From: a virus
DNA length: 64,000 nt
Reading direction: 5' to 3' (one strand)
Virus record (IMG/VR): IMGVR_UViG_3300044833_000182
Location: 32,109-96,108 of that record
Shown: piece after piece, positions 1 to 64,000 of the stretch
How the letters are laid out: each line of letters opens with the position of its first letter
Position numbering within the stretch: the stretch's first letter is position 1
Program-made: the position numbers and the translations under genes
The notes under the pieces: model-generated
What the model was told of the DNA's origin: nothing
Database searches by the model: none
Seen by the model: the letters and a program-made list of their open reading frames with translations, nothing else

Positions 1-417
1 CCGTACCTGGCCGGCCGCGATCCGGCTGCCCCGCTGTTCTCGCCTGCGGAGGCGCGAAAAGAGCGCAACGCTGCCCGGCGAGCGGCGCGAAAGACGCCCG
101 TGCAGCCGTCGCAGCAGGACCGCAGCAAGAAGGACCCGGCGCGGAAGCCTGGCGAGCGCTGGACCACGGAGAGCTACGCTCACGCGATCGCCAGCGCGAT
201 CCGCAAGGCCAACCGGGCGCGAGCGGAGAAGGGACTGCCGCCCGTCGCTCACTTTCACCCTCATCAGCTTCGCCATAACGCGGCGGGAGAACTGAAGCGG
301 CAATTCGGCTGGGAAGTTGCCCGAATTGTCTGCGGCCATACGAGCGTCCAGACCACGTCGGGGTACGTCCAGCGCGATCTTCGCGCGGCTTTCGAGGCCG
401 TTGAGAAGGTCGGTTGA
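1..417 (+). CDS. Tyrosine recombinase (integrase), C-terminal part
   Basis: The frame is open from the first base, so the N-terminal part lies outside the window. What remains is the catalytic core of a tyrosine site-specific recombinase: HQLRH at codons 88-92 supplies the His/Arg pair, GHTS (His at codon 113) the second His, and SGY (Tyr at codon 122) the nucleophile that forms the 3'-phosphotyrosine link during strand exchange. Spacing fits the family. It would integrate or excise the element. The attachment site was not identified. Partial gene; family assignment is firm. Confidence 0.9.
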   Translation, partial: PYLAGRDPAAPLFSPAEARKERNAARRAARKTPVQPSQQDRSKKDPARKPGERWTTESYAHAIASAIRKANRARAEKGLPPVAHFHPHQLRHNAAGELKRQFGWEVARIVCGHTSVQTTSGYVQRDLRAAFEAVEKVG

Positions 418-428
418 CACCGTGGCGC

Positions 429-434
429 TATAAT
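429..434 (+). promoter_or_regulatory. Possible -10 box downstream of integrase
   Basis: A perfect TATAAT lies just after the integrase stop. A TTGACA sits only 9 bases upstream (414-419), too close to act as its -35, so this is at best a -10 element with a poor -35. The 418-665 interval holds no gene that I can support. Confidence 0.25.
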
Positions 435-579
435 TCACCTGACGCGCGACGACGGCCGGCTGTCATTCCTGGGAATTGCGAAAAAGGACGTGACGCCAGC
501 GCTGCCGCGGTGTTGTAATACCCGCTCGCACCAGGTGGATCTCGTCTTTCAATGTCAGATAGCGAATATCTGCTATTAA

Positions 580-599
580 GGATGCCCCCTGCGGCATCC
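580..599. repeat. Hairpin in the 418-665 intergenic region
   Basis: GGATGCC and GGCATCC form a 7-bp inverted repeat around a 6-base loop. There is no T-run, so it is not a clear terminator. It lies about 65 bases before the next gene and could be an operator or an mRNA hairpin. Confidence 0.35.
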
Positions 600-665
600 C
601 CCTCCACCGGGCGCATGGAACGGCGTACACTATTTCAGTGTCCCGTGAAACAAGGATTGCGCCCC

Positions 666-983
666 ATGCAGGAATCAGAAGCGGAAGCCTTGCACCGGCT
701 GGCGGCGCAGGCCCTTCATTACGCAGCCGAGCGGATGACACAGGTTCGGGAGGAACCTGTGTCGGAAGACGCTGCCTCGTCAGAGGAAAAGTACCTTCTG
801 TTCTCGCCCACAGAGGAAGCGATTCTCGCCGCCGTGCCCGTCGAAGGTTGGATGACAGCCGAACTGATCGCGGAAGCCATCGACGAACCGCTGGAGGGCG
901 ACCTGAAACCGCTCCTGCGGAACCTCGTGGCCCGCAAGGCGCTGCGCAGCGCGCAGGGTAGGGGCTACCGGCGCCGAGCCTGA
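666..983 (+). CDS. Small winged-helix-like protein
   Basis: A 105-residue protein; start ATG 666 (MQESEAE) is chosen over 552 because the extra 38 residues read like noise. The C-terminal half (PTEEAILAAVP..., LLRNLVARKALRS, GRGYRRRA) has the helix-helix-wing pattern of a winged-helix DNA-binding domain ending in a basic tail. An 11-bp perfect inverted repeat (737-763) lies inside the coding sequence. It sits next to the integrase, so a role in lysogeny control is possible but not shown. Confidence 0.65.
   Translation: MQESEAEALHRLAAQALHYAAERMTQVREEPVSEDAASSEEKYLLFSPTEEAILAAVPVEGWMTAELIAEAIDEPLEGDLKPLLRNLVARKALRSAQGRGYRRRA
737..763. repeat. 11-bp perfect inverted repeat inside a coding region
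   Basis: GACACAGGTTC (737-747), a 5-base loop, then GAACCTGTGTC (753-763). The outer half-site TGACAC is the same hexamer found around the three divergent regulator promoters further right, so this may be an additional operator. Confidence 0.5.
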
Positions 984-986
984 ATC

Positions 987-1050
987 CGGCTAAGGGGGCC
1001 TTGCCGCGGCAAAGGGGTCTTAGCGCTAATTCCCGGCTAAAGGGGCTTTT
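987..1050. repeat. Three iterated repeats upstream of an HTH gene
   Basis: Three imperfect copies of CGGCTAAGGGGGCCTT-like sequence occur at 987-1003, 1007-1022 and 1034-1050, all in the same orientation, directly before the HTH gene at 1083. Spacing is 20 and 27 bases. Direct repeats in front of a DNA-binding-protein gene suggest operator sites, possibly autoregulatory. Confidence 0.5.
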
Positions 1051-1082
1051 GTTTGCCGCCGCGCCCCGCATATTATTGCGGC

Positions 1083-1349
1083 ATGCTCGATCCCACGAGA
1101 GAGAGACTGATCGGTATGACGGAGGCCGGCCGGCTGATGGGCCGGCACCGCGAGACGATGCGCGCACTGGTGAAGCGCGGGGCGATCGAGGGCGTGGAGA
1201 TGGCCGGCCGGCTGTACACGTCGGCGGAGGCAATCCGCCGGGCGGTTGTACCCGTTGAGGAAGGCCCGCAGCCTGCGTCCGCCGTGGACGTGCAGGCGGA
1301 CTATCGGCGAGCGATGGACGATCTGCGAAGGCGCGGGATGGTGACGTAG
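1083..1349 (+). CDS. HTH DNA-binding protein, excisionase/MerR-like
   Basis: An 88-residue protein starting at ATG 1083 (MLDPTRERL). The segment MTEAGRLMGRHRETMRALVKRGAIEG followed by GRLYTSAEAIRRA (shown in pieces) is a MerR/HTH_17-type fold: first helix, recognition helix, then a wing with a conserved tyrosine. Planctomycete proteins of the DUF1580 type look alike. An upstream start at 1053 is possible but adds only ten residues. Likely an early regulator or excisionase. Confidence 0.6.
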   Translation: MLDPTRERLIGMTEAGRLMGRHRETMRALVKRGAIEGVEMAGRLYTSAEAIRRAVVPVEEGPQPASAVDVQADYRRAMDDLRRRGMVT

Positions 1350-1378
1350 CCGCGCCCACTACCCGGAGGACCACGACC

Positions 1379-1651
1379 ATGAGTATCAATGACCAGCCCC
1401 CGCAGCCGTCCGCCTTCGTTCCCGGCGCCAGCGTGCGGTTGAAGTCCGGCGGCCCGGAGATGCGCGTGGTCGTTACGGTCGGCGGGTGGGTGTGCTGCGC
1501 CTGGGTTGACGCAGACGGCGTGCAGGAGGCGCACACGTTCGACGGCGACGCGCTACAGCCCGTGGACGCTGGCGAGGCGATGGAGAGGCGGGAGTCGGGC
1601 GAGCCCGCGTGGGGTGAGGAACGGGAGGGGGACGGGGAGGAGCAACCGTGA
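1379..1651 (+). CDS. DUF2158 (YodC-like) small protein
   Basis: A 90-residue protein. Residues 12-60 carry the DUF2158 signature: a FVPGASVRLKSGGPEM start, then a VCCAWVD strand and the FDGDALQPV end. Members are small beta-rich proteins with no assigned function, common in phages. The stop overlaps the next start (GTGA), so the two are probably translated together. The tail after residue 65 is acidic and low complexity. Confidence 0.65.
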   Translation: MSINDQPPQPSAFVPGASVRLKSGGPEMRVVVTVGGWVCCAWVDADGVQEAHTFDGDALQPVDAGEAMERRESGEPAWGEEREGDGEEQP

Positions 1652-2256
1652 ACGTACTTCCGGGAGAGAACATCCGCACGCCGGCACTCCAGGCCGCGAA
1701 ACTGGCGCTGCTGTTCCGCGGCCTGGCCGATTGGACGGTCGTGTACGATTCAAACGCCGAATACAAGGGCCAGATGACAGTTCACCCAGAAGAAAAACGG
1801 GCGGTGATCTACGCTTGGGGCGAGCTGACCGCGGAGCCGCCCGATTACCTCTTCCACGAGGTGTTGCACGCGGCCTACCGGGCGGCCGTCCGAAAGGGTT
1901 ACGACGGCGAGGAGGAGTTCGTCCAGGACGTGTGCGGTATTCTGACCGGGGGAATGACCATGAGCGACGGCGGGCAGTTCAAGGCAAGCGACGAGCGGCA
2001 ATTCCAGCCGGGCGACGTGGTGCGGCTGAAGAGCGGCGGGCCGGCGATGACGGTGATGGAAGCCACGCCCGGCAGATGGATTCACTGCCGCTGGTTCGTG
2101 TTCAGCGAGCAACGGCTCAAGAAGGCTGTGTTCCTTGACGTGTGCCTGAAGAAGGATCCGGGCGAACTGCCCGCGGCAACATCGCCTGCGGTGGAGGAAC
2201 TGCGCCGGCACTGCCTCGGACCTGATCGGCCACCGATGTACGGCGGGCAAAAGTAG
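1648..2256 (+). CDS. HEXXH putative metallopeptidase fused to DUF2158 domain
   Basis: A 202-residue protein starting at GTG 1648. Residues 1-100 form an alpha/beta domain with HEVLH at residues 70-74 inside a predicted helix, the zinc-binding motif of zincin peptidases. Residues 117-165 are a second module (FQPGDVVRLKSGGPAM) homologous to the whole upstream protein. The two read continuously in one frame; an internal ATG near codon 103 could also start the DUF2158 part on its own. The third zinc ligand was not identified, so catalysis is unproven. Confidence 0.6.
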   Translation: MNVLPGENIRTPALQAAKLALLFRGLADWTVVYDSNAEYKGQMTVHPEEKRAVIYAWGELTAEPPDYLFHEVLHAAYRAAVRKGYDGEEEFVQDVCGILTGGMTMSDGGQFKASDERQFQPGDVVRLKSGGPAMTVMEATPGRWIHCRWFVFSEQRLKKAVFLDVCLKKDPGELPAATSPAVEELRRHCLGPDRPPMYGGQK

Positions 2257-2276
2257 GCTTATTACCTAAAAGCCTA
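2254..2276. repeat. AT-rich hairpin over the stop codon
   Basis: TAGGCTT and AAGCCTA form a 7-bp stem around a 9-base loop; the stop codon TAG is in the left arm. It lies between convergent genes, so it could assist termination, but no U-tract follows. Confidence 0.35.
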
Positions 2277-2288
2277 TACGGCGGCGGA

Positions 2289-2482
2289 ATGCTCGAGCAG
2301 GGCGGCGGAGACGATGCACGATTATGCTCGAGCATAACTTTCGCGGCTGATGACATCGAATCGCATAATCGGGACCAACTCGAAGTCCTTTGCCGTCAAT
2401 AGGTTGCGTTCTCGAGTAGAGGCGGCTCGATCCGGGCGGGCGGTTTCTCGAGAAGCCCGCTCGAGGTAGCGGCTGCTCGAGC
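2289..2482. repeat. Cluster of six CTCGAG palindromes
   Basis: CTCGAG occurs at 2292, 2327, 2411, 2447, 2460 and 2476. Two copies sit in larger palindromes: TTATGCTCGAGCATAA (2322-2337, perfect 16-mer) and TTCTCGAGAA (2445-2454). The 314-base stretch 2257-2570 between convergent genes holds no credible gene. Elsewhere in the window CTCGAG is scattered and rare. Such phased palindromes suggest a protein-binding region (partition, termination or packaging); which one is unknown. Confidence 0.6.
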
Positions 2483-2570
2483 TAGCGGCCGGTTGCTTGC
2501 GGGCGGGTGGGGGTGCGAGGGCGGCGAGGGGAAGGCTTGCGGCTCTCCCCCTCGCGGAAGGTGGGATGGG

Positions 2571-3404
2571 TCAGGTGGATTCGATCAGATCCCACACCCG
2601 ACGACGGTAGTCTTCCCGGATCGCCTTTGCCCCTTCTGGCGTGATGTGATCGCAGAGTGGCGGAAGGTCGGAGTCGGCTTCTTTCCACGACGAGACGCCG
2701 GGGAATGCCCGCGAGAGGACAGGCCACCAGTGGGGATCGTTCAGCGGAGCGCCCCTTGCGTTCACGTCCCAATAGTCATCGGTTGTGAAGTCGGCGTCTT
2801 GGTCGCCATCGACGAGGGTCTGATGGAGAACGGCGTAATACCAATACCGCGGATCGTCCTCGCACGGCGCGATCTCGACGATGCGAACGACGGGCTTGCC
2901 CATTTCCAAGGGCGTGTGCGTATCGCCCCGATAGGACTTCCCCGGCAGCAAGGGCGGCATCGGAACGGAACCGGGCACAGCGGCCGTCTGTTCGACAGCC
3001 TCTTCGGCGTCCATCTGAGCGAGCGCCGGGGCTTCCGGTTCGACCTGCGGAGCATCCATCTCCGTGAGGAGTTGCAAGGCCCCGTCAACGGTGAGGGGCG
3101 GTTCGCCGGCCTCTTCACGGAGGCGGATCGGCTCTTCGAGACGGTGCCAGTTCTCGGCGAGACGCATGCGCACCTGTGCGGTCCGGAGCGGGGCGCGGAA
3201 ATTCTTCTGGACGAAAGGAATCCATCCGCCGTGGCCGACGAGTGGCTTTGCCTCCAAGAGAACGCGGCCGACATGGACGGCGTCGGCGAGAGAGGCAGTG
3301 GTGTGCCGGAGTTCGCTGCTGTAGTAGTCGTTCGCCCGCTGGCACAGCGCAAGCGCCTGCTGCTGGGACGACACGACGATGGCCGGGGGATTGAGGTTCT
3401 TCAC
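2571..3404 (-). CDS. DUF3102-like phage protein
   Basis: A 277-residue protein; GTG start at 3404 (VKNLNPPAIVV) with a GGAGAG ribosome site 7 bases before it. The segment VGRVLLEAKPLVGHGGWIPF...NFRAPLRTAQVRMRLA (residues about 35-75) is the DUF3102 signature, a domain often found near replication or partition genes in phages and mobile elements. The C-terminal 120 residues contain many acidic and aromatic positions and are unrecognised. It follows the small regulator at 3470 on the same strand, probably as one operon. Confidence 0.65.
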   Translation of the reverse strand: MKNLNPPAIVVSSQQQALALCQRANDYYSSELRHTTASLADAVHVGRVLLEAKPLVGHGGWIPFVQKNFRAPLRTAQVRMRLAENWHRLEEPIRLREEAGEPPLTVDGALQLLTEMDAPQVEPEAPALAQMDAEEAVEQTAAVPGSVPMPPLLPGKSYRGDTHTPLEMGKPVVRIVEIAPCEDDPRYWYYAVLHQTLVDGDQDADFTTDDYWDVNARGAPLNDPHWWPVLSRAFPGVSSWKEADSDLPPLCDHITPEGAKAIREDYRRRVWDLIEST

Positions 3405-3469
3405 GATGTCTCTCCGTGGAGGATGGGTGAGGCCAAAAGCGCAGGATGTCTGCGCATTTGAGGGACTGC

Positions 3470-3739
3470 TTACCTCTTGTCCGTTGGGTCTGGATGGTCC
3501 TTCTTGAACTTGCCGTAGTCCCGAAGGACGTTGGGGCGGAGGTAGCCGTCGATCATCTGGGCAATCTTCATCCGCTTGTTGCGACTGTCGCGAGTGAAGA
3601 AACACATTTCACGGATCATCTCCAGGAGATCAACAGCGATGCGAGCGGTCTCCGACTCCGGCTCTTTGGACGCATCGTCAGGGGGAGGCGACGGAGGCTT
3701 CTTGCCCATGATTGGCTCCAGCAAGAACACTGCCGACAT
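3470..3739 (-). CDS. Small RHH-like regulator, copy 1
   Basis: An 89-residue protein starting at ATG 3739 (MSAVFLLEP), preceded by GGGAGGC. Its N-terminus (LLEPxxxKKxPSxPP) and core (TARIAVDLLEMIREMC ... LRPNVLRDY) match the minus-strand protein at 18786 residue by residue, which also fixes the start. The core resembles the ribbon-helix-helix-like small proteins abundant in planctomycetes. It is transcribed away from the long plus-strand operon, a repressor-like arrangement. Confidence 0.6.
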   Translation of the reverse strand: MSAVFLLEPIMGKKPPSPPPDDASKEPESETARIAVDLLEMIREMCFFTRDSRNKRMKIAQMIDGYLRPNVLRDYGKFKKDHPDPTDKR

Positions 3740-3791
3740 TGTGACGCCTCCCGATGTTACCCGCGACAAGTGGAAACGGACAAGCCATTTA

Positions 3792-3820
3792 AGTATACCA
3801 GGGCGACGATTCTGTGACAA
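3792..3820 (-). promoter_or_regulatory. Sigma-70-type promoter for the minus operon
   Basis: On the minus strand TTGTCA (3815-3820) is separated by 17 bases from TATACT (3792-3797). It would drive the regulator at 3739 and the DUF3102 gene after it. It lies back to back with the plus promoter at 3863. Confidence 0.7.
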
Positions 3821-3862
3821 GGGATTTTAGCCCCGATTTCCAGTTTCCAGTCACAAATCACC

Positions 3863-3891
3863 TTGACACCAGTTACTCACCCTGCTAAGAT
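3863..3891 (+). promoter_or_regulatory. Sigma-70-type promoter for the plus operon
   Basis: TTGACA (3863-3868), a 17-base spacer and TAAGAT (3886-3891). The -35 reads TTGACAC, as in the promoters at 19180 and 38850 that also face a small minus-strand regulator. Confidence 0.75.
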
Positions 3892-3937
3892 ACACATCAG
3901 TCACCCAACCACCGCCCGCCCCTCCGGAGCTTCGACC

Positions 3938-4099
3938 ATGACGACCACAAAGACTTTCGCGAAATCGATCAAGTGCCAGGTCTGCGGCTGCACCGTGATG
4001 GTGGCGCGCACCGCGAGGTTGCCGGTGCGGACGTGTCGGGCGCTGGCCCTGGCGAACCATGTCCAGACACTGCACTCGCACCTGCTGCCGCGGAAGTGA
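3938..4099 (+). CDS. Small zinc-finger-like protein
   Basis: A 53-residue protein starting at ATG 3938, after the promoter at 3863 and a CCGGAG ribosome site. It has CQVCGC near residue 14 and NHVQTLHSH near the end, a plausible C2H2-like zinc site. No function recognised. It is the first gene of the long plus-strand operon. Confidence 0.55.
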   Translation: MTTTKTFAKSIKCQVCGCTVMVARTARLPVRTCRALALANHVQTLHSHLLPRK

Positions 4100-4140
4100 T
4101 ATTTCCACCTTTGCCTTCGCCTCCTCCGGAGCCTCCCGCC

Positions 4141-4629
4141 ATGTGCGCCACCCCGACCGCCGCCCCCGCGACCCGCCCGACGCCCTGCATCATCGCCGCA
4201 GGCAGCGTGGTCAGTTTTCAGTGCGCCCACGGCGAACACGCGAGGTGCCGGGTGGAAGCATGTGCCTGCTCCTGCCACAAGCCGAAGACGCCCGCGGCGG
4301 CAACGGTCGCCGCCCGCCCGACGCCCCGCAGCAAGCCCGCCCGCACGCTGCGCATCCTGTGCCGCCCCGCCCCGGGCGAGTTGGTGGTGGAAGTGACGGC
4401 CAGCGACGGCCGGAACATGTATCACGTCTTCGCCTGCCCGCCGTTCAGCGGCACGGGGCGCGCGTGGATCTGGCAGGGGCTCGGCCGCAAGACCGGGTCG
4501 CGCTACGAAGTGAATATGGGCAGTGGCAGCGGCGACGGGCAGGGCGGGTCGTGCGAGTGCAGGTCGCGGGTGACGTGCCGCCACCGCAGCGCCACCGAAG
4601 CCTTGTTGGCGCGCGGCGACCTGTCCTGA
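4141..4629 (+). CDS. SWIM zinc-finger protein
   Basis: A 162-residue protein; ATG 4141 follows CCGGAGCC. Near the C-terminus CECRSRVTCRH has the CxCx5CxH spacing of a SWIM zinc finger, a DNA- or protein-binding element. A second Cys/His patch (HGEHARCRVEACACSCH) lies at residues 28-45, separated by a Pro/Ala linker. The upstream in-frame extension to 3973 overlaps the previous gene and is not needed. A second SWIM protein is at 20687. Confidence 0.6.
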   Translation: MCATPTAAPATRPTPCIIAAGSVVSFQCAHGEHARCRVEACACSCHKPKTPAAATVAARPTPRSKPARTLRILCRPAPGELVVEVTASDGRNMYHVFACPPFSGTGRAWIWQGLGRKTGSRYEVNMGSGSGDGQGGSCECRSRVTCRHRSATEALLARGDLS

Positions 4630-4666
4630 TTGTTGCCTCACACCCTTTACCTCGGAGGATCGAGAG

Positions 4667-4936
4667 ATGGCAGACCATACACCCGGCCCGTGGAAAGTGC
4701 TGCCGAAGAGCAGCCACCTCAGCATCATGGAAGGCGACGAGTGGAGCGCCGTCCCTATCTGCGATGTCTATATCGCGTCGCGCCCAGACGAGGGGAAAGC
4801 CAACGCCCGGCTGATCGCCGCCGCGCCAACGATGTACGACCTGTTGCACGAGATCCGGCATCGTGTCCCGGCCGGCAGCGAAACGCACGGGTTGATTGCC
4901 GCCGTGCTGGACGAGATCGACAACGGCGCGCCCTGA
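4667..4936 (+). CDS. Phage HTPGPW-type conserved protein
   Basis: An 89-residue protein beginning MADHTPGPWKV and containing ANARLIAAAPTMYDLL, the two hallmarks of a small protein family found in very many tailed phages. The function is unknown. Its presence supports the phage identity of the region. A GGAGGAT ribosome site precedes it. Confidence 0.75.
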   Translation: MADHTPGPWKVLPKSSHLSIMEGDEWSAVPICDVYIASRPDEGKANARLIAAAPTMYDLLHEIRHRVPAGSETHGLIAAVLDEIDNGAP

Positions 4937-5049
4937 CCGCTAACCCAGCCCGCCCCTCGCCCCCCCCCTCGCCCCCGGGGAGTGCAGCCCGTCCGCCCCC
5001 GGCGGCGTCCTCCCGCGACGACGAGTAACCCAAACACTACTGGAGCGAC

Positions 5050-5238
5050 ATGAGCATTAACGAGGCTGTGGAATCTCTGAGGCAGAAACTTGGAGAACCC
5101 GACGTGTTCATCGTCCGCCATGACGGCACGACGATAACGGTCGATGTGAACTTCGTCTACCGGGTCGAGGAAGTGAAAGCACTTGGCGACAAGTGGCAGG
5201 ATTTCCCCCTGCAAATCGGTAGGCGAAGTTGTTGGTGA
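5050..5238 (+). CDS. Hypothetical small protein
   Basis: A 62-residue protein (MSINEAVESLRQKLGEP) with a beta-rich centre (DVFIVRHDGTTITVDV). A GGAG site lies 6 bases upstream of the ATG. Nothing recognisable; coding potential rests on the ribosome site and spacing in the gene train. Confidence 0.5.
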   Translation: MSINEAVESLRQKLGEPDVFIVRHDGTTITVDVNFVYRVEEVKALGDKWQDFPLQIGRRSCW

Positions 5239-5299
5239 GAACACAGTGCGGCGCGTCCGCCCCCGGCGGCGTGTGGCCGGGGAGTAAGGAGTCCAAGCT

Positions 5300-5818
5300 A
5301 TCACCGAACTTCACGCCGACAACCTGAGCAACCGCCTGCGGGAATGCTCCTTCTCGTTCGATCGGGCAATGGCTTCCGGAAACTGGCCAGCCGCCATGCG
5401 CCTGTGGCTTGATCTCCTCGCCGCTTACAGTACGGTCATTCGCGAGGCGCGGTCGGCCAGCGTCGAGAATGACGCCCTGTCCGCGGAACTGAAGGTCTAC
5501 CGCCCTACCCGCACCGGCCGGCCAGCAGCGCCATTCCTCGAACGGCACATCTACGTCTTCACGGCGCGATCTCCGTGGGTGTGCGCGGCGGTGGAGTTGC
5601 GTCAGACAATTCAGATACCACCTATCTTTGGAGGCGGATATTATCAGGAGCATTACGTTCCAGAGAAAAAGACGGTGTGCGGGAAAACAACGTCCTACCC
5701 GGTGTCGGAGCGGTTTACGTCGGGCGGGTGGCCGCGCCTGCATGAGTTGTGCCCCGAATGCACGACGGCGCTCGTCAAGGCGGGAGCATTCCCCGTCGAA
5801 CCTATCACCGGTAGTTGA
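5300..5818 (+). CDS. Hypothetical zinc-binding protein, possible ATC start
   Basis: A well-formed AAGGAG (5286-5291) lies 8 bases before an ATC codon at 5300, with no ATG nearby; the next in-frame ATG is 5369, 69 bases later. The intervening codons (ITELHADNLSNRLREC) look coding, so initiation at ATC, or an ATG mutated to ATC, is likely. The 172-residue product has a helical N-terminal half and a C-terminal VCGK...LCPEC cysteine pair set that could bind zinc. Function unknown. Confidence 0.55.
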   Translation: MTELHADNLSNRLRECSFSFDRAMASGNWPAAMRLWLDLLAAYSTVIREARSASVENDALSAELKVYRPTRTGRPAAPFLERHIYVFTARSPWVCAAVELRQTIQIPPIFGGGYYQEHYVPEKKTVCGKTTSYPVSERFTSGGWPRLHELCPECTTALVKAGAFPVEPITGS

Positions 5819-5827
5819 GGAGTCAAC

Positions 5828-6178
5828 ATGCCGACTGAACCACCAGCCCCGCTGTCCAGCGCCGAGGGCGCCGTCCTCTACCTCTTGCGGCGCATCGCCC
5901 GCGATCCGGGCCTGCGCTGGCTAATGCTCCACACCCAGGCGTTCGGCAAGCTATGCGAGGCGGAAGCTCTTCGCACCGAAACGACGGTGGACGCTGTCGA
6001 GAAGAAATACGGCGTGCCGTGCCAGGAGGGGAGCGTCGAACTGGTCCGGCTGCGGAAGGTCAAGGAGGCAGCGGAAACGCTGATCGAGTTTATCGAGCAA
6101 GACGGCGGGAAACTACTCTTCAAGGAATCCAGTGTTGTGCTGGATCTGCGCGCCGCCCTGTCGAAAGACGGTGAGTGA
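5828..6178 (+). CDS. Hypothetical helical protein
   Basis: A 116-residue, mostly helical protein (MPTEPPAPLSS), preceded by GAGGAG. No family recognised. Its stop is followed by a 90-base spacer to the next gene. Confidence 0.55.
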   Translation: MPTEPPAPLSSAEGAVLYLLRRIARDPGLRWLMLHTQAFGKLCEAEALRTETTVDAVEKKYGVPCQEGSVELVRLRKVKEAAETLIEFIEQDGGKLLFKESSVVLDLRAALSKDGE

Positions 6179-6270
6179 CGGCCGGCAAGCAGCGTCAGGG
6201 CGAGAACGAAGCGGCGGCCCGCGCGGGCGCCGGTGTACGGGGAAGCGGAGACCTTTTAAGGAGAATCACG

Positions 6271-6708
6271 ATGGAGAACTGGCGGAAGGTGTTTCGCGAC
6301 GGTCTGGCTCCCCTGCTCTCCGTGGAGCATTTGGAGGCTTTGAAAGAGGCGCTGGAGAGTGACGATCCTGCTCTGCTGCAAGGCTCAACAATGATGCCTC
6401 CATTTTACCGATCTGAATGGTTGGTGGAAGGCGCATGCTTGCTGGCTTACCCATACGCGGCTGTCAATGGAGGTTTTCTGCACGACGACGATCCCTCCGA
6501 ACTCAACATTGAAGCGGCGCAGGCTGGCGACGTTGAGGCATTCTTCGCGCAAACGTGTTCTGGCATCGATCAACGGCTGGCGGACGCGGAAGAACCAACA
6601 CCCCACCAACTCCTGCTGGAATGGTTTGACGAGACGCCGCGCGACGAGATGCGCATCAACCTCCTTCCTGAAATCGAGCGCGAACTGACGCGGCGCGGCG
6701 GTCTCTGA
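6271..6708 (+). CDS. Hypothetical acidic protein
   Basis: A 145-residue acidic protein; ATG 6271 (MENWRKVF) is chosen because AAGGAG sits 8 bases before it, while the in-frame extension to 6175 reads as spacer. No domain recognised. Confidence 0.6.
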   Translation: MENWRKVFRDGLAPLLSVEHLEALKEALESDDPALLQGSTMMPPFYRSEWLVEGACLLAYPYAAVNGGFLHDDDPSELNIEAAQAGDVEAFFAQTCSGIDQRLADAEEPTPHQLLLEWFDETPRDEMRINLLPEIERELTRRGGL

Positions 6709-6736
6709 CTCCTGACTTCCCGGCCGGAGTCCACGG

Positions 6737-7012
6737 ATGGCGACGTATCCGATCACCGGCCCAGACGCTCAGATCCTTAACGCTGGAGCGGTATGTACCT
6801 ACCTCGGTTGCGAGTTGCGCACTCTCCGCCGCTGGATCGAGGCCGGCCGCTTTCCCCGGCCCCGGCGCGTCGGCCGAACGCGGTTCTGGACCGGGCAGGA
6901 CATTGCCGCCTATCTGTCCCTTGAAGGCCGGTATGTCGTCGGCCCGCAGGAAACTGATGACGAGGAACCGCCGAAAAAAAGCAAAAAGAAGGGCGAAACG
7001 CCGCCCGGGTAA
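6737..7012 (+). CDS. Excisionase/MerR-type HTH protein
   Basis: A 91-residue protein. Residues 14-65 (LNAGAVCTYLGCELRTLRRWIEAGRFPRP, RTRFWTGQDIAAYL) form the helix-turn-helix and wing of HTH_17/excisionase proteins, with a conserved Trp in the recognition helix. The tail is Lys-rich (KKSKKK). Likely a DNA-bending or regulatory protein. Confidence 0.7.
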   Translation: MATYPITGPDAQILNAGAVCTYLGCELRTLRRWIEAGRFPRPRRVGRTRFWTGQDIAAYLSLEGRYVVGPQETDDEEPPKKSKKKGETPPG

Positions 7013-7030
7013 AGGATTCTTTCGGTGTCA

Positions 7031-7080
7031 CTCGCGGCCACTGATGACCACTGGCGTACATCTCGCGGCCACTGATGACC
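7031..7080. repeat. 19-bp direct repeat, two copies
   Basis: CTCGCGGCCACTGATGACC occurs at 7031-7049 and again at 7062-7080, 31 bases apart (three helical turns), just upstream of a promoter. This spacing suits a pair of regulator binding sites on one DNA face. Confidence 0.6.
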
Positions 7081-7119
7081 GGGCAAAGCCGATGCCAAAA
7101 AATAGAGAAAATGTAGCTG

Positions 7120-7147
7120 TTGACAGCATGGAAATCGCGTGTAATCT
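7120..7147 (+). promoter_or_regulatory. Sigma-70-type promoter
   Basis: TTGACA (7120-7125), 16 bases, TAATCT (7142-7147), in a locally AT-rich patch 31 bases before the next start codon. The 19-bp direct repeats end 40 bases upstream. Confidence 0.6.
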
Positions 7148-7177
7148 TCTTGAGTCGCCTGCGAAAGGCCCTCGACC

Positions 7178-7486
7178 ATGACGAGCGAAACGCGGCTCAT
7201 GTCCGCCTTGCACGACCTGCCCGCGGGCAACGCCGAGCCCGCCGCCAGCGCACCGCAACCGGCTGCGAAGGTGCTGTCTCCGATCAAACTCCCCTGCCCG
7301 TTGTGCGGAGAGGAAGACGCTGACATCAGCGTGCATCTGGCGAACCTGGGGAGCGGTGAAGAGTTCATGTGCGACGACTGCGGCGAGGACTTCAGCATCG
7401 CCGAGGTTCGCCGGTTCATCGCCCGATGGACGCCGATTTTGGATTGGTTGAGCGCCATTCCGACGACGCCGCCCGACGCCGAGTAA
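7178..7486 (+). CDS. Zinc-ribbon protein
   Basis: A 102-residue protein with CPLCGEED (about residue 40) and CDDCGEDF (about residue 67), the two CxxC knuckles of a zinc ribbon. First gene after the 7120 promoter. Function unknown. Confidence 0.6.
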   Translation: MTSETRLMSALHDLPAGNAEPAASAPQPAAKVLSPIKLPCPLCGEEDADISVHLANLGSGEEFMCDDCGEDFSIAEVRRFIARWTPILDWLSAIPTTPPDAE

Positions 7487-7523
7487 CGCCCCGCACCCCT
7501 TCGCCCCGACATGAGGCCACCAC

Positions 7524-7841
7524 ATGCTCACCCGCTCCCTCCGCACGCCGTACCCCCTGCCCACCGACGCGCCACCGCGCCGGCGCATCACGGAGGTTGA
7601 GGCCGCCGTCATGGTGTCGGCCGTGGGCGGCCTGGCGGACCTGGTGGCCGTGCGGAAGACGCTGGCGATGTTGCTCAACTGGGACCGCGAGCAGCAGGAC
7701 CGCGAGATCGAGGCGGCGCGGCGCAGCGGCCGGGTCACGGGGACGGCGCGCGAGGGACGCAACGGTGTGACGGCCGAGCAGCGGGCGACGGAGACGGCGG
7801 ACGGGTGCGGGTATCTGAGCATCCGCGAGGAGGGGGCATGA
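7524..7841 (+). CDS. Hypothetical protein ahead of the methyltransferase
   Basis: A 105-residue basic, Arg-rich protein. Its stop overlaps the methyltransferase start (ATGA at 7838), so the two are translationally coupled. Could be a partner of the enzyme; nothing in the sequence proves this. Confidence 0.55.
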   Translation: MLTRSLRTPYPLPTDAPPRRRITEVEAAVMVSAVGGLADLVAVRKTLAMLLNWDREQQDREIEAARRSGRVTGTAREGRNGVTAEQRATETADGCGYLSIREEGA

Positions 7842-9073
7842 TCGCAACCGCAAAGGACGTGCTGGAGGGACGGGCGGCGTGGGCGTGTGACCCGGCCGAC
7901 AACCTCGTATGGCTGGCCAGCCTTCCTGCGAGCTGCTGTTCGCTTTCGGTCACATCCCCGCCATACGAAGGTCAGAGACTTTACGGAGCCGTCAAGTTCA
8001 AGCTCGTGGGTCAGGCGTGGGTGGACTGGATGATTCCGCGCGTCGTCGAGATGTGCCGGGTCGTCAACGGTCTGGTGTGTATCAACATGAGCGGTTGCGT
8101 CGAGGATCGGATGTATCACCCCGTCGTCGAGTGGTTGGTTGCCGACCTGACGCGGAATCATGGTCTGGTGTGCGGCCCCGCCCCCTACGTCTTTTTCCGC
8201 TACGGTATCCCCGGCTCGGGAGGGTCGGGAAAAATCGACCGCTACCACCGGCGGGATTGGGAACCGGTGTACGCCTTTGCCCGTCTGGAGAACCTGCCGC
8301 TGAAGTGGACGGACGCGACGGCGATGGGGCATCCGCCGAAGTGGGCGCCGGGTGGGGAGATGAGCAATCGGCTGAAGAACGGCCAGCGCGTCGGCAAGTT
8401 CGGTGCGGGCGGAAGCAGCAACAGCAAGGGAGGTATGGGCCGTAAGAAGAACGGCGAAATGGAACCGACGCGCAACTCTTCCCTGGCGGAAACTGTGATC
8501 GTTGGCGGCGAGACTCCCGGTCTGTTCGGCCCTGTCGAGGAACCGCCAGCCGATCCCTACGGCCACGACCGCGCGACTTCGGGCGGCAAGAGAGCGAACG
8601 GCGAGCGGAAACCGCCAACGAAGCACGTCACCCGTCGCCGTCACGGCGACGGGGAGCGCGACGACGGCCAGTATGAACCGCCCGTTTTGGCGAACCCCGG
8701 GAATGTGATCAAGGCGCTGTACAACGCCGAAGAAGTCCGCCAACTCTTTGACGACCTCGTGACGCAGAAGATCGAGCCTGGCGACGTGGTCCGTTGTCTC
8801 GTCGGCGGCGGTCTGATGGGGCATCCGTTGTGCCACCGCAATGAAGCCCCGTTTCCAGAAAGCCTCGTGGAGTTCTTCATCCGTTCCTACGCCGCTCCCG
8901 GCAGCATCGTCCTTGACGCCTTCTCCGGGAGTGGTACGACGGGCGCCGTCGCGGTGCGGGAGGGGCGGCGGTTCATCGGCGCGGACGTGCGGCCCGATCA
9001 GATCGAGGTTGCCCGGCAGCGGATTAGTGGCGAGACGCCGTCTCTCTTCGCCGCGCAGGAGCCCCCGCCCTGA
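7838..9073 (+). CDS. DNA methyltransferase, SPPY (beta) class
   Basis: A 411-residue protein; ATG 7838 overlaps the previous stop. TSPPY at residues 39-43 is motif IV and DAFSGSGTTG near residue 365 is motif I, giving the IV-then-I order of beta-class amino-methyltransferases. SPPY is more usual for N4-cytosine enzymes, DPPY for N6-adenine, so N4-methylcytosine is the best guess. A low-complexity Gly/Ser/Arg insert occupies about residues 185-290. No restriction endonuclease is adjacent: probably an orphan protecting phage DNA. Confidence 0.85.
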   Translation: MIATAKDVLEGRAAWACDPADNLVWLASLPASCCSLSVTSPPYEGQRLYGAVKFKLVGQAWVDWMIPRVVEMCRVVNGLVCINMSGCVEDRMYHPVVEWLVADLTRNHGLVCGPAPYVFFRYGIPGSGGSGKIDRYHRRDWEPVYAFARLENLPLKWTDATAMGHPPKWAPGGEMSNRLKNGQRVGKFGAGGSSNSKGGMGRKKNGEMEPTRNSSLAETVIVGGETPGLFGPVEEPPADPYGHDRATSGGKRANGERKPPTKHVTRRRHGDGERDDGQYEPPVLANPGNVIKALYNAEEVRQLFDDLVTQKIEPGDVVRCLVGGGLMGHPLCHRNEAPFPESLVEFFIRSYAAPGSIVLDAFSGSGTTGAVAVREGRRFIGADVRPDQIEVARQRISGETPSLFAAQEPPP

Positions 9074-9210
9074 CGAACCACCCCCTCCGGCCGCGCCAGG
9101 CCCCGCTCGTTGCGGAATCAGCCTGGCCGCCGCGGTTCACGCCCGCGGACGCATCCCTTGCCGGCCGGGATGGGGAGTTTTCAGATCGCCCGCAACCGAA
9201 GGAGCAACCT

Positions 9211-9648
9211 ATGGGAACTCGCGCCGACGTATATCTCGGTCGCGGCGAGCAGGCTGAATGGCTCGGCAGTATCGCCTGGGACGGCGACCCTGACGGCGTC
9301 CAGGCCGCGCACCGCACCTACGGCGAACACGGCCGCGCCATGCTGCGGGCGACCGACGAGAAGGCGTTCCGCGAGGCCGTCAAGGCGTTCCTCGCGGCGC
9401 GCGAGGACGACGCCACCCTCCCGGAGATGGGCTGGCCGTGGCCGTGGGAGAACAGCCGCACCACGGATTTCGCCTACGCCTTCGACGGCGGCAAGGTGTG
9501 GGCGTCCTGCTTCGGTTATGCGTGGTTCGATCCGCTGCTGCCGATGCCGGAAAGCGACGGGCCAAAGTCGGCCGTTTTCCCGGACATGACGCATCGCCAG
9601 AAGGTGACGATGGGGCCGCGGTCGGGGCTGATCGTGCTGGGAATGTAG
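9211..9648 (+). CDS. Conserved phage protein (GTRADVYLGRG family)
   Basis: A 145-residue protein starting MGTRADVYLGRGEQAEWLGSI, a beginning I have seen in phage hypothetical proteins. It is Trp-rich in the middle (GWPWPWEN). Function unknown. Confidence 0.6.
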   Translation: MGTRADVYLGRGEQAEWLGSIAWDGDPDGVQAAHRTYGEHGRAMLRATDEKAFREAVKAFLAAREDDATLPEMGWPWPWENSRTTDFAYAFDGGKVWASCFGYAWFDPLLPMPESDGPKSAVFPDMTHRQKVTMGPRSGLIVLGM

Positions 9649-9651
9649 CGA

Positions 9652-9770
9652 ACCATCCCGGGCCGCGCCGCCGCGCCGAGAGCGTCGGCAGCGTGACACG
9701 CCTTCCTGCCCCGGCTCGTTGCTGGCGGCGGGTGGGCGGCCCGGGGGAAGGAAACAAAGGAGAAGACGAC
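9652..9770 (+). other. GC-rich structured spacer
   Basis: CCCGGGCCGC shortly after the stop pairs with GCGGCCCGGG before the next ribosome site (10 bp), enclosing GCCGA/TCGGC and other pairings. Similar spacers, sharing GCTCGTTGC, lie at 9074-9210 and 14968-15066. A structured mRNA leader or recombinogenic spacer; no T-run for a terminator. Confidence 0.4.
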
Positions 9771-10040
9771 ATGGCATGCCCCACATGTAATGCGACGATG
9801 GCAAACCTTGGCCTGGAAAGCGAACGCGTCTTCCACTGCGCGACGTGCGGGACGGTCAAGAGCGTGGACGCGAACGGATTCGAGAACGTGACCGTTCCCG
9901 CACTCGTCGGCCGGGTGCGCGACTGTCTCAAGCAGTCCATCGCCGAGCCGCGCAGTTTCTCCGTCGCCGCGTGGTACTTCAGGGCGGCGTGCGAGGCGGC
10001 AGGCCTCGAGGTGGACGCTGTGAAGCAGGATTCACCGTGA
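9771..10040 (+). CDS. Zinc-ribbon phage protein
   Basis: An 89-residue protein with CPTC and CATCGT knuckles at residues 3-30 (zinc ribbon), then a helical domain. ATG 9771 follows AAGGAG. Function unknown. Confidence 0.6.
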   Translation: MACPTCNATMANLGLESERVFHCATCGTVKSVDANGFENVTVPALVGRVRDCLKQSIAEPRSFSVAAWYFRAACEAAGLEVDAVKQDSP

Positions 10041-10041
10041 G

Positions 10042-10126
10042 ACCAGCCGGCCGGACACGCCTTTTCATGAGGCGTTGGGGCGCACCCCGCAGACGACTGG
10101 GCAACGTCTGCGGGCGTCCGGCTGGT
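10042..10126 (+). ncRNA. Three-way-junction RNA candidate
   Basis: ACCAGCCGG (10042-10050) pairs with CCGGCTGGT (10118-10126). Inside are two hairpins: ACGCC/GGCGT (10057-10075) and CCCGCAGACG/CGTCTGCGGG (10086-10114, 10 bp). The whole fills the gap between two genes. No known RNA family recognised. It may be a regulatory mRNA element rather than an independent RNA. Confidence 0.4.
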
Positions 10127-10151
10127 GGATAGACGCCCGGAGGAAGCAACG

Positions 10152-10403
10152 ATGCCTGAAGACCCCATCGACCAGATCGCCCGCGAGCTTGGCCTGGGAG
10201 CCACGAACCGTTACCCACACGGCAAGAACGCCCCCGATGACGAGGGCGAACTGAGGGCTGGCGTCACGCTTCAGGACGAGTTCATCATCCTGGCGTTCGG
10301 CAAGCCGGTGTCATGGGTAAGCATGACGGCGGCGAATGCCCGAGAGATAGCGGCGCTATTGCTGAAGAAGGCTGACGCGCTGGACGTCGCACGGCGAAAC
10401 TGA
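10152..10403 (+). CDS. Hypothetical phage protein
   Basis: An 83-residue protein; ATG 10152 follows GGAGGAAG. The end (ANAREIAALLLKKADAL) is a helix pattern seen in several phage hypothetical proteins. Function unknown. Confidence 0.55.
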   Translation: MPEDPIDQIARELGLGATNRYPHGKNAPDDEGELRAGVTLQDEFIILAFGKPVSWVSMTAANAREIAALLLKKADALDVARRN

Positions 10404-10433
10404 TCGCCCTTCACCCAACCGAAAGGACACACC

Positions 10434-10889
10434 ATGACCCTGAACGAACAGCCGCCGCTCGACGCCGACCGCTGGGATGACGCCGCCTACCGCGACGAAC
10501 TGCTGCTGCGCGTGCTCCCGGAGTGTCTCTGGGACGACGCGAGCGGAGACTACTCCACGCCAGAGGAGGCGAACAAGCGCGCCGAAGACTTCGTCGCGGA
10601 GGCCATGCGCCGCCGGGCGGCAAGGCGCAAGAAGCGGCAGACGGACGCGACCGGCGCAGACGACTCGCCCAGCTTCATCGGCGCGGCCATCCACCGGATC
10701 GACGGCGAGGAGCGGCGGCGCCGCCGGGACGCGCGGCCGGACGCCGTGGCGGCGAGGCAGCAACGCCGCCACCCGTCATGGACGCCGCGACAAGGTCCGA
10801 AGCCATCTCCCTGTCCGGGCAGGAAGCGCTCGACGCGCTTCTCCGCGACCGGGAACGGCACAAGGCGATCCGTCGTCAGGAGCCGCTGA
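10434..10889 (+). CDS. Hypothetical protein, possibly frameshifted near 10770
   Basis: A 151-residue frame. The first ~110 residues (MTLNEQPPLDADRWDD onward) look coding, rich in Asp/Arg helices. The last ~40 residues read like an out-of-frame shadow of the gene at 10778. Either the true gene was shifted near 10770 or the two genes overlap by 112 bases. Confidence 0.45.
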   Translation: MTLNEQPPLDADRWDDAAYRDELLLRVLPECLWDDASGDYSTPEEANKRAEDFVAEAMRRRAARRKKRQTDATGADDSPSFIGAAIHRIDGEERRRRRDARPDAVAARQQRRHPSWTPRQGPKPSPCPGRKRSTRFSATGNGTRRSVVRSR

Positions 10890-11044
10890 ACAGCGAGCCC
10901 GAGCCGGACGGCCGGTGTGCGGCGGGCGAGTGCGAAGTGATCGAAGTGGTGGACCAGCGGGAAGAGGCGTTACAGTTCCGAATCGTCGGTGGGGGCGAGC
11001 CCGAGAATATCCCGCACCACTATGAGGCAGACTTGCGGGACTGA
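10778..11044 (+). CDS. Hypothetical protein overlapping the previous gene
   Basis: An 88-residue frame (MDAATRSEAISLSGQEAL) with good coding character through to the stop, but no clear ribosome site before ATG 10778. It may be the true continuation of the 10434 gene after a frameshift. Confidence 0.45.
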   Translation: MDAATRSEAISLSGQEALDALLRDRERHKAIRRQEPLNSEPEPDGRCAAGECEVIEVVDQREEALQFRIVGGGEPENIPHHYEADLRD

Positions 11045-11179
11045 GTCACGAGGAAGCGCTACCTGCGGCGTGCCACATTCGCGGTTCCTAGGTTATCGCG
11101 TCATAGGCGTCAGCAGGAACCCCCGGACGCCCGCCCATAACGGCGGGGCCGCGTCGAGAGGCGCGCCGTAGCGACGGTC

Positions 11180-11301
11180 GGGGGACTTTGCCCCTGTGCA
11201 TGGTGCATTCGACGAACTACTGCCGGTCTGGGCGCTGGGGCCGAAACCCCGTGCGACCCCATTCCGGCAGCGTTGATCGGGTTCGATTCCCGGCCGGGGC
11301 C
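11180..11301 (+). other. Structured spacer with a tRNA-like T-arm
   Basis: CTGCCGG (11220-11226) pairs with CCGGCAG (11264-11270) around GGGG...CCCC, and TCGGG-TTCGATT-CCCGG forms a T-arm ending near 11300. The 3' CCGGGGC finds only an imperfect partner (GCCCCTG, 11188) at a 113-base distance, and no proper D-arm or 7-base anticodon loop is seen. So it is tRNA-like but not called as a tRNA. No gene in 11045-11327. Confidence 0.35.
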
Positions 11302-11327
11302 TGAACAGAACTACGGAGAAACCAGCT

Positions 11328-11870
11328 ATGGAACGCTCCCCACCCGACGCCCCCACGCTCTCCGACCTGGCCGGCCGCGCCCGCGAACTGGCCGACGCCC
11401 TCGCCGTGTCCCCGCCCTGCACGGAGGCGATAGCGGGGCGGGCGTCGTGCCTCTCTCTGAAGGAACAGGAGTGGCGGCGATTCCGAGACCTGCGCAACGT
11501 CCCCTCCCTGACGCTCTACCGCCGGTTCGGCGAGCACGACCTCTGCCAGCCGTGCCGCGCCTACTGGTTCGCCCGCCGCTGCGAGATGGTGGTGCAAGAG
11601 ATGCTTGACGCCGCGCCGCCGCCAGAAGCGCCGGCCGTTGCGCCGCCCGCGTTCGACCCGGCAGCGTGGTTCCAGCAGACGCGGCCGGGGTTTCCCGTCG
11701 CCTGCTTGGGGGCGGTAATGGTTCTCCCCGCGATGACCGATTGCCCTCTCGGCTCCCTCGTCCCGCTGGCAGAGTGGCTCCTGGAGCAGCGGCCGGATTT
11801 AGAGGGGGCGATTCACACGGCCGTGCTGGAGCTGACGCGGAATGAGGATTTGAACGCGGCGGGGTGCTGA
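11328..11870 (+). CDS. Hypothetical protein with CxxC motif
   Basis: A 180-residue protein. Residues 60-90 (DLCQPCRAYWFARRCE) hold a possible metal site; the rest is helical with an Ala/Pro-rich middle. Preceded by GGAG. Unrecognised. Confidence 0.55.
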   Translation: MERSPPDAPTLSDLAGRARELADALAVSPPCTEAIAGRASCLSLKEQEWRRFRDLRNVPSLTLYRRFGEHDLCQPCRAYWFARRCEMVVQEMLDAAPPPEAPAVAPPAFDPAAWFQQTRPGFPVACLGAVMVLPAMTDCPLGSLVPLAEWLLEQRPDLEGAIHTAVLELTRNEDLNAAGC

Positions 11871-11938
11871 GGATGAGGGGATGCGAGGAGATTGAAAGCA
11901 GACGAGAATTTGGGCGGATATAGCGGAAGGAGATCCAG

Positions 11939-12499
11939 ATGACGAAAAAGGCAAGTCCGAAAAAGGCGAGTCGCCGCGTAAGCGTGAGCGACCGTGCCAG
12001 CGAAATCATTCAGAGGACGTGGGGGGATGTCCCCGTTCTCGATGCCACGGAGAATTTGCGCGTATTCATTCTTCCGGAAGACACGGTCGGCGCAGTCCGA
12101 AAAGATCCTGGATGCTGCGTCTTCGCGCGTGCATGCCAACGCACCTTTGGGGCAACAAAGGTTCTCTTTTTCCGCTCCGTTGCCTACGTCGAACTTCCCG
12201 ACGACGCGGGCAAGAAGCGGGTCGAGAGGTTTACCATGACCCCGGGCATGCGCAAACTCGTCGAGGCGTTCGATGCGGGGAAAAGCGTGATTCCCGAGGG
12301 TGGCTTCCTGCTGAAAGCACCTACTTACAGCAGGACCTTTGAACACTCCCGCGCCAAGAAAACCGCACAGCGGGAGCGGCAGAAGTTGCTCGGCAAGGCA
12401 GAACGAAAAGGCAACGCGGGCTCTGGCAGATACGAAGACGCTCCGCTCGTCGTTGATCTTTCTGTCCGTTCAGGTACGGGAGCCGTCCATTTCTCCTAG
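11939..12499 (+). CDS. Hypothetical basic protein
   Basis: A 186-residue protein with a Lys/Arg-rich N-terminus (MTKKASPKKASRR) and a middle domain (CCVFARACQRTFGATKVLFFRS in pieces) that reads like a folded alpha/beta unit. AAGGAG precedes the ATG. Function unknown; a DNA-associated role would fit the charge. Confidence 0.55.
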   Translation: MTKKASPKKASRRVSVSDRASEIIQRTWGDVPVLDATENLRVFILPEDTVGAVRKDPGCCVFARACQRTFGATKVLFFRSVAYVELPDDAGKKRVERFTMTPGMRKLVEAFDAGKSVIPEGGFLLKAPTYSRTFEHSRAKKTAQRERQKLLGKAERKGNAGSGRYEDAPLVVDLSVRSGTGAVHFS

Positions 12500-12541
12500 A
12501 AGGACGGTTCGCCCGGATGCTGAACACAGGAGACCGGCACG

Positions 12542-12724
12542 ATGCCCACACTCACCCGATGGACGCCCTTCGCGGCAGGCGTCTGCAAAAAGCTCAGGCG
12601 CTGGCTGCTGTTCGCAGCCGGCATGCTGCTGGGGACTTTGGAAGCCACCCTCTGGCTAGGCGAGTACGAGTTGCTCGCGGCGGCGCTGATGTTGATGGAA
12701 GCGGCGGTGGGAGAGACCTACTAA
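12542..12724 (+). CDS. Small membrane protein
   Basis: A 60-residue protein with a hydrophobic stretch (WLLFAAGMLLGTLEATLWL) after a basic start (KKLRR), and a second hydrophobic segment behind it. It fits an inner-membrane topology with one or two spans. GGAG lies upstream. Confidence 0.5.
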   Translation: MPTLTRWTPFAAGVCKKLRRWLLFAAGMLLGTLEATLWLGEYELLAAALMLMEAAVGETY

Positions 12725-12745
12725 CGCCCTGAAGAGAAAACGCTG

Positions 12746-13324
12746 ATGCTCGCCGCCGAAGAAGACGCCCTGATCCGCCTCCACTGGCCTCTGGCCCGCC
12801 TCCTGGCTGGCAAGCACGGTCGCGGCCGTCTGCGCTCCGACGACGGCGAGCGCCTCAGCGACGCCCTGCTTGGCCTGCTTCGCGCCGTCCGCACTCACCG
12901 CCCGCACTGGTTGCACCTGCACGCCTGGATCGAACGAAAGGTTAGAGGCGCTCTCCTCGACGGCGACCGCGAGCGGAGCGTGATGTCACGGTCACTGACG
13001 AAAGAAGTTGTCGCCGGCCGTCGCGAGGCCCTTCACCCTGCGACGAGACAGGAATTGCCTGATGGGATTTTCAGTCTGCCTGACTGCCGTGAGGAGGCTC
13101 CCGATGCTTCCCTCGTGCGCCGGGACCTGCTTGGCCGCCTGCTGCGCGACCTCAGCGTCAGCGAGCGCTCGACGGTTGAGCGCTATTACCTCGACGGTCT
13201 GACCCACGCGCAGATTGCAGCGGCGGACAGTCTCTCTCGGACGGGCGTCTTGCGGCGTCTCACTGATCTGATGCAGCAGTTGCGCGAGAAGGCCGCGCTG
13301 CTGGCCGAACGGGAGAAACGCTGA
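12746..13324 (+). CDS. Sigma-70-like transcription factor
   Basis: A 192-residue protein. The N-terminal half (HWPLARLLAGKHG, LSDALLGLLRAVRTH) resembles sigma region 2; the end (LSVSERSTVERYYLDGLTHAQIAAADSLSRTGVLRRL, in pieces) is a region-4 helix-turn-helix of the -35-binding type. Probably redirects RNA polymerase to phage promoters. The stop overlaps the next start (TGATG). Two other sigma-like proteins lie at 18341 and 49339. Confidence 0.75.
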   Translation: MLAAEEDALIRLHWPLARLLAGKHGRGRLRSDDGERLSDALLGLLRAVRTHRPHWLHLHAWIERKVRGALLDGDRERSVMSRSLTKEVVAGRREALHPATRQELPDGIFSLPDCREEAPDASLVRRDLLGRLLRDLSVSERSTVERYYLDGLTHAQIAAADSLSRTGVLRRLTDLMQQLREKAALLAEREKR

Positions 13325-13941
13325 TGCCCGCCGCCGACTTGGCCCGCCGTTCCACCTGCCGCCCGGGACTGACGAGCCGCAGCTACCGCCGGGAGCACCC
13401 GTCGAAGGCGCTGGCCCCGGCCAGCGATTGCTGCCTGCTGGACGCGGCCCGACAGGAGAGGATCGCCCAGCACGCCGCCCGCCGCCGAGAGGGAATTGCC
13501 GTGACGCGACAATCGATCCTCGCCGAAGTGTCTGCCGAACGCGACCGTCAGGACCGCGACTACGGCGCCAGGCATGATGACGGCCTTCAGCGAAACGACT
13601 GGTCTGCCATCGCCGCCCGTCATCTCGGGCTCGCTTCCAGCGACGGCGCGGAGACGGACGCCGACCGCTGGCGTCGCCAACTCATCCGCCTCGCAGCCGT
13701 TGCCGTGGCCGCCATCGAGTCAGCCGACCGCAAGGGCCAATCTCACCCGGAACTGGCGGCACGATTGCAGGCGCTCGCCGATCAGCACTGCGAGCCCGTG
13801 TTGCTGCTGGCGGACGGTGCGCCCGGGATGGAGTACCGGTCGCGCACTCCCTACGGCGTGTTGCTGAGTCAGGCGAGCGGGTGGGAGAAGGCAAATCAGA
13901 TGAGGACGATTGAGCCAACGAAAATGGAGGGCGTCTCGTGA
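13324..13941 (+). CDS. Phage conserved protein (AERDRQD family)
   Basis: A 205-residue protein. From residue 60 it carries ILAEVSAERDRQDRDYG ... HDDG ... LIRLAAVAVAAIES, a pattern common in phage proteins of unknown function. The overlap TGATG with the sigma factor supports ATG 13324; GTG 13501 would give only the conserved domain. Stop overlaps the kinase start. Confidence 0.65.
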   Translation: MPAADLARRSTCRPGLTSRSYRREHPSKALAPASDCCLLDAARQERIAQHAARRREGIAVTRQSILAEVSAERDRQDRDYGARHDDGLQRNDWSAIAARHLGLASSDGAETDADRWRRQLIRLAAVAVAAIESADRKGQSHPELAARLQALADQHCEPVLLLADGAPGMEYRSRTPYGVLLSQASGWEKANQMRTIEPTKMEGVS

Positions 13942-14462
13942 AACGCTGCCTTATTTACAGAGGCTTGCCGGGCGCCGGAAAAAGTACGGCGGTTCGCTGG
14001 CGTCGAGCATCCCTCGCCTGGGACGGCGTCGAGTTCGTGGTTTGCTCTTCAGACGATCACTTCATCGGGCCCGACGGCGTCTATCGCTTCGCGCTCGCCG
14101 AGTTGCCTGATGCTCACGCCGCATGTCAGCAGAAATGCCTGGACGCAATGGCCCGGGGCGTCAGCGTGGTCCTGATCGACAACACCAACGTCACCGCGAG
14201 GGAGTGCAGGCCATACGTCGATCTCGCTCAGCGGTACGGCTACACCGTGGAGTTCGTCGAGCCCAGCACGCCGTGGGCGTTCGACCTGACGGAGTTGAGC
14301 AACCGCAACACGCACGGCGTTCCCTTGGCGACCCTCCAGCGGATGCTGTCGCGATGGGTTCCCGACATGACCGTGGAGAAGGCGCTGACGGCCGACCCCG
14401 CGCCTGGGAAGCCGACCAACGATGAACGATGCGCCGATCTCGCCCGGGAGGTGCGGAAATGA
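13938..14462 (+). CDS. P-loop kinase, AAA_33/N4BP2L-like
   Basis: A 174-residue protein from GTG 13938. GLPGAGKST at residues 9-17 is the Walker A loop, SDDHF and VVLIDNTNVT follow as in AAA_33-type (N4BP2-like) nucleotide or polynucleotide kinases. Length fits a free-standing kinase domain. A HAD phosphatase at 34769 could be its 3'-phosphatase counterpart in nucleic acid end repair; this pairing is only inferred. Confidence 0.75.
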   Translation: MKRCLIYRGLPGAGKSTAVRWRRASLAWDGVEFVVCSSDDHFIGPDGVYRFALAELPDAHAACQQKCLDAMARGVSVVLIDNTNVTARECRPYVDLAQRYGYTVEFVEPSTPWAFDLTELSNRNTHGVPLATLQRMLSRWVPDMTVEKALTADPAPGKPTNDERCADLAREVRK

Positions 14463-14749
14463 GCAAATCCCTCAACCTCGACCGCCTCTCCCCTGACGAC
14501 CTGCGCCGTCTGGTTGTCGTCCTGATCAGCCGCCTCGACCAGGCCCGCATGGGCGAACGCGACGCCGGACGCAGTGCGACCAGGGCGACGCTGCAAGCCG
14601 CGGCAGCACTGGCAAACGAGCGGCGAGCGGTGCAGGAGACGATCGAAGCGGTTCGCGGCGAGCGGGACGCTCTGCGCTGGGCGGCGGAGGCGGAGCGGGA
14701 GGTGCGGGGGCTGCGATGGATGCTGAAGCAAGAGAGGAGGAGAAAGTGA
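14459..14749 (+). CDS. Coiled-coil protein
   Basis: A 96-residue highly charged protein; ATG 14459 overlaps the kinase stop. Residues 40-96 form a probable coiled coil (AEAEREVRGLRWMLKQERRRK in part). Stop overlaps the next GTG start. Confidence 0.6.
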   Translation: MSKSLNLDRLSPDDLRRLVVVLISRLDQARMGERDAGRSATRATLQAAAALANERRAVQETIEAVRGERDALRWAAEAEREVRGLRWMLKQERRRK

Positions 14750-14967
14750 GCTACAACCGCGAGAGCCTGATTCCGTTCTCAACCTGGAAACACGTCGTGA
14801 CCGGGTCGTTTTACACCGTCTTCGGCATTGCCTCCTGCTCCACGAACGGGCCGCGCGAAGGAGTGGAGGAATCCGTGGTCTACGTCAGCCACACATACGA
14901 TGGGTTGCTCTACCGCGAACTCAGCGAATTCACCGATGGCAGATTTGAGCCGGTTACGCCCACCTGA
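14746..14967 (+). CDS. DUF1653-like protein
   Basis: A 73-residue protein from GTG 14746. It matches the DUF1653 pattern: a GSFYTVFGIASCS strand pair, then ESVVYVSHTYDGLLYRELSEF. These are small single-domain beta proteins of unknown role, frequent in phages. Confidence 0.6.
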   Translation: MSYNRESLIPFSTWKHVVTGSFYTVFGIASCSTNGPREGVEESVVYVSHTYDGLLYRELSEFTDGRFEPVTPT

Positions 14968-15066
14968 AGCCGCGGCCGGCGGCGGGTGTGCGGGCGCTCG
15001 CTCGTTGCGGACAACATCGCTGGGCTCGCGCCCGATGGCCGGCCGTGAACGGATCTGGAGGGGAAA
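14968..15066 (+). other. GC-rich structured spacer
   Basis: CGGGCGC pairs with GCGCCCG (7 bp) inside a GGCCGG-type outer pairing; CTCGTTGCGG is shared with the spacer at 9107. No gene; a GGAGGGG ribosome site ends it. Confidence 0.4.
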
Positions 15067-15672
15067 ATGATCAGCTTGATTGTTGCCATGACCAAACGCG
15101 GCGTCATCGGGGACAGCGGCCGAATCCCCTGGCACTGTCCGCCGGACCTGAAGCGGTTCCGTGATCTCACGATGGAAAAGGCTGTCGTCTTCGGTCGCAA
15201 GACGTGGGAGAGCATCAGCAAGCCGCTTCCCGGACGGCGCGTCTGGGTCCTCACGCATCGACCGGACCTGTACGAGACGGCAACGGCCGACGACCCGGAT
15301 TACTTCGGACATCTATGGGAGCAATTGGTGCATCTGGGCGCTGGTTGGCCGGAGGTGCTGATCTGCGGCGGCGCGTCGGTGTACCGGCAGGCGCTCGCTC
15401 TGACCACGCAACTCGGGGGAATCGACTGGAAGAAAGCGCCGCCGATGGTGACGCGGATGTATCTCACGGAGTTGGACGCCGACGTTCCCGGTAGCGTCTT
15501 CTTCCCGCCGTGGGACCGCGGCGTGTGGCGAGTGATCTCGTCGGAGCGGTGTGAGGGCGACGGGCCGAACGCGATGCCGCACACGTTCAGCGTCCTGGAA
15601 CGTTCCGGGAGAGCGGTTCCCCCGGGCTCTTCGCCCGCAACCTCCTTGTCAGAGGGCGCGCCTATGGGCTGA
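15067..15672 (+). CDS. folA: Dihydrofolate reductase
   Basis: A 201-residue protein that reduces dihydrofolate with NADPH, sustaining thymidylate synthesis. ISLIVAMTKRGVIGDSGRIPW at the start (in pieces), the DLKRFRDLT helix, FGRKTWESI (NADPH-binding), and LICGGASVYRQAL are the diagnostic motifs, in order. The last ~25 residues after HTFSVLERS are a low-complexity extension. Phages often carry it to supply nucleotides; no thymidylate synthase is in the window. Confidence 0.9.
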   Translation: MISLIVAMTKRGVIGDSGRIPWHCPPDLKRFRDLTMEKAVVFGRKTWESISKPLPGRRVWVLTHRPDLYETATADDPDYFGHLWEQLVHLGAGWPEVLICGGASVYRQALALTTQLGGIDWKKAPPMVTRMYLTELDADVPGSVFFPPWDRGVWRVISSERCEGDGPNAMPHTFSVLERSGRAVPPGSSPATSLSEGAPMG

Positions 15673-15760
15673 CGTGATAGTGAAGGCAGGTTGGGGCGCG
15701 GCGGCGTCTGCTGGCAATCGAACGCCGCCGCGCGTTTCGCCCGGGAAAGGAGCATCGACG

Positions 15761-15973
15761 ATGGAAGACAACAAAGATCCTCAGGGGTGTTTCTACTGCT
15801 GCCTCGCCGCGGTGCATGTCTGCTCTGGGTCCGGCGGCTGCGGCAAGCCGATCTGCGTCGTTCACAGCCAGCCTTACGATGGGGGCGGCGGCTGGCGGTG
15901 CCAGACGATTCTGACGCCAGCAGCTGAACTGGCGGTCACGCCCGCCAGCGAGGATGACGGTTCGCCTGACTGA
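15761..15973 (+). CDS. Cys-rich small protein
   Basis: A 70-residue protein with CFYCC, CSGSGGCGKPIC and a later CQT: a likely zinc-binding fold. ATG 15761 follows AAAGGAG. Unrecognised. Confidence 0.55.
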   Translation: MEDNKDPQGCFYCCLAAVHVCSGSGGCGKPICVVHSQPYDGGGGWRCQTILTPAAELAVTPASEDDGSPD

Positions 15974-15986
15974 GAGAGGAGACGCG

Positions 15987-16178
15987 ATGAAGGCATACAC
16001 CTGTACGCAAGCCGAGCCCTGTCCGGAGAAGCGCGCCAAGGCGGAGACTCCCGCGGGGCATCTGTTCATCGTGAACCATCCCGACGCCGCGAAAATGGAA
16101 GTCATGGAAACGGACGGCAAGGGCGCAGAACACAAGCGCATGGCGAATGTGTGTCCCCACTGCCGGGAAATCTGGTGA
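15987..16178 (+). CDS. Small protein with C-terminal CPHC
   Basis: A 63-residue protein (MKAYTCTQAEPCPEKR) ending in NVCPHCREIW, giving four Cys for a zinc ribbon. GAGGAG precedes ATG 15987. Confidence 0.55.
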   Translation: MKAYTCTQAEPCPEKRAKAETPAGHLFIVNHPDAAKMEVMETDGKGAEHKRMANVCPHCREIW

Positions 16179-16189
16179 GGAGCGACCCC

Positions 16190-16354
16190 ATGAAGAAGCA
16201 CATCTTGCACTTCGCCCAGCTCCGCCACCGCGGCGAGCGCATCCACCCCCGGCACCGGCGGGATCGGGCGTTGTGGCGGGTGGTGCTGCGGGTGGTGCTG
16301 CGGGCGGTGGCGCCGCTGGTACGGCTACGGAAGGAGGAACAATCATGGGCATGA
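16190..16354 (+). CDS. Very basic small protein
   Basis: A 54-residue Arg-rich protein (MKKHILHFAQLRHRG) overlapping the next start by 10 bases. Its second half is a tandem repeat of WRVVLRVVLRAV type, encoded by repeated GGGTGGTGCTGC. GAGG precedes it. May be real or fortuitous. Confidence 0.35.
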   Translation: MKKHILHFAQLRHRGERIHPRHRRDRALWRVVLRVVLRAVAPLVRLRKEEQSWA

Positions 16355-16623
16355 ACCCTGAACAGCGAGCAACGGTGTACGCGGACAAGATCGCCCAATC
16401 CTTCGGGATGGACAACAAGGACCGCAAGGAGGTGTATCTGCTGTTCCTCGAAGCACTCAAGGCGCAACAGGCGGACGCAATGCAGCCGCTGGTAACGATC
16501 CGCGACATTGCCCGCGAAGCGCCCGAAGGCGAACACGGCAGCGCGGACGAGGTTGTGGCCCGGTTGGGGGAGATTGCCCGCGACGCCCTGCGGCAGACGC
16601 TGGATCTGGAGGGGGACGCCTGA
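16345..16623 (+). CDS. Hypothetical helical protein
   Basis: A 92-residue acidic helical protein (MGMNPEQRATVYADKI); GAAGGAGG precedes the ATG. The stop abuts the next start (TGATG). Unrecognised. Confidence 0.55.
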   Translation: MGMNPEQRATVYADKIAQSFGMDNKDRKEVYLLFLEALKAQQADAMQPLVTIRDIAREAPEGEHGSADEVVARLGEIARDALRQTLDLEGDA

Positions 16624-17036
16624 TGATGACCCAGAACGATTGGGACCGCCTACAAACCATGATCCGAGAGGAGTTGGCGCGCGACGGCAAACTGCGGGTG
16701 GACGTGGACGTTCTCTCCGCCCTCATCGGCGAGAAGCTCGCCCCCGTCGTCGCCGGCGCCGTGGCCGTCATGCAGGAAATGCGCGAGCGTGACCGGAAGG
16801 CCGCAGGACACCGCGCCGCCCTGGAGCGAATCAGACTCCATGCCAACATCGGCGAACCATACTCCGCTGATGTCGCCCGGGAGGCGCTCGCCGGCACCAG
16901 CGAGAAACCAGCCGACCCCTGCCGCACCGCCCTGGAGCGCATTGCCCGTGAGTGCGGGGCGAGCCCGCAAGAGGCTACCGGCGTGCTGGCGGCGCGGATT
17001 GCAGGGGAAGCGCTGAAGCAGGAGGAAACGACGTGA
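16623..17036 (+). CDS. Hypothetical helical protein
   Basis: A 137-residue protein with two copies of ALERI(R/A)-type helices (residues about 63 and 103), suggesting internal duplication. The stop overlaps the next GTG start. Confidence 0.55.
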   Translation: MMTQNDWDRLQTMIREELARDGKLRVDVDVLSALIGEKLAPVVAGAVAVMQEMRERDRKAAGHRAALERIRLHANIGEPYSADVAREALAGTSEKPADPCRTALERIARECGASPQEATGVLAARIAGEALKQEETT

Positions 17037-17737
17037 TCCGCACCGTGGGAGACGAGTTGCTGCAAGCGATCCGCGAAGAACCTGGCGTCGATGCGCCGCG
17101 GATGATCTACGCCGACTGGCTGGAAGAGAACGGCGGGGACGCCGACCGCGCCGCCTTCATCCGCCTGTGCTGCATCAAGGGACGGTCCATGCTGCCCGTT
17201 GCGGCCGGGAAGATGCTCGACGCGCACGCGGACAAGTGGCTGCTGGAGCCGCTGGAGAAGCTGACCGGGCTGCCGATGATGGTTGGCTGGAGGAAGGGGC
17301 GCAGGTTGGCCTTGCGCGTCACAGGCGGGGGCAGCGTGAACGCCTGGGCAATCCTGAACTACCGTCGCGGGTTCGTCGCTGACGCGACGTTCTACACAAT
17401 CAAGCAGGCGTACTACCTCGCCGGGGCGGTTATGGCGATCGAGCCAACGGCCGTCTGCCGCTTCGCCCATTCGCAAGCATTACCGTGCGGTTCATGGCAT
17501 ATCGACTGCCGGACGTTCATGGAGCCGCCGCCACTCGTCCCGCGCCCGTGGGAGCGCTTTTACGCGGAGTGGTTCGACCTGCTTGCCGGGTTCGAGGGGA
17601 CTTCGGACGGCCACAAGCACTACATCCGCCAGTCGCGCGAGTCCCCGCAGCAGTGGCGCGACCGGGCGCATGGCGCCGCCGACGCGGCCTTGACGGCGCT
17701 GGCACGGCAGAAGGCGGCGATGCTGTCGGCCGATTGA
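17033..17737 (+). CDS. TIGR02996-type planctomycete protein
   Basis: A 234-residue protein from GTG 17033. IREEPGVDAPRMIYADWLEENGGDADRAAFIRL (residues about 12-44, in pieces) is the TIGR02996 repeat-companion signature, strongly expanded in Gemmata and relatives. This is the best host marker in the window, along with the copy at 37067. Function unknown. Confidence 0.8.
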   Translation: MIRTVGDELLQAIREEPGVDAPRMIYADWLEENGGDADRAAFIRLCCIKGRSMLPVAAGKMLDAHADKWLLEPLEKLTGLPMMVGWRKGRRLALRVTGGGSVNAWAILNYRRGFVADATFYTIKQAYYLAGAVMAIEPTAVCRFAHSQALPCGSWHIDCRTFMEPPPLVPRPWERFYAEWFDLLAGFEGTSDGHKHYIRQSRESPQQWRDRAHGAADAALTALARQKAAMLSAD

Positions 17738-17840
17738 ACCACCCTTCCCCGGCGTGCGGCTTGTCGCCGCCGTCCCGCACTCGTTGGGCGCTTGCGCTGG
17801 GCCGGGAGAGGGGGACTTTCGCCAGTGAAGGAGGAACGCG

Positions 17841-18326
17841 ATGGCTGAGGAGAACGAATCGCCCAATGAAAGACCTCCGTTGTTCGTTGAGCCAACGACC
17901 AGGCAGGAGGCCGAAAAAAGGATTGTCACGCTCAACGGCGAGAAGGCCAGCATCGAGGGGCAACTCTCAAACATGGGGAAGAGGCATCCGGACGGGCAGA
18001 TGATGACCGGCGTTGAGTACCATCAGTGGCGACATCGCGCCATCTGCGCGGTGAAGTGGAAGACAAGCGAGGCGCTCTTCCTGAAAAGGTGGCTAGCGGC
18101 TCATCCGCCGGCAAGCGAGGGCGTCGGTGGGAGCCTGAAGCGCCCTATGGGAAACATCATGAAAACGCTCGGCAGGCAGGTGGCGGCGATGGAGAAAATA
18201 CGCCTGGCCGCGATGGAATTGCTGGAAGGTCTGCCCGCCGATCAGACCGAAGAGGTTGAATTGCTGACGGACAACCTCGCGGCGGCGCTCGATGCGTTTG
18301 AACAAACAACCGCGGAAGATTCCTGA
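17841..18326 (+). CDS. Hypothetical helical protein
   Basis: A 161-residue, charged, helical protein; GAAGGAGG precedes ATG 17841. A 100-base GC-rich spacer (TTCCCCGGCGTGCGG) separates it from the previous gene. Unrecognised. Confidence 0.55.
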   Translation: MAEENESPNERPPLFVEPTTRQEAEKRIVTLNGEKASIEGQLSNMGKRHPDGQMMTGVEYHQWRHRAICAVKWKTSEALFLKRWLAAHPPASEGVGGSLKRPMGNIMKTLGRQVAAMEKIRLAAMELLEGLPADQTEEVELLTDNLAAALDAFEQTTAEDS

Positions 18327-18340
18327 TAGGAGCAACGCCG

Positions 18341-18730
18341 ATGCAATCCGGAACCATCCACCTGCCCCGCCCCTGCCGCAAGCGCGTCGCCTCCCTCGAC
18401 GCGCTCTTCCCGGACGACGCGCGGCTCGGCGACTTCCTCAGCGGCGACAACCGCCCGGACTGCACCAGCGCCGCGGGCCGCGACCGGATGGACCGGCTCG
18501 ATGAGTTGCTGGCCCTGCTGACGGCGCGACAGCGGGAGATTCTCCTGATGAGCGTCGAGTGCGGCAACGTGGAGGCGGCCCGGCGGCTGGGGGTGGTGGT
18601 CGGCAGCGTTGCGATGACGAAAGCCCTTTGCTTGCTGAAGTTTCAGCGGGCGATAGCCGGACAGCGGGTGTGCGCGTGGCGGGGGCGGCCGGAGAAGGTC
18701 AAGCGGCGGCCGGGGGAGAGGGCGGGGTGA
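18341..18730 (+). CDS. Sigma region-4-like DNA-binding protein
   Basis: A 129-residue protein. Residues 48-95 (LLALLTARQREILLMSVECGN, VEAARRLGVVVGSVAM) form a region-4-type helix-turn-helix; there is no region 2. It could bind -35 elements as an accessory sigma or anti-sigma-like regulator. GATAGGAG precedes the ATG. Confidence 0.55.
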   Translation: MQSGTIHLPRPCRKRVASLDALFPDDARLGDFLSGDNRPDCTSAAGRDRMDRLDELLALLTARQREILLMSVECGNVEAARRLGVVVGSVAMTKALCLLKFQRAIAGQRVCAWRGRPEKVKRRPGERAG

Positions 18731-18785
18731 ACCGCGGACCGCGGTGGAGGAGCGACGAGGGGCGGGGGAGGGGAGGGATGATGGG

Positions 18786-19067
18786 TTACTTCTCCGGCCT
18801 CCTCAGCCTATCCATTACCGCCTGATAATCCCGGGTGATTGCTGGACGGTTGATGGAATCGAGGTAGTCGGTGAGTTTTAGGCGCTTACCGCCCGGCGCC
18901 TTGGTGTGAGCGCAAACGATCCGGGCTTGCTCGATCAGTTCGACCGCAAGACGGACGGTCGCAGTAGGAGCCTGGTAGGGTTCCGGCTCCGGAGGAGGAT
19001 CAGGCGCGGGAGGGGAAGAAGGTGTCTTCTTTGCCACGGCAGGGTCCAGTAATGCCAGGGTCGTCAC
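18786..19067 (-). CDS. Small RHH-like regulator, copy 2
   Basis: A 93-residue protein from GTG 19067 (ribosome site AGGAG). It parallels the protein at 3470 over its whole length: LLDPAVAKKTPSSPP at the start and TVRLAVELIEQARIVC ... INRPAITRDY in the core. It stands alone on the minus strand, facing the promoter at 19180. Probable autoregulating DNA-binding protein. Confidence 0.6.
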   Translation of the reverse strand: MTTLALLDPAVAKKTPSSPPAPDPPPEPEPYQAPTATVRLAVELIEQARIVCAHTKAPGGKRLKLTDYLDSINRPAITRDYQAVMDRLRRPEK

Positions 19068-19149
19068 AAACTACTCCTGTTTCAAGGGTAACAGTGTCGA
19101 TGGCACACGACCAGACGCCGTACCATTGTACGCGGAAATCCCGTTCCAG

Positions 19150-19195
19150 TGACACTTGTAAATTACGGTTTCTGTGTCATTGACACTTTGTGTCA
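19150..19195. promoter_or_regulatory. TGACAC operator array
   Basis: Four half-sites in alternating orientation: TGACAC 19150-19155, GTGTCA 19174-19179, TGACAC 19181-19186, GTGTCA 19190-19195. The last three make two overlapping perfect palindromes with 1- and 3-base centres and cover the -35 box of the 19180 promoter: a repressor operator layout. Confidence 0.65.
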
Positions 19196-19208
19196 GTAGC
19201 ACTATACT
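19180..19208 (+). promoter_or_regulatory. Sigma-70-type promoter
   Basis: TTGACA (19180-19185), 17 bases, TATACT (19203-19208). Starts the replication operon (19257 onward). Buried in the TGACAC operator. Confidence 0.8.
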
Positions 19209-19256
19209 ACGTTCTGACAAACAACGCAACCCCATCGCCCACGAGGAACTGTCGCA

Positions 19257-19463
19257 ATGAGGTACTACCTGGAGATCGAAGAGAACAACGACCGCCTCCC
19301 GGTCGGCAACCTCCGCGGTTACACCACGCTCGACGAAGCGAAGAAGGAAGCCGAGAAGTACGTTGACGACACTCTCCCCGCCAACCGCGTTCGCGTCTTT
19401 GCCCACGTCGCGACCGCGTATCTTCGCGGCGACGGCGAGGCCGCCGTTCAGGACGAGAAGTGA
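19257..19463 (+). CDS. Hypothetical small protein
   Basis: A 68-residue protein (MRYYLEIEENNDRLP), first gene after the 19180 promoter. A beta-strand then helix pattern (TTLDEAKKEAEKYVDD). Unrecognised; GAGGA before the ATG. Confidence 0.6.
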   Translation: MRYYLEIEENNDRLPVGNLRGYTTLDEAKKEAEKYVDDTLPANRVRVFAHVATAYLRGDGEAAVQDEK

Positions 19464-19499
19464 ACCCCATCGCTCCTTCACCCCACGAGGTCACCTACC

Positions 19500-19682
19500 A
19501 TGACTCGCCGCGCAGCAAGACTCCTGAAGCGGTTTGAGAACGCCGCCCGCGAACTCTCCTGGCTCGGCGGGCGCGATCCGGACGCCCACGACGAGATCCA
19601 GAGTGAGTACAAGGCGGCGCGGAAGGCGCTGATGGAGTACATCGGAGAACTGGAGAAGGCCACGGAAGGGGTGAGGCAGTGA
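19500..19682 (+). CDS. Small helical protein
   Basis: A 60-residue charged helical protein (MTRRAARLLKRFENAARELS). Its stop overlaps the GTG start of the next gene. Unrecognised. Confidence 0.5.
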   Translation: MTRRAARLLKRFENAARELSWLGGRDPDAHDEIQSEYKAARKALMEYIGELEKATEGVRQ

Positions 19683-19939
19683 AAGCATGTGACCGCTGCC
19701 TGGCAGCAAATGCCTTCAAGACATCCATCCTGTTCGGCAAACACGACGGATCACGGAAGAGCGGCGCGCGCCGGATTCTGAGCGTGAACTGTGAGTTGTG
19801 CGACCAGTGTATCACCGATTTGCTTCACGAGTTCGGCCGGTTGAAGGCGGCCTTCCTCAAGGCCGGCATCAGCCCGGACGGCCCAGCGAAAAACATGAAA
19901 GAACCCATTTCGCCCGCAACAATGGAGACCGCATCATGA
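19679..19939 (+). CDS. Zinc-binding small protein
   Basis: An 86-residue protein from GTG 19679 with CDRC (residue 4) and CELCDQC (about residue 37), a likely zinc knuckle. Stop overlaps the SSB-like gene (ATGA). Confidence 0.55.
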   Translation: MKACDRCLAANAFKTSILFGKHDGSRKSGARRILSVNCELCDQCITDLLHEFGRLKAAFLKAGISPDGPAKNMKEPISPATMETAS

Positions 19940-20670
19940 GCGTTTTCAAGCGTCCCACGGGCAAGACCGGCAGCGGCGGCGACTTCGAGTTGCCCAGCGA
20001 AGAACCCCAACCCGCCGTCCTCATCGGTATCATCGACATCGGCACGCAGACGAGCCCGAAGTACGGCAAGAGCCGTCAGGGCGTGTTCATCTGGGAGTTG
20101 ACCGGCGAGGAGAGGAAGAAGGACAACACCCCTTTCATCCTGGCGCACAAGTTCACGTTGAGCATGAACGAGAAAAGCAACCTGTACAAGTTCGTCAAGG
20201 CGTGGCGGAAGAATGTCACGGACGGCGAGGAGTACGACGTGGCCGGACTCCTCGGGATGAAGGCCGTGCTCAACATCGAGCTGAAGGGCGGGCAGGGCGA
20301 GAAGGGGGACCGGACCTACCTGGAAATTCTGGGGGCGAACAAGCCGGCCAAGGGCCAGACGGTGAACGACCCGGAGAACGACCCTCTCCTCTGGGAGATC
20401 GAGGGCGGGAGTGAGTTGCCCGAGCAGAAGTGGATTCCCAACCTCTACGGCAAGCCGATCCAGGAGATGATTCGCGAGTCCGACGAGTGGCGCGCCCGCG
20501 AGGCGCAGCGCGCCGGCGCCGAGAAGACGAAGGCTGTGGAGAAGGAAGCCGACGCCGCGTTCAGCAGGGCCGCCCCGGCGCCTGAACCTGAGCCGGAGGA
20601 AGAGCCGCCCGTGCGCGCCGGCAAGCGGCAGACGACAGCCGCGGCTGTTGAAGACGAGATCCCGTACTGA
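19936..20670 (+). CDS. SSB-like phage replication/recombination protein
   Basis: A 244-residue protein; ATG 19936 overlaps the previous stop. The N-terminal two thirds (PAVLIGIIDIGTQ..., GVFIWELTGEE, FTLSMNEKSNLYKFVKAW, LYGKPIQEMI) match a family seen beside phage recombination genes and are compatible with an OB fold. A disordered Glu/Pro/Ala linker then ends in EDEIPY, close to the acidic DDDIPF tip by which bacterial SSB recruits partners. It likely coats single-stranded DNA for the primase-helicase two genes down. Confidence 0.6.
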   Translation: MSVFKRPTGKTGSGGDFELPSEEPQPAVLIGIIDIGTQTSPKYGKSRQGVFIWELTGEERKKDNTPFILAHKFTLSMNEKSNLYKFVKAWRKNVTDGEEYDVAGLLGMKAVLNIELKGGQGEKGDRTYLEILGANKPAKGQTVNDPENDPLLWEIEGGSELPEQKWIPNLYGKPIQEMIRESDEWRAREAQRAGAEKTKAVEKEADAAFSRAAPAPEPEPEEEPPVRAGKRQTTAAAVEDEIPY

Positions 20671-20686
20671 TCCAAGCGAGGCTGAC

Positions 20687-21007
20687 ATGGCCAGCATCTT
20701 TCTTCAGTGCGTGGTGGGCGGCGGCACGGAAGCTCCGCCCACCGGCGCCCCGTCGCTCCTGATGGAGCCGGTCGTTGTTCGGGAAGCGAACCTCGTGGTG
20801 AACGAGATCGCCTGCGCGAACGGCCGTGCCTGGCAGGTTCGCCGTACTTCTGCGCTCAAGGCAGGCGCAAAGGAGCCGGGCGACGTTCACCGGGTGACGT
20901 TCGCCTCGGGCGTGTGGTCATGCTGCTGCAAGGCGTGGCAGTATCGGGGCGCGTGCAGGCACGCCAGCGCCGTCAAGCAACTGCTCAACGGGGAAAGTCA
21001 TGGGTAA
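20687..21007 (+). CDS. SWIM zinc-finger protein
   Basis: A 106-residue protein from ATG 20687. CCCKAWQYRGACRH near the end has the SWIM CxC...CxH pattern; the preceding strand (VHRVTFASGVWSC) is also typical. Between the SSB-like and primase-helicase genes, so a role in DNA binding during replication is plausible. Confidence 0.65.
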   Translation: MASIFLQCVVGGGTEAPPTGAPSLLMEPVVVREANLVVNEIACANGRAWQVRRTSALKAGAKEPGDVHRVTFASGVWSCCCKAWQYRGACRHASAVKQLLNGESHG

Positions 21008-21236
21008 GAACGTGTGCTCCCACGTCCGCAAGGCGTTCTTCCGCCAGCAGATGGCGGACGGCCGATTTCAGGTGCGCGAGGCCTGCCTCGATTGCTGGGA
21101 GAACCCGCGCGGGAGTGGAGTCTGGGTGAGCCGGAGCGAGTTGATCGTCCCGCTGGAAGACCTGCCCTTGTATCCGGACGCGCAAGAACGGGTCATCCCT
21201 GGCCAGCCCCGGCAAGGCGATCTTTTCGGGGGCTAA
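21000..21236 (+). CDS. Small zinc-finger-like protein
   Basis: A 78-residue protein (MGKNVCSHVRKAFFRQ) with CSH and CLDC residues for a possible zinc site, ending in RQGDLFGG, a QGDLF-like tail resembling sliding-clamp-binding motifs. Overlaps its neighbours by a few bases on both sides. Confidence 0.55.
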   Translation: MGKNVCSHVRKAFFRQQMADGRFQVREACLDCWENPRGSGVWVSRSELIVPLEDLPLYPDAQERVIPGQPRQGDLFGG

Positions 21237-23434
21237 TGATGGCGAGCATCTTCACCGTTCCCGTGGAAGCAGCAAGCAACACCTCTACAGCGGACATCGA
21301 CGCCGCGGAGATTCGCCGCGCCATGACCCTTTTCGGGGCTCACGAGAAACTGGTGGAGATCCGCGCTGTCTTCGGCGAGCGTCGCAAGGCGAGAGGGCGA
21401 TTCCATCCAGGCACAGACCTTGACGCTTTCGTAGAGACGGCGCGGATGTTTTCGGGCGAGGGAGCGACCAGCATCTATTTCACCATCAATCCTGTACCAA
21501 CGGAGCCAGCCAAACTCACCACCGACAATGACGTTTTGCATCGACAGCTACTGTTCATTGACGTGGACGCTCTCACGCCCGACGCACACAGCAACAGCAG
21601 CGAGCCGGAGCACGAGGCGGCGCGAGAAATGGCGCTTGCCGTCCGCGAAGCACTTGCAACGGAAGGCTGGCCGACGCCGATTCTCGCCGACAGCGGCAAC
21701 GGCTGGCATCTCTATTACTGGATCGACCTGCCCGCTGACGAGCCCACCCGGGAACTTATCTCCGCTTTCCTGAAGCGGCTCAAGACGAAGTTTGACGGCG
21801 GCGGCAAGATCGACCCGGCCGTCTCCAACGCCGGGCGAATCAGCAAACTCCCCGGAACATGGGCGCGTAAAGGTCTGGACAGTCCAGACCGTCCCCACCG
21901 ACAGGCGCGCCTGCTCTGGGTTCCGGAGGAAAAAGAGCTTGTTTCGCCAGAACAGATTGGAGCGTTTCTCGCAGCAACTACCGAAAAGACCCACAAGGCC
22001 AACGGGACAGTGCCGCCCTTCTCGGCGTTGAAGCCGCGAGTGAACGCCAGCGGCAGCGATTCCGCCTACGCCCGCAAAGCGCTCGCGGACGAATGCGCCC
22101 GCATGGCGATGACTTCCAGCGGCGGCTTGAACACCCAGCTTTTTAAGTCCGGCGCCGCGTGCGGGAACTTCGTCCCGCACCTTCTTTCCGAGGCTGAGGT
22201 TTTCGATTGTCTTCTAGCGGCCGCGCATACGGCGGGATGCGACAACCCCGCCAAGGATGAGGACACCCTCCGGCGGGGCATCCACCAGGGCATGGAGACG
22301 CCCCGGTATGCACCCAAGCCAGCGCCCGTCAGTGCGCCGCCTTCCGCGACGGAAGCCAACGGCGTTCTGGAGCGGGTCACAATCACGGCCATTGAAATAA
22401 CACCGCGAAAGGTTGAATTCCTCTGGCCGGGCCGGATTCCCGCCAACAAATTGACTACCTTCGCCGGAGTTGGGGGACTGGGAAAAACTTTTTCACTCTG
22501 CGACATAGCCGCCCGCTTGAGTACCGGCGCTCCCTGGCCCGACGACCCGGACAGCGCTGCGCCCAAGGGGCGGTCGCTCATTATCAGCGGCGAGGACGAC
22601 GCCGACGACACGCTTGTCCCCCGTCTGATCGGCATGGGGGCCGACCTTAACCGCGTGTCCTTCCTGACCATCAAGGCCCTTGACCATTTCACCCTCCAGC
22701 AGTTGCCCTTGCTGGAGCGCGCCTTGGAAGAGATGCGCGGCGAATGCCGATTCCTCGCCATCGACCCGCCCACGGCCTACCTCGGAGGGATCGACGATCA
22801 CAAAAACGCCGAACTCCGGCAACTGCTGACGCCCCTGAAGAGTTTCGCGCACAAGCACAACGTCGCCATCGTTTTCAACACGCACATCACGAAATCCGGA
22901 GGCGTCAAGGTAGAGGCGATGATGCGCGTGATGGGTTCCGTTGCCTGGGTCAACGCCGTCCGCGCGGCACACCTGTTCGCCCGCGACCCCGATGATAAGG
23001 ACCGCCGGCTCTTCCTCTGCATGAAGATGAACGTGGCCAAGGAGAAGAGGGGCCTCGCCTATCGGCTCGTGGGCGAGCCGGGCGAGGACGCAGGGCGCCT
23101 GGAATGGATGGGTGAAGTGGACACGTCGGCGGACGACGCCATCAACGCTGGCGGCAAGCAGTCACGCGGGGTTGTCGCTTCCCGGTGGTTAATCGAGCGG
23201 TTCCGCGAAAACCTCGAATGGCGGTCAGACGACCTGATCGAGGCCGGTAGGCAGAACGGCGTCAGCCGCAACGCCCTCTTCGAGGCGAAGGATCGCCTTT
23301 GCCTGCCCAAGGCAAGGAAGACCACCCACACCAACGGAGACACCTGCTGGGTCTGGTGGGTTCCGGCGGACTGGCCTCATTTCCAGGCGTCCGTTAAACC
23401 GGAAGCCGCTGGGCCCGATGAAACGCCGTTCTGA
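21236..23434 (+). CDS. Primase-helicase (AEP primase + RecA-like ATPase + wHTH)
   Basis: A 732-residue replication protein. LFIDVD (residues 107-111) gives the metal-binding DxD of an archaeo-eukaryotic-type primase, GNGWHLYYW (154-162) and RISKLPGT (201-208) complete it. GVGGLGKT (411-418) is the Walker A and FLAIDPP (D510) the Walker B of a RepA/AAA_25-type RecA-fold helicase. Residues about 650-710 (DLIEAGRQNGVSRNALFEAKDRL, in parts) form a winged helix matching the C-terminus of the protein at 23728. Start TAATG overlaps the previous stop; ATG 21239 is equally possible. Confidence 0.85.
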   Translation: MMASIFTVPVEAASNTSTADIDAAEIRRAMTLFGAHEKLVEIRAVFGERRKARGRFHPGTDLDAFVETARMFSGEGATSIYFTINPVPTEPAKLTTDNDVLHRQLLFIDVDALTPDAHSNSSEPEHEAAREMALAVREALATEGWPTPILADSGNGWHLYYWIDLPADEPTRELISAFLKRLKTKFDGGGKIDPAVSNAGRISKLPGTWARKGLDSPDRPHRQARLLWVPEEKELVSPEQIGAFLAATTEKTHKANGTVPPFSALKPRVNASGSDSAYARKALADECARMAMTSSGGLNTQLFKSGAACGNFVPHLLSEAEVFDCLLAAAHTAGCDNPAKDEDTLRRGIHQGMETPRYAPKPAPVSAPPSATEANGVLERVTITAIEITPRKVEFLWPGRIPANKLTTFAGVGGLGKTFSLCDIAARLSTGAPWPDDPDSAAPKGRSLIISGEDDADDTLVPRLIGMGADLNRVSFLTIKALDHFTLQQLPLLERALEEMRGECRFLAIDPPTAYLGGIDDHKNAELRQLLTPLKSFAHKHNVAIVFNTHITKSGGVKVEAMMRVMGSVAWVNAVRAAHLFARDPDDKDRRLFLCMKMNVAKEKRGLAYRLVGEPGEDAGRLEWMGEVDTSADDAINAGGKQSRGVVASRWLIERFRENLEWRSDDLIEAGRQNGVSRNALFEAKDRLCLPKARKTTHTNGDTCWVWWVPADWPHFQASVKPEAAGPDETPF

Positions 23435-23606
23435 GGTCAAGTGTCCCGGTTTCTCTCCCCAAGTGGGGCCGGGACGATTGGGACGATTGCAACACTTGAG
23501 GTTAAGTCTATATGCGACAACATGTTGGGTCTGTCCCATTTACCACTGTCCTCGAATGGAGAGCGGGACACTTGAAAAGTGCCGGGACACTTGAGCGCTT
23601 TTTCAA

Positions 23607-23654
23607 GTGTTTCAATCGTCCCGGTTTAAATTTCCACCGGGACGATTGAAACAC
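23607..23654. repeat. 19-bp perfect inverted repeat with AT-rich centre
   Basis: Left arm GTGTTTCAATCGTCCCGGT (23607-23625), 10-base centre TTAAATTTCC, right arm its exact complement (23636-23654). It is the strongest palindrome in the iteron region and has a melting-prone centre, as an origin or strong operator would. Confidence 0.75.
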
Positions 23655-23677
23655 ACCTGTTTAGCTGTGAAACAGGT
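23655..23677. repeat. 8-bp hairpin between iterons
   Basis: ACCTGTTT (23655-23662), 7-base loop, AAACAGGT (23670-23677). Lies between two iteron copies; could be a structural part of the origin. Confidence 0.5.
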
Positions 23678-23727
23678 CAAGTGTTGCAATCGTTTCAATC
23701 GTCCCGAAAACCCTCTAGGAGGATTCC

Positions 23728-24105
23728 ATGAAACAGATCATTTTGACCCTTCCCGAGAACGTCGAGCTTCTCCTGAACGAGGCCGCCACTCGTCACTTGA
23801 TGAGCCTGGAAGGCTACGCTTCCCACGTCCTGACCCGGGCGCTTCAGCGGGGCAGTCGCCATCAGGGACAGACCCCTTACCGCCGCAAGAACGCCGCCGC
23901 GTTTCTCCACAGACTCGCAGCCGAAAAGACCCTCTGGGTTGCCACGGACTTGTGGACTCGCGCCCGGGAAGACGGCGTCAGCCGACAGGCCATCTTCGAG
24001 GCGAAGGAGGATTCGCTGATCGAGATCCGACGCAGAAAGATGGAAGAGTCCGTCTGCTGGATCTGGGACCTGAGCCAGCTTGTCCAGAGCAACGATCACT
24101 CCTAA
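23728..24105 (+). CDS. RHH + winged-helix replication-associated regulator
   Basis: A 125-residue protein; AGGAGG precedes the ATG. Residues 1-40 (MKQIILTLPENVELLLNEAA) look like a ribbon-helix-helix strand and helices. Residues 62-118 repeat the winged helix of the primase-helicase: DLWTRAREDGVSRQAIFEAKE then VCWIWDL, against DLIEAGRQNGVSRNALFEAKD and CWVWWVP. Directly follows the iterons. Likely binds the same sites and controls initiation or expression. Confidence 0.65.
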   Translation: MKQIILTLPENVELLLNEAATRHLMSLEGYASHVLTRALQRGSRHQGQTPYRRKNAAAFLHRLAAEKTLWVATDLWTRAREDGVSRQAIFEAKEDSLIEIRRRKMEESVCWIWDLSQLVQSNDHS

Positions 24106-24132
24106 CCACCCAAACGCTTGAAGGGAGATTAC

Positions 24133-25293
24133 ATGGCCAGACTCGCTGATCTCATCTCGCAATGGAAATGGACGCCCCCTGTCACCTACTCCGGGGCGAC
24201 TGACGACGTGCTTGCGGAATGGAAAACCGCCGCCGATGATCTGCGCGACAAGATTGCCGCTTCGGTGATCATCTCTGCCGACAACGTTTGCGAGTACCTC
24301 TTCGCTGGAACGGACCAGGAAGAATGGGAATACATGAAGGATTTCCCCTGCTGCGCCCCGCCCTTCCCGTCCTTCTTTATCGAGATGGCTCGCCCCTCTC
24401 GCATCACTTCAGAGAAACCTCGTCCCGGGTCGTCCGCCTCCATGCTCCCCTTGCAATGGGGTTGGTATTTCGAGGCGATCGACCACGCCGAAATCATCGC
24501 CGGACAAACCGAGACGCCCGGGGAAGCCGTATCCCGCCTGGAGAAAATCGCTGCACAAGTTGAGCGGGTAATCGATGTTCGCCTTATCCAGGCTGCGGCA
24601 CAGTCAACAAACCACGGCGTTGACCCAGCAGCCGCGTTTGCCGGATTGCCTGATCGCGAGAAAGACTACGTCATGCTTCTTCGCACCATCGAAGCCGCAA
24701 AAGAAGGTAACGCCAACTTTGCCCAGGGCGTAGCCCAGGAGCTTGCGGCTACATCCTGGATTCTCAAAGCCGTTCTGGTTGCTTCGTCGCCTGGAAAAAT
24801 CGTTGGCCCGTCTCTCGCCCTGTCTTTCCAGATTGGCGAGGCCGGAAACATCCTCCACAAGCCGATGTTGCAGGTTTATGGAAACCACGCCTTTAACAAT
24901 CGATCTCTTGCCGAAGGGTTGAGTCAGACTTCCGGGCCGCTGATCTTCCCTGCTCTTCTCGCGCTCTCATTCGTCAATTGCAAGAACGTACAGGTCGTGA
25001 ATCACGAGCCGGCGCCGCCATCGTCCGGTACTCACCTGAAGCGCCCGCTTCTTCGTTACCACGTTCTCAACATCGAACCGATGAAGACGGTTCTTCGGCG
25101 TGATGGCGGCTCGGAGACTGCCGGTGTGAAACGCGCGCTTCACATCTGTAGGGGCCACTTCGCTAACTACACCGAGCGCGGCCTGTTCGGTAAGTATTTC
25201 GGCCGCTTCTGGGTTCCCTCCCACGTTCGCGGCAGCACATCTCAGGGATACATGGAAAAGGACTATGCGGTTCAACCCGGGAAGCATTCGTGA
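24133..25293 (+). CDS. Hypothetical protein with HICRGHF...LFGKY...VRG signature
   Basis: A 386-residue protein; ATG 24133 follows AGGGAG. The C-terminus (HICRGHFANYTERGLFGKY then PSHVRGS) is a conserved end seen in proteins of phages and plasmids with no assigned role. The rest is mixed alpha/beta with a hydrophobic middle (LIFPALLALSFVNCK). Codon choice looks less GC-rich than its neighbours. Confidence 0.55.
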   Translation: MARLADLISQWKWTPPVTYSGATDDVLAEWKTAADDLRDKIAASVIISADNVCEYLFAGTDQEEWEYMKDFPCCAPPFPSFFIEMARPSRITSEKPRPGSSASMLPLQWGWYFEAIDHAEIIAGQTETPGEAVSRLEKIAAQVERVIDVRLIQAAAQSTNHGVDPAAAFAGLPDREKDYVMLLRTIEAAKEGNANFAQGVAQELAATSWILKAVLVASSPGKIVGPSLALSFQIGEAGNILHKPMLQVYGNHAFNNRSLAEGLSQTSGPLIFPALLALSFVNCKNVQVVNHEPAPPSSGTHLKRPLLRYHVLNIEPMKTVLRRDGGSETAGVKRALHICRGHFANYTERGLFGKYFGRFWVPSHVRGSTSQGYMEKDYAVQPGKHS

Positions 25294-25345
25294 CCACCGA
25301 CGCCGTCTGTGAGACAAACAATCCCAACCCTTGAGGACCAGTGCC

Positions 25346-25828
25346 ATGCCGACCTACCGCACCGCCACAAAGGAAGTCACTTCGCTGATAAGCGAAGTGA
25401 TGAATCAGTACCACCCGGACCTGGAAAAGGCCGGAGTGACCGTGTCCGCTCTCTTCGCCGATGAACTTCGGCACCACGGATATTCCGCCCGGGCGACCAT
25501 CAAGATCAACAGCGTGAAGGACCGGATTGAGGGCAAGGCTGACTGCACCCTCACCATCTGCGAACCGGATTGGGAAGAGATGAGCGCAGAGGAACGGTCG
25601 GCTCTGATCGACCACGAGGAAACCCATCTCATCCTCGTGCGCGATGAAGACAAGCGGGTGAAGTACGATCAGGCCGAGCGGCCGAAACTGAAGATGCGCG
25701 AGCACGACTTCCAGGGCGGCTACTTCTTCGAGGTGGCTGAGCGGCACAAGGAATCCTCGCCGGAGGCCGTCAGTTACAAGCCCTTACAAGCCCGAATGCG
25801 ACAGCTTTTACTCTTCGAGGACTCCTGA
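25346..25828 (+). CDS. Putative phage metallopeptidase (PhageMetallopep)
   Basis: A 160-residue protein starting MPTYRTATKEV. The order YHPDLEKAGVTVSALFA, then LIDHEETHLIL, then RPKLKMREHDFQ..YFFEVAERH matches the putative phage metallopeptidase family; HEETH (about residues 95-99) is the zinc-binding HEXXH. The substrate is unknown. Confidence 0.75.
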   Translation: MPTYRTATKEVTSLISEVMNQYHPDLEKAGVTVSALFADELRHHGYSARATIKINSVKDRIEGKADCTLTICEPDWEEMSAEERSALIDHEETHLILVRDEDKRVKYDQAERPKLKMREHDFQGGYFFEVAERHKESSPEAVSYKPLQARMRQLLLFEDS

Positions 25829-25829
25829 C

Positions 25830-26042
25830 ATGCGTGTTCCCGTCGAGATCGAAGAAATAGAACTGGACGGCGATCACGCGCCCGTGCCCAGCATCCAGGC
25901 GACCTGCCAGCGGTGCGGACATGAAACGCAGTCGTTCGGCACATCGGAGAAATCCGTCAAGCGCTGCCTCGTCTTGCTCCGCAAGGAATGCAGGAACGAG
26001 GAGAGCAATTTCTATGTCGCCAGCGAGGAGGATGAATCGTGA
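25830..26042 (+). CDS. Small zinc-finger protein
   Basis: A 70-residue acidic protein with CQRCGHETQS and two later Cys. The stop overlaps the next GTG start. Unrecognised. Confidence 0.5.
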   Translation: MRVPVEIEEIELDGDHAPVPSIQATCQRCGHETQSFGTSEKSVKRCLVLLRKECRNEESNFYVASEEDES

Positions 26043-26671
26043 CCCCAGCCGTCTTCCTCGCCGACCTGCGCCGCGCCGGCTTTTCCCTCCGCTCCGAGGC
26101 CGGCAAGCTCCTCATCGCCCCGTCGAGCAAACTGACCCCCGCGCAGGTTGCCCTGATCAAGCAGCACCGGGACGCCCTCCTCCTCCTCCTTGCCGACGAG
26201 GAGGCGGCCCTGTCGGCGCTGGCCGACCGCGCCTTTCTGGGACAACCCGTTCGCGGACCCACCGAGCAAGACCGCGCACGAGCCGACCGTGCTGCTGAGG
26301 TGGGAGAGCGGCGAGGTAATGGCGTTCAGTCGTCGCTTCGTCTTGTGGTGGGAGGCGCGAGCGGCAGAGGGCAGGGCGACCGCGGAGAAACTCGCCCGGC
26401 GAGACCGGGAAAAGGCGAAGAAACGGGCGAAGGCGCGGAAGCAGAAGCAGGCCCGGCTGTTCGACCCGGAACAGCGCCCGGAGGCGATGTAGGCGTGTGG
26501 ACCGGATGGATCAAGATGCTGGGCGAGCCGTGGCGGCGGCTCGTTGCCCACGAGGACCGCTGGGAGTGCTGGCGCCGCTTGCTCGACCTGCGGCCGGGCG
26601 TGGACGAAGCAAGTTTTGAGCTTCTCGTGAACGAAGGGCAGACGCCAGACCATCGAAGGAAACCCAGATGA
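26039..26671 (+). CDS. TubC-docking-like N-terminus; frame likely shifts near 26230
   Basis: Residues 1-60 (FLADLRRAGFSLRSEAGKLL, LTPAQVALIKQHRDALLLLL) resemble the TubC N-terminal docking domain. After about 26230 this frame turns to low-complexity Gly/Arg, while the +1 frame (PFWDNPFADPP ... VLLRWESGEVMAFSRRFVLWW, to a stop at 26492) looks coding. From 26495 this frame looks coding again. I read it as: N-terminal gene 26039 continuing in the +1 frame to 26492, then a separate small gene. Confidence 0.4.
   Translation: MTPAVFLADLRRAGFSLRSEAGKLLIAPSSKLTPAQVALIKQHRDALLLLLADEEAALSALADRAFLGQPVRGPTEQDRARADRAAEVGERRGNGVQSSLRLVVGGASGRGQGDRGETRPARPGKGEETGEGAEAEAGPAVRPGTAPGGDVGVWTGWIKMLGEPWRRLVAHEDRWECWRRLLDLRPGVDEASFELLVNEGQTPDHRRKPR
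26190..26492 (+). CDS. Probable continuation in +1 frame (26039 gene)
   Basis: The segment from about 26235 encodes APFWDNPFADPPSKTAHEP and then an Arg/Lys/Ala-rich helix ending QARLFDPEQRPEAM. It has no good start of its own. Best explained as the C-terminal part of the 26039 gene after a sequence or translational frameshift. Confidence 0.4.
   Translation: MPTRRRPCRRWPTAPFWDNPFADPPSKTAHEPTVLLRWESGEVMAFSRRFVLWWEARAAEGRATAEKLARRDREKAKKRAKARKQKQARLFDPEQRPEAM
26495..26671 (+). CDS. Small Trp-rich protein
   Basis: A 58-residue protein from GTG 26495 (VWTGWIKMLGEPWRRLV), rich in Trp and Arg. It shares the frame of the 26039 ORF but probably is a separate gene. Stop overlaps the next ATG (ATGA). 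Confidence 0.4.
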   Translation: MWTGWIKMLGEPWRRLVAHEDRWECWRRLLDLRPGVDEASFELLVNEGQTPDHRRKPR

Positions 26672-26985
26672 CCGACCGCGACGCGCTCAACAACGACCTG
26701 GAAGCCGGCCCCGCCCTCACCCTCGCCGCCGGCTTGTTCGTCATCGGCGGCGGCCGTCCGGCGGCGCGGCAGACACAGGAGGGACGCAACATGGCTACCG
26801 CCGCCGAATGGACGGTGCTGGACAACCTCGAACACCACTGGCCCGTGCGAACGAACCTGCCGCTGGATGTGGCCGAGGCCGCTTACGAAGCGTGCGAGGC
26901 CCGGGGGTGGGTGAGCGACGGGGCGGTTACGCCAGCTGGGAAGGTGGAGTTGCTCAAGCCGCTGACGATGGAGAGCGAACCATGA
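26668..26985 (+). CDS. Hypothetical protein, possible wHTH
   Basis: A 105-residue protein; ATG 26668 overlaps the previous stop. The second half (WTVLDNLEHHWPVRTNLP ... ACEARGWVSDGAVTPAG) has winged-helix-like spacing; an internal ATG 26791 preceded by GGAGG may be the true start of that part. Stop overlaps the next gene. Confidence 0.5.
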   Translation: MTDRDALNNDLEAGPALTLAAGLFVIGGGRPAARQTQEGRNMATAAEWTVLDNLEHHWPVRTNLPLDVAEAAYEACEARGWVSDGAVTPAGKVELLKPLTMESEP

Positions 26986-27269
26986 CCGATTATGAAGCAC
27001 TCAAGATGGAACTGGAAGGCGTCAAAAAGGCGTTCGCCATCATGGAAAAGGGCCTGGAATCGGCGTGCGAGCTGATGGACGATCTGAAGCAGCAGACGCG
27101 AGCGCAGGCCGCCGAGATCAACCGTCTTGCAGACGAGGCGGCGCGGCTGCGGAGGCTGTGTATTGCGCACCACGTTGATCCCGACCGGTGCGGCGAGTTT
27201 CCCGGTGGGGAGCAGTGCGGCCGAAGGCATGGGCATGAAGGGAAGTGCTGCTGGCTGAATGGAGACTGA
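26982..27269 (+). CDS. Coiled-coil protein with Cys-rich end
   Basis: A 95-residue protein: residues 1-60 form a coiled coil (EGVKKAFAIMEKGLES), then CGEFPGGEQCGRRHGHEGKCC, a likely metal-binding end. ATG 26982 overlaps the previous stop. Confidence 0.55.
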   Translation: MTDYEALKMELEGVKKAFAIMEKGLESACELMDDLKQQTRAQAAEINRLADEAARLRRLCIAHHVDPDRCGEFPGGEQCGRRHGHEGKCCWLNGD

Positions 27270-27283
27270 AGGAGGATTGAAGG

Positions 27284-27520
27284 ATGACCAGACGCAACAT
27301 TCAGAACGCCCTCGCCCGCGCCTTCAATGAAGGTTCGGACTCGTGTCTCGCCGGTCTCAAGCCGTGCGACAACCCGTACAAGGACGGTGGCTTGCCTGCC
27401 CTCTACGAGAAATGGCGACAAGGCTGGTGGCATATTCAACTAAATTGGTGTGCCAGCGTCAACGGCCGCTGGCCGGCTGGCGCGCCGCGGCCGTGTGCAG
27501 CGGGAAGGAGGGCGAAGTGA
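27284..27520 (+). CDS. RMF/CrpP-like small protein
   Basis: A 78-residue protein. ALARAFNEGSDSCLAGLKPCDNPY ... LPALYEKWRQGWW (in parts) has the pattern of ribosome modulation factor-like proteins: aromatic-Gly helix, CPY-like turn, second helix with a terminal WxxGW. RMF dimerises ribosomes; phage relatives have no proven function. The C-terminal 25 residues are low complexity. Confidence 0.5.
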   Translation: MTRRNIQNALARAFNEGSDSCLAGLKPCDNPYKDGGLPALYEKWRQGWWHIQLNWCASVNGRWPAGAPRPCAAGRRAK

Positions 27521-28068
27521 GCGCAAACGTCAACAACCCGACTCATCGAAAGAGCAAACAGCGCCTTGCCGTGGAAGCAGCAATCCGCACCAATCGCAGC
27601 TTGACACACAAGGCTCTGGCGAAACGGTTCGGCGTCTCCCCGCAGAGGATATCCCAGATCAACCTGGCGATGCCTCCCGCTGAACGCTTGTTCGGAAAGA
27701 GATGGGAGCCGACAGAGGCGCAGCGTAACCGAGCCGACGCTATCGCCGCTGCTCTGCGAGAACGCTGTGACCGTTCCGATACGGAGATAGCCAGGCTGGC
27801 TGGTTGCGCCTGCTCCACTGCGGGAAGGCACAGGAAGCGTCTTGGGTATCCCCGGTACTTCGCCCCAAACAGGAACCGAGGAGTCAAGGGTCAGCGCCGC
27901 CTTGCTATCGAAGCAGCGCTTCTCGAAAAGCCGATGAGTTACGGCCGTATCAGGGAGATCGCTGAGGATTTGGGCGCGTCGTACGAGTACGTTTCTTGGT
28001 TGTGGTTCCATCTGAAGCCGGCCGATGCGCCCGATCTGCGCAAGGTGAAAAGGAGGGGGACGTCATGA
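27517..28068 (+). CDS. HTH protein, first of a split pair
   Basis: A 183-residue protein from GTG 27517 with several HTH units (LTHKALAKRFGVSPQRISQI, DTEIARLAGCACSTAGRH, YGRIREIAEDLGASYEYVSW). Its C-terminal HTH and LKPADAPDLRK end match the protein at 29308 (IKPAGAVDLRR). The TnpB element has been inserted between these two genes, altering the last codons here (RRGTS instead of a stop after RRGT). Confidence 0.6.
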   Translation: MSANVNNPTHRKSKQRLAVEAAIRTNRSLTHKALAKRFGVSPQRISQINLAMPPAERLFGKRWEPTEAQRNRADAIAAALRERCDRSDTEIARLAGCACSTAGRHRKRLGYPRYFAPNRNRGVKGQRRLAIEAALLEKPMSYGRIREIAEDLGASYEYVSWLWFHLKPADAPDLRKVKRRGTS

Positions 28069-29214
28069 CCTCACGGCTTGCACCGGAGGCTTGCAGGCAG
28101 TCTTGGCCGGATACATCGGCGGCAACGGCGACCCCTGCAATAGGGCGCATGACGACGCCCCTTTATCTCTAATGTTTCGAGCAGCGTTTTCGTCCGCAGG
28201 CGATTCATGACCACACGCACGGCACACAAACTGATCCCGACTTCTCCGGTTGGCCTTCTCACAGTGGCCGCATTGGGAGCAAGTTCGCGACGTGTTCCGT
28301 GGATCGATGAAGACCACGGGAACGCCAGCGCGAGCCGCTTTGTATGTCAGGAATCCCCGAAGCTGATGAAACGCCCACCCCTTGAGACGGTTGAGTTGAT
28401 CAGGCCCGCGAGCGGTTGTCCGGCTGCCGATTCCCTGGAGATCCTCCAGAGCGATCACGCTGCCGGTGTCTTTGGCCTTCTCGACGATGCACTTAGTGAT
28501 TCGATGGTTCTCGTTTGCCCTGAAGCGAGCCTCCTTCTTGCGGATCTTTCTGAGATGACGCCGGGCGCTCTTGCTACCGCACCTGTTCAGGTTGCGCCGA
28601 TGCTTCCCGTAGCGCTTACGGACTTCTTCCACCTTCGCCCCGGAGAAGACTTCTCCATCGCTGTCCACGGCAAGGTTTACCACGCCAAGGTCAACGCCGA
28701 TTACATCGGAAACGGTGATGGACTCGGGCGCTTCGTCCTTGATCTGGACGTGAAGGAAGTATCCGCCGTCTGGGCGCTTGACGAGCGTGGCGCTGGTGGG
28801 GTATTGGTCGCGAAGAGCGTCCCGCTGGAAGTCGCCGACCGAGGTAGCAAATCTTTCGCGGCCTTGCAGGAGTGTCAGGCCGAAAGTCCAATCATTTTCA
28901 TGGAAGCGAAAGATGCGAACGTCATAGTCGATGCTGGTCGGATTAAACATCGAGTCGCACCTATTAGGAACCTTGAGCGCCGTACAGGCGCGGGCGATGG
29001 CGCGAATGGTCAGGTTGGCGGACAGGCCGAATTCGGCCCGCACAGTGTGGTAACAGGCTTCCTGAACCTCGATCTTGTTTGTGCTACCGATGGCGCGGCA
29101 AACGTTCGCGATACGGTTGCAAGCAGCGGCGAACGCTTTGAGTGTGGCGTCAATCTCCAACGCCTGTTCGGCTGTGGGATCAAGCTTACAGCAGATGGTA
29201 CGCACAAGTTCCAT
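28063..29214 (-). CDS. tnpB: TnpB, RNA-guided nuclease of IS200/IS605 type
   Basis: A 383-residue protein. The RuvC residues are all present: D175 in GVDLG, E257 in ALEDLQG and D341 in ADENAARNI; the zinc finger has C312, C315, C331 and C334. Full length for the family, no internal stop, so a catalytically intact omega-RNA-guided nuclease is predicted. The guide RNA is expected to overlap the 3' end of the gene near 28063-28200. It can be mobilised only by a TnpA from elsewhere. Confidence 0.85.
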   Translation of the reverse strand: MELVRTICCKLDPTAEQALEIDATLKAFAAACNRIANVCRAIGSTNKIEVQEACYHTVRAEFGLSANLTIRAIARACTALKVPNRCDSMFNPTSIDYDVRIFRFHENDWTFGLTLLQGRERFATSVGDFQRDALRDQYPTSATLVKRPDGGYFLHVQIKDEAPESITVSDVIGVDLGVVNLAVDSDGEVFSGAKVEEVRKRYGKHRRNLNRCGSKSARRHLRKIRKKEARFRANENHRITKCIVEKAKDTGSVIALEDLQGIGSRTTARGPDQLNRLKGWAFHQLRGFLTYKAARAGVPVVFIDPRNTSRTCSQCGHCEKANRRSRDQFVCRACGHESPADENAARNIRDKGASSCALLQGSPLPPMYPAKTACKPPVQAVRS

Positions 29215-29272
29215 GCGACTATTTTACCACGAAAGATGTCGCTTTACCATGTCGGTAGGCGACGGTTTTACC

Positions 29273-29290
29273 TACTGCCTAAAGGCAGTG
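29273..29290. repeat. Terminal hairpin of the TnpB element
   Basis: ACTGCCT and AGGCAGT form a 7-bp stem with a 2-base loop (29274-29289), 17 bases inside the inferred element edge, as expected for the left-end hairpin recognised by a TnpA-type transposase. Confidence 0.5.
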
Positions 29291-29307
29291 ATTCCCGGGA
29301 GTGGGAC

Positions 29308-29775
29308 GTGAGCGCACCAGGTCAGAGATTCCCCCGCCGCCTTGCCATTGAGGCGGCAATTCGAGCCGATCCCTCCGCTCCGTTTCCCGTGATCATCGCG
29401 GAGGTAGAGAGGCAGATGCCCGCAGCGGAGCGGATTCCGAGGAAGATGGGGCCGCCGTCGAGTAAAGCTCCCGCCATCCGGGCGGCGCTGCTGGACAACC
29501 CCCGGCAGACAAACGACGAGGTTGCCCGGAAGGTGGGATGTCACCCGAGTTACGTCAGCGATATTCGTTCCCGCTTCGGGTTCCCGACCGTCCGTAAGCC
29601 GAAGCCCATCGGCAAGGTTCGTCGGCTTGCGGCGCAGATGCTCCTCGCGGAACCCATGCGCCGCGGCCGGGTGCAGGAGGTTGCGGACGCTCTTGGCGTC
29701 TCGCGGGGGTGCATCTACGCCATCTGGTTCAGGATCAAGCCGGCCGGCGCGGTTGACTTGCGGAGGGCGAAGTGA
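29308..29775 (+). CDS. HTH protein, second of a split pair
   Basis: A 155-residue protein from GTG 29308 (VSAPGQRFPRRLAIEAAIR). HTH units: TNDEVARKVGCHPSYVSDI and RVQEVADALGVSRGCIYAIW. Its start (VSA) and end (DLRRAK) parallel the gene at 27517: a tandem duplication. The stop overlaps the VRR-NUC start. Confidence 0.6.
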   Translation: MSAPGQRFPRRLAIEAAIRADPSAPFPVIIAEVERQMPAAERIPRKMGPPSSKAPAIRAALLDNPRQTNDEVARKVGCHPSYVSDIRSRFGFPTVRKPKPIGKVRRLAAQMLLAEPMRRGRVQEVADALGVSRGCIYAIWFRIKPAGAVDLRRAK

Positions 29776-30122
29776 GTATCCGCAAACCGCGAGAGACTGA
29801 TTTGATCCGCCCCGCCCTGCAACTGCTGGCGATGCGTGGCTGCTTCGCGTGGCGGTCAAACTCGGGTGCGGCTCGCTTGCCTGGCCGCGGCGGCAAGCTG
29901 CAACTGGTGCGGTTCGGCACGCCCGGGGTGTCAGACCTCCTTGCAGTAGCGCCGGGCGGTAAACTGATCGCTGTCGAACTGAAGGCCGGGAAGAACCCGC
30001 AGACGAAGGCGCAGGCCGCGTTCGCGGAGCAGGTTGTGGCGCGCGGCGGGATCTACCTGCTTGTCCGTGACCTGGCGCAACTCAACGAGGAACTCGACCG
30101 CTTGCTCAAGGAGGCACGATGA
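29772..30122 (+). CDS. VRR-NUC nuclease
   Basis: A 116-residue stand-alone VRR-NUC domain. GTPGVSDLLAVAPGGKLIAVELKAG (in parts) holds the PD-(D/E)xK core (Asp, then ExK), with QxxxAFAEQVVARGG following. Phage versions cut branched or structured DNA. GTG start overlaps the preceding stop; the stop overlaps the next ATG. Confidence 0.8.
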   Translation: MSIRKPRETDLIRPALQLLAMRGCFAWRSNSGAARLPGRGGKLQLVRFGTPGVSDLLAVAPGGKLIAVELKAGKNPQTKAQAAFAEQVVARGGIYLLVRDLAQLNEELDRLLKEAR

Positions 30123-30448
30123 GCGTTTACGTTGACCGACTCCGGGATTGGGGCTGGCGGCTCGGTCCCTCATCGCACCTTATCACCGACGAGGGGAACG
30201 AAGTTCTTCACGCCTTCGCGGCTAGCATCGGCTTACGAAAAGCCTGGTTCCAACCGTCGCCGTCCGGCGTTCACTACGATCTGTGCGCATCCAAGCGACG
30301 TACAGCGGTTGCTCTGGGTGCAATCGAGCTGGACGACGCGTCCTTCCACGCGATCCTCAAGGCGTGGCGCGGCAGGGCGGTTGCCGCCGTCAACGCCGCC
30401 GTTACGGAAGAAGAAAAGGCCGCTGTCCGGATGCACCTCTTTCGCTGA
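30119..30448 (+). CDS. DUF4031 protein
   Basis: A 109-residue protein: MSVYVDRLRDWG, then SHLITDEGNEVLHAFAASIGL, WFQPS and HYDLCASKR match DUF4031, a small phage/actinobacterial family of unknown activity. ATG overlaps the VRR-NUC stop. Confidence 0.7.
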   Translation: MSVYVDRLRDWGWRLGPSSHLITDEGNEVLHAFAASIGLRKAWFQPSPSGVHYDLCASKRRTAVALGAIELDDASFHAILKAWRGRAVAAVNAAVTEEEKAAVRMHLFR

Positions 30449-30460
30449 GGAGAACCATTC

Positions 30461-31204
30461 ATGACCACCACGACCACCGCATCTCGCCCCCTCCCCTGGC
30501 TCTCCGCCCTGTGCGACGAGGAGCGCTCCGGATCACTGTACCGCGAGCCGCACCGCCTGCCCGACGGCTCGCTCGTCGCCACGGACGGCCGCGTGTTGTT
30601 CCGCGTGACCGGACTGGCCGCCGACTACCCGCCGTCGGAGGGAGACCGGCTGGCCTCTGTGCAGGCCATCCTCGCCGCGCCGGCCTCGCCGCTGGGCGTG
30701 ATCGACGGCGCGGTGTTCCGGGAGTTTGTCGATCCCGCGTGCAGCGCGTGCAACGACATGGGCGTTACGGAGTGCAAGGAGTGCGACGGAAACGGCGTGA
30801 TTGAATGCGAGACGTGCGGCCACGAGGCCGACTGCATCGAGTGTCACGGCGATGGTCCCCGCGACGGCTGCTCCGTCTGCGGGGCCAAGCCGCCGCCGTA
30901 CGAACAGCGGCATCACCAGTGCGAGGCGGGCGGGCGGTTCTTCGATCGGCTGCTGCTGGCCAAGCTGCCCCGGGAATGTACGGGCGTCTTCCGCGTGGGC
31001 GAGGCGGCGCTGCCGGGCGGGGAGAAGTGGGTTCTCCGGCTGGCGGGCGAGAGCGTCATCGAGGGCGCGGCGTGCGCGTGGTCGATGATCGTGGTGGCGA
31101 TGGACCGGAAGGCGGATGGAGAGGTTCCGGCGCTGCCGATGCAGGGCGGCGAACCCCCGCCGTCCGGCGAGGCGGCGGGTGAGGGAGAGGAGGCGACGAC
31201 GTGA
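30461..31204 (+). CDS. Protein with DnaJ-type zinc-finger insert
   Basis: A 247-residue protein. Residues 91-145 (CSACNDMG, CKECDGNG, CETCGHEA, CIECHGDG) are four CxxCxGxG-like repeats, a DnaJ-type zinc centre. It is flanked by beta-rich segments (DGSLVATDGRVLFRV and GEKWVLRLAGES) reminiscent of sliding-clamp-like phage proteins, but that is tentative. Stop overlaps the methyltransferase GTG. Confidence 0.6.
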   Translation: MTTTTTASRPLPWLSALCDEERSGSLYREPHRLPDGSLVATDGRVLFRVTGLAADYPPSEGDRLASVQAILAAPASPLGVIDGAVFREFVDPACSACNDMGVTECKECDGNGVIECETCGHEADCIECHGDGPRDGCSVCGAKPPPYEQRHHQCEAGGRFFDRLLLAKLPRECTGVFRVGEAALPGGEKWVLRLAGESVIEGAACAWSMIVVAMDRKADGEVPALPMQGGEPPPSGEAAGEGEEATT

Positions 31205-32676
31205 AGGACGCGACGGCGGAGGATGTGATCGCCGGACGGGAGCCGCACGCGGTTCTTCTCGGGGACTGCTTGCAAGTGCTGCCAACGCTGCCGGACGGAT
31301 GCGCCGATGCGATCATTTGCGATCCACCTTATGGGCTGGATTTCATGGGTCGTGCGTGGGATCACGGCGTCCCGGGGATACCGTTCTGGGAAGCGATCCT
31401 CCGTGTCTGCAAGCCCGGTGCGCATCTGCTGGCGTTCGGCGGGACGCGAACCTTCCACCGCCTGACGTGCGCCGTCGAGGATGCCGGATGGGAGATAAGA
31501 GATACGCTTATGTGGTTATATGGATCTGGCTATCCGAAATCGCATGACGTGAGCAAGGCTATTGACAAGGCGGCAGGCAGAGTAAGTCATTCGGTCGTGA
31601 CATTGAAGCGCCGTCTCGCCGAACTGTTCGACGCCAGCGGCAAGCAGCGGAAGCAGATCGACCATGAATGCGGCTTTCGCGCCTGCAATTATCTCACATT
31701 GCCGGGAGAGGGGAAGCGGCCGGACCCGTGGGTCAACGTGCTGCCGTCTCAGGAGAAGTGGCAGACGATCAAGCGGGTGCTGGGTTGCAATGCTGACATC
31801 GCAGAAGAACTCGACGCGATCTACGCCGAGGCCGAGCGGGAAGTCATCGCGAAGGGGTTCCGAGTCCGCCTGTCGAGCACCGTCCAGTTTTGCGGCACGA
31901 GCGATGGCGAGTACGACATTACCGCCCCAGCGACCGCTGCCGCGAAGCAGTGGGAAGGCTGGGGGACCGCTCTTAAACCCGCGTGGGAGCCGATCATCGT
32001 TGCTCGCAAGCCTCTGGAGGGCACGGTCGCGCAGAACGTTCTGAAGCACGGGACAGGGGCGCTGAATATCGGGGCGTGCCGTGTCGGAACAGAAAGCACT
32101 ATCCGCAACCAGAACGAAGGGCCGACGTGGAGCGGGAAGTTTCAGGGCGGCAAACGGCTTAACGGGAGCGACGCAGGCCGCTGGCCCGCTAATGTCATTC
32201 TTTCTGACGATACCGAAGTCCTGGAGATGTTCCCGGAACGAAAGGTCTGCGCTCACGGGCCTGGAGTGAAAGCAAAAGGAATGTTTGGCGTGACAGCCGG
32301 TGCTGTGGCAGGCTATGACGACTCCGGCAGCGCCGCCCGCTTTTTCTATGTGGCCAAGGCGGACAAGACAGATAGAGGACACGGTAACACTCACAATACC
32401 GTCAAGCCGACCGCCCTGATGACCTGGCTTTGCCGCCTTGCGTGCCCCGCTGGCGGACTCGTTTTAGACCCCTTCGCCGGGTCAGGTTCAACAGGCGTCG
32501 CGTGCCGAATGGAGGGACGCCGCTTCATCGGGATCGAGGAGTCGGCGGAATATGTCGAAATCGCCCGCCGCCGTCTCGCCGCCTGTAACCCCGTCGCTGA
32601 CCTCGCGGACAGAACCGCCGCCCGCGAGCCCGCCGCGCAACCGGACTTGTTCGCGGCGCTGGAGGATACGCTATGA
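31201..32676 (+). CDS. DNA methyltransferase, DPPY (beta) class
   Basis: A 491-residue protein. DPPYGL at residues 41-46 is motif IV and DPFAGSGSTG near residue 421 motif I, order IV-I (beta class, usually N6-adenine). A long middle segment (about 110-240) is an inserted specificity or extra domain. NTVKPTALMTWLCRLA precedes motif I, as in this class. No partner nuclease beside it; the second orphan methyltransferase of the element. Confidence 0.85.
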   Translation: MKDATAEDVIAGREPHAVLLGDCLQVLPTLPDGCADAIICDPPYGLDFMGRAWDHGVPGIPFWEAILRVCKPGAHLLAFGGTRTFHRLTCAVEDAGWEIRDTLMWLYGSGYPKSHDVSKAIDKAAGRVSHSVVTLKRRLAELFDASGKQRKQIDHECGFRACNYLTLPGEGKRPDPWVNVLPSQEKWQTIKRVLGCNADIAEELDAIYAEAEREVIAKGFRVRLSSTVQFCGTSDGEYDITAPATAAAKQWEGWGTALKPAWEPIIVARKPLEGTVAQNVLKHGTGALNIGACRVGTESTIRNQNEGPTWSGKFQGGKRLNGSDAGRWPANVILSDDTEVLEMFPERKVCAHGPGVKAKGMFGVTAGAVAGYDDSGSAARFFYVAKADKTDRGHGNTHNTVKPTALMTWLCRLACPAGGLVLDPFAGSGSTGVACRMEGRRFIGIEESAEYVEIARRRLAACNPVADLADRTAAREPAAQPDLFAALEDTL

Positions 32677-33014
32677 CACCTGGACGACTTGCAGAATTGC
32701 GTCACTGGCTCAAGATGTGTCGCGATGAATCGATTCCAGAATTGGAGTGGCAATCGGTGGTGCGCCAGTTGCTTGACGCTGTTGAACAGTTGCAAGCTCA
32801 ACTCAAAGAACATGCTCTTGACCCGGACATCCTGGACTGTGCGGCAGTCGCGAAAATGTGCGGAGTAGCCCCTCGCACGGTCATGATGTGGTGCGACAAC
32901 GGGCGACTCCGCTGCGAGCGGGAGGGGTTGACCGCCAACCGCGTCATCCGGCGACAAGACGTGATTGACTTCATGCACGAACATGGATTCGCTTTCGTGG
33001 AGAACGACCTGTGA
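32673..33014 (+). CDS. Coiled coil + MerR-type HTH protein
   Basis: A 113-residue protein: residues 1-48 are a helical segment (LLDAVEQLQAQLKEH), residues 52-105 an HTH_17-type unit (DCAAVAKMCGVAPRTVMMW, RVIRRQDVIDFM). Stop overlaps the GTG 33011. Confidence 0.6.
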   Translation: MTPGRLAELRHWLKMCRDESIPELEWQSVVRQLLDAVEQLQAQLKEHALDPDILDCAAVAKMCGVAPRTVMMWCDNGRLRCEREGLTANRVIRRQDVIDFMHEHGFAFVENDL

Positions 33015-33256
33015 ACGAATCCGACTGGCTTTCCAGCGACACCCCCGCCTCCATGCTCGCCTTCCTGCTCGCCCCGAGCGGCACGAGCGGCGGCCGGGGG
33101 GCTGCGCCGCCGATCAGCGAGAGAAAGCAGGATGTATCGGCTAGCGTCGATTCTGAATCCTTTACGGATGGCGTGCGTCTAATAAGCGGGTCGGCGAGGC
33201 GTTGCGAGCGCCTGCCGACCCTGACCACAACCACCCTTCTTGCGAAAGGGCATGTC
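33011..33256 (+). pseudogene. Truncated 5' end of an SMI1-companion-type gene
   Basis: From GTG 33011 the frame reads NESDWLSSDTPASMLAFLL, which aligns with [19 protein letters not shown] at the start of the intact gene 33756. After about 20 codons the similarity is lost and the frame runs through low complexity into the HNH gene. A hairpin (33189-33218) lies in this tract. Best read as a gene start stranded by the HNH insertion. Confidence 0.5.
33189..33218. repeat. 11-bp bulged hairpin before the HNH gene
   Basis: GTCGGC-g-AGGCG, 7-base loop, CGCCT-GCCGAC. No T-run. May be a remnant of an intron-like RNA or a structure keeping the homing gene silent. Confidence 0.4.
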
Positions 33257-33766
33257 ATGGCTGAGCGTATTCCTATCGCCTTGCGCCCTACCTTTCAACC
33301 GCGCCCTGGCAACACCGGAGCCGCAGTCGCCTACCTCCTCTGGACGTTGGCTGGCAGCACTGTCCGTCTCGACGGCGGCTGCTGGGAGTGGATTGGCAAC
33401 CGGCACCAGGACGGCTACGGCTATTTTGAGATCGACGGTACGCTTTACCGCGTCCACCGTCTCGTTTACGAAGTCTGCGTCAGCGACATCCCTGATGGGT
33501 TGATGGTGCTTCACCGTTGCGACTACCGTTCTTGCTGCAATCCCGCCCATCTCTATGTCGGCGATGCGCTCGCCAATATCACCGACTGTCTGGTGCGCGG
33601 ACGGCACCCGGCGAGCAAGTTGAACAACGATGCCGTGCGTGATATCCGCCGCCGTGCTGCCTTGGCGAAGAACAGAAACTATAGCGCCCTCGCACAGGAG
33701 TACGGCGTTAGCTACGGTTGTATCAAGGACATTGTATACCGAAAGAGGTGGAAGCATGTCGATTAG
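33257..33766 (+). CDS. HNH homing endonuclease
   Basis: A 169-residue protein, ATG 33257. [46 protein letters not shown] are the HNH_3-type blocks of free-standing phage homing nucleases; a C-terminal HTH ([18 protein letters not shown]) would bind DNA. It lies between a truncated gene start and the intact gene it resembles, and overlaps the latter by 11 bases. Confidence 0.8.
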
Positions 33767-34766
33767 CAGCGAGACCGACTGGTTTTCTTCTGTCGATCCT
33801 GCTGCCATGTTGGCCCATGTTCATGGCAAGGTGTCGGACAGAAAGTTCAGATTGTTTGCTGTGGCCTGCTGTTATCAAGTTTGGCACTTACTCACGGACG
33901 AAAGGTCAAGCCGAGCCGTTGAAGTCGCTTCCCGTTTCGCGGACGGTGAGGCTACGGAAAACGAGAGATTCCGAGCTTGGGATACGGCCATATTCGAGAC
34001 GAGTGGTCTTGTCTTCGCCGCCGCCCGTTGCGCTGATGATGATGCGCACATACATCTGTCGCCCGGGATCGTTTGCAATGCTGTCGAGCAATGGTTTCCC
34101 TTCGCTTCACAAGTCGCCTTGCTGCGTGACATCGTCGGCAACCCCTGGCGACCCATCCGCTGCTCCTGGTGCGCGGGTGACGGGTTGGCGTCTCACGAGG
34201 ATGACGAGAGGAAGTGCGGCGTGTGCGGTGGAAGCGGCGGACTGCCGTTGCGATGGCTGACGCCCCTCGTGGTTTCGCTGGCGACTGCCGCCTATTCCGA
34301 ACCGTCCCCCGCCGACCTCCCCTGTCCCGCCTGCCGGGGCAAGGGAAGGCGACGCGCCGTACCTGTTGCGCCGGACAGCGAGCGGTCGTGTCCCGAGTGC
34401 GGCGGCAAGGGGCGGGTGGCGAATCCGTTTCCCGGGGTGCTCGACCCCGACCGGCTCGCCGTACTCGCGGACAGCCTGGAAGAGGCCGGTTTGTCGCCTG
34501 AAGAGGAATCGCCCTGCCCAACTTGCCGGCCATACCACAACGACCCGAGAAACCCCTGGGGCGTCGGCCCCGGCTATCACCCCGAGCGCGATCCAGCAAG
34601 CGGCCGGCACGAGGGGGCATGGACGAATTGCAAGACGTGCAACAGCCGGGGCGGGAATCACGCCGGAACCGTCCGCAAGCCGTCCAGGCTTCTGACTCAT
34701 CTTCGCGAGCCGGGGCCGCACGTAAAAGGTTGTCACGTCATCGACGCGCTGCTCGGAAAGGAGTGA
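33756..34766 (+). CDS. SMI1-companion-type planctomycete protein with zinc centres
   Basis: A 336-residue protein. Residues 5-55 ([36 protein letters not shown]) belong to a family expanded in Gemmata genomes. DnaJ-like CxxCxGxG repeats follow ([32 protein letters not shown]) and a [12 protein letters not shown] segment echoes TIGR02996. Start within the HNH end with AAGAGGTGG before it. Function unknown. Confidence 0.65.
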
Positions 34767-34768
34767 TC

Positions 34769-35257
34769 GTGAAGGCGCTTTTCCTAGACGTTGACGGAGT
34801 TCTTAACGGGCATGAAAAACACCCCTCCAGCCCGTACACAATCATCCGCCCCGACTGCGTCCAGCGGCTCAACCGGGTAATCGAGGCGACCCATTGCCAG
34901 CTCGTTATCTCGTCGGCGTGGCGGTACATGCTGCTGCGCGTGAAGGGCCGCAAGCCCGCAATGACGCCCTACGGGTTTCAGTACATGCTGCACACGCACG
35001 GGCTGGTCTTCTGGGCGCACGGCTGCAAGGTGGTCGGCTTTACCTGTGCCGACGAGAAGATCCCCGAACGCGGTAAGCAGATCCTGGCGTGGCTGGCCGA
35101 GCATCCCGAAGTCGAGCGGTGGGCCGTCGTGGACGACGATCCGATGGCGATGGAGTTGGGGAAGCATCGGCGGCGGCTGGTGCGGACGGACGGGGCGAAG
35201 GGACTGCAAGACGCCGATGTGGTGAAGCTGATTCGGCTGCTGGGAAAGGAGAAATAA
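34769..35257 (+). CDS. HAD-family phosphatase
   Basis: A 162-residue protein from GTG 34769. FLDVDGVLNG (residues 5-14) is HAD motif I, VISSAWR motif II, and WAVVDDDP motif III near the end. Resembles the small HAD phosphatases of phage and polynucleotide kinase 3'-phosphatase type. Could complement the kinase at 13938 in end healing; substrate not shown. Confidence 0.75.
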   Translation: MKALFLDVDGVLNGHEKHPSSPYTIIRPDCVQRLNRVIEATHCQLVISSAWRYMLLRVKGRKPAMTPYGFQYMLHTHGLVFWAHGCKVVGFTCADEKIPERGKQILAWLAEHPEVERWAVVDDDPMAMELGKHRRRLVRTDGAKGLQDADVVKLIRLLGKEK

Positions 35258-35259
35258 CG

Positions 35260-35460
35260 ATGAGTTTTCGCGATGAATGGTGGGCTCGTCAGGTTCGCTG
35301 TCCGAGCGTCAGTCTTGATGGGCTGCGCTGCGGGCTGGAAAAAGGTCACGACGGGGAGCATTCCGCTCTGATCGAGACGGGCGCTCCGTGGGAAAACGAC
35401 GGCGTCAAGCTGCTGCCGGCTGTGAAGAAGCCGCGCAAGAAGAAGGACGGTGCATCGTGA
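35260..35460 (+). CDS. Small Cys/His protein
   Basis: A 66-residue protein: CPSVSLDGLRCGLEKGHDGEHSA is a C-x(8)-C-x(4)-H-x(3)-H zinc-knuckle pattern common in phage and actinobacterial small proteins. Lys-rich end. AAAGGAG before the ATG. Confidence 0.6.
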   Translation: MSFRDEWWARQVRCPSVSLDGLRCGLEKGHDGEHSALIETGAPWENDGVKLLPAVKKPRKKKDGAS

Positions 35461-35484
35461 GCATGCCTATGAGGAGGGTTCTTG

Positions 35485-35859
35485 ATGCCGCGCAACTCAC
35501 AAGGTGAAATGTTCCTGCGATCCTGCCTTGCCGAGCCGGGAGAAAGCCTGCATCGGTTCGCGCTCGAGGACTGGCTCAATGAGGGTGGCCGATTCGGGGA
35601 GGGACTCCGCAATCCGGGAAAATGGCTGATCGAGTATCGCGGGAATCATTCCCGATGGGCTCTCCTGTGGCTCTATAAGATTCTGGGCCAGTATGGCGAG
35701 CGCTGGATTGCCACGCTCTCCCGCGTCGAACTGCCTCGCTGTGTGACCTGTGGGGCACGCGCCTACTGGAGTTTCGCCCCGACCTGGCATTGGGTCTGCG
35801 ACCGCGATAGCTGCCTTCACAGCGCCAAACTGGAGCCGAAGGAGGAAAACCCATCGTGA
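35485..35859 (+). CDS. Hypothetical protein with zinc site
   Basis: A 124-residue protein; ATG 35485 follows GAGGAGG. CVTCGARAYW and CDRDSC near the end make a likely zinc ribbon. Stop overlaps the GTG of the next gene. Confidence 0.6.
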   Translation: MPRNSQGEMFLRSCLAEPGESLHRFALEDWLNEGGRFGEGLRNPGKWLIEYRGNHSRWALLWLYKILGQYGERWIATLSRVELPRCVTCGARAYWSFAPTWHWVCDRDSCLHSAKLEPKEENPS

Positions 35860-36074
35860 AGACAACTCGACTCGCCCTGATTTTCTTGTTCGTCACCGTC
35901 TTTGTCTTTGGCTACACCGTGGACCGCTGGCAGCTCGGCCGGCGCATCGACCGGCTGGCGGAGCGGCAAGAGATTCAGTCCACGATTATTCGCCTTTATG
36001 GGGAGCAAATACTCGAACTGGAGAATCGCGCCCATGTTCACCACCTGGAAGGGAAGAAGGAGCCTCCTCGATGA
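35856..36074 (+). CDS. Membrane-anchored small protein
   Basis: A 72-residue protein: residues 4-22 (TRLALIFLFVTVFVFGYTV) form one membrane span, followed by a charged coiled coil. Spanin- or holin-accessory-like in shape, but far from a lysis cassette. Overlaps both neighbours. Confidence 0.55.
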   Translation: MKTTRLALIFLFVTVFVFGYTVDRWQLGRRIDRLAERQEIQSTIIRLYGEQILELENRAHVHHLEGKKEPPR

Positions 36075-36289
36075 GTGACCGTGACGATGTGCCGCTGACA
36101 ACCTGGTACAGCGGCAAACTCCTGCTGATTGACGACGCCGATTGGGTCGTTCTCCCCTGTGTTTGTGGTCACGCGAAGGCGGCACACGAAGGCCACACGC
36201 ACGCGGTGGGGACGGAGCCGCCGAGTCATTGCTCGCAGGGGTGCGGGTGTCGGGAATACGGGCCAGAGAAGAGGAAGGTGCAACCGTGA
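36071..36289 (+). CDS. Cys/His-rich small protein
   Basis: A 72-residue protein with CVCGHAKAAHEG and HCSQGCGCREY, a pattern recurring in phage and actinobacterial proteins, probably zinc-binding. ATG overlaps the previous stop, stop overlaps the next GTG. Confidence 0.6.
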   Translation: MSDRDDVPLTTWYSGKLLLIDDADWVVLPCVCGHAKAAHEGHTHAVGTEPPSHCSQGCGCREYGPEKRKVQP

Positions 36290-36864
36290 GCGAACCGATT
36301 TCGGAAGTCTGCCTCGCCGAAGCCCGCGAGGCGGCGGCGCGGATGGCGGGATGGCGCTGGGAGGCGGTGCCGGCACCGGAAATGCCGTCTTGCTCCAGCT
36401 TTTTCGCTGTGCGGGCGGGTGGGGAGCGGATTGTCTTAGTACAAAACTATCCATTCCAGACCCAGCACGCCCACCACGCCGCACTGGCCGAGAACCTGCT
36501 GCCGCTGCTGCTGGCGGCGGTGGAGGAGCGGGATGGGTTGCTGTGGCGAATGACCGACAGCGAGGCGTATCAGTTGGGACAGGAAACCGAGCGGCGCGCC
36601 GTGCTGGACGTGATCCACACACTGAACCCTGGCAGCGGCGTGGCGATGGCCGATCTGGAGTTCCACGTCACCCGTGAGCGCGGCGTCATCCGCGAGCCGC
36701 TGCCGCCGGAGCAGGCTCGCCGTGAATTGGATCGGCTGCGCGCCGCCGTCCGCAAGCTGGCCGAGATGTTCACCCCGCTTGACGAACCCACGCGCGCCGG
36801 CCTCATCGCTCGCATCGGCGAGACCGAGAAGTTTGTACGGCAACTGGCGGAGACTGTTCGATGA
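36286..36864 (+). CDS. Hypothetical helical protein
   Basis: A 192-residue protein from GTG 36286. The N-terminal quarter is beta-like (FFAVRAGGERIVLV); the C-terminal half is charged helix (QARRELDRLRAAVRKLAEM). Unrecognised. Confidence 0.55.
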   Translation: MSEPISEVCLAEAREAAARMAGWRWEAVPAPEMPSCSSFFAVRAGGERIVLVQNYPFQTQHAHHAALAENLLPLLLAAVEERDGLLWRMTDSEAYQLGQETERRAVLDVIHTLNPGSGVAMADLEFHVTRERGVIREPLPPEQARRELDRLRAAVRKLAEMFTPLDEPTRAGLIARIGETEKFVRQLAETVR

Positions 36865-37070
36865 AGCATCCCGCGCTCTACCAACCCGGCGACAAGGTCA
36901 AGGTGCTGTTCGCCTGTAAGTGGCGTCCGGCCACCGTGCTTCGCTCGTTCGAGTGGCCCGATGGGTGGGGCAACACCTGTACGTCCTACGTCGTGCGGCT
37001 GCGCGGCGGGACGGGTGAGAACAACGAGATTAGTTGCGGGCCGAACTCGCTGAGAAGGGGCAAACCATGA
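36861..37070 (+). CDS. Small beta-rich protein
   Basis: A 69-residue protein: YQPGDKVKVLF...WRPATVLRSFE resembles SH3/Tudor-like small barrels (PGDxVxV). ATG and stop overlap the neighbours. Function unknown. Confidence 0.55.
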   Translation: MKHPALYQPGDKVKVLFACKWRPATVLRSFEWPDGWGNTCTSYVVRLRGGTGENNEISCGPNSLRRGKP

Positions 37071-37789
37071 TCGCCACCACCGCTGACGCCTTGCTCCTTG
37101 ACGTGCTGCTCGCGCCGGAGGAAGACTGGCCGCGTTTGATCCTCGCCGACTGGCTGGCGGACAATGGGGACGTGGACCGCGGCGAATTCATCCGCTGCCA
37201 GATCAGCATGGAAGCGATGACGGACGACGAGTGCAGCCAGTGTCGGGCGCGGCGAACGGGCGGCCAGCACACGAACGGCCCCTGCCGGTGTTCCGCGAGG
37301 CTGAAGGCGGCGAAGCAGCGAGAGTACGGCCTTGCCTTTCGGCACATCGTCGAGTGGTCCGGGAACCTTCCCGGGCTGCTGTCGATCCCGGCCGAGAACC
37401 TGATGGAGTTCCGCGATCCCGCCCCGTGGAGGTTCCGCCGCGGCTTCATCGATCACGTCGACCTGCCCCTCGCGGCGTTCATGGCGGAGGGCGCGGCCGC
37501 GAAGATCTTCGCGGCGCACCCGGTGCGGAGCGTGCGGCTGGTGGACAGGGAGCCGCGGTGCTCCGGAACGATTCAGTTCGGCTGGTGGAACGACGACCGC
37601 GCTCCGGCTCAAGATCCTACCGATCCTGACGACCTTCCCGGAGGGCTCTGGCATCTGCTGCCCGCCGCGAACACTGGCAGCGGTTCCGGCTGGATTTGGT
37701 ACGCCACGACCGACGCCGCCCACGCGGACCTGTCGGCGGCGGCTGTGCGGTATGGGCGACGGGCCGCGGGACTGGAGGGCAAGCCATGA
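37067..37789 (+). CDS. TIGR02996-type planctomycete protein
   Basis: A 240-residue protein, ATG overlapping the previous stop. LAPEEDWPRLILADWLADNGDVDRGEFIRCQ (in parts, residues about 16-46) is the TIGR02996 signature, parallel to the copy at 17033. A Cys cluster (CSQCRAR ... CRCSAR) follows. Function unknown. Confidence 0.75.
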   Translation: MIATTADALLLDVLLAPEEDWPRLILADWLADNGDVDRGEFIRCQISMEAMTDDECSQCRARRTGGQHTNGPCRCSARLKAAKQREYGLAFRHIVEWSGNLPGLLSIPAENLMEFRDPAPWRFRRGFIDHVDLPLAAFMAEGAAAKIFAAHPVRSVRLVDREPRCSGTIQFGWWNDDRAPAQDPTDPDDLPGGLWHLLPAANTGSGSGWIWYATTDAAHADLSAAAVRYGRRAAGLEGKP

Positions 37790-38013
37790 AACCCGACGAA
37801 GTTACTCTCTTGCTCGCCGTCGCCGCCAAGTCCGCGGAGGCGAGCGTGCGCGACGTGGTGCAGGCCAGCGGGATTCACCACAAGCGCTGCTTGTATCTGC
37901 TACAAAAATGGTGCGGTAAGGGCTGGTACAGTTACGGCGTGAGTTTGGATCTGGGCTGGCTTACCGAGAAGGGGAAGGAAGCCGCCGCAAAGGCAAAGGA
38001 GGAATTACGATGA
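37786..38013 (+). CDS. Winged-helix-like small protein
   Basis: A 75-residue protein: VTLLLAVAAKSAEASVRDVVQASG then KRCLYLLQKWCGKGWYSYG and WLTEKGKEAA follow the helix-helix-wing order of a small winged helix. Overlaps neighbours at both ends. Confidence 0.6.
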   Translation: MKPDEVTLLLAVAAKSAEASVRDVVQASGIHHKRCLYLLQKWCGKGWYSYGVSLDLGWLTEKGKEAAAKAKEELR

Positions 38014-38204
38014 CTTGCCCCCAACTTCCGCCCCCTGACGACTCCGACCACGACGACGCGCCCGCCCTCTGCCCGACGTGTGGCGGCGACGGCTGGTGCA
38101 TCGTCGGGCTGGACTACGACGTTGAGGACGGCGTCAACGGGCCATTCGACGGTGAGACGGAGCGGTGTCCCAATTGCGGGGGCACGGGGCGGGCGGCGGA
38201 TTGA
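38010..38204 (+). CDS. Small DnaJ-type zinc-finger protein
   Basis: A 64-residue protein with CPTCGGDG and CPNCGGTG, the two halves of a DnaJ-like zinc site, separated by an acidic loop. Its last 71 bases overlap the HNH gene on the opposite strand. Confidence 0.65.
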   Translation: MTCPQLPPPDDSDHDDAPALCPTCGGDGWCIVGLDYDVEDGVNGPFDGETERCPNCGGTGRAAD

Positions 38205-38499
38205 CCGGGACGAACGTTTGTGCGCGGCTGCTGCCGATCAGCCGATACAGGTCGTCGGGATGCCAGCCTTCGGGCGCGTGACCGAGGACGTGGTACAGTT
38301 CCGCCATGCCGTGACACTCCGGGCAAAGGGTAATGCCGTTCTTCGGCACATAACCGCCGCCGGGTACCAGGCTCCGGTCAGTGATGTGGTGCGGATCAAG
38401 CTTCGCGTCCTTTTTGCCGCACACCCGGCAGCGGAAGCCATCGCGCGTAAAGACGGCCTTGCGGAAAGCCGCGCGTCGTCCCTTCTTTGCCTGGCTCAT
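38134..38499 (-). CDS. HNH endonuclease
   Basis: A 121-residue protein on the minus strand: VFTRDGFRCRVCGKKDAKLDPHHI then GITLCPECH give the classical HNH with CxxC zinc knuckles. The ATG overlaps the stop of the RHH-like gene upstream, so they form an operon. The C-terminal ~20 residues overlap the plus-strand gene 38010 in antisense. Confidence 0.75.
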   Translation of the reverse strand: MSQAKKGRRAAFRKAVFTRDGFRCRVCGKKDAKLDPHHITDRSLVPGGGYVPKNGITLCPECHGMAELYHVLGHAPEGWHPDDLYRLIGSSRAQTFVPVNPPPAPCPRNWDTAPSHRRMAR

Positions 38500-38741
38500 G
38501 ATGTGCTTCCTTTCTTCGGCCGGCCGCGGGGGCGCTTTGGTGTTGGGTCTATGTCGGTCGGTTTGAGTTTCGGCGACTGAACCTTGACCGTTGGCGGTTG
38601 GGCAAGGTGGCGCTCGATTGCGTGAACGATTTCGTCGCTCTCCGACCGCCCGTTCCTGGCGGCTAGCGCTGCTAGATCATCCAGCAGATGTTCCTTTCCC
38701 GGTTCCAGGCGAAACGCCCCTCGCTTGCGGTCTGACGGCAT
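38496..38741 (-). CDS. Small RHH-like regulator of the third divergent module
   Basis: An 81-residue protein; ATG at 38741 with GGAGGG 7 bases before it. MPSDRKRGAFRLEPGKEHLLDDLAALAARNGRSESDEIVHAIERHL (in parts) has ribbon-helix-helix-type order; the tail is Pro/Lys-rich (KRPRGRPKKG, AT-hook-like). It is not a close copy of the two other regulators but sits in the same divergent position. Confidence 0.6.
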   Translation of the reverse strand: MPSDRKRGAFRLEPGKEHLLDDLAALAARNGRSESDEIVHAIERHLAQPPTVKVQSPKLKPTDIDPTPKRPRGRPKKGSTS

Positions 38742-38849
38742 CTTGTTCCCTCCGTGATCGGCCGGACGCATTATCTGGCCCTGTTGCCAGTATAGCAGAT
38801 TAGTGATGTTACGGTGACGAGGAATATTCGGATTATTCGGAATCTTTCC

Positions 38850-38877
38850 TTGACACCGCCCGTCTAACTGGTAAGAT
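38850..38877 (+). promoter_or_regulatory. Sigma-70-type promoter
   Basis: TTGACA (38850-38855), 16 bases, TAAGAT (38872-38877). The sequence TTGACACC and TAAGATACA is nearly the same as at 3863-3893. Faces the minus-strand regulator. Confidence 0.75.
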
Positions 38878-38881
38878 ACAA

Positions 38882-38902
38882 GTGTCGCCACGGTGACGAC
38901 AC
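38882..38902. promoter_or_regulatory. 21-bp near-perfect palindrome, likely operator
   Basis: GTGTCGCCACGGTGACGACAC is palindromic apart from one mismatch and the central base, and starts 5 bases after the -10 box of the 38850 promoter. A related CGGTGACGA lies at 38812. Fits an operator for the neighbouring regulator. Confidence 0.65.
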
Positions 38903-38924
38903 TAAACACGACTCGGAGCCGGCC

Positions 38925-39125
38925 ATGACGACAAAAGAAGCAATCGCCGCCTTGATTCAGCGCTACGGCATCGACGGCGCTCTGTCGGCGGTTGCCGATC
39001 AGGTCGAGGAATACGCAGAGGAACACGAGGATACGGTTCCGGAGTCGGCCGAGAAGTACGACAAGATCGCCCGGGCCGTCCGGCGCACGGCGAAGGAGGC
39101 CAGAGAGATTTTGGCCAGCAAGTAA
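38925..39125 (+). CDS. Small acidic helical protein
   Basis: A 66-residue protein, first after the 38850 promoter (MTTKEAIAALIQRYGIDGAL). Helical throughout, ends in KEAREILASK. Unrecognised. Confidence 0.55.
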   Translation: MTTKEAIAALIQRYGIDGALSAVADQVEEYAEEHEDTVPESAEKYDKIARAVRRTAKEAREILASK

Positions 39126-39151
39126 CCAGTTCACTCCGGGATAGTGTAACC

Positions 39152-39373
39152 ATGACGAAGCTGATGCGACTCCGGCGAATCGAAGCCGGAGTCTACGAAA
39201 CGCTGGACGGCAAGTTCCGGGTGGACCACTGGAGCAACCCTCCCGGGGGGAACCGCCCTTCCTGGGCAGTGAACGAGCGGGACGGTAAGGCGTGGGACTT
39301 CGTCTGCGAACTACTCACGCTGTCTGACGCCCGCCGATATCTGGCCGGCGAGAACGTATTCATCTTGAGTTGA
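39152..39373 (+). CDS. Hypothetical small protein
   Basis: A 73-residue protein (MTKLMRLRRIEAGVYET) with strands then a helix (LTLSDARRYLAG); the order GVYETLDGKFRV...WAVNE suggests a small alpha/beta fold met in phages. Unrecognised. Confidence 0.5.
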   Translation: MTKLMRLRRIEAGVYETLDGKFRVDHWSNPPGGNRPSWAVNERDGKAWDFVCELLTLSDARRYLAGENVFILS

Positions 39374-39427
39374 AACAAGCCCGGTTCGTTCAACGGAGAA
39401 GGAGGGGCAAGACGGCTGGCGGCTAGC

Positions 39428-39504
39428 CACCAGCACCCGTCACCCCCGAAAGAGGACACCGGCAACTAAGCCGGAGATGGGCGGTTCGACTCCCCCGCCG
39501 GGCG
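39428..39504 (+). other. tRNA-like segment, not a canonical tRNA
   Basis: CCGGC-AACTAA-GCCGG resembles an anticodon arm but with a 6-base loop lacking U33, and GGCGG-TTCGACT-CCCCC a T-arm with one mismatch. The 3' GCCGGGC has no 5' partner. Possibly a decayed tRNA. No gene in 39374-39561. Confidence 0.3.
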
Positions 39505-39561
39505 CTTTGATGACTGGCCCCTCGCCCTTCCCCCTCGCCCTCGCCCCGGAGAACAACGCCG

Positions 39562-39750
39562 ATGAGCAGCTTTGAAGCCTGGAACGAGTTCCGCCGCAAC
39601 GAGACGCGCGGCCTTGAGGAACGCGGTCCGTTCTGCTGGCATTGCGGGCAGAAGTGTAGCGGCGACGTAACCGAGACGGTGAGCATCGACGGGCAGACCG
39701 CCGAGGTTGCCGTCTGCGAGCCGACCGAGAACGGCGAGCCCGGTTGCTGA
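39562..39750 (+). CDS. Small zinc-ribbon protein
   Basis: A 62-residue protein with CWHCGQKC and two later Cys. Leader CCTCGCCCCGGAG. Unrecognised. Confidence 0.5.
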   Translation: MSSFEAWNEFRRNETRGLEERGPFCWHCGQKCSGDVTETVSIDGQTAEVAVCEPTENGEPGC

Positions 39751-39783
39751 TGCACATCCTTCCCCTCGCCCCGGAGAACGACC

Positions 39784-40113
39784 ATGTCTGAGCCAACCGA
39801 ATCTTACATCTGCCGTGACTTCAGCGGCCGTACCTTCCTCGCCAGCGAGAACCTCGCGGCGGCCCTGGACCGCGAGACCGTCCGCAGCCCGGTCAACATC
39901 GCCGACGCCCGGGAAATCCACGTCGGGCAGGTCTGGCGCAGCCTGGATACGGGCAACCGCTGGCGGGTCGTGTCCCTCACCCTGGGATCGCAGGAAGGCG
40001 ACGGCAAGGTGACGGTGGAGCGGTTGTCGCCGCGGCCGAAGTGGGAGGAGGCGTCCGGGGGCCGGTACACATGGCATCCCGGGGCGTTCGCGGCGATGGT
40101 TCTTGAGTCCTGA
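39784..40113 (+). CDS. Hypothetical protein
   Basis: A 109-residue protein: VGQVWRSLDTGNRWRVVSL at the centre looks like a small beta barrel. Leader CCTCGCCCCGGAG. Unrecognised. Confidence 0.55.
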   Translation: MSEPTESYICRDFSGRTFLASENLAAALDRETVRSPVNIADAREIHVGQVWRSLDTGNRWRVVSLTLGSQEGDGKVTVERLSPRPKWEEASGGRYTWHPGAFAAMVLES

Positions 40114-40144
40114 CCCTTTCGCTCTCGCCCATTGGAGGATGACG

Positions 40145-40357
40145 ATGAAGACGTATCGCTGCTGGTATCGGGACGGTTCCGCGCGGACCATCGACCAGGA
40201 ATCTCACGAAGGAGCAGCCAAGGAAGCGCAGGAACTTGCTGGACTGGACAACGGACCTGTCCCGACCGATCCCGTCGAGAAGAAGCGATATCTCGCTGCT
40301 TGCAAGGTGAAGCGAACTGAATGCCTGACCGATGGACTGACTCGAAACTGGAAGTGA
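40145..40357 (+). CDS. Hypothetical small protein
   Basis: A 70-residue protein from ATG 40145 (MKTYRCWYRDGSARTI) after TGGAGGA. Strand-helix pattern. Unrecognised. Confidence 0.5.
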   Translation: MKTYRCWYRDGSARTIDQESHEGAAKEAQELAGLDNGPVPTDPVEKKRYLAACKVKRTECLTDGLTRNWK

Positions 40358-40384
40358 CCGTCCTTCGCCCCGGAGGATCGAGCA

Positions 40385-40642
40385 ATGGGCAAGCGCCCCA
40401 AATGCTTCATGTGCTCCCGCAAGGCCAAGGCGCTTACTGCTGGGCGAGACGGCTCAACTTATTGCAATGCTCAGAACGTCGTTCTGTTCTGCTCTGTTCG
40501 CTGCGCTGCCAACTACGGACTCCTTTGGGGTTTCCCGGAAGTGGTTGACCACTGGCACTTTTGCGCTCAAACGAACGAATGGGAGTGTGTCGAGGCCGAC
40601 GCTTGCCTGAAGTGCAGGACGGTCGAAACTGAAGGAGATTGA
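40385..40642 (+). CDS. Cys-rich small protein
   Basis: An 85-residue protein: CFMCSRKAK, FCSVRCAANY and CLKCRT give a treble-clef-like zinc arrangement (FCSxxC is typical of MYM/TRASH-like knuckles). Leader CTTCGCCCCGGAGGA. Confidence 0.6.
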   Translation: MGKRPKCFMCSRKAKALTAGRDGSTYCNAQNVVLFCSVRCAANYGLLWGFPEVVDHWHFCAQTNEWECVEADACLKCRTVETEGD

Positions 40643-40644
40643 CC

Positions 40645-40875
40645 ATGCCCGCGTACAAACTGCCCCTGTCCGTCGATGAACAGCAGCGTATCAGCGATGC
40701 CGCCAATCCGTTCGACGTGCCCGCCCTGCTTGATCTCGTGGCTCGCTCACAGGAGATTATCGGGGCGTGTCGGTGCCAAGCACGAATCGCCCTGAAGGAC
40801 CGAGACGAAACGCGCCATTGCCTACGAAACATCGTCGCCATGTGTGACCAGATCATGCCGGAGAGCCAATCGTGA
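40645..40875 (+). CDS. Hypothetical helical protein
   Basis: A 76-residue protein from ATG 40645 after AAGGAG. Charged, helical. Stop overlaps the next GTG. Confidence 0.5.
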   Translation: MPAYKLPLSVDEQQRISDAANPFDVPALLDLVARSQEIIGACRCQARIALKDRDETRHCLRNIVAMCDQIMPESQS

Positions 40876-41090
40876 ACCTCGCTCGTGTAGCCCTCTATCT
40901 GGAGTACATCGCCTACCGCCTGCGGTGCGAGGCCGGGGAGAAACCGCCGCCGATCCCCGCGCCGGACGCCGTCAACGTCGATCTGCTGGAGGCGTGTCAA
41001 TCGCTGATTGAGTGCGGCGAGGTCGGTTACATCCCGCACCCGGACACGCTGGATCGCGCCCGGGCCGCTGTCGCGAACGCTCGCACCTGA
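40872..41090 (+). CDS. Hypothetical small protein
   Basis: A 72-residue protein from GTG 40872 (VNLARVALYLEYIAYRL), helical N-terminus. Unrecognised. Confidence 0.5.
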   Translation: MNLARVALYLEYIAYRLRCEAGEKPPPIPAPDAVNVDLLEACQSLIECGEVGYIPHPDTLDRARAAVANART

Positions 41091-41140
41091 CCCACCCTCG
41101 CCCGGCGACCGCCCCGCCGCGGCTGACGGAGGAACGACCG

Positions 41141-41401
41141 ATGACCGCCGATCAGCTTCTCGCCTCGACGCCGTCCCTCCTGCGGAAGCTCGACGCGATC
41201 CGCGCCGCGCTTAACGACGAGGCCGGCGAGATCATCGAGCAGTGGCAGACTCTCGCCTCAATGGGGGTGCAGCGGGCCGACCACGCCGCGGCGCTGCTGT
41301 CTCGGCTGCGCCCGCACCTGACGGAGTTGCAGCGGTTCGCCCGGAACTGCGAGGCCCAGATTGACGCTGTGGTGCGCGACCCGTTTGGCCGCGCACCCTG
41401 A
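41141..41401 (+). CDS. Hypothetical helical protein
   Basis: An 86-residue helical protein from ATG 41141 after GGAGGAACGACCG. Unrecognised. Confidence 0.5.
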   Translation: MTADQLLASTPSLLRKLDAIRAALNDEAGEIIEQWQTLASMGVQRADHAAALLSRLRPHLTELQRFARNCEAQIDAVVRDPFGRAP

Positions 41402-41434
41402 CCCCGCACCCTTCGCCCGTGGAGGAACCGACCG

Positions 41435-41683
41435 ATGTTTCGCTGTCTGGAATGCAACGAGGTCGTGAAGACCGAAGAAGGAATGGCCGGCCACAAGTGC
41501 CCGATGGGACCGCAAGCCCGCCTGCCCGTTCTCGAAAACGAAGTGCGGAACATGCTGCGGATGTTCTACCGGGACGACGTGCCGGAACGCCGCGAGTTGG
41601 GTCCGACTGGCTCGATCGTGCTGGTTGCCGTGCTGCGCACCACTGCGGAGCGCTGGCGGAGCCTGCTTGACAGCGAGTCTTGA
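41435..41683 (+). CDS. Small C2H2-like protein
   Basis: An 82-residue protein: FRCLECNEVVKTEEGMAGHKCP has CxxC then H/C ligands (zinc-finger-like), then a helical region. Leader CACCCTTCGCCCGTGGAGGA. Confidence 0.55.
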   Translation: MFRCLECNEVVKTEEGMAGHKCPMGPQARLPVLENEVRNMLRMFYRDDVPERRELGPTGSIVLVAVLRTTAERWRSLLDSES

Positions 41684-41713
41684 CCCGCACCCTTCGCCCT
41701 GGAGAAACAACCG

Positions 41714-42046
41714 ATGTCCGAAATCGAAGAACTCCTCTCTGGCGTCCGCCCCCTGCCCGCCTGCCTCTACGAGAAAAACGGGCTGATCCTCGCCCGCGAT
41801 CCGCTCGACGCCGACCGGCAGCCGCCGTTCCGGGTGGTCGCGGATTGCAATACGGCGTCGGCGCGGAGCATCGCCGGGGCGCAGCCGAAGCGGTGGGCGG
41901 AGGAGTTGTGCCGGCGGGCGAACGCCCATGAGAAGCTGCTGGCGGCGCTGAAAAACTTGCTCCTCGTTTCGCTGCCCACCGACGTTTCCGGGCAGCGCTG
42001 GGTTGACGAGGCCCGCGCTGCTGTGGCCAGCGCCGAATCCGCCTGA
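41714..42046 (+). CDS. Hypothetical protein
   Basis: A 110-residue protein from ATG 41714 (MSEIEELLSGVRPLP). Leader CACCCTTCGCCCTGGAGAAA, nearly the same as the gene before. Unrecognised. Confidence 0.55.
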   Translation: MSEIEELLSGVRPLPACLYEKNGLILARDPLDADRQPPFRVVADCNTASARSIAGAQPKRWAEELCRRANAHEKLLAALKNLLLVSLPTDVSGQRWVDEARAAVASAESA

Positions 42047-42079
42047 CCGGCCACTAATCACCCCGAAGGAATCCCGACC

Positions 42080-42298
42080 ATGCCGCGCCGCAAGCCGCTT
42101 CCGAAGCCTCCGAAAGAGTTGCCCGTTCTCGTCGCTGTCGAACGGGACTACTTCAGCCTGCGGCTGCGGCTGCTGAATCACTCGCCCCCGTTCATCGCCG
42201 CGATGAGCGAGGCGCAGCGGCGGGAGGTGCGCGACCTGTGCCGGAGAATGATTGACGCCCTTGACGCCCTCCATCCCCCGAAGGAGTCCCGACCATGA
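42080..42298 (+). CDS. Hypothetical small protein
   Basis: A 72-residue basic protein (MPRRKPLPKPPKELP). Stop overlaps the next ATG. Unrecognised. Confidence 0.5.
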   Translation: MPRRKPLPKPPKELPVLVAVERDYFSLRLRLLNHSPPFIAAMSEAQRREVRDLCRRMIDALDALHPPKESRP

Positions 42299-42843
42299 AT
42301 CCCCGTTGGACGCCGGGCGACTGGATTCTGGGTGAAGGTGAGATCGATCAGGATGAACGCGGCTACGACGGTTACATTTATGCGCCGCCGGAAGAGGATA
42401 TGCCTGCATCAGAGGCAGGCGGGAATTATCCTGACGACTTGCCTGAAGTCGCCAAGGTGGACCACGAACCCGACGCCCGTCTCATCGTCCACGCAAAGTC
42501 GATGGCGGCGCTGCTGGAAGACTGCCTCGCCCTGCTCTCCAACCGCTTCGGCGCGGCCGACGACCCCGAAGCGGAGGAGCTATGTCATCGCGTTGCCGTG
42601 CTGCTGCACAACGCGGGAGCGGGCGAGCCGGCGAGGATTGCGGGGCAGAAGACGGCGCGGAAGGTGGCGGGAAAGTGCGAGCATCCCGGTTGTACGAACG
42701 CGGCAACGGATACGGTCTACTCGCGGAATCTGCGGCGCGTGCTCTGCTGCTGCGGTGGTCACGCTCAACTCGTCGTGGACGAACGCAACCCGGAGTACGA
42801 TCACGACTGCGAGAATTGCGGTTGTCACCTGCCGATCAACTAA
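42295..42843 (+). CDS. Hypothetical protein with C-terminal zinc site
   Basis: A 182-residue protein. The start (WTPGDWILGEG, DARLIVHAKSMAALLEDC) recalls the HTPGPW/ANARLI family; the end (CEHPGCTN ... CENCGCHLP) is Cys-rich and likely binds zinc. Spans two modules. Confidence 0.55.
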   Translation: MNPRWTPGDWILGEGEIDQDERGYDGYIYAPPEEDMPASEAGGNYPDDLPEVAKVDHEPDARLIVHAKSMAALLEDCLALLSNRFGAADDPEAEELCHRVAVLLHNAGAGEPARIAGQKTARKVAGKCEHPGCTNAATDTVYSRNLRRVLCCCGGHAQLVVDERNPEYDHDCENCGCHLPIN

Positions 42844-42865
42844 CCCCATAAGGAGTTACCCAACA

Positions 42866-43195
42866 ATGGCTGACGGCCGACCCAAGTATTACATTCTCGA
42901 CGACGCCGGCGCCCCTGTCCCCACCGATCTGCTGACGTGGGGACGATGGATGGCTGATCACGACACCGACCGTATTGTGCAGCAAACCGAGATCGAGGGG
43001 CGCTGGTCGCTGAGTTCTATTTTTCTCGGACTGGACCACCAGCACGATCCCAACCGGCCGCCGATCCTCTGGGAAACGATGTTCTTTTCAGAGGGCGGCG
43101 AGGCCGACTACCAGGAGCGGCACACAACCAGGCAGCAGGCGCTGGAACGGCACGCCGCAATTGCCGAGCTGATCCGCAAGGGCCAGATGGCCTGA
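42866..43195 (+). CDS. Conserved phage protein
   Basis: A 109-residue protein from ATG 42866 (after AAGGAG): YYILDDAGAPVPTDLLTWGRWM, then SSIFLGLDHQHDPN, PPILWETMFF and RHTTRQQALERHAA. This order is a recognisable phage hypothetical family. Function unknown. Confidence 0.65.
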   Translation: MADGRPKYYILDDAGAPVPTDLLTWGRWMADHDTDRIVQQTEIEGRWSLSSIFLGLDHQHDPNRPPILWETMFFSEGGEADYQERHTTRQQALERHAAIAELIRKGQMA

Positions 43196-43220
43196 TCCGT
43201 ACACCGAAGGAGTCCCGACC

Positions 43221-44546
43221 ATGACCTCCCCCCTCCATCAGCTCCAATCCCAGGAAGCCGCCCTCGCCGGCGCCGTCCGAACAACCGCCCGGACTGTCCG
43301 CGAGATGGGCGGCGATATCGACGCCAGCCTCGCTGATCTCGCCGACGCCCTCGACGGCAACCGGCGGCATCTCGCGGACGGCATGGCCCGGTTCGCCGGG
43401 ATGCTGCTCTCGGCCGCGCAGGATCACGCGGAGGCTGCCGCTGGCGTGCTGCTGGCGCTGCCGGAACCGCAGCAGGAACAGGCCGCCCCGCTGCTGGGCG
43501 TGGCCGCTGTCAACTCCATCCGCCCCGCTGGCGAACCGCTGCCCCGCACGCCCGCGCAGCAGGCCCGGCTGAACGGGTGGCATGACGTACCGTGCCCCCG
43601 ATGCGGCAGCCTGCACACCGCTGGCGCCACCCGGCAGAACGGCGTTCGCGTCTGGTGTTGTCAGGACTGCGGCGCCGCCGGGCAGGGCGACATCCGCCAA
43701 CCCCCCGTGGAGGCCGCCGTCGCCGCCAGCCGGGCGGCCGTCAAGGAGGCGCAGGCTGCGGCGGTTGCGGTCGATGACGCGCCGGTCGCCGGTCCCTCGA
43801 TGGCCGCGACAATGGCAGGTTGCCCGCCGGTGATGCGGGGGCCGGTTGCGGAGGCGTACGCCGAACCGCACCCGGCGGAGGGTGATCCGTTCGATGAACT
43901 GCGCGAGGCGGTCGGCAACCGCCTTGACGGGATCCAGTACGCCGACAGCACTGCGGGCGACGACGTGATCGGCACTGGCGTTCGCCGTTCCACTGCTGAC
44001 GATCTGATCGACCTTCACCCGTCGCCCGGCGGAACCGAGGACGACGGCAAAGAGGCTGCGGCAACCGCCCGGGAGATCGTTGATCACGTCGCCGATTCCA
44101 TCGCTGCGGATGCCGCGAAGGGTGACGACGTGATTGACCTGAGCGGCGACCGGCCCCTCCGCCCGCTGACGAACGCCGAAGCGGAAGCAGCCTACGACGC
44201 AGCCGAGCCGGTTCACGTCAGCGAGGACCGTATCAAGGAAATCGTGGCCTATGCGACTGACGAGAAGTCCGATGACGGTGGCGAGGATATGATTGACCTG
44301 TCTCCGCCGCCCACCCCCGCCGCACACGCCCCGGAATCGCCCCAGGACGCGACGGCCGGGCAGGCGACCCGCGAGGCGTCCGGGGGCGGCGGGACGCGGC
44401 AGGAAGCGGCGGGGGCGGGGGAAACGGCGTGTCCGGCAGCCGATGCCGACCAACGAGAGCGAGACATGGCCGCTCACACCCGGATCGTCGATGCCGCGCA
44501 GGAGCAGGGGCTTTGCGATAGAACTCTCGTATTTCTATCAGTTTAG
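43221..44546 (+). CDS. Zinc-ribbon protein with repeated acidic motif, C-terminus truncated
   Basis: A 441-residue protein: helical N-terminus, zinc ribbon (CPRCGSLHTAG ... CCQDCGAAG, residues about 118-155), then a long disordered acidic tail with the motif DDVIG, DDLIDLHPSP, DDVIDLSGD, EDMIDLSPPP. The last ~10 residues (CDRTLVFLSV) come from an inserted transposase remnant starting near 44520, so the natural end is lost. Confidence 0.55.
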   Translation: MTSPLHQLQSQEAALAGAVRTTARTVREMGGDIDASLADLADALDGNRRHLADGMARFAGMLLSAAQDHAEAAAGVLLALPEPQQEQAAPLLGVAAVNSIRPAGEPLPRTPAQQARLNGWHDVPCPRCGSLHTAGATRQNGVRVWCCQDCGAAGQGDIRQPPVEAAVAASRAAVKEAQAAAVAVDDAPVAGPSMAATMAGCPPVMRGPVAEAYAEPHPAEGDPFDELREAVGNRLDGIQYADSTAGDDVIGTGVRRSTADDLIDLHPSPGGTEDDGKEAAATAREIVDHVADSIAADAAKGDDVIDLSGDRPLRPLTNAEAEAAYDAAEPVHVSEDRIKEIVAYATDEKSDDGGEDMIDLSPPPTPAAHAPESPQDATAGQATREASGGGGTRQEAAGAGETACPAADADQRERDMAAHTRIVDAAQEQGLCDRTLVFLSV

Positions 44547-44838
44547 TTTCATTTCATCACGTTTCGTCTCAAAGCGTTGAACGACAGGACGGCCGGGTCT
44601 TCTTCGTCCGCGCCGTCCGGCTCGTCGTCCCAGAAGATCGGCTCGATGCCCAGCTCGATGTGAGACGCATGGACGACGCAGATATTGTGGCACAAAAACT
44701 TGCACAGCACCTCGTTCTTCATCGAAACGTCCGTCCGGCTGCGGACGTGGTCGCGGAACTTCGCCTTGATCATCGAGAACGTGCTTTCGGCGTTGCTGCG
44801 CTGGTGATAGTGCTTCAGGAACTCTTCGGAGCGGACGG
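44520..44838 (-). mobile_element. Transposase remnant (DDE, IS4/IS5-like), C-terminal part
   Basis: On the minus strand the frame from about 44838 to 44549 encodes SEEFLKHYHQRSNAESTF, MIKAKFRDHVRSRTDVSMKNE and VLCKFLCHNICVV, the C-terminal block of an IS4/IS5-class DDE transposase (the Glu of AESTF is the likely third catalytic residue). No N-terminal part. The local base composition is more AT-rich at 44520-44580. It has cut off both neighbouring genes. Confidence 0.65.
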
Positions 44839-44890
44839 CAACGAGTTCGACCGCTACAAGCAGGGTTGGAACGCCGGCCGGGAATCACTG

Positions 44891-45055
44891 ATGGAGTTGC
44901 TGCGAAAGGTGGAGTGGTCGGCAAGAGCTGACGGGGAATACGCATGGCAAGTGTGTCCCGTCTGCCTTGAAGGGTGGAAATACAGTATGGAACATGCGCC
45001 CGGTTGCAAGCTGGGCGAGGCTCTGGGGCGGAAGACGACGGAGGAAACCCGATGA
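44891..45055 (+). pseudogene. N-terminally truncated phage gene
   Basis: From ATG 44891 the frame reads MELLRKVEWSARADGEYA, then CPVCLEGWKYSMEHAPGCKLGEALG, a zinc-ribbon pattern of small phage proteins. Codons back to about 44838 (NEFDRYKQGWNAGRES) also look coding, without a start. The 5' end was lost to the transposase remnant. It may still be translated from 44891. Confidence 0.5.
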
Positions 45056-45108
45056 CGTACGAAGAGAAAAGACTGCGCCGGGCGCGAAGAAGGGGAGGGG
45101 TGAGCTGA
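45052..45108 (+). CDS. Tiny basic ORF
   Basis: An 18-codon ORF (MTYEEKRLRRARRRGGVS) that starts in the previous stop and ends in the next start (TGATG). The overlaps suggest translation coupling; may be only a link. Confidence 0.25.
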   Translation: MTYEEKRLRRARRRGGVS

Positions 45109-45142
45109 TGATCCGACGATGTCGTCACTGTGGCGTGCCCTA

Positions 45143-46375
45143 CTGGGCCTGGCACGAAGTCCTGCAACAAATTCAGGTGGCATGCTCGGTGAACCATTTT
45201 CGCATCATCGGAGGGGACCAGAGCCACGCAAAGGGATGGGCGTAGCGTTGGTTGTACTCCGGTCTCGAGACGGTAATATGCTCGATGAACTCGGTCCGGC
45301 TCCTCCAAGAGCCACGCTTGATGTAGTAGTAACTGAACGCTTCGATCAACGATTCTGCTTGGTTCAGCCACGAGGCATGCACCGGCGTGAACCGGGGCCG
45401 CCACCAATCCCCGCACCCCGACCAGTACGCTGCCGTCGCGGCCGCCGTATGGCTGGGATCCCCGTCCTGCACCAGGAACACCCCTTTCAAGCGGCGATGC
45501 CGGCGGCGGAAGGCCCTCAACTCCCTGATGTAGTGCTCCGCGTCCTTGGTGTCCTCAGCCACTACCTCCATCCAGCCGCTGTGGACGACCAAGAAAAACA
45601 ACAGGTTGACCGTGCCGTGCCTGGTGTACTCGAACTCCTGTTGCTCGATGGAGCCGGGGATGGCTCGCCGGATCGGAGTACGCTCCAGCACCTGGTGGTT
45701 GGGCTTCTCATCCACCGCCACCACCCAGATGCCCTGCCGGGCCAACCGCTCCGCATTGGCATAGCACCAAAGGACTTGCTCTGCCCGCTGCTTGAACTGC
45801 TCGTCGAGACGGGATGTTTTCCAGTAACGGGTGCGGTGCGGTTGCAGGTGCGCGTCTTTGAGGATCTGCCGAACCGTGCGTGGGCTGATGGCGGCCACGA
45901 TGCCATCGGCGACCGCCTGGCTCGCCAGATCCTTGCTGGTCCAGTGAGTGATGTGCAGTCCCTCGGCGATGGGCTCCAGGCAGGCGAGTTTGATGATTTG
46001 GGCACGCTGCAGGGGGGGAAATCTCCTGCGGACGGCCCACGCGGGGTTCGTCCAGTAGGAGAGCCTTCCAGCCGCCCTGCTCGTAGCGGCGGCAGATTCG
46101 CCAAACCGTGGTTCGGTCACACTCCAGGCGGTTGGCTACCGCTTGGACCGGTTCCCCGCCGGCAACGGCCAGGACAATACGGGCACGTTCAACCTCAAAG
46201 AAGGGAAGTTGCCGGCTGCGTGCCACGGCCTGTAAGATGGGGGCATCGACGGCAGCGACAGTCAGGGGACGGGGCTTCCGGCCACGCATGGGATCACCTC
46301 CGCTGCGGGAGCAGGGCCTATCCCCCATCGTACCACTTCCCGCGAATTTGTTGCAGGACTTCGTGCCAGGCCCAC
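45143..46375 (-). mobile_element. IS630-family insertion sequence
   Basis: Terminal inverted repeats of 30 bp (45144-45173 and 46345-46374) are perfect, beginning TGGGCCTGGCACG; the outermost base differs. The element is flanked by TA on both sides (45141-45142 and 46376-46377), the IS630 target duplication. It carries one transposase gene in two frames. Confidence 0.9.
45173..46289 (-). CDS. IS630 transposase in two frames
   Basis: Starts at ATG 46289 with GGAGGTGATCCC before it (MRGRKPRPLTVAAVD). The N-terminal HTH (VQAVANRLECDRTTVWRI) is in one frame and the DDE domain (VAVDEKPN, VQDGDPSHT, NQAESLIEAFSYY) in another. The frames meet at a run of seven C on the coding strand (plus-strand G at 46013-46019): GRPQEISP then PLQRAQI. 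A programmed frameshift is known in this family; an inactivating indel is the alternative. It ends inside the left inverted repeat. Confidence 0.8.
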
Positions 46376-46601
46376 TACTCCACCCGCGCGGGACGCGGGC
46401 TGTGTCGCGGTTGCTTTGACGTACCGCTGATTCGCGAGCAGTACCCGCCGCTTGCCCCGTTCGGCGGGAGCGAGGCCGGCAAGATGCAGCGCAAACAGCG
46501 CAAGCCGAAGAAGGACTGAGCAGACCGCTGTTACCCGACCTCACACCCTGACGCCTCGCCGCCCCGGTCCGGCCGCGGGGAGGGAGGGGAACCTGCCGAC
46601 C

Positions 46602-46630
46602 TTGCGATGACGCTATTGGACGGGTATACT
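46602..46630 (+). promoter_or_regulatory. Sigma-70-type promoter
   Basis: TTGCGA (46602-46607), 17 bases, TATACT (46625-46630), upstream of the XRE gene. The 13 bases GGACGGGTATACT (46618-46630) recur exactly at 53147-53159. Confidence 0.65.
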
Positions 46631-46674
46631 TGGCGTTTGGTTTTGATAGTCGCCCCGGACCGGAGGAATCCCCG

Positions 46675-46926
46675 ATGCCCCACCCTTCACCCCCCACTCT
46701 CGGCGCGCTCCTTCGCGCCGCCCGCGACGGCATGGGCATGTCGCGGGCGGCGCTCTCCCGCGAGACCGGCCTGGACCTCGCCTACCTCGAACGCATCGAG
46801 GCCGACGTGGTCCAGGCCCCGAGCTGGTTCACCGTAGTACTGATCGCCGACGCGCTGGGCGCCGAGCTGGAGGAGTTCCGCCCGGGGGTCAAGCCGCCGC
46901 CGAAAAAGGGCAAGGCGACGGCGTGA
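46675..46926 (+). CDS. XRE-family HTH regulator
   Basis: An 83-residue protein: LGALLRAARDGMGMSRAALSRETGLDLAYLERIEADV (in parts) is a Cro/C1-type HTH. It is monocistronic-looking with its own promoter and follows the IS-damaged region. Candidate lysogeny or operon regulator. Confidence 0.75.
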   Translation: MPHPSPPTLGALLRAARDGMGMSRAALSRETGLDLAYLERIEADVVQAPSWFTVVLIADALGAELEEFRPGVKPPPKKGKATA

Positions 46927-47052
46927 AACTATTTCCGGGAATTCCGCTGCACCGCGCTGTTTTGCTGTATCATTACCGTCTATTGGCTGGTAGAATGAGT
47001 AAGTCAGCCGCGGGAATCCCCCCCCGCCGCGACCCCGAAGGAGACGACAACA

Positions 47053-47340
47053 ATGGCGGCACGCAGAGGAAAAAGAAGTTGGACGGCTGTGTGGACCGTC
47101 TGGACGGCCGGAGGGACCGGGCCGGAGATGTTCGAGAACACCCAAAGCGGTTTTGCGTCCGAAGCCGAGGCTCTGGCGTTCGCCTCTTCCGAAGAGACGA
47201 ACGGAGCAACGAAAGAACGGGTCGAGGCGGAGATCGCTGCCCGTGAAGCTGCTGCTGTGGCCCCCGTCAAGGCATGGGGACAGAATCCCCACCCCGAGGC
47301 GTCCCGCTTCGAGGACGAGGATCGTGGGCGGAACTGGTGA
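47053..47340 (+). CDS. Small protein of the WTVWT family
   Basis: A 95-residue protein beginning with a strand WTAVWTVWTAGG then a helix SEAEALAFASS. The next genes (47390 IWTVWIPDG, 47635 RIWTAWER, 47955 VYVVRDASG) show the same strand-helix layout, pointing to a local gene family. Function unknown. Confidence 0.55.
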   Translation: MAARRGKRSWTAVWTVWTAGGTGPEMFENTQSGFASEAEALAFASSEETNGATKERVEAEIAAREAAAVAPVKAWGQNPHPEASRFEDEDRGRNW

Positions 47341-47389
47341 CATCCCCGCGGCCACAACCGCACAACGCCGGAAGGCCGGTAGAGGAGAG

Positions 47390-47605
47390 ATGAAGATGAC
47401 GACCGCAACTGATCTGATCTGGACAGTCTGGATACCTGATGGCCGTTTCTTTCGGGTTCTCGCCCAATACCCGACGCACCGCGAGGCCGAATACACCGCC
47501 TCTGACATCCGATCCGATGGTCAAGAGGCCGTCGTGACGAAGACGGGCGACCGGACGGACGACGCCATCCGCGCCGGCAATCGTCGTCCCAAGGTGCGGA
47601 TCTGA
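47390..47605 (+). CDS. Small protein of the WTVWT family
   Basis: A 71-residue protein from ATG 47390 (after GAGGAG): IWTVWIPDGRFFRVLAQYP, then a helix THREAEYTASD. Paralogous in layout to 47053. Unknown role. Confidence 0.55.
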   Translation: MKMTTATDLIWTVWIPDGRFFRVLAQYPTHREAEYTASDIRSDGQEAVVTKTGDRTDDAIRAGNRRPKVRI

Positions 47606-47634
47606 CCACCAATTCGCCCCGGAGGAACGAGACG

Positions 47635-47883
47635 ATGGCGACCATGACGCGCGACGAGAGGCTGACGGTTGAGGATCGGATCTGGACCGCGTGGGAGCGG
47701 TCCAGCGCCATCGCCCAGAACGACTACCATCGCGACTGTGCGGCTGCTCACGCCGCGTGGCGAACTGGCGGCTCGTATTCCGATCTGGAGGCCGCCACAA
47801 AGGCCGCCCTCGCCGCCAGGAATACGGCGGAAGAGGCCGCGTCGGAGACGTACCGTGCGGCTATGCGGTCGTTGCGGTCCTGA
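47635..47883 (+). CDS. Small Ala-rich helical protein
   Basis: An 82-residue protein (MATMTRDERLTVEDRIWTAWE) with a long Ala-rich helix. Leader TTCGCCCCGGAGGA. Confidence 0.5.
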   Translation: MATMTRDERLTVEDRIWTAWERSSAIAQNDYHRDCAAAHAAWRTGGSYSDLEAATKAALAARNTAEEAASETYRAAMRSLRS

Positions 47884-47954
47884 CCCCACACCCCCACCTC
47901 ACGCGGCCCCGGCCGCACACGCCGGACGGCCGGCAGACGCAAGGAGACTACTCG

Positions 47955-48128
47955 ATGGCAGACGCAGTGTATGTGGTGCGAGACGCCAGCGGCGAGTACG
48001 TCGCGGACGAGACAGGCGAGCGGCGGACGCCGGCGAGCGATGAGGCGTTCGAGTTCGCCTCCCGGGAGGCGGCCAGCGCCGCCGCCCATCGGGAAACTGA
48101 CCGCGTGCTGGTTCGCGAGGACGAATGA
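47955..48128 (+). CDS. Small protein of the WTVWT family
   Basis: A 57-residue acidic protein (MADAVYVVRDASGEYVADE) with the same strand-turn-helix layout as 47053 and 47390. Stop overlaps the next start. Confidence 0.5.
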   Translation: MADAVYVVRDASGEYVADETGERRTPASDEAFEFASREAASAAAHRETDRVLVREDE

Positions 48129-48289
48129 TGCCAGCCCCATCGCGAAAGTTCTGCCAGTTCTGCGGGCGAGAATTTCAGCCACGCGACTATCGTCAAGTGG
48201 CGTGCTGGGAGGAGAGCTGCCGGGCGGCGCTCAAGGCCGCCCGGAACAGGAAGAACTATCAGGACAGGACAGGAAGAAAGAAACGATGA
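48125..48289 (+). CDS. Small zinc-finger protein
   Basis: A 54-residue protein (MMPAPSRKFCQFCGREF) with FCQFC at residues 9-13 and later Cys (ACWEESCRAA), typical of small treble-clef proteins, then a Lys/Arg tail (GRKKR). ATG overlaps the previous stop. A short ORF that could easily be missed. Confidence 0.6.
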   Translation: MMPAPSRKFCQFCGREFQPRDYRQVACWEESCRAALKAARNRKNYQDRTGRKKR

Positions 48290-48349
48290 GCAAGGACCGA
48301 TTGTCCCCGGTGGCGTGATCGTCCACCCCTGATTACGGGAGGCTGGATC

Positions 48350-48562
48350 ATGTCCCTGACAGACCTGGAAACCGCCTGCAACCGCGTCCTGATCGACTGC
48401 CTCCCGGCCAGCCTCAAGGCCGCAATTCGGGAAGCCAGGGCCAAGGGAGCGACCCGCAAGAACCTGCTTCGCGTGGTCCGCAAGGCGACCGGCGGCCGTC
48501 GCGGTCTGACCGCCCTTGGCGTCGAGGCGCTCCTCGACGAGATCATCCGCGAGAGCAACTAA
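48350..48562 (+). CDS. Hypothetical helical protein
   Basis: A 70-residue basic helical protein (MSLTDLETACNRVLIDCL), with GAGG 11 bases before the ATG. A 10-codon ORF (48286-48318) precedes it and may be a leader. Unrecognised. Confidence 0.5.
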   Translation: MSLTDLETACNRVLIDCLPASLKAAIREARAKGATRKNLLRVVRKATGGRRGLTALGVEALLDEIIRESN

Positions 48563-48626
48563 CCCCACCACCCGCGGCCCCAGCCGCACACCCGCCGCGA
48601 GAGCGGCAGACGCAAGGAGAACGACG

Positions 48627-48842
48627 ATGGAATGCTTCGACCCGCGAACGAACGTCAACTATCCCGATCACGAGGAATGGGTCACTGAGACTCGCGACTG
48701 CCTCGGGATATGCACCCGCTGCGGAGAAATCTGCGACCTCGCCGCTTGTCGCGTGATGGCCAGGCGCGGCAACGTCATGTGCCAGCGGGCCATGCGCGAA
48801 GCCGGCTACGAGTGGGCCGCGCCCAAGACGGCGGCGCCTTGA
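48627..48842 (+). CDS. Small zinc-binding protein
   Basis: A 71-residue protein from ATG 48627: CLGICTRCGEICDLAAC is a dense Cys cluster for metal binding. Leader GGCAGACGCAAGGAG, identical to that at 47933. Confidence 0.6.
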   Translation: MECFDPRTNVNYPDHEEWVTETRDCLGICTRCGEICDLAACRVMARRGNVMCQRAMREAGYEWAAPKTAAP

Positions 48843-48883
48843 CGCCCCCTCGCCCGCACCTTCGCCCCGGGAGGAATGAGACG

Positions 48884-49111
48884 ATGACGACTGACCAGGC
48901 ACAGCAGATTGTGGACGCAAGGCACGCGCAAATCGACGCGCGGAACGCCCAGGTTCCCCGCGACGACAAGGGGCGTCTGCCGGAGAAGCAGGCCGGCGCC
49001 TATCGCCTTTTTCCGACGCTGCAAGACCGGGACTACTGGCGCGCCCGCCTCGCTCTGGGGACGATTCCCCCGGACGAAGTTGCCGAACTGGAAGCCGCGC
49101 TCGCCGAGTAA
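48884..49111 (+). CDS. Hypothetical small protein
   Basis: A 75-residue protein (MTTDQAQQIVDARHAQI) with DYWRARLALGTIPPDEVAEL near the end. Leader CTTCGCCCCGGGAGGA. Last gene before the strong terminator. Confidence 0.55.
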   Translation: MTTDQAQQIVDARHAQIDARNAQVPRDDKGRLPEKQAGAYRLFPTLQDRDYWRARLALGTIPPDEVAELEAALAE

Positions 49112-49125
49112 CTCCGCACCTTCTC

Positions 49126-49160
49126 CCCCGCGCCGCTTGCCCGGCGCGGGGTTTCTGTTT
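49126..49160 (+). terminator. Rho-independent terminator
   Basis: CCCCGCGCCG (49126-49135), 6-base loop, CGGCGCGGGG (49142-49151), followed by TTTCTGTTTG. A perfect 10-bp stem with a T-rich tract: ends the 39-49 kb gene train. Confidence 0.85.
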
Positions 49161-49192
49161 GTACTCAACTCCTTTGCACCCGTCGCTTTATC

Positions 49193-49221
49193 TTGAACCA
49201 ATCCCCTCCCTGACGTACAAT
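49193..49221 (+). promoter_or_regulatory. Sigma-70-type promoter
   Basis: TTGAAC (49193-49198), 17 bases, TACAAT (49216-49221), 33 bases after the terminator. It drives the sigma factor at 49339 and begins a new transcription unit. Confidence 0.75.
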
Positions 49222-49338
49222 CCCCTGCGCCGTTCCGCAACCTCCGCGCGTGGTTAACCGTGCGTCGGCCATCGGGAGGCGCTGCGTATCGCGCCACCCC
49301 GGGAGCGGCTTTCTTCCAGCCCCGTCTGAGGGCGTTTC

Positions 49339-49887
49339 ATGGCTCGCGCCGACCCATCCCCGACGCCGGAAAGGCTTCCCGAACAATCCTCCGTTCTCAG
49401 CGCCATTGACTATTTCAACCTCATTCGCCGAGAGATTCGGAAGCATCTGCACAGCCCGGGAGTGAACAGCGACGACCTCTTCGGGGAAGCCGAAGGGGCG
49501 GTCGCCGCCGGGCTGCTGACCTACGATCCGGCGAATCCCAAGCACGGCCCGCCCGCCGCCTATCTCACCGTCTGCATCAAGCACGCCCTCTCTCTGTGGT
49601 GCAAGAAGGAAGGGAAGCGCGTCGCCCGCGAGAAGCCGCTGTCAGAACACGCCGAGCCCGTCTCGACCGCCCCCGGCCCCGGCGAGGTCAGCCTGCGCGA
49701 TTCCTTCCTGGCGCTGATGGACCGTGTGCTGGCCGGCCGGCAACTCAAGGTGATGAAGCTGCTCGCGGACGGCTGGCTCGTCTGGGAGATCGCCCTTGAA
49801 CTGCACATCAAGGAAACCACGGTCAGCGTCCACAAGGGAAGGGCCATTGCCACCCTGCGGAAACATCCTTTTTTCCCGCTGGCGTAA
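49339..49887 (+). CDS. Sigma-70-like transcription factor
   Basis: A 182-residue protein. Residues 20-75 (FNLIRREIRKHL, DLFGEAEGAVAAGLLTYDP, AYLTVCIKHALSLW) match region 2; residues 125-175 (RQLKVMKLLADGWLVWEIALELHIKETTVSVHKGRAI, in parts) region 4. Being the first gene after a terminator/promoter pair it may switch on the late genes to its right. The long 120-base leader has no obvious gene. Confidence 0.75.
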   Translation: MARADPSPTPERLPEQSSVLSAIDYFNLIRREIRKHLHSPGVNSDDLFGEAEGAVAAGLLTYDPANPKHGPPAAYLTVCIKHALSLWCKKEGKRVAREKPLSEHAEPVSTAPGPGEVSLRDSFLALMDRVLAGRQLKVMKLLADGWLVWEIALELHIKETTVSVHKGRAIATLRKHPFFPLA

Positions 49888-49993
49888 AGGTTTTCGGCCC
49901 CGGAGAGGCGTATATAGGTAGGGACAGAAGAGAGAGACATACCATCCGGAATGTCTGGTGGTGCTGCGCGCCGTGGGGGAAGCGAGGTAGAGC

Positions 49994-50686
49994 ATGCCTG
50001 CTTCCGAGAAACCGTCCGGGCAAGTGGGTCAGCAAGGATGGGTGCCCTCCCCTGATCCGACGGAGATGACCACCCGGGCGCTGCTCCGCGAAGTGGCGAT
50101 GCTGCGGGAGTTGATGGAGTCGCGCATCAACTCGCAGAAGGAGGTAGTGGAGACCAGGTTGACTGCGATGGACAAGGCGGTTGTTCTCCTGCAAACGTCC
50201 ACTGAATTGCAGCGGACTGTCATCCTCTCCCAGGTGGAGCAGCTTAAAGACCTTCATGGGGAGAAGTTCCAGGGCGTCCAGCGGCAGTTCACGGAGCGCG
50301 ACGAGCGGACGAAGAGCACGGCGGAGCTGAACCAGAAGGCCATCGACGCTGCCTTGCAAGCCGCCAAGGAACTTGTTGGGGTACAGGCGAAAAGCAATGA
50401 GCAGACGAACGCCAAGACGGAGTCGATGCTTGTGAAGCAGGTTGAAGGGATCATCGACCTGATCAAGACGAACGCCCTCAGCACGAGCGACAAGATCGAG
50501 GCGAACGCGAAGAGCGCCAACGACCGGAACGACGGGATGAAAGAGCGCATCGCGATGATGGAGAGCCGGCAATCCGCGTACGAAAGCCGGGGCAAGGGCG
50601 CCGGCGACATGTGGGGCGTGATCATAGGAGTGATTGGCGTTGTCGCCGCTGTGGCGATTGTGGTGGCGACGGTGATGCACAAGTAG
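49994..50686 (+). CDS. Coiled-coil membrane protein
   Basis: A 230-residue protein: long charged coiled coil (residues 28-205, e.g. REVAMLRELMESRINS) and a C-terminal span (WGVIIGVIGVVAAVAIVVATV). This shape recurs in phage genomes near lysis or virion genes. Function unknown. Confidence 0.6.
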   Translation: MPASEKPSGQVGQQGWVPSPDPTEMTTRALLREVAMLRELMESRINSQKEVVETRLTAMDKAVVLLQTSTELQRTVILSQVEQLKDLHGEKFQGVQRQFTERDERTKSTAELNQKAIDAALQAAKELVGVQAKSNEQTNAKTESMLVKQVEGIIDLIKTNALSTSDKIEANAKSANDRNDGMKERIAMMESRQSAYESRGKGAGDMWGVIIGVIGVVAAVAIVVATVMHK

Positions 50687-50698
50687 AGGGGCCGTCCC

Positions 50699-50842
50699 GT
50701 GTGCTACCTCCTCGCCGGCGGCATCCTCCTGGCTTCGCTCCTGCTCGCCCTTCGCCTGCTGAAGCGCCGCCCGGAGAAACGGTTGACTCGCCCGGTGCCG
50801 CCGCCGCCAAGGCTGCCGCGGCGCTACGTGGATGAGGAATGA
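50699..50842 (+). CDS. Small membrane protein
   Basis: A 47-residue protein from GTG 50699: YLLAGGILLASLLLALRLL is one membrane span, followed by a basic Pro-rich tail (KRRPEKR, PPPPRLPRRY). Short; supported by composition, with GAGGGG before it. Confidence 0.5.
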   Translation: MCYLLAGGILLASLLLALRLLKRRPEKRLTRPVPPPPRLPRRYVDEE

Positions 50843-50857
50843 CCCAAGGGATTCATC

Positions 50858-51841
50858 ATGGCAGTGGTCAAGGTCGCAGTACCGAAGCTGAACATCACCG
50901 CACACTTCACGCCACGGCAAGCGATGCGCCGCCGCGGCGTGTTCCGCGAGTTTCAGCACACGGCGCCCATCATCCCGGCCACGGTGCTGCCGGTGGATTG
51001 CACGGGTGACGGCAAAGTGATCGCGCTGATGGATCACAATGACGCTTACGGAATCTGCGGATTTGCGATGGCAAATCACGTCGATGGGATCTGGACGTTC
51101 GGGCAGGGCAAGCCCGGGTGGAAGGAAAGCGTCTGCGATCAGGACGCCTTGCTGGCGCAGTACCTGCGGGTCAGCGGCGGGGACAACGGCGTCGATGAAG
51201 CGATGATGGTCGGCTCGGGCGGCGCCTGGCGCGTCGGCATCGCGGGGAACCCGGCGGCGTGCATCGTGGACGCCCTCGACATCGACGTGGCCAACATACC
51301 GCTCGCTCAGTTTTGCATCGACAACTTTTACAACGTGTGTATGGCCTGGTCGGTCCCTGACGACTTCATCAAGGGGTTTGACACGGGCACGGTGTGGACC
51401 AACGCCGACACACCCAATCCCATGAACGGCCACTACACGCCGTTGGCCGACGTGCGCACTGACGGCCTCTACCGTCTGTTTTCATGGGGCACCTGGTGCT
51501 GGGTCGGCCCGAAGTTCGTCGCCAGCGTGCAGCCGCAGTGTTTTACGGCGTTCTCCGCCCGCCAGTTCGACCCGGCCACCGGACTCGACAGCAAGAATCG
51601 GCACGTCACGACCCAGGCGAAGGTGTGGTCTTCTTGCGGTGGCAACGCCATCCCGGCCAGCGTTATCAACGCTTTTCCGCCCCCGGGTGGGGTTGTCCCT
51701 CCTCCGCCACCTCCGCCTCCTCCCCCGCCTGTGGGGCCAACGGAGGCCAAGGTCCAGGCGGCCGTGGACGTGCTGTTCTCTCGTTACAGGCGCGTGACGA
51801 AGCAAATGATCGACGCGGCCATTCAGGGAGCATTCCGTTGA
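50858..51841 (+). CDS. Putative papain-like cysteine peptidase
   Basis: A 327-residue protein. DHNDAYGICGFAMANH (Cys 67) and MNGHYTPLADV (His 192) followed by FSWGTWCWVGPKF fit the order and context of papain-like proteins seen in phages and actinobacteria (a GDC-type helix, then GHAV and WG). An eleven-residue proline run (about 284-294) links a helical C-terminus that resembles a small self-association unit. No signal peptide. Could act on host wall or proteins; activity unproven. Confidence 0.45.
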   Translation: MAVVKVAVPKLNITAHFTPRQAMRRRGVFREFQHTAPIIPATVLPVDCTGDGKVIALMDHNDAYGICGFAMANHVDGIWTFGQGKPGWKESVCDQDALLAQYLRVSGGDNGVDEAMMVGSGGAWRVGIAGNPAACIVDALDIDVANIPLAQFCIDNFYNVCMAWSVPDDFIKGFDTGTVWTNADTPNPMNGHYTPLADVRTDGLYRLFSWGTWCWVGPKFVASVQPQCFTAFSARQFDPATGLDSKNRHVTTQAKVWSSCGGNAIPASVINAFPPPGGVVPPPPPPPPPPPVGPTEAKVQAAVDVLFSRYRRVTKQMIDAAIQGAFR

Positions 51842-51848
51842 GGAAGCG

Positions 51849-52037
51849 ATGGCCAGCAAGGCGCAGTTGGAGAAGGTGTCTGAACTGGAAAAAGCCGGGT
51901 GGAAAGTTCTTCCCCCGCTTGATCCGGGAATGATGGGCGCTCCTGTACCGATGCAGTCGCCAGATAAAAAGACGTGGCTGGTTCACGAGGACGGCCACTT
52001 GACAGTCTCGCCCGTTCCGGAGCATTCACCACCATGA
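51849..52037 (+). CDS. Hypothetical small protein
   Basis: A 62-residue protein (MASKAQLEKVSELEKAGWKVL) ending in a Pro-rich tail. Stop overlaps the next ATG. Unrecognised. Confidence 0.5.
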   Translation: MASKAQLEKVSELEKAGWKVLPPLDPGMMGAPVPMQSPDKKTWLVHEDGHLTVSPVPEHSPP

Positions 52038-52252
52038 CGGACAAGATCAAGGCGAAGCTGATGGCTCACGGCGTTCCGGCCGACCACTGCGACCGCCTGG
52101 CGGCGCTGCCCGCCGCCGCGCGGAAGACGGTGAATTGGGACGTGCTGCTGGACACTGCGGTTAAGAATGGTCCGGCAGCAATTGCCGCACTGCCGGGGCT
52201 GATCGCGCAGATTATCGCGATTTTTACTCCGTCTGTTCCCCAGACGCCGTAG
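52034..52252 (+). CDS. Small protein with hydrophobic C-terminus
   Basis: A 72-residue protein ending NGPAAIAALPGLIAQIIAIF: a possible membrane-inserting helix. The same C-terminus is repeated at 53024-53125 after the HNH gene, so the gene had been duplicated in tandem. Confidence 0.6.
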   Translation: MTDKIKAKLMAHGVPADHCDRLAALPAAARKTVNWDVLLDTAVKNGPAAIAALPGLIAQIIAIFTPSVPQTP

Positions 52253-52338
52253 CGGAACTACGGATAATCCGATAAAATGGACCCGCAGGGTATGTAACGC
52301 CCTGCGAGTCCGGTTGCAACCTTTCTGAGAGGCTGCTC

Positions 52339-53022
52339 ATGTCAAGGATAGGAGTCCGCGGGAAAGACATCAAGGTCGAGGATAGCTTCGGAAGGTGGAC
52401 CGTTATTGGCGGTCGAGACATGATCGCCGAAGGAACGCTCGGCAAGACGCGCCCCGCCCATCTGTGCCGGTGCAGTTGCGGCAAGGAAAGGCTGGTCAGA
52501 GATGGAGCTTTGACAAGAGGAGAGTCGATCAGTTGCGGATGTTATCAATCGGAAGTGGTGTCGGCAGCAGCCCGGAAGAGAAACACGACCCACGGAGCGA
52601 ACCGCACCAGACTGCATCGTATCTGGCACGGCATGCTTACCCGATGCAACGATCCGGAGAACGAGGATTACGGAGGGCGAGGGATTTCGGTCTGTCCGGA
52701 GTGGCACGACTTCGCGGTTTTTCAGACATGGGCGCTAGCTAATGGCTACCGCGATGATCTTCAGATTGACCGATTCCCAAACAACGACGGCAACTACGAA
52801 CCGGGAAACTGCCGATTTGCCACGAACAAGGATAACAACCGTAACAGACGGGATAACGTTCTCCTGACGGCCTGGGGTGCAACAAAAACGATAGCAGAGT
52901 GGGCTGAGGATTCGCGCTGCTTGATCAGTTACGATTCGTTGGTGTATCGAGTCGGAAAAGGCAAATGGGATCATGAACGAGCGATTTCGACGCCGTCCAG
53001 GCAGCACAAGAAGAAGCTGTAA
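52339..53022 (+). CDS. HNH/AP2-type homing endonuclease
   Basis: A 227-residue protein. CRCSCGKERLVRDGALTRGESISCGC is an N-terminal zinc unit; RIWHGMLTRCNDPENEDYGGRG, ISVCPEWHDF and QIDRFPNNDGNYEPGNCRFAT (in parts) form the HNH-like core of phage homing nucleases; the end is a DNA-binding tail. It sits between a complete gene and the truncated second copy of that gene, i.e. it invaded a tandem duplication. Confidence 0.75.
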   Translation: MSRIGVRGKDIKVEDSFGRWTVIGGRDMIAEGTLGKTRPAHLCRCSCGKERLVRDGALTRGESISCGCYQSEVVSAAARKRNTTHGANRTRLHRIWHGMLTRCNDPENEDYGGRGISVCPEWHDFAVFQTWALANGYRDDLQIDRFPNNDGNYEPGNCRFATNKDNNRNRRDNVLLTAWGATKTIAEWAEDSRCLISYDSLVYRVGKGKWDHERAISTPSRQHKKKL

Positions 53023-53023
53023 G

Positions 53024-53125
53024 CTTGCGGAAGTCGTCAAGAACGGTCCGGCGGCGGCTGCTGCCCTGCCCGGCCTGATCGCGGCGATTCTGGCGATCTT
53101 CTCGCCGCCCGCCCCGACGCCCTGA
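53024..53125 (+). pseudogene. 3' fragment of a duplicated small gene
   Basis: The frame LAEVVKNGPAAAAALPGLIA, then AILAIFSPPAPTP and a stop, aligns with the end of the 52034 protein. The 5' two thirds are missing, replaced by the HNH gene. Confidence 0.7.
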
Positions 53126-53262
53126 CGCATCCCGGCCGCGCGCCCGGGACGGGTATACTCGGCCGGCCACCAGAAAACAGTTTCAGTTATGTGGATAAAT
53201 GGAGACGATTTTGCTACTGCTGGGCTTTCATTTGACAGCGGTAATATGGGATAATAGCAGGT

Positions 53263-54465
53263 ATGGTCATGCACCAGCGCTGCTATCGATTCCGTATGCA
53301 ACCCAACCGGAAGCAAGAACAGTCTCTTGCTCGTCTGGCAGGTGCGCGTCGATGGGTATGGAACTGGGCGCTTGCTCGGCGGAAGATGTACTTTGCCGAA
53401 CATGGCAAGGGTATTTCAGCGGCGCAGCTTTCCCGAGAATTGACGGCGCTGAAGGATCAGCCAGAAACGGCGTGGTTGCGCGAAGTCCACGCGCAGGCGC
53501 TGCAGCAGGTTTTGCGCGACTTGGACCGGGCGTTCGTCAACTTCTTCGAGCGCCGCGCCGGTTTTCCGCGATTCAAGAGCCGCAAGCGATCTATCCCGTC
53601 TTTCCGCATTCCGCAACACGTCAAGGTTGCGGACGGCAAGGTGTATGTTCCGAAGATCGGCCTCGTGCGAATTCGCCAATCACAGGCGGTCGAAGGCGAG
53701 AGCAAAAGTGCCACCTTCAAGCGGGACGCCTGCGGGAACTGGTACGTTACGCTGGTTGTTGCCTTTACCATGCCGGACGTTGCGTTGCCGCCGCCCGATC
53801 CGGAGAAGGTTGTCGGCATGGACGCTGGGCTGAAGGACTTCATCGTTCTGTCCAACGAGGAGCGCGTTCCGGCCCCGCAGTTTTACCGCAAAGCGCAGAA
53901 GAAACTACGTCGCGCCAACAAGGCATTTTCTCGACGGAAGCGAGGGAGCAAGCGGCGCGACAAGGCGCGACGACGGATTGCCCGCATTCAACAGCAGACG
54001 GCGAACAAGCGGCAGGACTTTCTGCACAAACTGAGTACGGACATTGTCAAACGGTTCGATGGCGTCTGCATCGAGGATCTGAACGTCAAGGGCCTTGCGA
54101 GAACAAAGCTGGCCAAATCGTTCACCGATGCCGCACACGGGGAGTTCAGACGGATGCTGGAGTACAAGTCGCTCTGGCATCGCAAGCATCTTGTTGTCGT
54201 GGGGCGATCCTTCCCCTCGACGAAGACTTGCAGTGCGTGCGGCGCGGTCAACGACAACCTCACGTTGAAGGATCGGCAGTGGATCTGTCCGGCGTGCGGG
54301 GCTATTCTGGATCGCGACCTCAACGCCTCTTGCAACATCAGAACGGAAGGACTGAGAATCTTGGCCGTGGGGCACACGGACAATAACGCTCGGGGAGTCT
54401 TTATAAGACCTTGCGCAAGCGGGGCAGTGGACGATGAACCGAGAATCCCGATGCCGCAAGGCTAG
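53263..54465 (+). CDS. tnpB: TnpB, RNA-guided nuclease of IS200/IS605 type
   Basis: A 400-residue protein (ATG 53263 or 53269). RuvC residues: D187 in GMDAGLK, E271 in CIEDLNV, D352 in DRDLNAS; zinc finger CSAC (323, 326) and CPAC (342, 345). All present, no stops. Its sequence differs greatly from the copy at 28063, so it is a separate acquisition. The guide RNA should overlap the 3' end near 54350-54500. No TnpA in the window. Confidence 0.85.
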   Translation: MVMHQRCYRFRMQPNRKQEQSLARLAGARRWVWNWALARRKMYFAEHGKGISAAQLSRELTALKDQPETAWLREVHAQALQQVLRDLDRAFVNFFERRAGFPRFKSRKRSIPSFRIPQHVKVADGKVYVPKIGLVRIRQSQAVEGESKSATFKRDACGNWYVTLVVAFTMPDVALPPPDPEKVVGMDAGLKDFIVLSNEERVPAPQFYRKAQKKLRRANKAFSRRKRGSKRRDKARRRIARIQQQTANKRQDFLHKLSTDIVKRFDGVCIEDLNVKGLARTKLAKSFTDAAHGEFRRMLEYKSLWHRKHLVVVGRSFPSTKTCSACGAVNDNLTLKDRQWICPACGAILDRDLNASCNIRTEGLRILAVGHTDNNARGVFIRPCASGAVDDEPRIPMPQG

Positions 54466-54514
54466 GGAGTGTCAATCGGCCCTCCCGGCGCCGGCCTGGA
54501 CCACGAGGAAAGCG

Positions 54515-54772
54515 ATGCCGCCACTGAAGGACATCCTTGGAAAGCCGGGGCAAGGGATTCACTTTCATTTCCTCGGCATTGCCGTCCTTGACGTGCTGGC
54601 GACCGTGCTCCTGGGAGCGGCGATGGGCTGGTTGACCTGCTGGCTGACTGACTCGATGCCAATGATCTGGTTTGTCGCGGTGCTGTATGTCGTGATTCTG
54701 TTCGCGATTGGTGAAGCACTGCATCTTATCATTGGCGTCGATACGACGGTCGCTCGATGGTTACAGGAATAG
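54515..54772 (+). CDS. Small integral membrane protein
   Basis: An 85-residue protein from ATG 54515. PPLKDILGKPGQGIHFHFLG leads into membrane spans (VLDVLATVLLGAAMGWL, WFVAVLYVVILFAIG) and ends ALHLIIGVDTTVARWL. The LGxPGxGxH ... GVxT pattern is shared with conserved membrane proteins of large viruses and phages; function unknown. The TnpB element ends just upstream. Confidence 0.6.
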   Translation: MPPLKDILGKPGQGIHFHFLGIAVLDVLATVLLGAAMGWLTCWLTDSMPMIWFVAVLYVVILFAIGEALHLIIGVDTTVARWLQE

Positions 54773-54791
54773 GTTGGGAAAGGGGCGAGTA

Positions 54792-55349
54792 ATGTACAAA
54801 GAATATCTCGAATGCGAGAAGCCGCTGTTCCCCCTCCGCAACCCCATGCTGCGGAGCGGTGTCCAGCCGACGCCAACCGATATCCTCGGGCCGTTCTACA
54901 AGGCTGGCGCGCCGCTGGTCGCAAACGGCGTCATCGGCGAGGCCGATCAGTTCAACCGCCTGACCATCCACGTTTCCGGGCGTGTTCTATCGGTGGACGG
55001 CGAGCCCGTCGCCGGGGCCGTACTGGACGTGTGGCAGGCGGACAGCCACGGCGTGTACGACAACGACGGGTACAGACTGCGCGGCAAGGTCGAAGCAAAC
55101 TATGTCAATGTCGGTGGATACGAGTTTCAGACGGTCATGCCCGGGGACTACCAGATCGGCGACGAGCCGCCCGAGTTCCGCTGCGCCCACATCCACGTCA
55201 TCGTGACGGCGTCTGGGTTCAAGACGCTGACGACGCAACTGTACTTTGCTGATGACAAATACGATGCGACTGATCGCTGGTTCGACGCCAGGCGGGTGAT
55301 CCAGGTTCCGCACGGGACGTTCGATTTCGTCCTCGTGCCGGAGGGCTGA
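54792..55349 (+). CDS. Intradiol ring-cleavage dioxygenase-like protein
   Basis: A 185-residue protein. The fold and Fe(III) ligands of intradiol dioxygenases (catechol 1,2- or protocatechuate 3,4-dioxygenase) are in place: WQADSHGVYD (Y89), VMPGDYQIG (Y120), CAHIHVIV (H133, H135), then TTQLYF. It would split an aromatic diol with O2. No signal peptide and no other aromatic pathway gene nearby. It could be an accessory metabolic gene or a re-used structural fold. Confidence 0.7.
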   Translation: MYKEYLECEKPLFPLRNPMLRSGVQPTPTDILGPFYKAGAPLVANGVIGEADQFNRLTIHVSGRVLSVDGEPVAGAVLDVWQADSHGVYDNDGYRLRGKVEANYVNVGGYEFQTVMPGDYQIGDEPPEFRCAHIHVIVTASGFKTLTTQLYFADDKYDATDRWFDARRVIQVPHGTFDFVLVPEG

Positions 55350-55350
55350 C

Positions 55351-55545
55351 GTGGACGACGGCTCAAGCAACGAGGAACTGTGGAGGCGGGCCAGGAAGCC
55401 GTCCGGCGGCGGTTCCGGCTGGAAGAGCCTGGACTGGTTCGAGGCGCTTGCATGGGCCGGAATCACGGTGACGCTGCTGGCGTTCTTGGCGTTTGTGCTG
55501 TGGGCGTGCCTCTGGCTGGAGAAGCACAGCTGCCGGTTTCTTTGA
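55351..55545 (+). CDS. Small membrane protein
   Basis: A 64-residue protein from GTG 55351: one span (AGITVTLLAFLAFVLWACLWL) after a polar N-terminus. Starts one base after the previous stop. Confidence 0.5.
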   Translation: MDDGSSNEELWRRARKPSGGGSGWKSLDWFEALAWAGITVTLLAFLAFVLWACLWLEKHSCRFL

Positions 55546-55558
55546 GAGAGGAATGGTG

Positions 55559-55849
55559 ATGAGTCCGCTCAACTGGATCATGGCTGGCCTGCTCAAGGTC
55601 CGCGCCAACCGCGCAGCCGGCAATCCCACGACGCCGCTGCCGCCGCTGGTCCCGCCCCGGCCGGTCAAGGAACCGGCGAGCGAGGCGACGGACGGCGTGG
55701 AATGGCTGCTGGTGGAAGCGCCGGGCATATTCGGCGAAGGCGTATTGACGGCGCGCGGCCGGACCAAGAGCGAGGCTCGCTCCCGGCTGAAACGCCGTCT
55801 GAACCTGAAGCGCCTGCCGCCCGGAACGCGGCTGACGCGGTGCGGCTGA
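55559..55849 (+). CDS. Hypothetical protein
   Basis: A 96-residue protein; ATG 55559 is preferred to 55553 because GAGAGG is 7-8 bases before it. WLLVEAPGIFGEGVLTARG looks like a folded beta unit, the tail is basic. Stop overlaps the next ATG. Confidence 0.5.
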   Translation: MSPLNWIMAGLLKVRANRAAGNPTTPLPPLVPPRPVKEPASEATDGVEWLLVEAPGIFGEGVLTARGRTKSEARSRLKRRLNLKRLPPGTRLTRCG

Positions 55850-56019
55850 TGCCGAAGCGAAAGTGGAGCCTGCAAACGCGGCGGCGGGCCGACCGGGATC
55901 ACGCCGCGAAGAAGGCGGCGAGGAAACAGCGACAACACTTGCTGGCGGTCAAGAGCGAGGTGGAGTTGCGGCGGATGGTGCTGGCATCGCGGGCAAAGCA
56001 GAGGAAGAGACACCGATAA
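55849..56019 (+). CDS. Small very basic protein
   Basis: A 56-residue Lys/Arg-rich helix (MPKRKWSLQTRRRADRDHA); likely nucleic-acid binding by charge. Start overlaps the previous stop. Confidence 0.45.
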   Translation: MPKRKWSLQTRRRADRDHAAKKAARKQRQHLLAVKSEVELRRMVLASRAKQRKRHR

Positions 56020-56095
56020 AGGGACGGCGCAGGACGGTCGGGACGCATTCTCGTCCTGTGCCCGCCCGATTCGACCGGAGAGGTAAAGGCATCAT

Positions 56096-57727
56096 GTGTG
56101 GAGGAATCTTCGCTGGCTGAAAATCCTGGCCCTCGCCGCGACGGTCGGACTGACAACGGCCGCCGCGCCAGCCCCGGAACCGCCGCTGTCGTCGCCGGCC
56201 GACGCGGTTGTCCTTGCCTGGAAGGACGCACAGACGCTGCCCGCAGACGATGCGCCCTTCATCCGCTACCTATGGGTGGCGACGCCCGGCGCGAAAGCCA
56301 CGGCGGTCTGGAGGCTGCATCAGAACCTCCTCTCCCGGTATTCCGAGATGACGGAGCCGGTCGAGATAACGCCCTGGCTGTGGCGCATCGACCTGCGCGA
56401 ACCGCAGTGGGAACCGGCGACCTGGGAGAAATCGGCGACTGCGGAGAACGAGGTTTACTTCCATCAGACGGTGACTCTCGCGGAAGACGCCGTCTTCGCG
56501 AAGGTCCGGCCGATCGGATTGAGGACGAAGGGAACGTTCAGCAAGGGCCGCAAGCCGGGGAGGTTCCTCCAGAGCAAGAAGGCTGGCGCGAAGGTGCAGC
56601 TCGCCGCGGCATGGCTGCCCGGCGAGACGGTCGTGAAGCTCCGCGAGTTGCTGTATACAGAATCGCCTGTTCTGAATGCGGAGTGGTTGTTCGTCCAGAG
56701 CGCCCGGCAGCGGAACCTCCTCAACGACGACAACCACGGGCTCGGCTACTACGACTTTTTGCGGCTGAAGGACCGCAGGGATTACTTCGAGCTGATCGAC
56801 CCGAAGTCAAACTTCGTCCGTGCCTCCGAACTGTTCGGCCGGGAGTTCCTGGCGGCTCTGGACAAGAGCGCAATCAGCCCGCAGAACCGGCAGTTTTTCC
56901 GGTATCAGAGCCGGGGCGGCGGGACATGGTCAACGCTTGACACGGACAAGCAGAAGGGTCGCGGGGTAGCGCTGAAAAACCTCCGCAGGCCGGACTCAGG
57001 CGCAAAGGACCAGACGGGCAGGTTCAAGCACAACACGGAGGAGTGGTACGGGCCGATGTCCAACGGCCTGCCGGCGGTGTTTCTCAGCGACGACAAGGGA
57101 GTGCGGCAGAACGTCGCCCCCGGAGATACGCATGGGCTGCACGATCGGAGCAGCCTGAACGAGAGCAACAGCCAGACGCTGCACATCGGGCTTTCCTGCT
57201 GGCAGTGTCACTATCCGAACGTGCTGAAGCCGTTCACCGACGACGTCCGCAAACAGTACGCCTTGGGGCAACTGACCTTCCTGGGAGCGAAGGACAAGAA
57301 GCAGGGGCTGGAGTTCCGCCAGCTCCTGATGAGTGATATCTACACGGCATTCGCGGACGATCAGGCGCTTTACGTCCGCGCCTTCGCGAAGGCCACGGTG
57401 ACGAGGGACCACCCGAAGGGGCTGGATGTCAAGACGGCGGTGAAGTGGTACAGCCGGTGGTTCCACGCCTACGCCACCGACGACGTAACGCTGGCCAGTT
57501 CGGCTCGCTGGTTGGGGGTGACGGAGGCATTGTGGTTGCGGGCCCTGCGGAATTACGCCCGGCCGCTGCCGAATGCGGCGATCCTCTCCGATGAGGCGCT
57601 GGGCAGGTTCTTGCTGAAGGAACCGCTTGGGATGACGCGGTTGACGTTCGAGGATTCATACTCGCTCGCCCAGGTTGTGCTGGCGCAAGAACGGGCGCGG
57701 ATGACGAAGGCAAAGGACAAACCATGA
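56096..57727 (+). CDS. Exported c-type cytochrome-like protein
   Basis: A 543-residue protein from GTG 56096. Residues 1-22 (WRNLRWLKILALAATVGLTTA) form a Sec signal peptide. SCWQCH (C368-H372) is a CxxCH heme-c attachment site in a C-terminal helical domain. The N-terminal 350 residues are not recognised. The stop overlaps the next gene, another heme-c protein (ATGA), so the two are probably made together and exported to the periplasm. Confidence 0.6.
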   Translation: MWRNLRWLKILALAATVGLTTAAAPAPEPPLSSPADAVVLAWKDAQTLPADDAPFIRYLWVATPGAKATAVWRLHQNLLSRYSEMTEPVEITPWLWRIDLREPQWEPATWEKSATAENEVYFHQTVTLAEDAVFAKVRPIGLRTKGTFSKGRKPGRFLQSKKAGAKVQLAAAWLPGETVVKLRELLYTESPVLNAEWLFVQSARQRNLLNDDNHGLGYYDFLRLKDRRDYFELIDPKSNFVRASELFGREFLAALDKSAISPQNRQFFRYQSRGGGTWSTLDTDKQKGRGVALKNLRRPDSGAKDQTGRFKHNTEEWYGPMSNGLPAVFLSDDKGVRQNVAPGDTHGLHDRSSLNESNSQTLHIGLSCWQCHYPNVLKPFTDDVRKQYALGQLTFLGAKDKKQGLEFRQLLMSDIYTAFADDQALYVRAFAKATVTRDHPKGLDVKTAVKWYSRWFHAYATDDVTLASSARWLGVTEALWLRALRNYARPLPNAAILSDEALGRFLLKEPLGMTRLTFEDSYSLAQVVLAQERARMTKAKDKP

Positions 57728-58602
57728 AACTGTTCGGCTTCTTCCTGATCCTCCTTGCCGGCCTGGCGCTGCTGATGCTCACGCCGCCGGCGGAGGCCGT
57801 CTGTTACACCAGCGGTTATTCCGTCCCGTCGTATGCGCCCAGCTACACCAGCTTCCGCAAGAGTTTCAGCGGCTACAGCAGTTACTCGACGGTTTATCCC
57901 GTCGCGCAGTTCGTCGGCGTGCCGATCCCGATTTTTGGCAGCGTGTACATCGGCCCGACCGGCGTTGCCAGCGCCGCGGCGGCGATTGGACAGGGCACCG
58001 GCCCGGTCGCCCAGCAAGCCGCCGCCGTGCAGGCCGCGCCTGCCCCTGTTGCTCCCGCTCCCGTAGCTGCCGCCCCGCAGCCAAACAACGACATGCTCAC
58101 GCAAGTCCTCGCCGTGGTGAAGCAGATCGCCGCGAAGCAGGACGCACACGGTTACGCGATCAAGAGCCTGGCGGACCGGCAGGACCGGCACGAGCAGCGG
58201 CTGGCAGCGGTGGAAGCGGCGATGAACCTTCCTCCGCCCCCACCCACTCCGCCTCTTCCACCGCCGCCCATGAAGGAGGCCGCCCCGGACGAAGCAGCCG
58301 TGCCGCCTGCGCCCCCTGTCAAGCTCGACGCCGCCCTGACGATCGCCAACCGTTCCTGTGCCGCTTGCCACCTGAAGGGCAACCACAAGCGAGCGGATTC
58401 TGACGGCTTCGTGCTGCTGGAAGCGAAGGACAGGCGGACCGCGCTGACCGACAAGCAGCGGAAGAACTACCTGTCGCACATCAGCGGGGGCAAGATGCCG
58501 CCCCCGGACAACGCGCTGAGCATCCCGCCGCTGACCGCTGACGAGAAGAAGGTTCTGACTGCCGATCTCGACAATTACCCGATCAAGCCCGAGGCGAAGT
58601 AA
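57724..58602 (+). CDS. Exported c-type cytochrome with coiled-coil stalk
   Basis: A 292-residue protein. Signal peptide MKLFGFFLILLAGLALLML...AEA; Tyr/Ser-rich segment; Ala/Pro linker; coiled coil (about 130-170); Pro-rich linker; then a small cytochrome c domain: SCAACH (C212-H216) and GGKMPPP (Met 258, likely axial ligand), ending LTADEKKVLTADL as in planctomycete cytochromes. An electron-transfer module on a stalk. Confidence 0.7.
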   Translation: MKLFGFFLILLAGLALLMLTPPAEAVCYTSGYSVPSYAPSYTSFRKSFSGYSSYSTVYPVAQFVGVPIPIFGSVYIGPTGVASAAAAIGQGTGPVAQQAAAVQAAPAPVAPAPVAAAPQPNNDMLTQVLAVVKQIAAKQDAHGYAIKSLADRQDRHEQRLAAVEAAMNLPPPPPTPPLPPPPMKEAAPDEAAVPPAPPVKLDAALTIANRSCAACHLKGNHKRADSDGFVLLEAKDRRTALTDKQRKNYLSHISGGKMPPPDNALSIPPLTADEKKVLTADLDNYPIKPEAK

Positions 58603-58659
58603 CTACCAACTGTATAGTTTCGCCCGGCTGTACAGATCAAGGCTGGAAGGAGAAACAAG

Positions 58660-58902
58660 ATGCACTTTCGTAACGGCAGGGTTGCCCAAAACGGCGACAA
58701 GGTCGTACTACTGCCGGAGAGTTGGGGTTATCCGGTTGTCGGCATCCTGTACGACGCTGTGGCCGGGAACGATTGCTGCAACGGCAGGCTGGCGCCGATC
58801 AGCAACAGCGATCCCATGCCGAACCTCGCTGAATGCCTGCATCTCGACGACGTGAAGGCGGCGGTGGCGGGTTCGGAGGCGTGTGCCAAGAAGAAGCCAT
58901 GA
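58660..58902 (+). CDS. Conserved phage protein (FRNGRVAQNGDKV family)
   Basis: An 80-residue protein: RNGRVAQNGDKVVLL, VVGILYDAVAGNDCCNGRLAPI and LAECLHLDDV are the blocks of a phage hypothetical family, usually in the accessory part upstream of terminase. AAGGAG precedes the ATG. Confidence 0.65.
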   Translation: MHFRNGRVAQNGDKVVLLPESWGYPVVGILYDAVAGNDCCNGRLAPISNSDPMPNLAECLHLDDVKAAVAGSEACAKKKP

Positions 58903-59141
58903 CGCAGCCGCACACAATCATGGTCTTCGACAGATGCCAGACGCCCGGCTGCAAGTGTTCGCTCCTGTCCGTCCTCGAAGGCATCCGCGGGACGTGTACG
59001 ACGTGCTGGTTCGAGAGCCAGCCGCCCCGCATACGACGGTCGATGAACGCCCTGATGGCTGCGGCGTTCGACGAAGACGGGACGAAAGCGAAGGCGGCGG
59101 CGCTGGATACGCTGGAGAGGATGAGGGCAACGAAACGATGA
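58899..59141 (+). CDS. Small Cys-rich protein
   Basis: An 80-residue protein: CQTPGCKCS and CTTCWF suggest zinc binding. ATG overlaps the previous stop, and the stop overlaps the next ATG. Confidence 0.55.
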   Translation: MTQPHTIMVFDRCQTPGCKCSLLSVLEGIRGTCTTCWFESQPPRIRRSMNALMAAAFDEDGTKAKAAALDTLERMRATKR

Positions 59142-59389
59142 TGCCGCGATACCACCCGACCGTCGCCGTGCTGGCCAGCGATGTCAATGCCGTGACGCAT
59201 CACGCCCCCTTCGGCGATCAGGCGGCGCGGTACGAGGACAACCGCAAGGCGGTCCTTGGCTTGATGGTCTTGCTCCGGGGGAACTGCCCGGCGTCGCCCG
59301 AACTGGAAACCGCCCTGAATCGGCTGCGTGAGTGTCTTATGTGGAGTAACGCATCCATCGCATGCAACGAGAAAGAAGATAAACAATGA
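59138..59389 (+). CDS. acb2: Acb2/Tad1-hairpin-type cyclic nucleotide sponge
   Basis: An 83-residue protein. THHAPFGDQAARYEDNR, then CPASPELETALNRLRECL and MWSNASIACNE match the Acb2 family pattern (YHPPKGDQxxRY...CPxSxE...MWANAxIARNE). Acb2 proteins assemble into hexamers that bind the cyclic di- and trinucleotides of CBASS (and some Thoeris signals), blocking host immunity. All pattern positions are kept except small changes. Clear homology by eye; activity inferred. Confidence 0.75.
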   Translation: MMPRYHPTVAVLASDVNAVTHHAPFGDQAARYEDNRKAVLGLMVLLRGNCPASPELETALNRLRECLMWSNASIACNEKEDKQ

Positions 59390-59907
59390 AGACTTTCGCA
59401 TTGTTCGCCGCCCTGTTCTGCTTGACGCTGTTCGCCGTCCCCTCCCAGGCCGGCAAGTTCGCGAAGGGTGGAGGCGGCAAGGGGGCCGGCGCCCGGACGG
59501 CTGGGGCGAAGGCTGCTGCGCCTGGGGCCTTTCGCCGCGGCAGCGGGTTCCGGCACAATGGCTACTTCGCGGGCAACAGCATCTACGGCCGCGGCTACTA
59601 CGTCAACGGGCTGTACGTCGGCGCGACCGCCCAGCTTTACGCGGCCTACACGGCTCCTTCCGCGACGATTTACGCCGACCCGGCGCCAGCCCAGGCGTTC
59701 GCCGCCCCCGCGCCGGCATACGTCGCGCCTCCGCCGCAGCCAGCGGTGTACTACGCGCCCGCTCCCGTGGTCTACTACTCGACCCCGGCGTATTACTCCG
59801 TTCCAACTTACTACAGCCCGGCCTACTACGGCGGCGGCTACGGCGGCTTCCGCAGTTATGGCTACGGCGGAGGGTTCCGCGGAGGGTTCCGCGGCGGGCG
59901 GCGGTAA
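59386..59907 (+). CDS. Exported Gly/Tyr-rich protein
   Basis: A 173-residue protein with signal peptide MKTFALFAALFCLTLFAVPSQA, a Gly/Lys/Ala-rich section, a short ordered part (NSIYGRGYYVNGLYVGATA) and a Tyr/Pro/Gly-rich end (PAYYGGGYGG, FRGGFRGGRR). Resembles surface or cell-wall-associated proteins. ATG overlaps the previous stop. Confidence 0.6.
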   Translation: MKTFALFAALFCLTLFAVPSQAGKFAKGGGGKGAGARTAGAKAAAPGAFRRGSGFRHNGYFAGNSIYGRGYYVNGLYVGATAQLYAAYTAPSATIYADPAPAQAFAAPAPAYVAPPPQPAVYYAPAPVVYYSTPAYYSVPTYYSPAYYGGGYGGFRSYGYGGGFRGGFRGGRR

Positions 59908-59982
59908 GCCTCTCACGGGGACGCCGGAGCGCTGCGCACCGGTAATGCGCAGCCTCCGACGGTTGATTCAAACGAGGCACAG

Positions 59983-60234
59983 ATGGACGAGCTAGACGAT
60001 CTGCTGTATCGTCGCTGGCGCTGGGAGGCGGCGGAGGGCTTCTGCTTCGGGTTGATCTGGTTCAGCCCGGTTCTTCTCTGCCTCGGCTGGGGCAAACTGT
60101 GGCCGCTCTTCGTGGTTCTGCCGGTCGGCGCGGCCTTCTATTTCGTTCAGGAGATGACTCGCCGAACGCGGCGGGAACTGCGCGACTGGCGGCCGCCGGT
60201 CTTTGAGAACGGCAAGGCGTACCGGTCGCGGTAA
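59983..60234 (+). CDS. Small membrane protein
   Basis: An 83-residue protein with two hydrophobic spans (FCFGLIWFSPVLLCLGW and LWPLFVVLPVGAAFYFV) between charged ends. Holin-sized, but no lysin is next to it. Confidence 0.55.
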   Translation: MDELDDLLYRRWRWEAAEGFCFGLIWFSPVLLCLGWGKLWPLFVVLPVGAAFYFVQEMTRRTRRELRDWRPPVFENGKAYRSR

Positions 60235-60270
60235 CAACAGAACAACACTCTTCGCCCGGGAGAATGAACG

Positions 60271-60528
60271 ATGCCCGTTACCGACCAGCAACTTCAGCAG
60301 CTTCAAACGATGGTCGCGACCCTCGTCGCCGACAAGGCGGCGGCGGACAGCGCCACGCAAACGAGCAACGCCGCCGACACGGCCGCGGTGCAGTCAGCCG
60401 CGGCGGCCGCGCAGGCGAAGCTCGACGAGGCTGCAGCGGACGGCAAGGCGACGAGCGACCTGACGGCGCTGATGACGTTCGTGGACGGGTTGGCGAACCC
60501 GCCTCCGGTCCCGCCGCCGACGCCGTGA
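60271..60528 (+). CDS. Ala-rich coiled-coil protein
   Basis: An 85-residue protein (MPVTDQQLQQLQTMVATLVAD) with an Ala-rich helix and a PPPVPPPTP end. A common small phage-protein layout. Leader CTTCGCCCGGGAG. Confidence 0.55.
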   Translation: MPVTDQQLQQLQTMVATLVADKAAADSATQTSNAADTAAVQSAAAAAQAKLDEAAADGKATSDLTALMTFVDGLANPPPVPPPTP

Positions 60529-60543
60529 GGGGAGGGATAAACC

Positions 60544-61077
60544 GTGTGGGTCAAGTGCGACAAGTGCGGGCGGCATTACGACGATTACAGCCGGTGGACG
60601 ATCTGTCCGCACGGCCCGCTCGGCTTCGCCCCTGACGACTACTGCCCGCACTGCGACACGCTGAAGACCATTCACGGCCTCTGTCGTCATCAGAAGGAGC
60701 AAACCAGTGCATCCAGCGGTGTCCCACGTTCTGAAGTTCTTCAGCTTCACGCATTTGCCGCCCCATCTTCAGGAGGTGTCGCGGCCGTTCGCGGAACTGG
60801 CGAAGCAGGTGGCGGAACGCGCCCCGGACAATCAGGAGACGACGGTGGCGCTGAGAAAACTCTTGGAAGCAAAAGATTCGGCGGTAAGGGCAACACTCTG
60901 AGACGCCTTTACCTGTGGTTCCTCGCTCGCTTCCGTTTGTCGCCGGACGCCGTGTGCGAAATGTCCAAAGGGATGGGATTGGTGGACTACCATGATTATC
61001 CCGATGACGAATTCGGCAAGCCGGACCATTTCGTTGAACTGACGTGCAAGAGGTGTGGAAAGAGGTTCCGGATCTGA
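60544..61077 (+). CDS. 177-codon ORF with zinc units at both ends, hosting a nested gene
   Basis: From GTG 60544 (after GGGGAGGG) the first 55 residues (VWVKCDKCGRHYDDYSRW, CPHCDTLKTIH) are a phage zinc-ribbon protein. No stop follows; the frame runs through low-complexity sequence, where the gene 60707 lies in another frame, to a C-terminal zinc domain (LTCKRCGKRFRI). Either a lost stop codon or a genuine long protein. The last 59 codons probably form a separate gene (60898). Confidence 0.5.
   Translation: MWVKCDKCGRHYDDYSRWTICPHGPLGFAPDDYCPHCDTLKTIHGLCRHQKEQTSASSGVPRSEVLQLHAFAAPSSGGVAAVRGTGEAGGGTRPGQSGDDGGAEKTLGSKRFGGKGNTLRRLYLWFLARFRLSPDAVCEMSKGMGLVDYHDYPDDEFGKPDHFVELTCKRCGKRFRI
60707..60901 (+). 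CDS. Second Acb2/Tad1-type hairpin protein, nested
   Basis: A 64-residue protein from GTG 60707 with AAGGAG 7 bases before it. FFSFTHLPPHLQEVSRPFAEL, then TTVALRKLLEAKDSAVRA, is a common phage helical-hairpin protein that I place in the Acb2/Tad1 hairpin superfamily. It is entirely inside the 60544 ORF in another frame and has better coding character there. Stop overlaps the CTG start of the next gene. Confidence 0.6.
   Translation: MHPAVSHVLKFFSFTHLPPHLQEVSRPFAELAKQVAERAPDNQETTVALRKLLEAKDSAVRATL
60898..61077 (+). CDS. Phage zinc-finger protein, probable CTG start
   Basis: A 59-residue protein. RRLYLWFLARF at the start, then DYHDYPDDEFGKPDHFVELTC and KRCGKRF match a widespread phage family that begins with MRRL. 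No ATG or GTG is available there; CTG 60898 overlaps the TGA of the previous gene (CTGA) as ATGA does elsewhere. The alternative start ATG 60961 would lose half of the conserved protein. Confidence 0.55.
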   Translation: MRRLYLWFLARFRLSPDAVCEMSKGMGLVDYHDYPDDEFGKPDHFVELTCKRCGKRFRI

Positions 61078-61090
61078 GGAGGGGCAAGCC

Positions 61091-61327
61091 GTGATCTCGA
61101 CGCATGCCATCAATGGCATATTCGCTGTCCTCTCGGACGGGGCTCGTTCGTGGTCGTTCATTGACATCGCCAGGGTGATCATCATCGTGATCGCTGTGTG
61201 CGCCGTGGTGTTCATCGCCTGCAAGGCAATGGGCATCCAGATCCCGCAGTGGGCGATCCAGATAGGCGTTGTTGTCCTTGTCGCTTTCGTCGCCATCGTG
61301 GCAATTTCCCTGCTGGCGACGATGTAA
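61091..61327 (+). CDS. Holin-like membrane protein
   Basis: A 78-residue protein from GTG 61091 with two spans (ARVIIIVIAVCAVVFIAC and IQIGVVVLVAFVAIVAIS) joined by KAMGIQIPQW, a pattern of putative phage holins or small membrane proteins. Position before the terminase is compatible. No adjacent lysin seen. Confidence 0.5.
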   Translation: MISTHAINGIFAVLSDGARSWSFIDIARVIIIVIAVCAVVFIACKAMGIQIPQWAIQIGVVVLVAFVAIVAISLLATM

Positions 61328-61411
61328 ACCACCCCGGGCCGCGCCCGGACGTGCAAAGCCGGACAGCAGACGCACCCCGGCGCGGCACGGACCATGTAAG
61401 AGGGAAAAACC

Positions 61412-62023
61412 ATGTTCGACGCTTTCGAGGTCGGCTGCCGCACCATCGGCGTGAACCCTGCCACGGTGCAGGTGACAGCCGCTGCCGCCCTTGGCCTGCT
61501 GATTGCGGCGGCAGCCCTGCTGGCGTCCGTGATCGGCGCGTACAGAACGGCGAAGGTCGGCCTGTACCTGACGCGGGCAACCTGGCGGTGGACGTTCCCC
61601 GCGCGGCCGCCGTCGCCCTTGTGCGCCTCCGTGCTGCGGGCGCTGGCGGGGCCGAAGCTGACGCTGGAACCCGGCCGGAACGTCCTTGCTGGCCCCAACT
61701 TCCGCGCGTCCTTCAAGGCGGACGCGGACGCGCTGGAGTCATTCGAGGTCCGCTCGGTGAAGAAGGTTCCTGAGCGCTGCGGCAACAGTTCCGCGGCGAT
61801 CGAGTACAGCCAGGACGTGCTGCCGCTGCTGGTGCTGAAGAGCGAGCGGAAGTTGGTCGAGAAGGCATCGCTGGCGGCCCGCAAGCGGGTGCTGCAAGAG
61901 AACGCGGACATGGCCGGCTGCGAGGCGATGGACGCGCTGGCCGCGGGGGCGCTGCCATCCTGTGCCACGACTACGGGCAACGGGGCGAAGGATTGGCCGA
62001 ATATGGCGCGGCGGACGGGGTGA
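61412..62023 (+). CDS. Membrane-anchored hypothetical protein
   Basis: A 203-residue protein: span at residues 23-45 (AAAALGLLIAAAALLASVIGA), then a soluble domain that reads as mixed alpha/beta. GAGGG before the ATG. Unrecognised. Confidence 0.5.
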   Translation: MFDAFEVGCRTIGVNPATVQVTAAAALGLLIAAAALLASVIGAYRTAKVGLYLTRATWRWTFPARPPSPLCASVLRALAGPKLTLEPGRNVLAGPNFRASFKADADALESFEVRSVKKVPERCGNSSAAIEYSQDVLPLLVLKSERKLVEKASLAARKRVLQENADMAGCEAMDALAAGALPSCATTTGNGAKDWPNMARRTG

Positions 62024-62099
62024 GACCACGCGGGACAGGGAGTGTCGGGGGAGGCTGGAGAGAGGCCTCCGCCGGCGGTCCTTGGAGGAGAGAACGGCG

Positions 62100-62351
62100 G
62101 TGGACCCCGAACGAAACTACGCCTCCTGGGTGCCAGTGGAATCCTCCAATCTCCACTCCGTTATCTGGTACGAAGACCGGACTACCGGCGTGGGCATGCT
62201 GGGCGTCCGCTTCGGCGGGCAGAAGGGTAGGCCGATCACGACGTATGACTACATCGGCGTGCCGGAGAGCGTGTATCAGGGACTGCTTGCCGCGCCAAGT
62301 AAAGGGAAGTATCACGCAGCGAATATCAAGAACAAGTATCCGTGGCGGTGA
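62100..62351 (+). CDS. KTSC-domain protein
   Basis: An 83-residue protein from GTG 62100 (after GGAGGAG). VESSNLHSVIWYED, then YDYIGVPESVYQGLLAAPSKGKYHAANI is the KTSC domain, a small fold fused or adjacent to phage and tRNA-synthetase-like genes; function unknown. Confidence 0.75.
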   Translation: MDPERNYASWVPVESSNLHSVIWYEDRTTGVGMLGVRFGGQKGRPITTYDYIGVPESVYQGLLAAPSKGKYHAANIKNKYPWR

Positions 62352-62381
62352 GTGGCGAGGAGGCGGATTCGAGGCGCGACG

Positions 62382-62891
62382 ATGGGCGGCAAAACCACAA
62401 ACACCACAAAGGCAAAGCCAAAAAAGAAGACGCATCCTTGGCAACCGAAGTTCCTGGCCGCGCTGAAGAAGACCGGCAACATCTGCAAGTCTGCTAAAGC
62501 GGCTGGCGTTGATCGAGGGACCGTTTACGACTGGCGGGACGCCGACGAGGCAAACGCGGAAGCGATGACAGAGGCGATCTCTCACGCCAAGGAAGACTCG
62601 ACAGACGCCCTGGAAGCGGAGGCGGAGCGGCGGGCGAAGAAGGCAAGCGACGTGCTCTTGATCTTCTTGCTGAAGTCGCGGAAGCCGGACGTGTATCGGG
62701 AGGTTCATCGGCATGAGCACAGCGGCCCCGGCGGTGGGGCAATCACCCATGAGCAGCGAATCACCTTCGCGGAATTCGAGCGACTACCTCTCGAAGACCG
62801 CGTCCGCATCCTTCGCGCGCAGGTACTCCTACCGGGTGGGGATCGAAACGGGCGAACTGTTCCGCCAGGAAATGAGCGTGTGCCGGGATGA
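62382..62891 (+). CDS. terS: Terminase small subunit-like protein
   Basis: A 169-residue protein: basic start (TKAKPKKKTHPW), HTH FLAALKKTGNICKSAKAAGVDRGTVYDW and a helical oligomerisation part (DALEAEAERRAKK, DVLLIFLLKSRKPDVYRE). It would recognise phage DNA for packaging. The end (about 130-169) overlaps the large subunit frame; GTG 62352 is an alternative start. Confidence 0.7.
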   Translation: MGGKTTNTTKAKPKKKTHPWQPKFLAALKKTGNICKSAKAAGVDRGTVYDWRDADEANAEAMTEAISHAKEDSTDALEAEAERRAKKASDVLLIFLLKSRKPDVYREVHRHEHSGPGGGAITHEQRITFAEFERLPLEDRVRILRAQVLLPGGDRNGRTVPPGNERVPG

Positions 62892-64000
62892 CCCGGTCCA
62901 CTTCATCTCGCAGTGGTGCTACACCTGTGACCCGCGCGACCGCCGCGTGTGGCCGCTGGACCCCTTCCCCAAGCAGGAGGCGTTCGTTCGCTGGCTGCAA
63001 GAACGGGAGCGGACGCAGACGGACGGACTGGCCGACAAGAGCCGGGACATGGGGGTAACGTGGTTCTGCTCCGCCTACGCCTTGCAAGGCTGGCTCTTTC
63101 GCTCCGCGTTCTCGTGCGGGTTCGGCTCGCGCAAGCTGGAACTGGTCGATACGCTTGGGGACCTCGACAGCATCTTCGAGAAGGTCCGCTTCATGCTCTA
63201 TTCGCTGCCAGCGTGGATGCTGCCCGAAGGATTCCGCCGTGTCGCGCATGACAAGGAGGGCGTCCTTGTCAACCCGGCAAACGGTTCGAGTATCAAGGGC
63301 GAAGGAGGAAATAACATCGGCCGCGGCGGGCGGTCCTCGATTTACTTTGTGGACGAGGCGGCCTACATCGAGCGTCCCGAGTCGATCGAGCGCAGCCTTG
63401 CGGAGAACACCAACTGCCGGATCGACGTGAGCACGCCAAACGGCCCCGGCAATCCGTTCGCGACCAAGAGGTTTTCGGGGAAGGTCAGCGTCTTCACCCT
63501 TCATTGGAAGGACGATCCGCGGAAGGGCGAGGAATGGTACGCCGAGAAGAAGAGGACCAAAGACCCCGTCACCGTCGCTCAGGAAATCGATATCGACTAC
63601 TCGGCGTCCGTCGAGGGCATCTGCATCCCCGCCGTCTGGGTCCGCGCCGCCGTGGAATTGAAATTGCCGATGGGCGCCCCCATTGTCGCCGGCCTGGACA
63701 TCGCCGAGTTTGGCGCTGACCGCTGCGTCCTGATCCCCCGCGCCGGCCCCTTTGTCCTTCCCCCCGTCGATTGGGGACAGTGCAACACGACGGAGACGGC
63801 GCACCGGGCAAGGGAGATTGCGCAGAAACAGGAGGCAAAAACGGTGTGGTTCGACGTTGGGGGAGTCGGGGCTGGAATCCGGGGGACGTGGGACAGTAGC
63901 GAGCAGAGGCTCCCTTTCGACGCGGTCGCCGTGAATGCGGGAGAGTCGCCGACCTTGACACGCTGGCCGGACGGGAAAACCTCGAAGGAGCGGTTTGTAA
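62713..64000 (+). CDS. terL: Terminase large subunit, 3' end outside window
   Basis: The frame is open to the window edge. ADKSRDMGVTW is the Walker A-type loop of phage packaging motors, SIYFVDEAAY the Walker B with catalytic Glu, DVSTPNGPGNPF the coupling motif, and VAGLDIAEFGADR the first Asp of the C-terminal nuclease that cuts concatemers. Start is unsure: ATG 62713 and 62749 overlap the small subunit widely; ATG 62872 gives a short overlap but drops RRYSYRVGIETGELFRQE, which looks conserved. Confidence 0.85.
   Translation, partial: MSTAAPAVGQSPMSSESPSRNSSDYLSKTASASFARRYSYRVGIETGELFRQEMSVCRDDPVHFISQWCYTCDPRDRRVWPLDPFPKQEAFVRWLQERERTQTDGLADKSRDMGVTWFCSAYALQGWLFRSAFSCGFGSRKLELVDTLGDLDSIFEKVRFMLYSLPAWMLPEGFRRVAHDKEGVLVNPANGSSIKGEGGNNIGRGGRSSIYFVDEAAYIERPESIERSLAENTNCRIDVSTPNGPGNPFATKRFSGKVSVFTLHWKDDPRKGEEWYAEKKRTKDPVTVAQEIDIDYSASVEGICIPAVWVRAAVELKLPMGAPIVAGLDIAEFGADRCVLIPRAGPFVLPPVDWGQCNTTETAHRAREIAQKQEAKTVWFDVGGVGAGIRGTWDSSEQRLPFDAVAVNAGESPTLTRWPDGKTSKERFV

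Follow-up and report, generated by a model that had tools for sequence, protein, structure and literature searches.

Within the 64,000-b window analysed here, which is the last part of a 96,108-b IMG/VR record whose first 32 kb were also read, module 1 (3470-3940) comprises a small minus-strand gene, reg1 (3470..3739), and a plus-strand operon that diverge from one promoter region, a 198-b and AT-richer gap (3740..3937). This divergent regulator/operon layout is repeated at 18.8 kb with reg2 (18786..19067, minus strand) and at 38.5 kb with reg3 (38496..38741, minus strand). The gaps of modules 1, 2 and 3 measure 198, 189 and 183 b and have GC contents of 0.54, 0.49 and 0.52, compared to 0.64 in the window. 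Genes are those called by a codon model, plus reg2, reg3 and the HNH gene next to reg3, which the caller skipped and which were added on homology. Nearly all called genes of the window lie on the plus strand; clearly on the minus strand are reg1 and a DUF3102 gene, reg2, reg3 and the HNH nuclease gene, and the genes in the neighbourhood of an IS630 transposase; those flanking the transposase are the sole well-scoring minus-strand coding genes of the window outside the three modules. As minus-strand genes are nearly confined to the modules, each module stands at the head of a plus-strand gene run, of about 15, 19 and 24 kb respectively, which would constitute one continuous operon.

Gene content of the three runs and of the phage

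The second minus-strand gene of module 1 (2571..3404) encodes a 277-aa DUF3102 protein (Pfam PF11300, E 4e-7), and between this gene and reg1 there is a hairpin (3434..3460, minus strand, 10/11 pairs, the minus strand ending in CTGCGCTTTTG) that is possibly a weak terminator or attenuator. On the other side of the gap, the module 1 run (3938..18730, plus strand, about 32 called genes) encodes an excisionase-like HTH protein, an N6/N4 DNA methylase, a kinase-like AAA protein, a dihydrofolate reductase (15067-15672, plus strand; PF00186, E 3e-41) and a sigma-70-family factor (12746-13324, plus strand; TIGR02937, E 1.4e-13, above the cut-off) that may drive later phage transcription. The called genes of the module 2 run (19257..38204, plus strand) include those for a primase/helicase-like AAA protein, a second DNA methylase, a metallopeptidase-like protein and an HNH protein; this run also holds a 1.0-kb stretch (33767-34768) with no convincing called gene. 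The called module 3 run (38925..62891, plus strand) is broken by an IS630-like insertion, whose transposase (45173-46120, minus strand) lies against the direction of the run and adjoins a gene for an XRE-type HTH protein (46675-46926). Further along this run we observed a terminator-like perfect 10-bp G+C stem followed by TTTCTGTTT (49126-49151, plus strand) and a TnpB RNA-guided nuclease of an IS200/IS605-type element (53386-54465, plus strand).

PHROG matches in the record to a portal protein (E 3e-40), a major head protein (E 4e-22), a tyrosine integrase (E 2e-21) and a primase/helicase-like protein indicate that the uncultured source is a temperate tailed phage. Slightly downstream of the integrase gene, within a called ORF, there is a perfect 11-bp inverted repeat (GACACAGGTTC/GAACCTGTGTC, 737-763). 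Two phage proteins (17033-17737 and 37067-37789, both plus strand) contain the TIGR02996 (rpt_mate_G_obs) domain, and the integrase relatives that we found belong to planctomycete MAGs (31-33% identity), suggesting that the host is probably a planctomycete, perhaps a Gemmata-like one; Gemmata genomes are expected to be rich in the TIGR02996 domain. The GenBank phage collection contained no DNA resembling the window's first 20 kb, and a search for related phages with g12, the major head protein and the primase gave one remote head-protein relative and no close phage. Searches for Rfam families and tRNAs gave no match.

Promoter-like sites are concentrated in the three gaps

The back-to-back promoters that an earlier note had placed in module 1 were found on both strands: P1 minus (3792..3820) consists of TTGTCA (3820-3815), a 17-b spacer and TATACT (3797-3792) with an extended -10 (TGG), and P1 plus (3863..3891) of TTGACA (3863-3868), again a 17-b spacer, and TAAGAT (3886-3891) with an extended -10 (TGC before the -10). 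The same note had the design recurring in the other two modules, and the layout does so; the plus promoter of module 2, P2 plus (TTGACA-N17-TATACT, 19180..19208), is the best promoter-like site of the record with 11/12 matches, but in P3 plus (TTGACA-N16-TAAGAT, 38850..38877, extended -10) the spacer is 16 and not 17. On the minus strand, the promoter is good in module 1, whereas modules 2 and 3 have promoters that are weak or of the extended -10 type, the likely P2 minus being GTGTCA-N19-TACAAT (19125..19155).

All these promoters are matches to a sigma70-like consensus, which taken alone constitute weak evidence. In a scan of the whole 96,108-b record, six sites had at least 10/12 matches, compared to about 1.1 expected per record from a first-order Markov simulation with the same dinucleotide make-up, and four of the six (3820 on the minus strand; 3863, 19180 and 38850 on the plus strand) fall in the three module gaps. 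As had been proposed, all three plus promoters have TTGACAC as their -35; this heptamer occurs 11 times in the record and therefore means little by itself, and it is both half of the module 2 box described below and simply a good -35. P1 plus and P3 plus are similar (CCTTGACA and CTG[C/G]TAAGATACA; p 0.014), so that the modules with the more similar plus promoters are 1 and 3, whose regulators are unrelated. We rejected shared operators as the basis of this likeness, which is confined to the promoter hexamers and their edges.

An array of operator-like boxes in module 2

The module 2 gap contains four GTGTCA-N-TGACAC boxes within 109 b, at 19094, 19143, 19174 and 19190, one of them perfect and three with 2 mismatches. 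The box/dyad search located O1 (GTGTCGATGGCAC) at 19094..19106; O2 (GTTCCAGTGACAC, 19143..19155) overlaps the -35 area of the likely P2 minus; O3 (GTGTCATTGACAC, 19174..19186), the perfect dyad, spans the P2 plus -35; and O4 (GTGTCAGTAGCAC, 19190..19202) occupies the P2 plus spacer, between -35 and -10. Repeated operator-like sites thus overlap both promoters, and this placement would be the arrangement expected of an autoregulated repressor. The rest of the 96-kb record has one further box with at most 2 mismatches (at 48679), and the dyad score of the module 2 gap is 6, whereas 40 dinucleotide shuffles reached 4 at most. Among the perfect dyads of the record (n=259), the other clusters with at least 4 near copies within 150 b are low-complexity G+C-rich runs.

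No dyad, word repeat or operator repeat exceeding shuffles was found in the module 1 gap, nor any GTGTCA-N-TGACAC box even when 3 mismatches were allowed, and the single match in the module 3 gap, with 3 mismatches, is merely the -35 TTGACAC. When aligned, the module 1 and module 2 gaps were no more alike than shuffled sequences. The cross-talk between modules that the earlier note considered possible is therefore unsupported, as the module 2 box is missing from modules 1 and 3; these comparisons argue against such cross-talk rather than prove its absence. The lack of boxes in the module 1 gap, together with the dissimilarity of the two gaps, indicates that reg1 and reg2 have most likely diverged in DNA specificity.

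The regulators of modules 1 and 2 are paralogs of an apparently undescribed family

reg1, a putative repressor of 89 aa, is a codon-model call with its ATG at 3739, GGAGG upstream, and a GC content by codon position of 0.56/0.39/0.76. reg2 (93 aa, GTG at 19067) has a weak codon signature. The paralogy of both proteins, already asserted from the sequence, was borne out by their alignment: 38% identity over 47 aa (E 6e-11) and, with every called protein of the phage as the comparison set, 34.6% (E 7e-9) over 81 aa beginning at Met 1, with basic and aromatic positions common to both. That this alignment runs from the first methionine supports the start codons at 3739 and 19067.

Relatives of reg1 and reg2 were found neither in IMG/VR, GTDB contigs, GenBank phages and plasmids, nor in 23 phage records sharing another gene, nor in 392 genomes from the phylum to which a Sedimentisphaerales MAG belongs; the genomes sampled included none rich in TIGR02996, and the likely host group falls outside them. 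Twelve genomes from one class with large genomes gave weak matches only, mostly over the proline-rich part, and matches obtained with loose profiles proved to be at chance level when checked by eye. The two proteins would then form a family undescribed in the collections searched, with no detectable relatives.

The description of the regulators as RHH-like does not extend to this pair on present evidence. RHH matches to reg1 or reg2 were absent from Pfam, PHROGs, NCBIfam and PDB sequences, and hhalign against an RHH set (Arc, CopG and reg3) gave a probability of 0.1%; the single match of a hand-written generic RHH-like probe failed to align to reg2 and was discarded. AlphaFold models were built from a two-sequence alignment. 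That of reg1 is an all-helical two-helix hairpin with no strand (block-mean pLDDT 85-91 over residues 31-80), that of reg2 is of low confidence, and fold searches with both gave generic helical matches only. Profile, PDB-sequence and fold searches, taken together, returned no family or fold that would place reg1 or reg2 among DNA-binding proteins. The RHH label is thus unproven for these two, and the shallow alignment behind the models leaves room for such a fold.

The toxin gene that should adjoin the regulator in a type II toxin-antitoxin system was recognised beside none of reg1, reg2 and reg3: the same-strand neighbours are the DUF3102 protein and the HNH nuclease, and reg2 has no neighbour on its strand.

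An Arc-like protein in module 3

For the 38.5-kb protein the RHH assignment fares better, with weak Arc/RHH matches. reg3 (81 aa) has five weak PHROG matches, led by the Arc-like family phrog_3178 (E 1.3e-3), and matches to Pfam RHH_5, TraY and Arc below the cut-off; its NGRSxxxEI motif, which includes the G-x-S turn between the helices, aligns with Arc. These sequence-level matches, weak as they are, suggest that reg3 is an Arc-like RHH protein. It also matches a RelB-like antitoxin model weakly. We rejected reg3 as a third paralog, as sequence comparison gave no relationship to reg1 or reg2. The second minus-strand gene of the module (38134..38499) encodes the HNH endonuclease (PF01844, E 9e-8). 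At the start of P3 plus there is a 23-b palindrome (AGTGTCGCCACGGTGACGACACT, 38881..38903) with a partial copy near P3 minus (38802-38820); it is a weak operator candidate, as palindromes just as good occur at many positions of the record. Its interpretation as an RNA hairpin was unsupported (z -0.23).

Discussion

We propose that this temperate phage carries three repressor switches, each local and autoregulated, and that the regulators of two have been duplicated and are by now insulated, a reading that we hold to be moderately probable. Each small minus-strand gene would encode a DNA-binding repressor that occupies the shared gap, shuts the plus promoter of a long early operon and keeps its own transcription in check; when the repressor is lost, on induction or early in infection, host RNA polymerase would transcribe the operon. 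We infer repression as the sign of this control and lysogeny as its setting. In module 2 the four GTGTCA-N-TGACAC boxes would be the repressor sites, presumably bound by reg2, and another factor could also be their reader. A duplication would have given rise to reg1 and reg2, now reading different sites, so that modules 1 and 2 are probably insulated from each other, and module 3 would be controlled by an unrelated Arc-type RHH repressor. The idea of the earlier note that several copies of a switch set separate operons agrees in part with these data, namely with three divergent units heading separate gene runs, two of them with duplicated regulators. It is also possible, though we regard it as doubtful, that the early half of the genome as a whole consists of three operons with separate switches, of which two would be governed by duplicated repressors from an undescribed family whose DNA sites have become different and insulated, the sigma factor of operon 1 possibly linking the operons in a cascade.

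The coupling of two operons by paralogs that bind both control regions appears very unlikely to us. The paralogy of reg1 and reg2, with its shared basic and aromatic positions, and the presence of half a module 2 box (TTGACAC) in all three plus promoters could be taken in its favour, but the module 1 gap has no box at up to 3 mismatches, the module 3 match is the -35 itself, and the similarity of gaps 1 and 2 stays at shuffle level. The recognition of no DNA-binding domain in reg1 and reg2, the weak RelB-like antitoxin match of reg3 and the XRE-type HTH protein of the phage would fit small proteins that are antitoxin-like or accessory, with the module 2 boxes belonging to a host factor or to a phage regulator such as the XRE protein (46675-46926). 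However, none of the three regulators has a recognised toxin partner next to it, and the boxes are confined to the gap adjoining reg2, as for a local regulator, which makes this explanation rather unlikely.

The regulators could also time the early phase of a lytic programme, with the sigma-70-family factor of operon 1 (TIGR02937, E 1.4e-13) driving the next stage. We give this only a small chance, as the integrase and the excisionase-like HTH proteins suggest a temperate phage, and immunity regions typically contain divergent repressor/operon units with autoregulation. Finally, the genes could be ordinary small genes whose promoter-like matches have been over-read, since consensus matches are weak when taken alone and module 1 has no operator repeat; the concentration of the best promoter-like sites in three gaps, the paralogous regulators and the box array make chance highly improbable. 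If the three-switch reading is true, the phage is a natural example of a duplicated repressor whose binding sites have since diverged within a single small genome, and could serve in the study of the origin of new regulatory specificities; it also offers control elements open to testing in a phage from a host group, probably planctomycetes, few of whose phages have been studied.

Small autoregulated RHH regulators such as CopG and the FitA/RelB-type antitoxins control plasmid and toxin-antitoxin loci through palindromic operators over their own promoters; here, in contrast, no toxin partner was recognised and the RHH assignment is supported for reg3 only. In lambda-like cI/cro regions and in the immB regions of N15, PY54 and phiKO2 (PMC4488713), the repressor gene and an early operon likewise diverge, and operators lie across both promoters. 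Compared to these systems, the proteins of this phage are small, one-domain and of another family, and the layout is present in three copies, two with paralogous regulators. Among known systems, immI of P22 comes closest, being a second immunity region of a temperate phage that is run by small repressors; there the antirepressor gene is under the control of mnt, arc and the sar antisense RNA (PMC2629481), and the NGRSxxxEI motif is common to Arc and reg3. However, in the phage described here there are three modules, each heading a gene run of 15-24 kb, reg1 and reg2 are not recognisably RHH proteins, and no antirepressor was found. This kind of switch is known, and its tripling here, with duplicated and apparently insulated regulators of a new family, is a variation on it.

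Follow-up and report, generated by a model that had tools for sequence, protein, structure and literature searches.

Why does a dense array of short repeats lie between a primase-helicase gene and a small gene whose product appears to carry the same winged helix (wHTH), and what would such a pair of proteins do there? The window analysed here, a stretch of 64,000 nucleotides, comprises bases 32,109-96,108 of a 96,108-bp virus record that has an identical 126 bp at both ends, as in complete circularly assembled genomes. The record is a tailed phage, in which portal and major head proteins were found. The reading that we favour, and to which we give a probability of roughly 0.6, is that the array (23438-23706) is the phage replication origin, that the C-terminal wHTH of the helicase reads its iterons, and that the small protein of 125 residues is an accessory that competes for them and so limits initiation. 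Upstream of the primase-helicase gene in the window, and directly so in several relatives, the phage encodes a probable replication initiation protein, a member of the NGO0469 family (19936-20670, plus strand, start codon inferred), which matches the NCBIfam equivalog NF046043 with E 3.4e-28 and 98.4 bits, above the cut-off of 75. Its homologues adjoin the helicase gene at loci L096, L135, L100, L098 and L092 and follow the array in L101/L011. Elsewhere in the window the phage encodes a TnpB-like protein with OrfB_IS605 and Cas12f1-like TNB domains (28063-29214, minus strand), a transposase (53263-54465; phrog_506, E 4e-122) and two DNA methyltransferases that both match phrog_67 (7805-9073 and 31201-32676).

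The array stands out sharply from the rest of the record. Counted on both strands, exact CAA(GT/TC)GT sites number 28 in the 96,108 bp, with 12 crowded into about 270 bp at 23438-23702 and 16 in all the remainder (0.05 expected per 280 bp; Poisson P 2e-25). The most natural division of the repeats is into tandem units of 9 bp with CCGG at the end, as in CAAGTGTTG-CAATCGTTT-CAATCGTCC-CG, with CAAGTGTCC or CAATCGTCC as the iteron consensus. Three tandem units form a left outer run on the minus strand (23472-23498) and three more a right outer run on the plus strand (23678-23704). Between these lie the element AGACTT, about 10 nt from the left run (23504-23509, minus strand), a lone iteron of reversed orientation and degenerate sequence, CCACTGTCC, 51 bp inward from the left run (23543-23551, plus strand) and placed like the single plus-strand iteron of the relatives, and a 19-bp perfect inverted repeat made of inverted iterons (23607-23654), whose arms at 23607-23625 and 23636-23654 enclose the AT-rich centre TTAAATTTCC. 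A single reversed iteron at 23640-23648 is separated by 36 bp from the right run, and the hairpin ACCTGTTT-agctgtg-AAACAGGT occupies the right linker (23655-23677). The inverted repeat is the longest short-spaced perfect inverted repeat of the whole record, and the strand folding of the region (z -10.1) arises from the inverted iterons. The AT-richest 200-bp segments of the record fall in the array region, and AT between the outer runs reaches 53% compared with 36% for the window. The repeats, the inverted repeat with its AT-rich centre and the hairpin had all been described in a first-pass annotation made from the letters alone, and the site count and a scan of the record bear that description out. 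The GC-skew analysis that it had proposed as a check gave no support, as the skew over the record has no origin-like inflection at the array; an Rfam search returned no match.

The gene to the left (21236-23434, plus strand) encodes the proposed initiator, a 732-residue primase-helicase. Pfam recognises AAA_25 only (E 3e-25), and the remaining architecture comes from an AlphaFold2 model built on ten family members. The first part of the model matches the RepB' primase (3h20, E 1.7e-8) and the CRISPR-associated Prim-Pol (CAPP), and the middle part matches the RecA-type ring helicases RSF1010 RepA (1nlf, 2.9e-4), Twinkle and T7 gp4. By this model the N-terminal domain is of AEP type and is followed by a RecA/RepA-type helicase core. 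The C-terminal wHTH (23177-23374, plus strand), the proposed iteron reader, is kept in all ten family members, and a PDB sequence search with it found weak HTH matches only.

The small gene to the right (23728-24105, plus strand) comes from the list of open reading frames, has a ribosome-binding site, AGGAGG, at 23717, and is high in GC at third codon positions (0.78). Its product carries a wHTH (23893-24072, plus strand) that is 43% identical to that of the helicase over 47 residues (BLASTP E 3e-8), a kinship also seen in the alignment and the tree. Searching the whole record with the small protein retrieves itself and the helicase C-terminus only. The shared winged helix on which the first-pass annotation had built its argument is thus confirmed by BLASTP; the family wHTH profile included both domains when built and is not an independent test of their kinship. 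The recognition helices are of the same type (GVSRNALFEAK in the helicase, GVSRQAIFEAK in the small protein), and it is plausible from their sequences that the two proteins read the same iterons. AlphaFold2 places the small protein at a mean pLDDT of 84.5, with the wHTH above 90 and the N-terminus, a long helix, at 60-80. The label RHH for that N-terminus is a weak one, given a Pfam FitA-like_RHH score below the cut-off (E 0.041) and no PDB match, and a fold search of the protein gave no significant match beyond a weak PadR/MarR-type wHTH resemblance. No homologue of the small protein was found in viral contigs, phages or the sampled Planctomycetota and Chloroflexota genomes, nor any short reading frame carrying a copy of the wHTH in 392 Planctomycetota and 400 Chloroflexota genomes.

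Neither the small protein nor the helicase, used as a single query, found anything in viral contigs; alignment-based scans yielded nine relatives of the primase-helicase at 30-45% identity, eight on viral contigs and one, L092, in a Chloroflexi genome assembly. In nine of the ten family members, the start of an array of 8-9-bp iterons and the helicase stop codon are about 55 bp apart at most. For the eight relatives among these, the start ranges from 52 bp ahead of the stop codon to 54 bp beyond it, and the best 7-mer count in each of their clusters exceeds that of all 200 shuffles. The array of L098 lies 4.8 kb from the helicase gene, some 0.7 kb beyond an integrase gene, and retains the core CAACTGT. 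The family consensus is near CAASTGTCC, and by locus it reads CAACTGTCC in L092 and L135, CAACTGTAC or -TCC in L098, CTACTGTCC in L011, CAAGTGTGG in L096, CACTGTATC in L099, CAAGATTCC-like in L102, CACTCTCCC in L100 and CTTTCGGA in L012. Searching 2.9 million viral contigs for the iteron alone led to a further member of the helicase family with an array downstream (profile E 1.4e-234). This contig, L135 (also listed as L121), was first picked up by that scan, which gives independent support to the link between iterons and helicase. Iteron clusters occur at the helicase stops of 15 of 71 non-redundant AAA_25 loci compared with 10 of 521 other ORF ends (P 5e-9). Outside the primase-helicase family a comparable cluster is present at only 6 of 61 AAA_25 loci, so that an array beside the helicase is not the rule for all AAA_25 helicases. 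Within the family, EAK-type recognition helices pair with TGT-core iterons in seven of seven cases and non-EAK helices in none of three, a pairing found by inspection and uncorrected for ancestry. Because the arrays are kept at the same place in the relatives of the helicase, the iteron origin proposed in the first-pass annotation is well supported, as a prediction from sequence, for 23438-23706, and more strongly than by anything in the window itself.

Several further features of these loci deserve mention. In four relatives the iterons overlap the end of the helicase gene, where they code for the C-terminal tail of the protein, with products such as GNVGNVGN and GTVGTVGTV (L102:4905-4970, L135:9105-9145, L011:6180-6222 and L012:8050-8106). 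L102 also has a second short-repeat cluster upstream of the helicase gene, with seven copies of GGCAGAC (2146-2257). CAASTGTCC-type iterons are found near unrelated initiator genes as well, densely in L113, L115 and L118 and more sparsely in L104 and L112, where the initiators are other AAA_25 proteins or of Prim-Pol/DUF3987, D5_N, DUF927 or RepB_primase type; the scan that revealed them selected for this very pattern and carries no general claim.

The arrays share not only a position but a geometry. All ten span 188-237 bp, with one tandem run on the minus strand at the left and another on the plus strand at the right. About 39 bp inward from each run lies one iteron of the opposite orientation, plus-strand on the left side and minus-strand on the right; the typical strand order is - - - + - - + + - + + +. 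The right linker, from the last minus-strand iteron to the right run, measures 36-43 bp in ten of ten arrays, and the left linker 38-42 bp in eight, 31 bp in L012 and 51 bp in the window. An opposite-strand mirror partner exists for 94 of 123 sites over all arrays, compared with a mean of 61.6 and a maximum of 77 in 1000 orientation shuffles, a comparison in which the placing of array boundaries at the outer runs favours symmetry in the observed data. The linker lengths are free of that dependence, and for the window array alone the mirror-partner test gives P 0.12. The site lists derive from the locus-specific consensus, with a few degenerate sites admitted by position (23543 in the window, 4979 in L102). 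Departures from the order are an extra plus-strand site outside the left run in three arrays and an extra minus-strand site on the right in L135. The AGACTT element of the window belongs to a pattern, RACTT, that was picked after inspection of the linkers and occurs 8-12 nt from the outer run in 10 of 19 of them (mean 1.3 and maximum 6 in 5000 shuffles); it is possibly a second contact site.

This arrangement suggests how such an origin might work. The C-terminal wHTH of each helicase subunit would bind one iteron, and two helicase assemblies would be placed on the inverted outer runs, facing opposite ways. Between those runs the AT-rich DNA would open, and the attached primase domain would start synthesis, leading to bidirectional replication. 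We infer binding, opening and bidirectionality by analogy with SaPI Rep and Cch2 (PMC7581432), pRN1 ORF904 (PMC4234260) and P4 alpha. Two inverted iteron runs with linkers of about 39 bp offer a concrete and testable model of how an origin-reading ring helicase could be seated twice to replicate in both directions.

The part played by the small protein is a separate matter. It is missing from seven of the eight relatives that have an array beside the helicase gene, L102 being the exception, which argues for an accessory rather than a general loader and for an array that is independent of it. As a DNA-binding twin of the initiator without the enzyme parts, its simplest reading is competition for the iterons, which by analogy with pi30.5 and RepR' is also the most likely one. 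It would bind the same iterons, block the helicase and thereby limit initiation of its own phage, of related co-resident replicons, or of both, and binding to the array, which immediately precedes its gene, may serve autorepression as well. The evidence that points to this role is the wHTH homology, the direct vicinity of gene and array, and the presence of another wHTH protein at the corresponding position in L102, the locus to which comparative support is limited.

The L102 protein (5170-5667) joins a MUG113/T5orf172 domain of the GIY-YIG clan (MUG113 E 2e-8) to a helicase-type wHTH, so that a GIY-YIG-type part takes the place of the RHH-like one. Its gene directly follows the array and precedes another helicase gene, and its wHTH is 50% identical to that of its own helicase and 55% to that of L012. 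In L135 the array is followed directly by a homologue of the helicase gene that comes after the small gene in L102, and from this gene order the small gene looks to have been gained in L102 or lost in L135. The wHTH tree divides so that each small protein shares a side with the helicase encoded beside it (support 90/100); most of the remaining branches have weak support, and that of the window protein is long. That the two small proteins acquired the wHTH independently was considered and is not provable from this tree, which does not reject a single clade (p 0.46).

The ICP1 protein Odn, an origin-directed nuclease in which a RepA_N origin-binding domain is joined to T5orf172, has the same plan as the L102 protein and cuts the origin of a satellite (PMC8263062, PMC10448857). 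An anti-rival role is therefore a serious alternative for both small proteins: the window protein could be a weapon or exclusion factor against related phages or satellites that share its iterons, rather than a self-regulator. The sporadic occurrence of the gene and its inserted look, judged by gene order after the array in L135 and L102, agree with such a role. We nevertheless consider it unlikely for the window protein, which has no nuclease domain and is encoded beside the origin of its own phage, whose type of recognition helix it shares; no target replicon was identified. MUG113 domains also occur in ordinary phage replication proteins such as p19 of Myxococcus phage Mx8 (L152), where the domain lies inside an annotated replication initiation protein, and the L102 protein might thus be a replication factor instead. 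We tentatively suggest a wider scheme, at distinctly less than even odds, in which small proteins capture a version of the initiator's wHTH welded to varied effectors, RHH-like here and GIY-YIG-type in L102, to yield origin-directed repressors and nucleases whose target is a conserved iteron origin with dyad symmetry, either in self-control or against rival replicons.

Doubtful, and more so than a role against rivals, is a positive role, in which the small protein is a helicase loader or an architectural protein needed to open this origin. Its gene does lie in the replication module, its wHTH is shared with the helicase and RHH proteins can bridge arrays; yet of eight relatives whose origin is laid out in the same way, seven manage without it. 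Very improbable is that the array has no part in replication and is a mere operator for autorepression by the small RHH-wHTH protein. Tandem repeats of 7-10 bp upstream of the coding gene are a frequent target of RHH proteins, and 22 bp separate the array from the start codon of the small gene, but the seven relatives have an array at the same place with no such protein, that of L098 lies 4.8 kb from the helicase, and a consensus scan found no sigma-70-type promoter. As arrays exist without the small gene, we reject an operator of that gene only. A partition site bound by the RHH protein is barely credible, for although RHH centromere-binding proteins with short repeats exist, the array is kept without the RHH protein and no ParA-like match occurred among the genes scanned, which cover part of the record.

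Competition at a replication origin remains our preferred reading, and it draws on principles with precedent. Helicases that recognise iterons immediately past the end of their own gene have been described. SaPI Rep and SCCmec Cch2 are initiator helicases with a C-terminal DNA-binding domain that reads short iterons in an origin directly downstream, and binding as two hexamers has been proposed (PMC7581432). The present family resembles them in that nine of ten members have a short iteron array right after the helicase gene, and in a C-terminal wHTH with predicted iteron binding, and differs in a RecA/RepA-like (AAA_25) core fused to an AEP primase. The first-pass annotation knew of no described system with this layout. 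This holds, as far as the open-access literature goes, for the dyad order with 39-bp linkers on this type of helicase and for the separate wHTH proteins, whereas the principle is known from SaPI Rep and Cch2 (PMC7581432), pRN1 (PMC4234260) and Odn (PMC8263062). For phages with AEP-RecA-wHTH primase-helicases we found no described origin in the open-access literature, an absence that is weak evidence, and the array therefore stands as a predicted origin with conserved geometry for that family.

Other initiators share parts of the design. Alpha of satellite phage P4 is a fused primase-helicase with an SF3 helicase and a C-terminal wHTH that binds short iterons (ori1/crr), and the small P4 protein Cnr limits copy number; to our knowledge Cnr does not share the wHTH of alpha. 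The window likewise has a fused primase-helicase with a C-terminal wHTH and a small extra protein beside it, but its core is Pfam AAA_25 with a RecA/RepA fold rather than SF3. The alpha primase is of TOPRIM type (PMC4234260), unlike the N-terminal domain in the window, which models as AEP (RepB' 3h20, E 1.7e-8). ORF904 of plasmid pRN1 and the proteins of BIP-1-like phages combine an AEP primase, a helicase and a C-terminal wHTH, and in pRN1 a palindromic stem-loop serves as the origin, lying no more than about 160 bp downstream (PMC4234260). The window helicase has the same AEP and wHTH domains, with a stem-loop formed from inverted iterons downstream of its gene; pRN1, unlike the window with its AAA_25 core, has an SF3 helicase and no iterons. 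The pRN1 replicon also has a copy-control protein, ORF56, which we take to be of RHH/CopG type; unlike the window small gene it is encoded upstream and carries no wHTH copy. RSF1010 RepA, RepB' and RepC supply a RecA-type hexameric helicase, an AEP primase fold and an iteron-binding protein (PMC4234260), as three separate polypeptides where the window has one fused protein.

For the small protein as an antagonist, precedents are R6K pi30.5 and pIGRK RepR', short proteins with the DNA-binding part of the initiator that counteract initiation (PMC6854812). These arise from an internal start of the initiator gene, whereas the window protein is the product of a separate gene and has a different N-terminus. 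Like ICP1 Odn it is a small phage protein carrying the initiator's origin-binding domain, to which L102 adds the same nuclease superfamily. The window protein differs from Odn in having an RHH-like part in place of a GIY-YIG clan (T5orf172/MUG113) domain and in being encoded beside the origin of its own phage, and both it and the L102 protein have a wHTH of another family instead of RepA_N. The small wHTH proteins suggest that the appropriation of an initiator's DNA-reading domain, as in ICP1 Odn, may extend to further phages, with a DNA-binding domain of unrelated type and with partners that are not nucleases.

Follow-up and report, generated by a model that had tools for sequence, protein, structure and literature searches.

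Among the described systems closest to the locus studied here, the PSCyt proteins have no assigned function, and a role in carbohydrate metabolism, rather than respiration, has been proposed for them (PMC5615132). The pair of phage genes examined here, A and B, resembles PSCyt1 (PF07635) proteins in several respects: the heme domain of B aligns with the PSCyt1-like first heme domain of fused host proteins, the products are predicted to be exported, and a Met-Pro follows the CxxCH motif. It differs in that B scores under the PSCyt1 cut-off, in that the A domain matched no described family, and in being phage-borne and encoded by two genes. With diheme cytochrome c peroxidase and MauG the pair would share a proposed arrangement, an electron-transfer heme feeding one open heme; unlike those enzymes, it carries its hemes on two chains and shows no significant sequence match to them. 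Cytochromes P460 and c'-beta also have beta strands ahead of a C-side CxxCH, and cytochrome c'-beta provided the top structural row for A, at a level too weak to count. Phage auxiliary metabolic genes for electron transfer likewise place genes for redox proteins on phages; in contrast, A-B is not a recent host copy and no metabolic partner was recognised.

The window, meaning the whole 64,000-nucleotide stretch analysed, corresponds to the final 64 kb of an IMG/VR record 96,108 bp in length. The two ends of the record share a terminal overlap in which 126 bases are identical and the second-last base is mismatched (window 63873-64000 against the record start). The same PHROG profile was matched at both ends (hits 244-541 and 548-597), with the terminase ORF crossing the join. 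Because of this terminal overlap and of the terminase reading through it, the IMG/VR class "linear" is probably wrong and the genome is probably closed, which makes an assembly artefact unlikely. The first-pass annotation had considered that the block might be a chromosomal segment joined by assembly error; the 126-bp closure and the terminase across the join argue against this. The genome also carries an HK97-type portal, a phage capsid gene and an integrase, so that the phage is probably temperate, and a Gemmata-like host is indicated by two TIGR02996 proteins and by the prophage relatives. No plasmid match was found.

Table 1. Features of the A-B locus and its phage context (window positions)
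Feature	Position	Strand	Remarks
Gene A	56096..57727	+	543 aa; GTG start; export-type N terminus; one CxxCH
Gene A heme motif CWQCH	57197-57211	+	residue 368
A/B ATGA stop/start overlap	57724-57727	+	read from sequence; translational coupling
Gene B	57724..58602	+	292 aa; export-type N terminus
Gene B heme motif CAACH	58357-58371	+	residue 212
Gene B Met258 (within GKMPP), candidate heme ligand	58495-58497	+	
Gene C, secreted Gly/Tyr-rich protein	59386..59907	+	composition and position only, no family; tentative module part
Terminase large subunit	62713..64000, continuing into record start	+	phrog_2, E 4.8e-27; phage linkage, outside module

The ORF coordinates, motifs and N termini bore out the initial description of two adjacent, overlapping genes that both encode signal peptides and CxxCH (Table 1). 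A four-base NTGA overlap at the A/B junction is present in all six loci of the window clade (the window, L010, L099, L102, L105 and L106). At each N terminus a charged residue accompanies a hydrophobic run and an Ala-type cleavage context; exported status is a prediction here, made for A, B and the other ORFs of the record with a crude N-terminal rule. ORFs were called by a simple GC-position rule, and CxxCH was found in five of the 135 called over the whole record, A and B being the sole adjacent, exported-looking ones and the remaining three carrying no export flag. In B, a Tyr/Pro-rich tether leads into a coiled coil, and a class I-type heme domain forms the C terminus. Its AlphaFold model, in which residues 24-126 are disordered and helices at 122-141 and 146-167 are followed by a Pro stretch and a helical heme domain, agrees with the coiled-coil/Pro stalk noted at first sight, as does Met258 with the Met ligand noted there, ligation being predicted.

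The cysteines and histidine of CxxCH are invariant in all 38 aligned A relatives, and CxxCH with a downstream Met-Pro is kept in 13 of 13 B proteins; this conservation across the homologs of both genes places the motif beyond chance, and it runs counter to the refuting outcome named in the first-pass annotation, a CxxCH that homologs do not keep. Judged from their sequences, A and B are both c-type heme proteins, with heme attachment and export predicted. A survey of alignment columns identified R57, Y218, S258, R265, E316 and N323 as further invariant residues of the A family, and these, like the CxxCH, are common to phage A and the fused planctomycete two-heme protein. When a second heme ligand was sought in the A columns, no conserved His, Met or Lys was found outside CxxCH, and for this reason the A heme is probably open.

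Family assignment differed between the two proteins. B of the window reached 15.9 bits against the Cytochrome_CBB3 profile (Pfam cut-off 27), which its relatives in L010 (29.7 bits), L011 (27.3) and L013 (34.4) passed, and the PSCyt1 scores of L012 (20.6 bits) and L013 (16.3) lay below the gathering score of 22, with no PSCyt1 hit reported for B of the window. The B heme domain aligned with the host heme 1 domain with an hhalign E value of 2.5e-13 and a probability of 98%, compared with 45% for a P460 control. A PDB sequence search with B returned compositional matches and cytochrome c6 at E 0.62 only. The A domain had no match in Pfam, NCBIfam, PHROG, PDB or BFVD, the PDB sequence search giving chance matches only. 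Cytochrome P460 (PF16694) was not reported for A, and hhalign comparison with P460 profiles gave probabilities of 18-25%, on the motif alone, so that P460 stands as a lead only; the CCP_MauG Pfam domain was not reported for A or B, the best relative reaching E 0.12, below the cut-off. The structure model of A is of moderate confidence (pLDDT 76.8, pTM 0.82). Foldseek returned nothing at E <= 0.001 from PDB or BFVD, an absence of match that does not amount to a new fold, and the best structural row, for A 218-421, was the cytochrome c'-beta 7s5o (VIA-align Z 3.7, 115 aligned residues, rmsd 4.2). By comparison with the libraries and open papers that the searches covered, the A heme domain is a family described in none of these libraries; some planctomycetes have several copies per genome.

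The search for the pair in other planctomycete phages located it in both phages and prophages. Tandem A-B genes are present in eight other viral contigs (LR756511.1, L010, L011, L012, L013, L014, L019 and L020), and in five records, the window record included, a terminase lies on the same record as the pair. The viral relatives were found by three-row and four-row alignment scans, single-protein and two-row scans giving nothing new; since the viral collections were scanned with short peptide patterns, the counts of viral relatives are lower bounds. LR756511.1 is a 595-kb huge phage that carries A followed by B and an additional A-like gene that lacks a B partner. This additional gene (L009 6725-7903) is shorter and adjoins a gene for an exported C39-like peptidase.

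In one Gemmataceae-type family, an A-like match was detected in 40 of 95 genomes, and four of the 95 (L099, L102, L105 and L106) harbor the phage-type split pair, again in the order A then B and with A 36-40% identical to that of L010. In L099 the pair has a tape measure gene next to it and an integrase at a distance of about 15 kb, and in L102 a portal gene lies about 34 kb off on the same contig. Prophage context was judged for these two, L105 and L106 being on short contigs, and it is clear in at least two Gemmataceae genomes. Those of the remaining A-like matches in this family that were read over their whole length each have two hemes in a single ORF. The early remark that cytochrome c genes are a rarity on phages is generally correct, but the module recurs among planctomycete phages; the titles and abstracts listed in searches of open papers contained no report of phage c-type cytochromes or of planctomycete phages with such genes.

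On chromosomes the two heme domains are joined. All 27 non-redundant complete chromosomal relatives consist of one ORF with an N-terminal PSCyt1-like heme domain followed by the A domain with a second CxxCH, making the phage pair the split counterpart of a host two-heme protein that is itself undescribed. The split architecture is absent from chromosomal relatives outside the phage-type clade. In an unrooted tree, phage and host A proteins form separate clades (support 100/99), and the four prophage A proteins group with the phages, inside the window subclade. A clade of their own at 100/99 argues against recent host capture. These sequence comparisons mark the pair as a module of phage genes of long standing rather than a fragment strayed from a host. 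An old event either divided a fused protein into the pair or fused two proteins into the host form, the unrooted tree not giving the direction. The alternative that the block is a host island or an assembly join, also raised in the first-pass annotation, could appeal to the relatives in host chromosomes. It is nevertheless extremely unlikely given the circular closure, a GC content of the pair equal to that of its surroundings, the well-supported phage clade, and the recurrence on other phages of a split form that hosts replace with a fused protein.

We tentatively favour, at slightly under even confidence, a reading in which A and B constitute a conserved, phage-owned two-heme redox module working in the host cell envelope. 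It is likely, from the fused relatives, that A and B associate in the way the two domains of the fused protein would, and that the B heme exchanges electrons with the A heme; the split and fused relation makes this binding directly testable. In such a complex, the His/Met-type heme of B, held on its Pro/Tyr-rich tether, would pass electrons to or from the A heme, and the A heme would probably be an open site binding a substrate or gas. An exported heme pair owned by planctomycete phages, from prophage size to 595 kb, would represent an unexplored action on the unusual planctomycete envelope.

The fused host proteins often carry FGE-sulfatase, WD40, TPR, SHD1, DUF4384 or kinase domains, and some host relatives adjoin caspases. 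These associations bear on a different reading, in which the two-heme unit is an envelope gas or redox sensor that signals, or a decoy mimicking the fused host sensor in order to block it. One host protein (L038 1-2508) is a candidate two-heme receptor kinase, with a Ser/Thr kinase, a transmembrane helix, and extracytoplasmic PSCyt1 and A-type heme domains; this kinase-fused paralog fits a sensor equally well as a redox complex. A sensor or decoy would also accord with the host relatives bearing WD40, TPR, FGE or SHD1 modules or lying next to caspases, with a phage version stripped of every effector domain, and with an A heme site that may be open. No regulator was recognised adjoining the phage pair, though, and a simple decoy need not keep both hemes, as the old phage clade does. 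We consider this reading unlikely, while giving it some weight.

It had also been suggested that the pair alters host respiration, for which we found no specific support. That A-B feeds or drains the host respiratory chain during infection would suit exported heme-c proteins, and the B heme is of the electron-transfer type, with relatives reaching the Cytochrome_CBB3 cut-off. Against this, no gene for an oxidase, a reductase or heme supply was recognised next to the pair, the domains joined to the fused relatives (FGE, WD40, TPR or kinase) are not respiratory ones, and PSCyt proteins have been linked to carbohydrate metabolism rather than respiration (PMC5615132); we regard auxiliary respiration as improbable. 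The proposal that the neighbouring dioxygenase and the pair form a periplasmic redox unit fared no better. The gene at 54708-55349 encodes a true intradiol dioxygenase homolog (PF00775, E 1.7e-22) with no obvious signal peptide; it had no match in the stretches around nine phage-type loci and was left out of the module on that account, and this lack of conservation with the pair likewise counts against a respiratory role.

Downstream of A-B, seven of the eight other viral loci have a gene for a secreted Gly/Tyr-rich protein; in the window, gene C is separated from B by two small ORFs, and its Tyr content is 12.7%, compared with a phage mean of 2.07%. Upstream, a matrixin gene directly precedes A in L102, L105 and L106, with a matrixin motif at the same place in L099, and at L002, L012, L013 and L014 the genes upstream include a papain-like one that has its catalytic motif. 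A C39-like gene was recognised by eye near the pair in L019 and L020, on the opposite strand. No peptidase was found near the pair at L010 or L011 and none with support in the window, and neither the window phage nor the large-phage records gave a match to matrixin (PF00413). An ORF of the window at 50858-51841 (327 aa) looks papain-like by eye (GICGFAMA, NGHYTPL, SWGTWC) and has a poly-Pro stretch; its proposed homology to the papain-like gene carried by other phages was set aside, there being no family or PDB support.

In most Planctomycetales, Gemmataceae among them, genes for peptidoglycan synthesis are missing and the wall is made of Cys-rich YTV proteins (PMC8567305), and no peptidoglycan hydrolase family was found among 55 proteins of the window phage. 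On the basis of the neighbouring peptidases, the protein wall and this lack of a hydrolase, we propose that the A-B complex, with an exported peptidase and the Tyr-rich secreted protein, could oxidise or reduce cross-links of the Gemmataceae protein wall, a change that would serve phage release or the exclusion of other phages. Such a remodelling role is possible but rather unlikely as it stands. A narrower version is doubtful: a wall-attack module of an exported peptidase (matrixin, papain-like or C39-like) and the split two-heme pair, replacing the usual endolysin, in which the redox pair would open or make disulfide or tyrosine cross-links. The apparent lack of an endolysin may perhaps reflect an undetected one.

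The wall of the next host could instead be met at entry, if A and B were carried on the virion, for example in the tail or on the surface. In the L099 and L102 prophages the pair is found beyond the tail genes, on the same strand, and the tether of B is stalk-like. Covalent attachment of c-type heme normally takes place outside the cytoplasm, and this, with the Sec-type N termini, conflicts with assembly into virions in the cytoplasm; in addition, the pair has a different position in the window phage, upstream of the terminase. A virion component is accordingly very improbable.

Additional observations concern other genes. An IS605 OrfB/TnpB-type gene (OrfB_IS605, Cas12f1-like TNB) at 53263-54465 lies close upstream of the pair, between the HNH endonuclease and dioxygenase genes. 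L003 encodes a 1035-aa head-region protein (5119-8226) that combines a weak prohead protease match with a 2'-5' RNA ligase/cyclic phosphodiesterase domain, and a relative (39% over 213 aa) is encoded next to the portal in prophage L104. Finally, a small minus-strand ORF of the window (44549-44773) shows 60% identity over 47 aa to L010 15700-15840 and is kept in these otherwise different phages.
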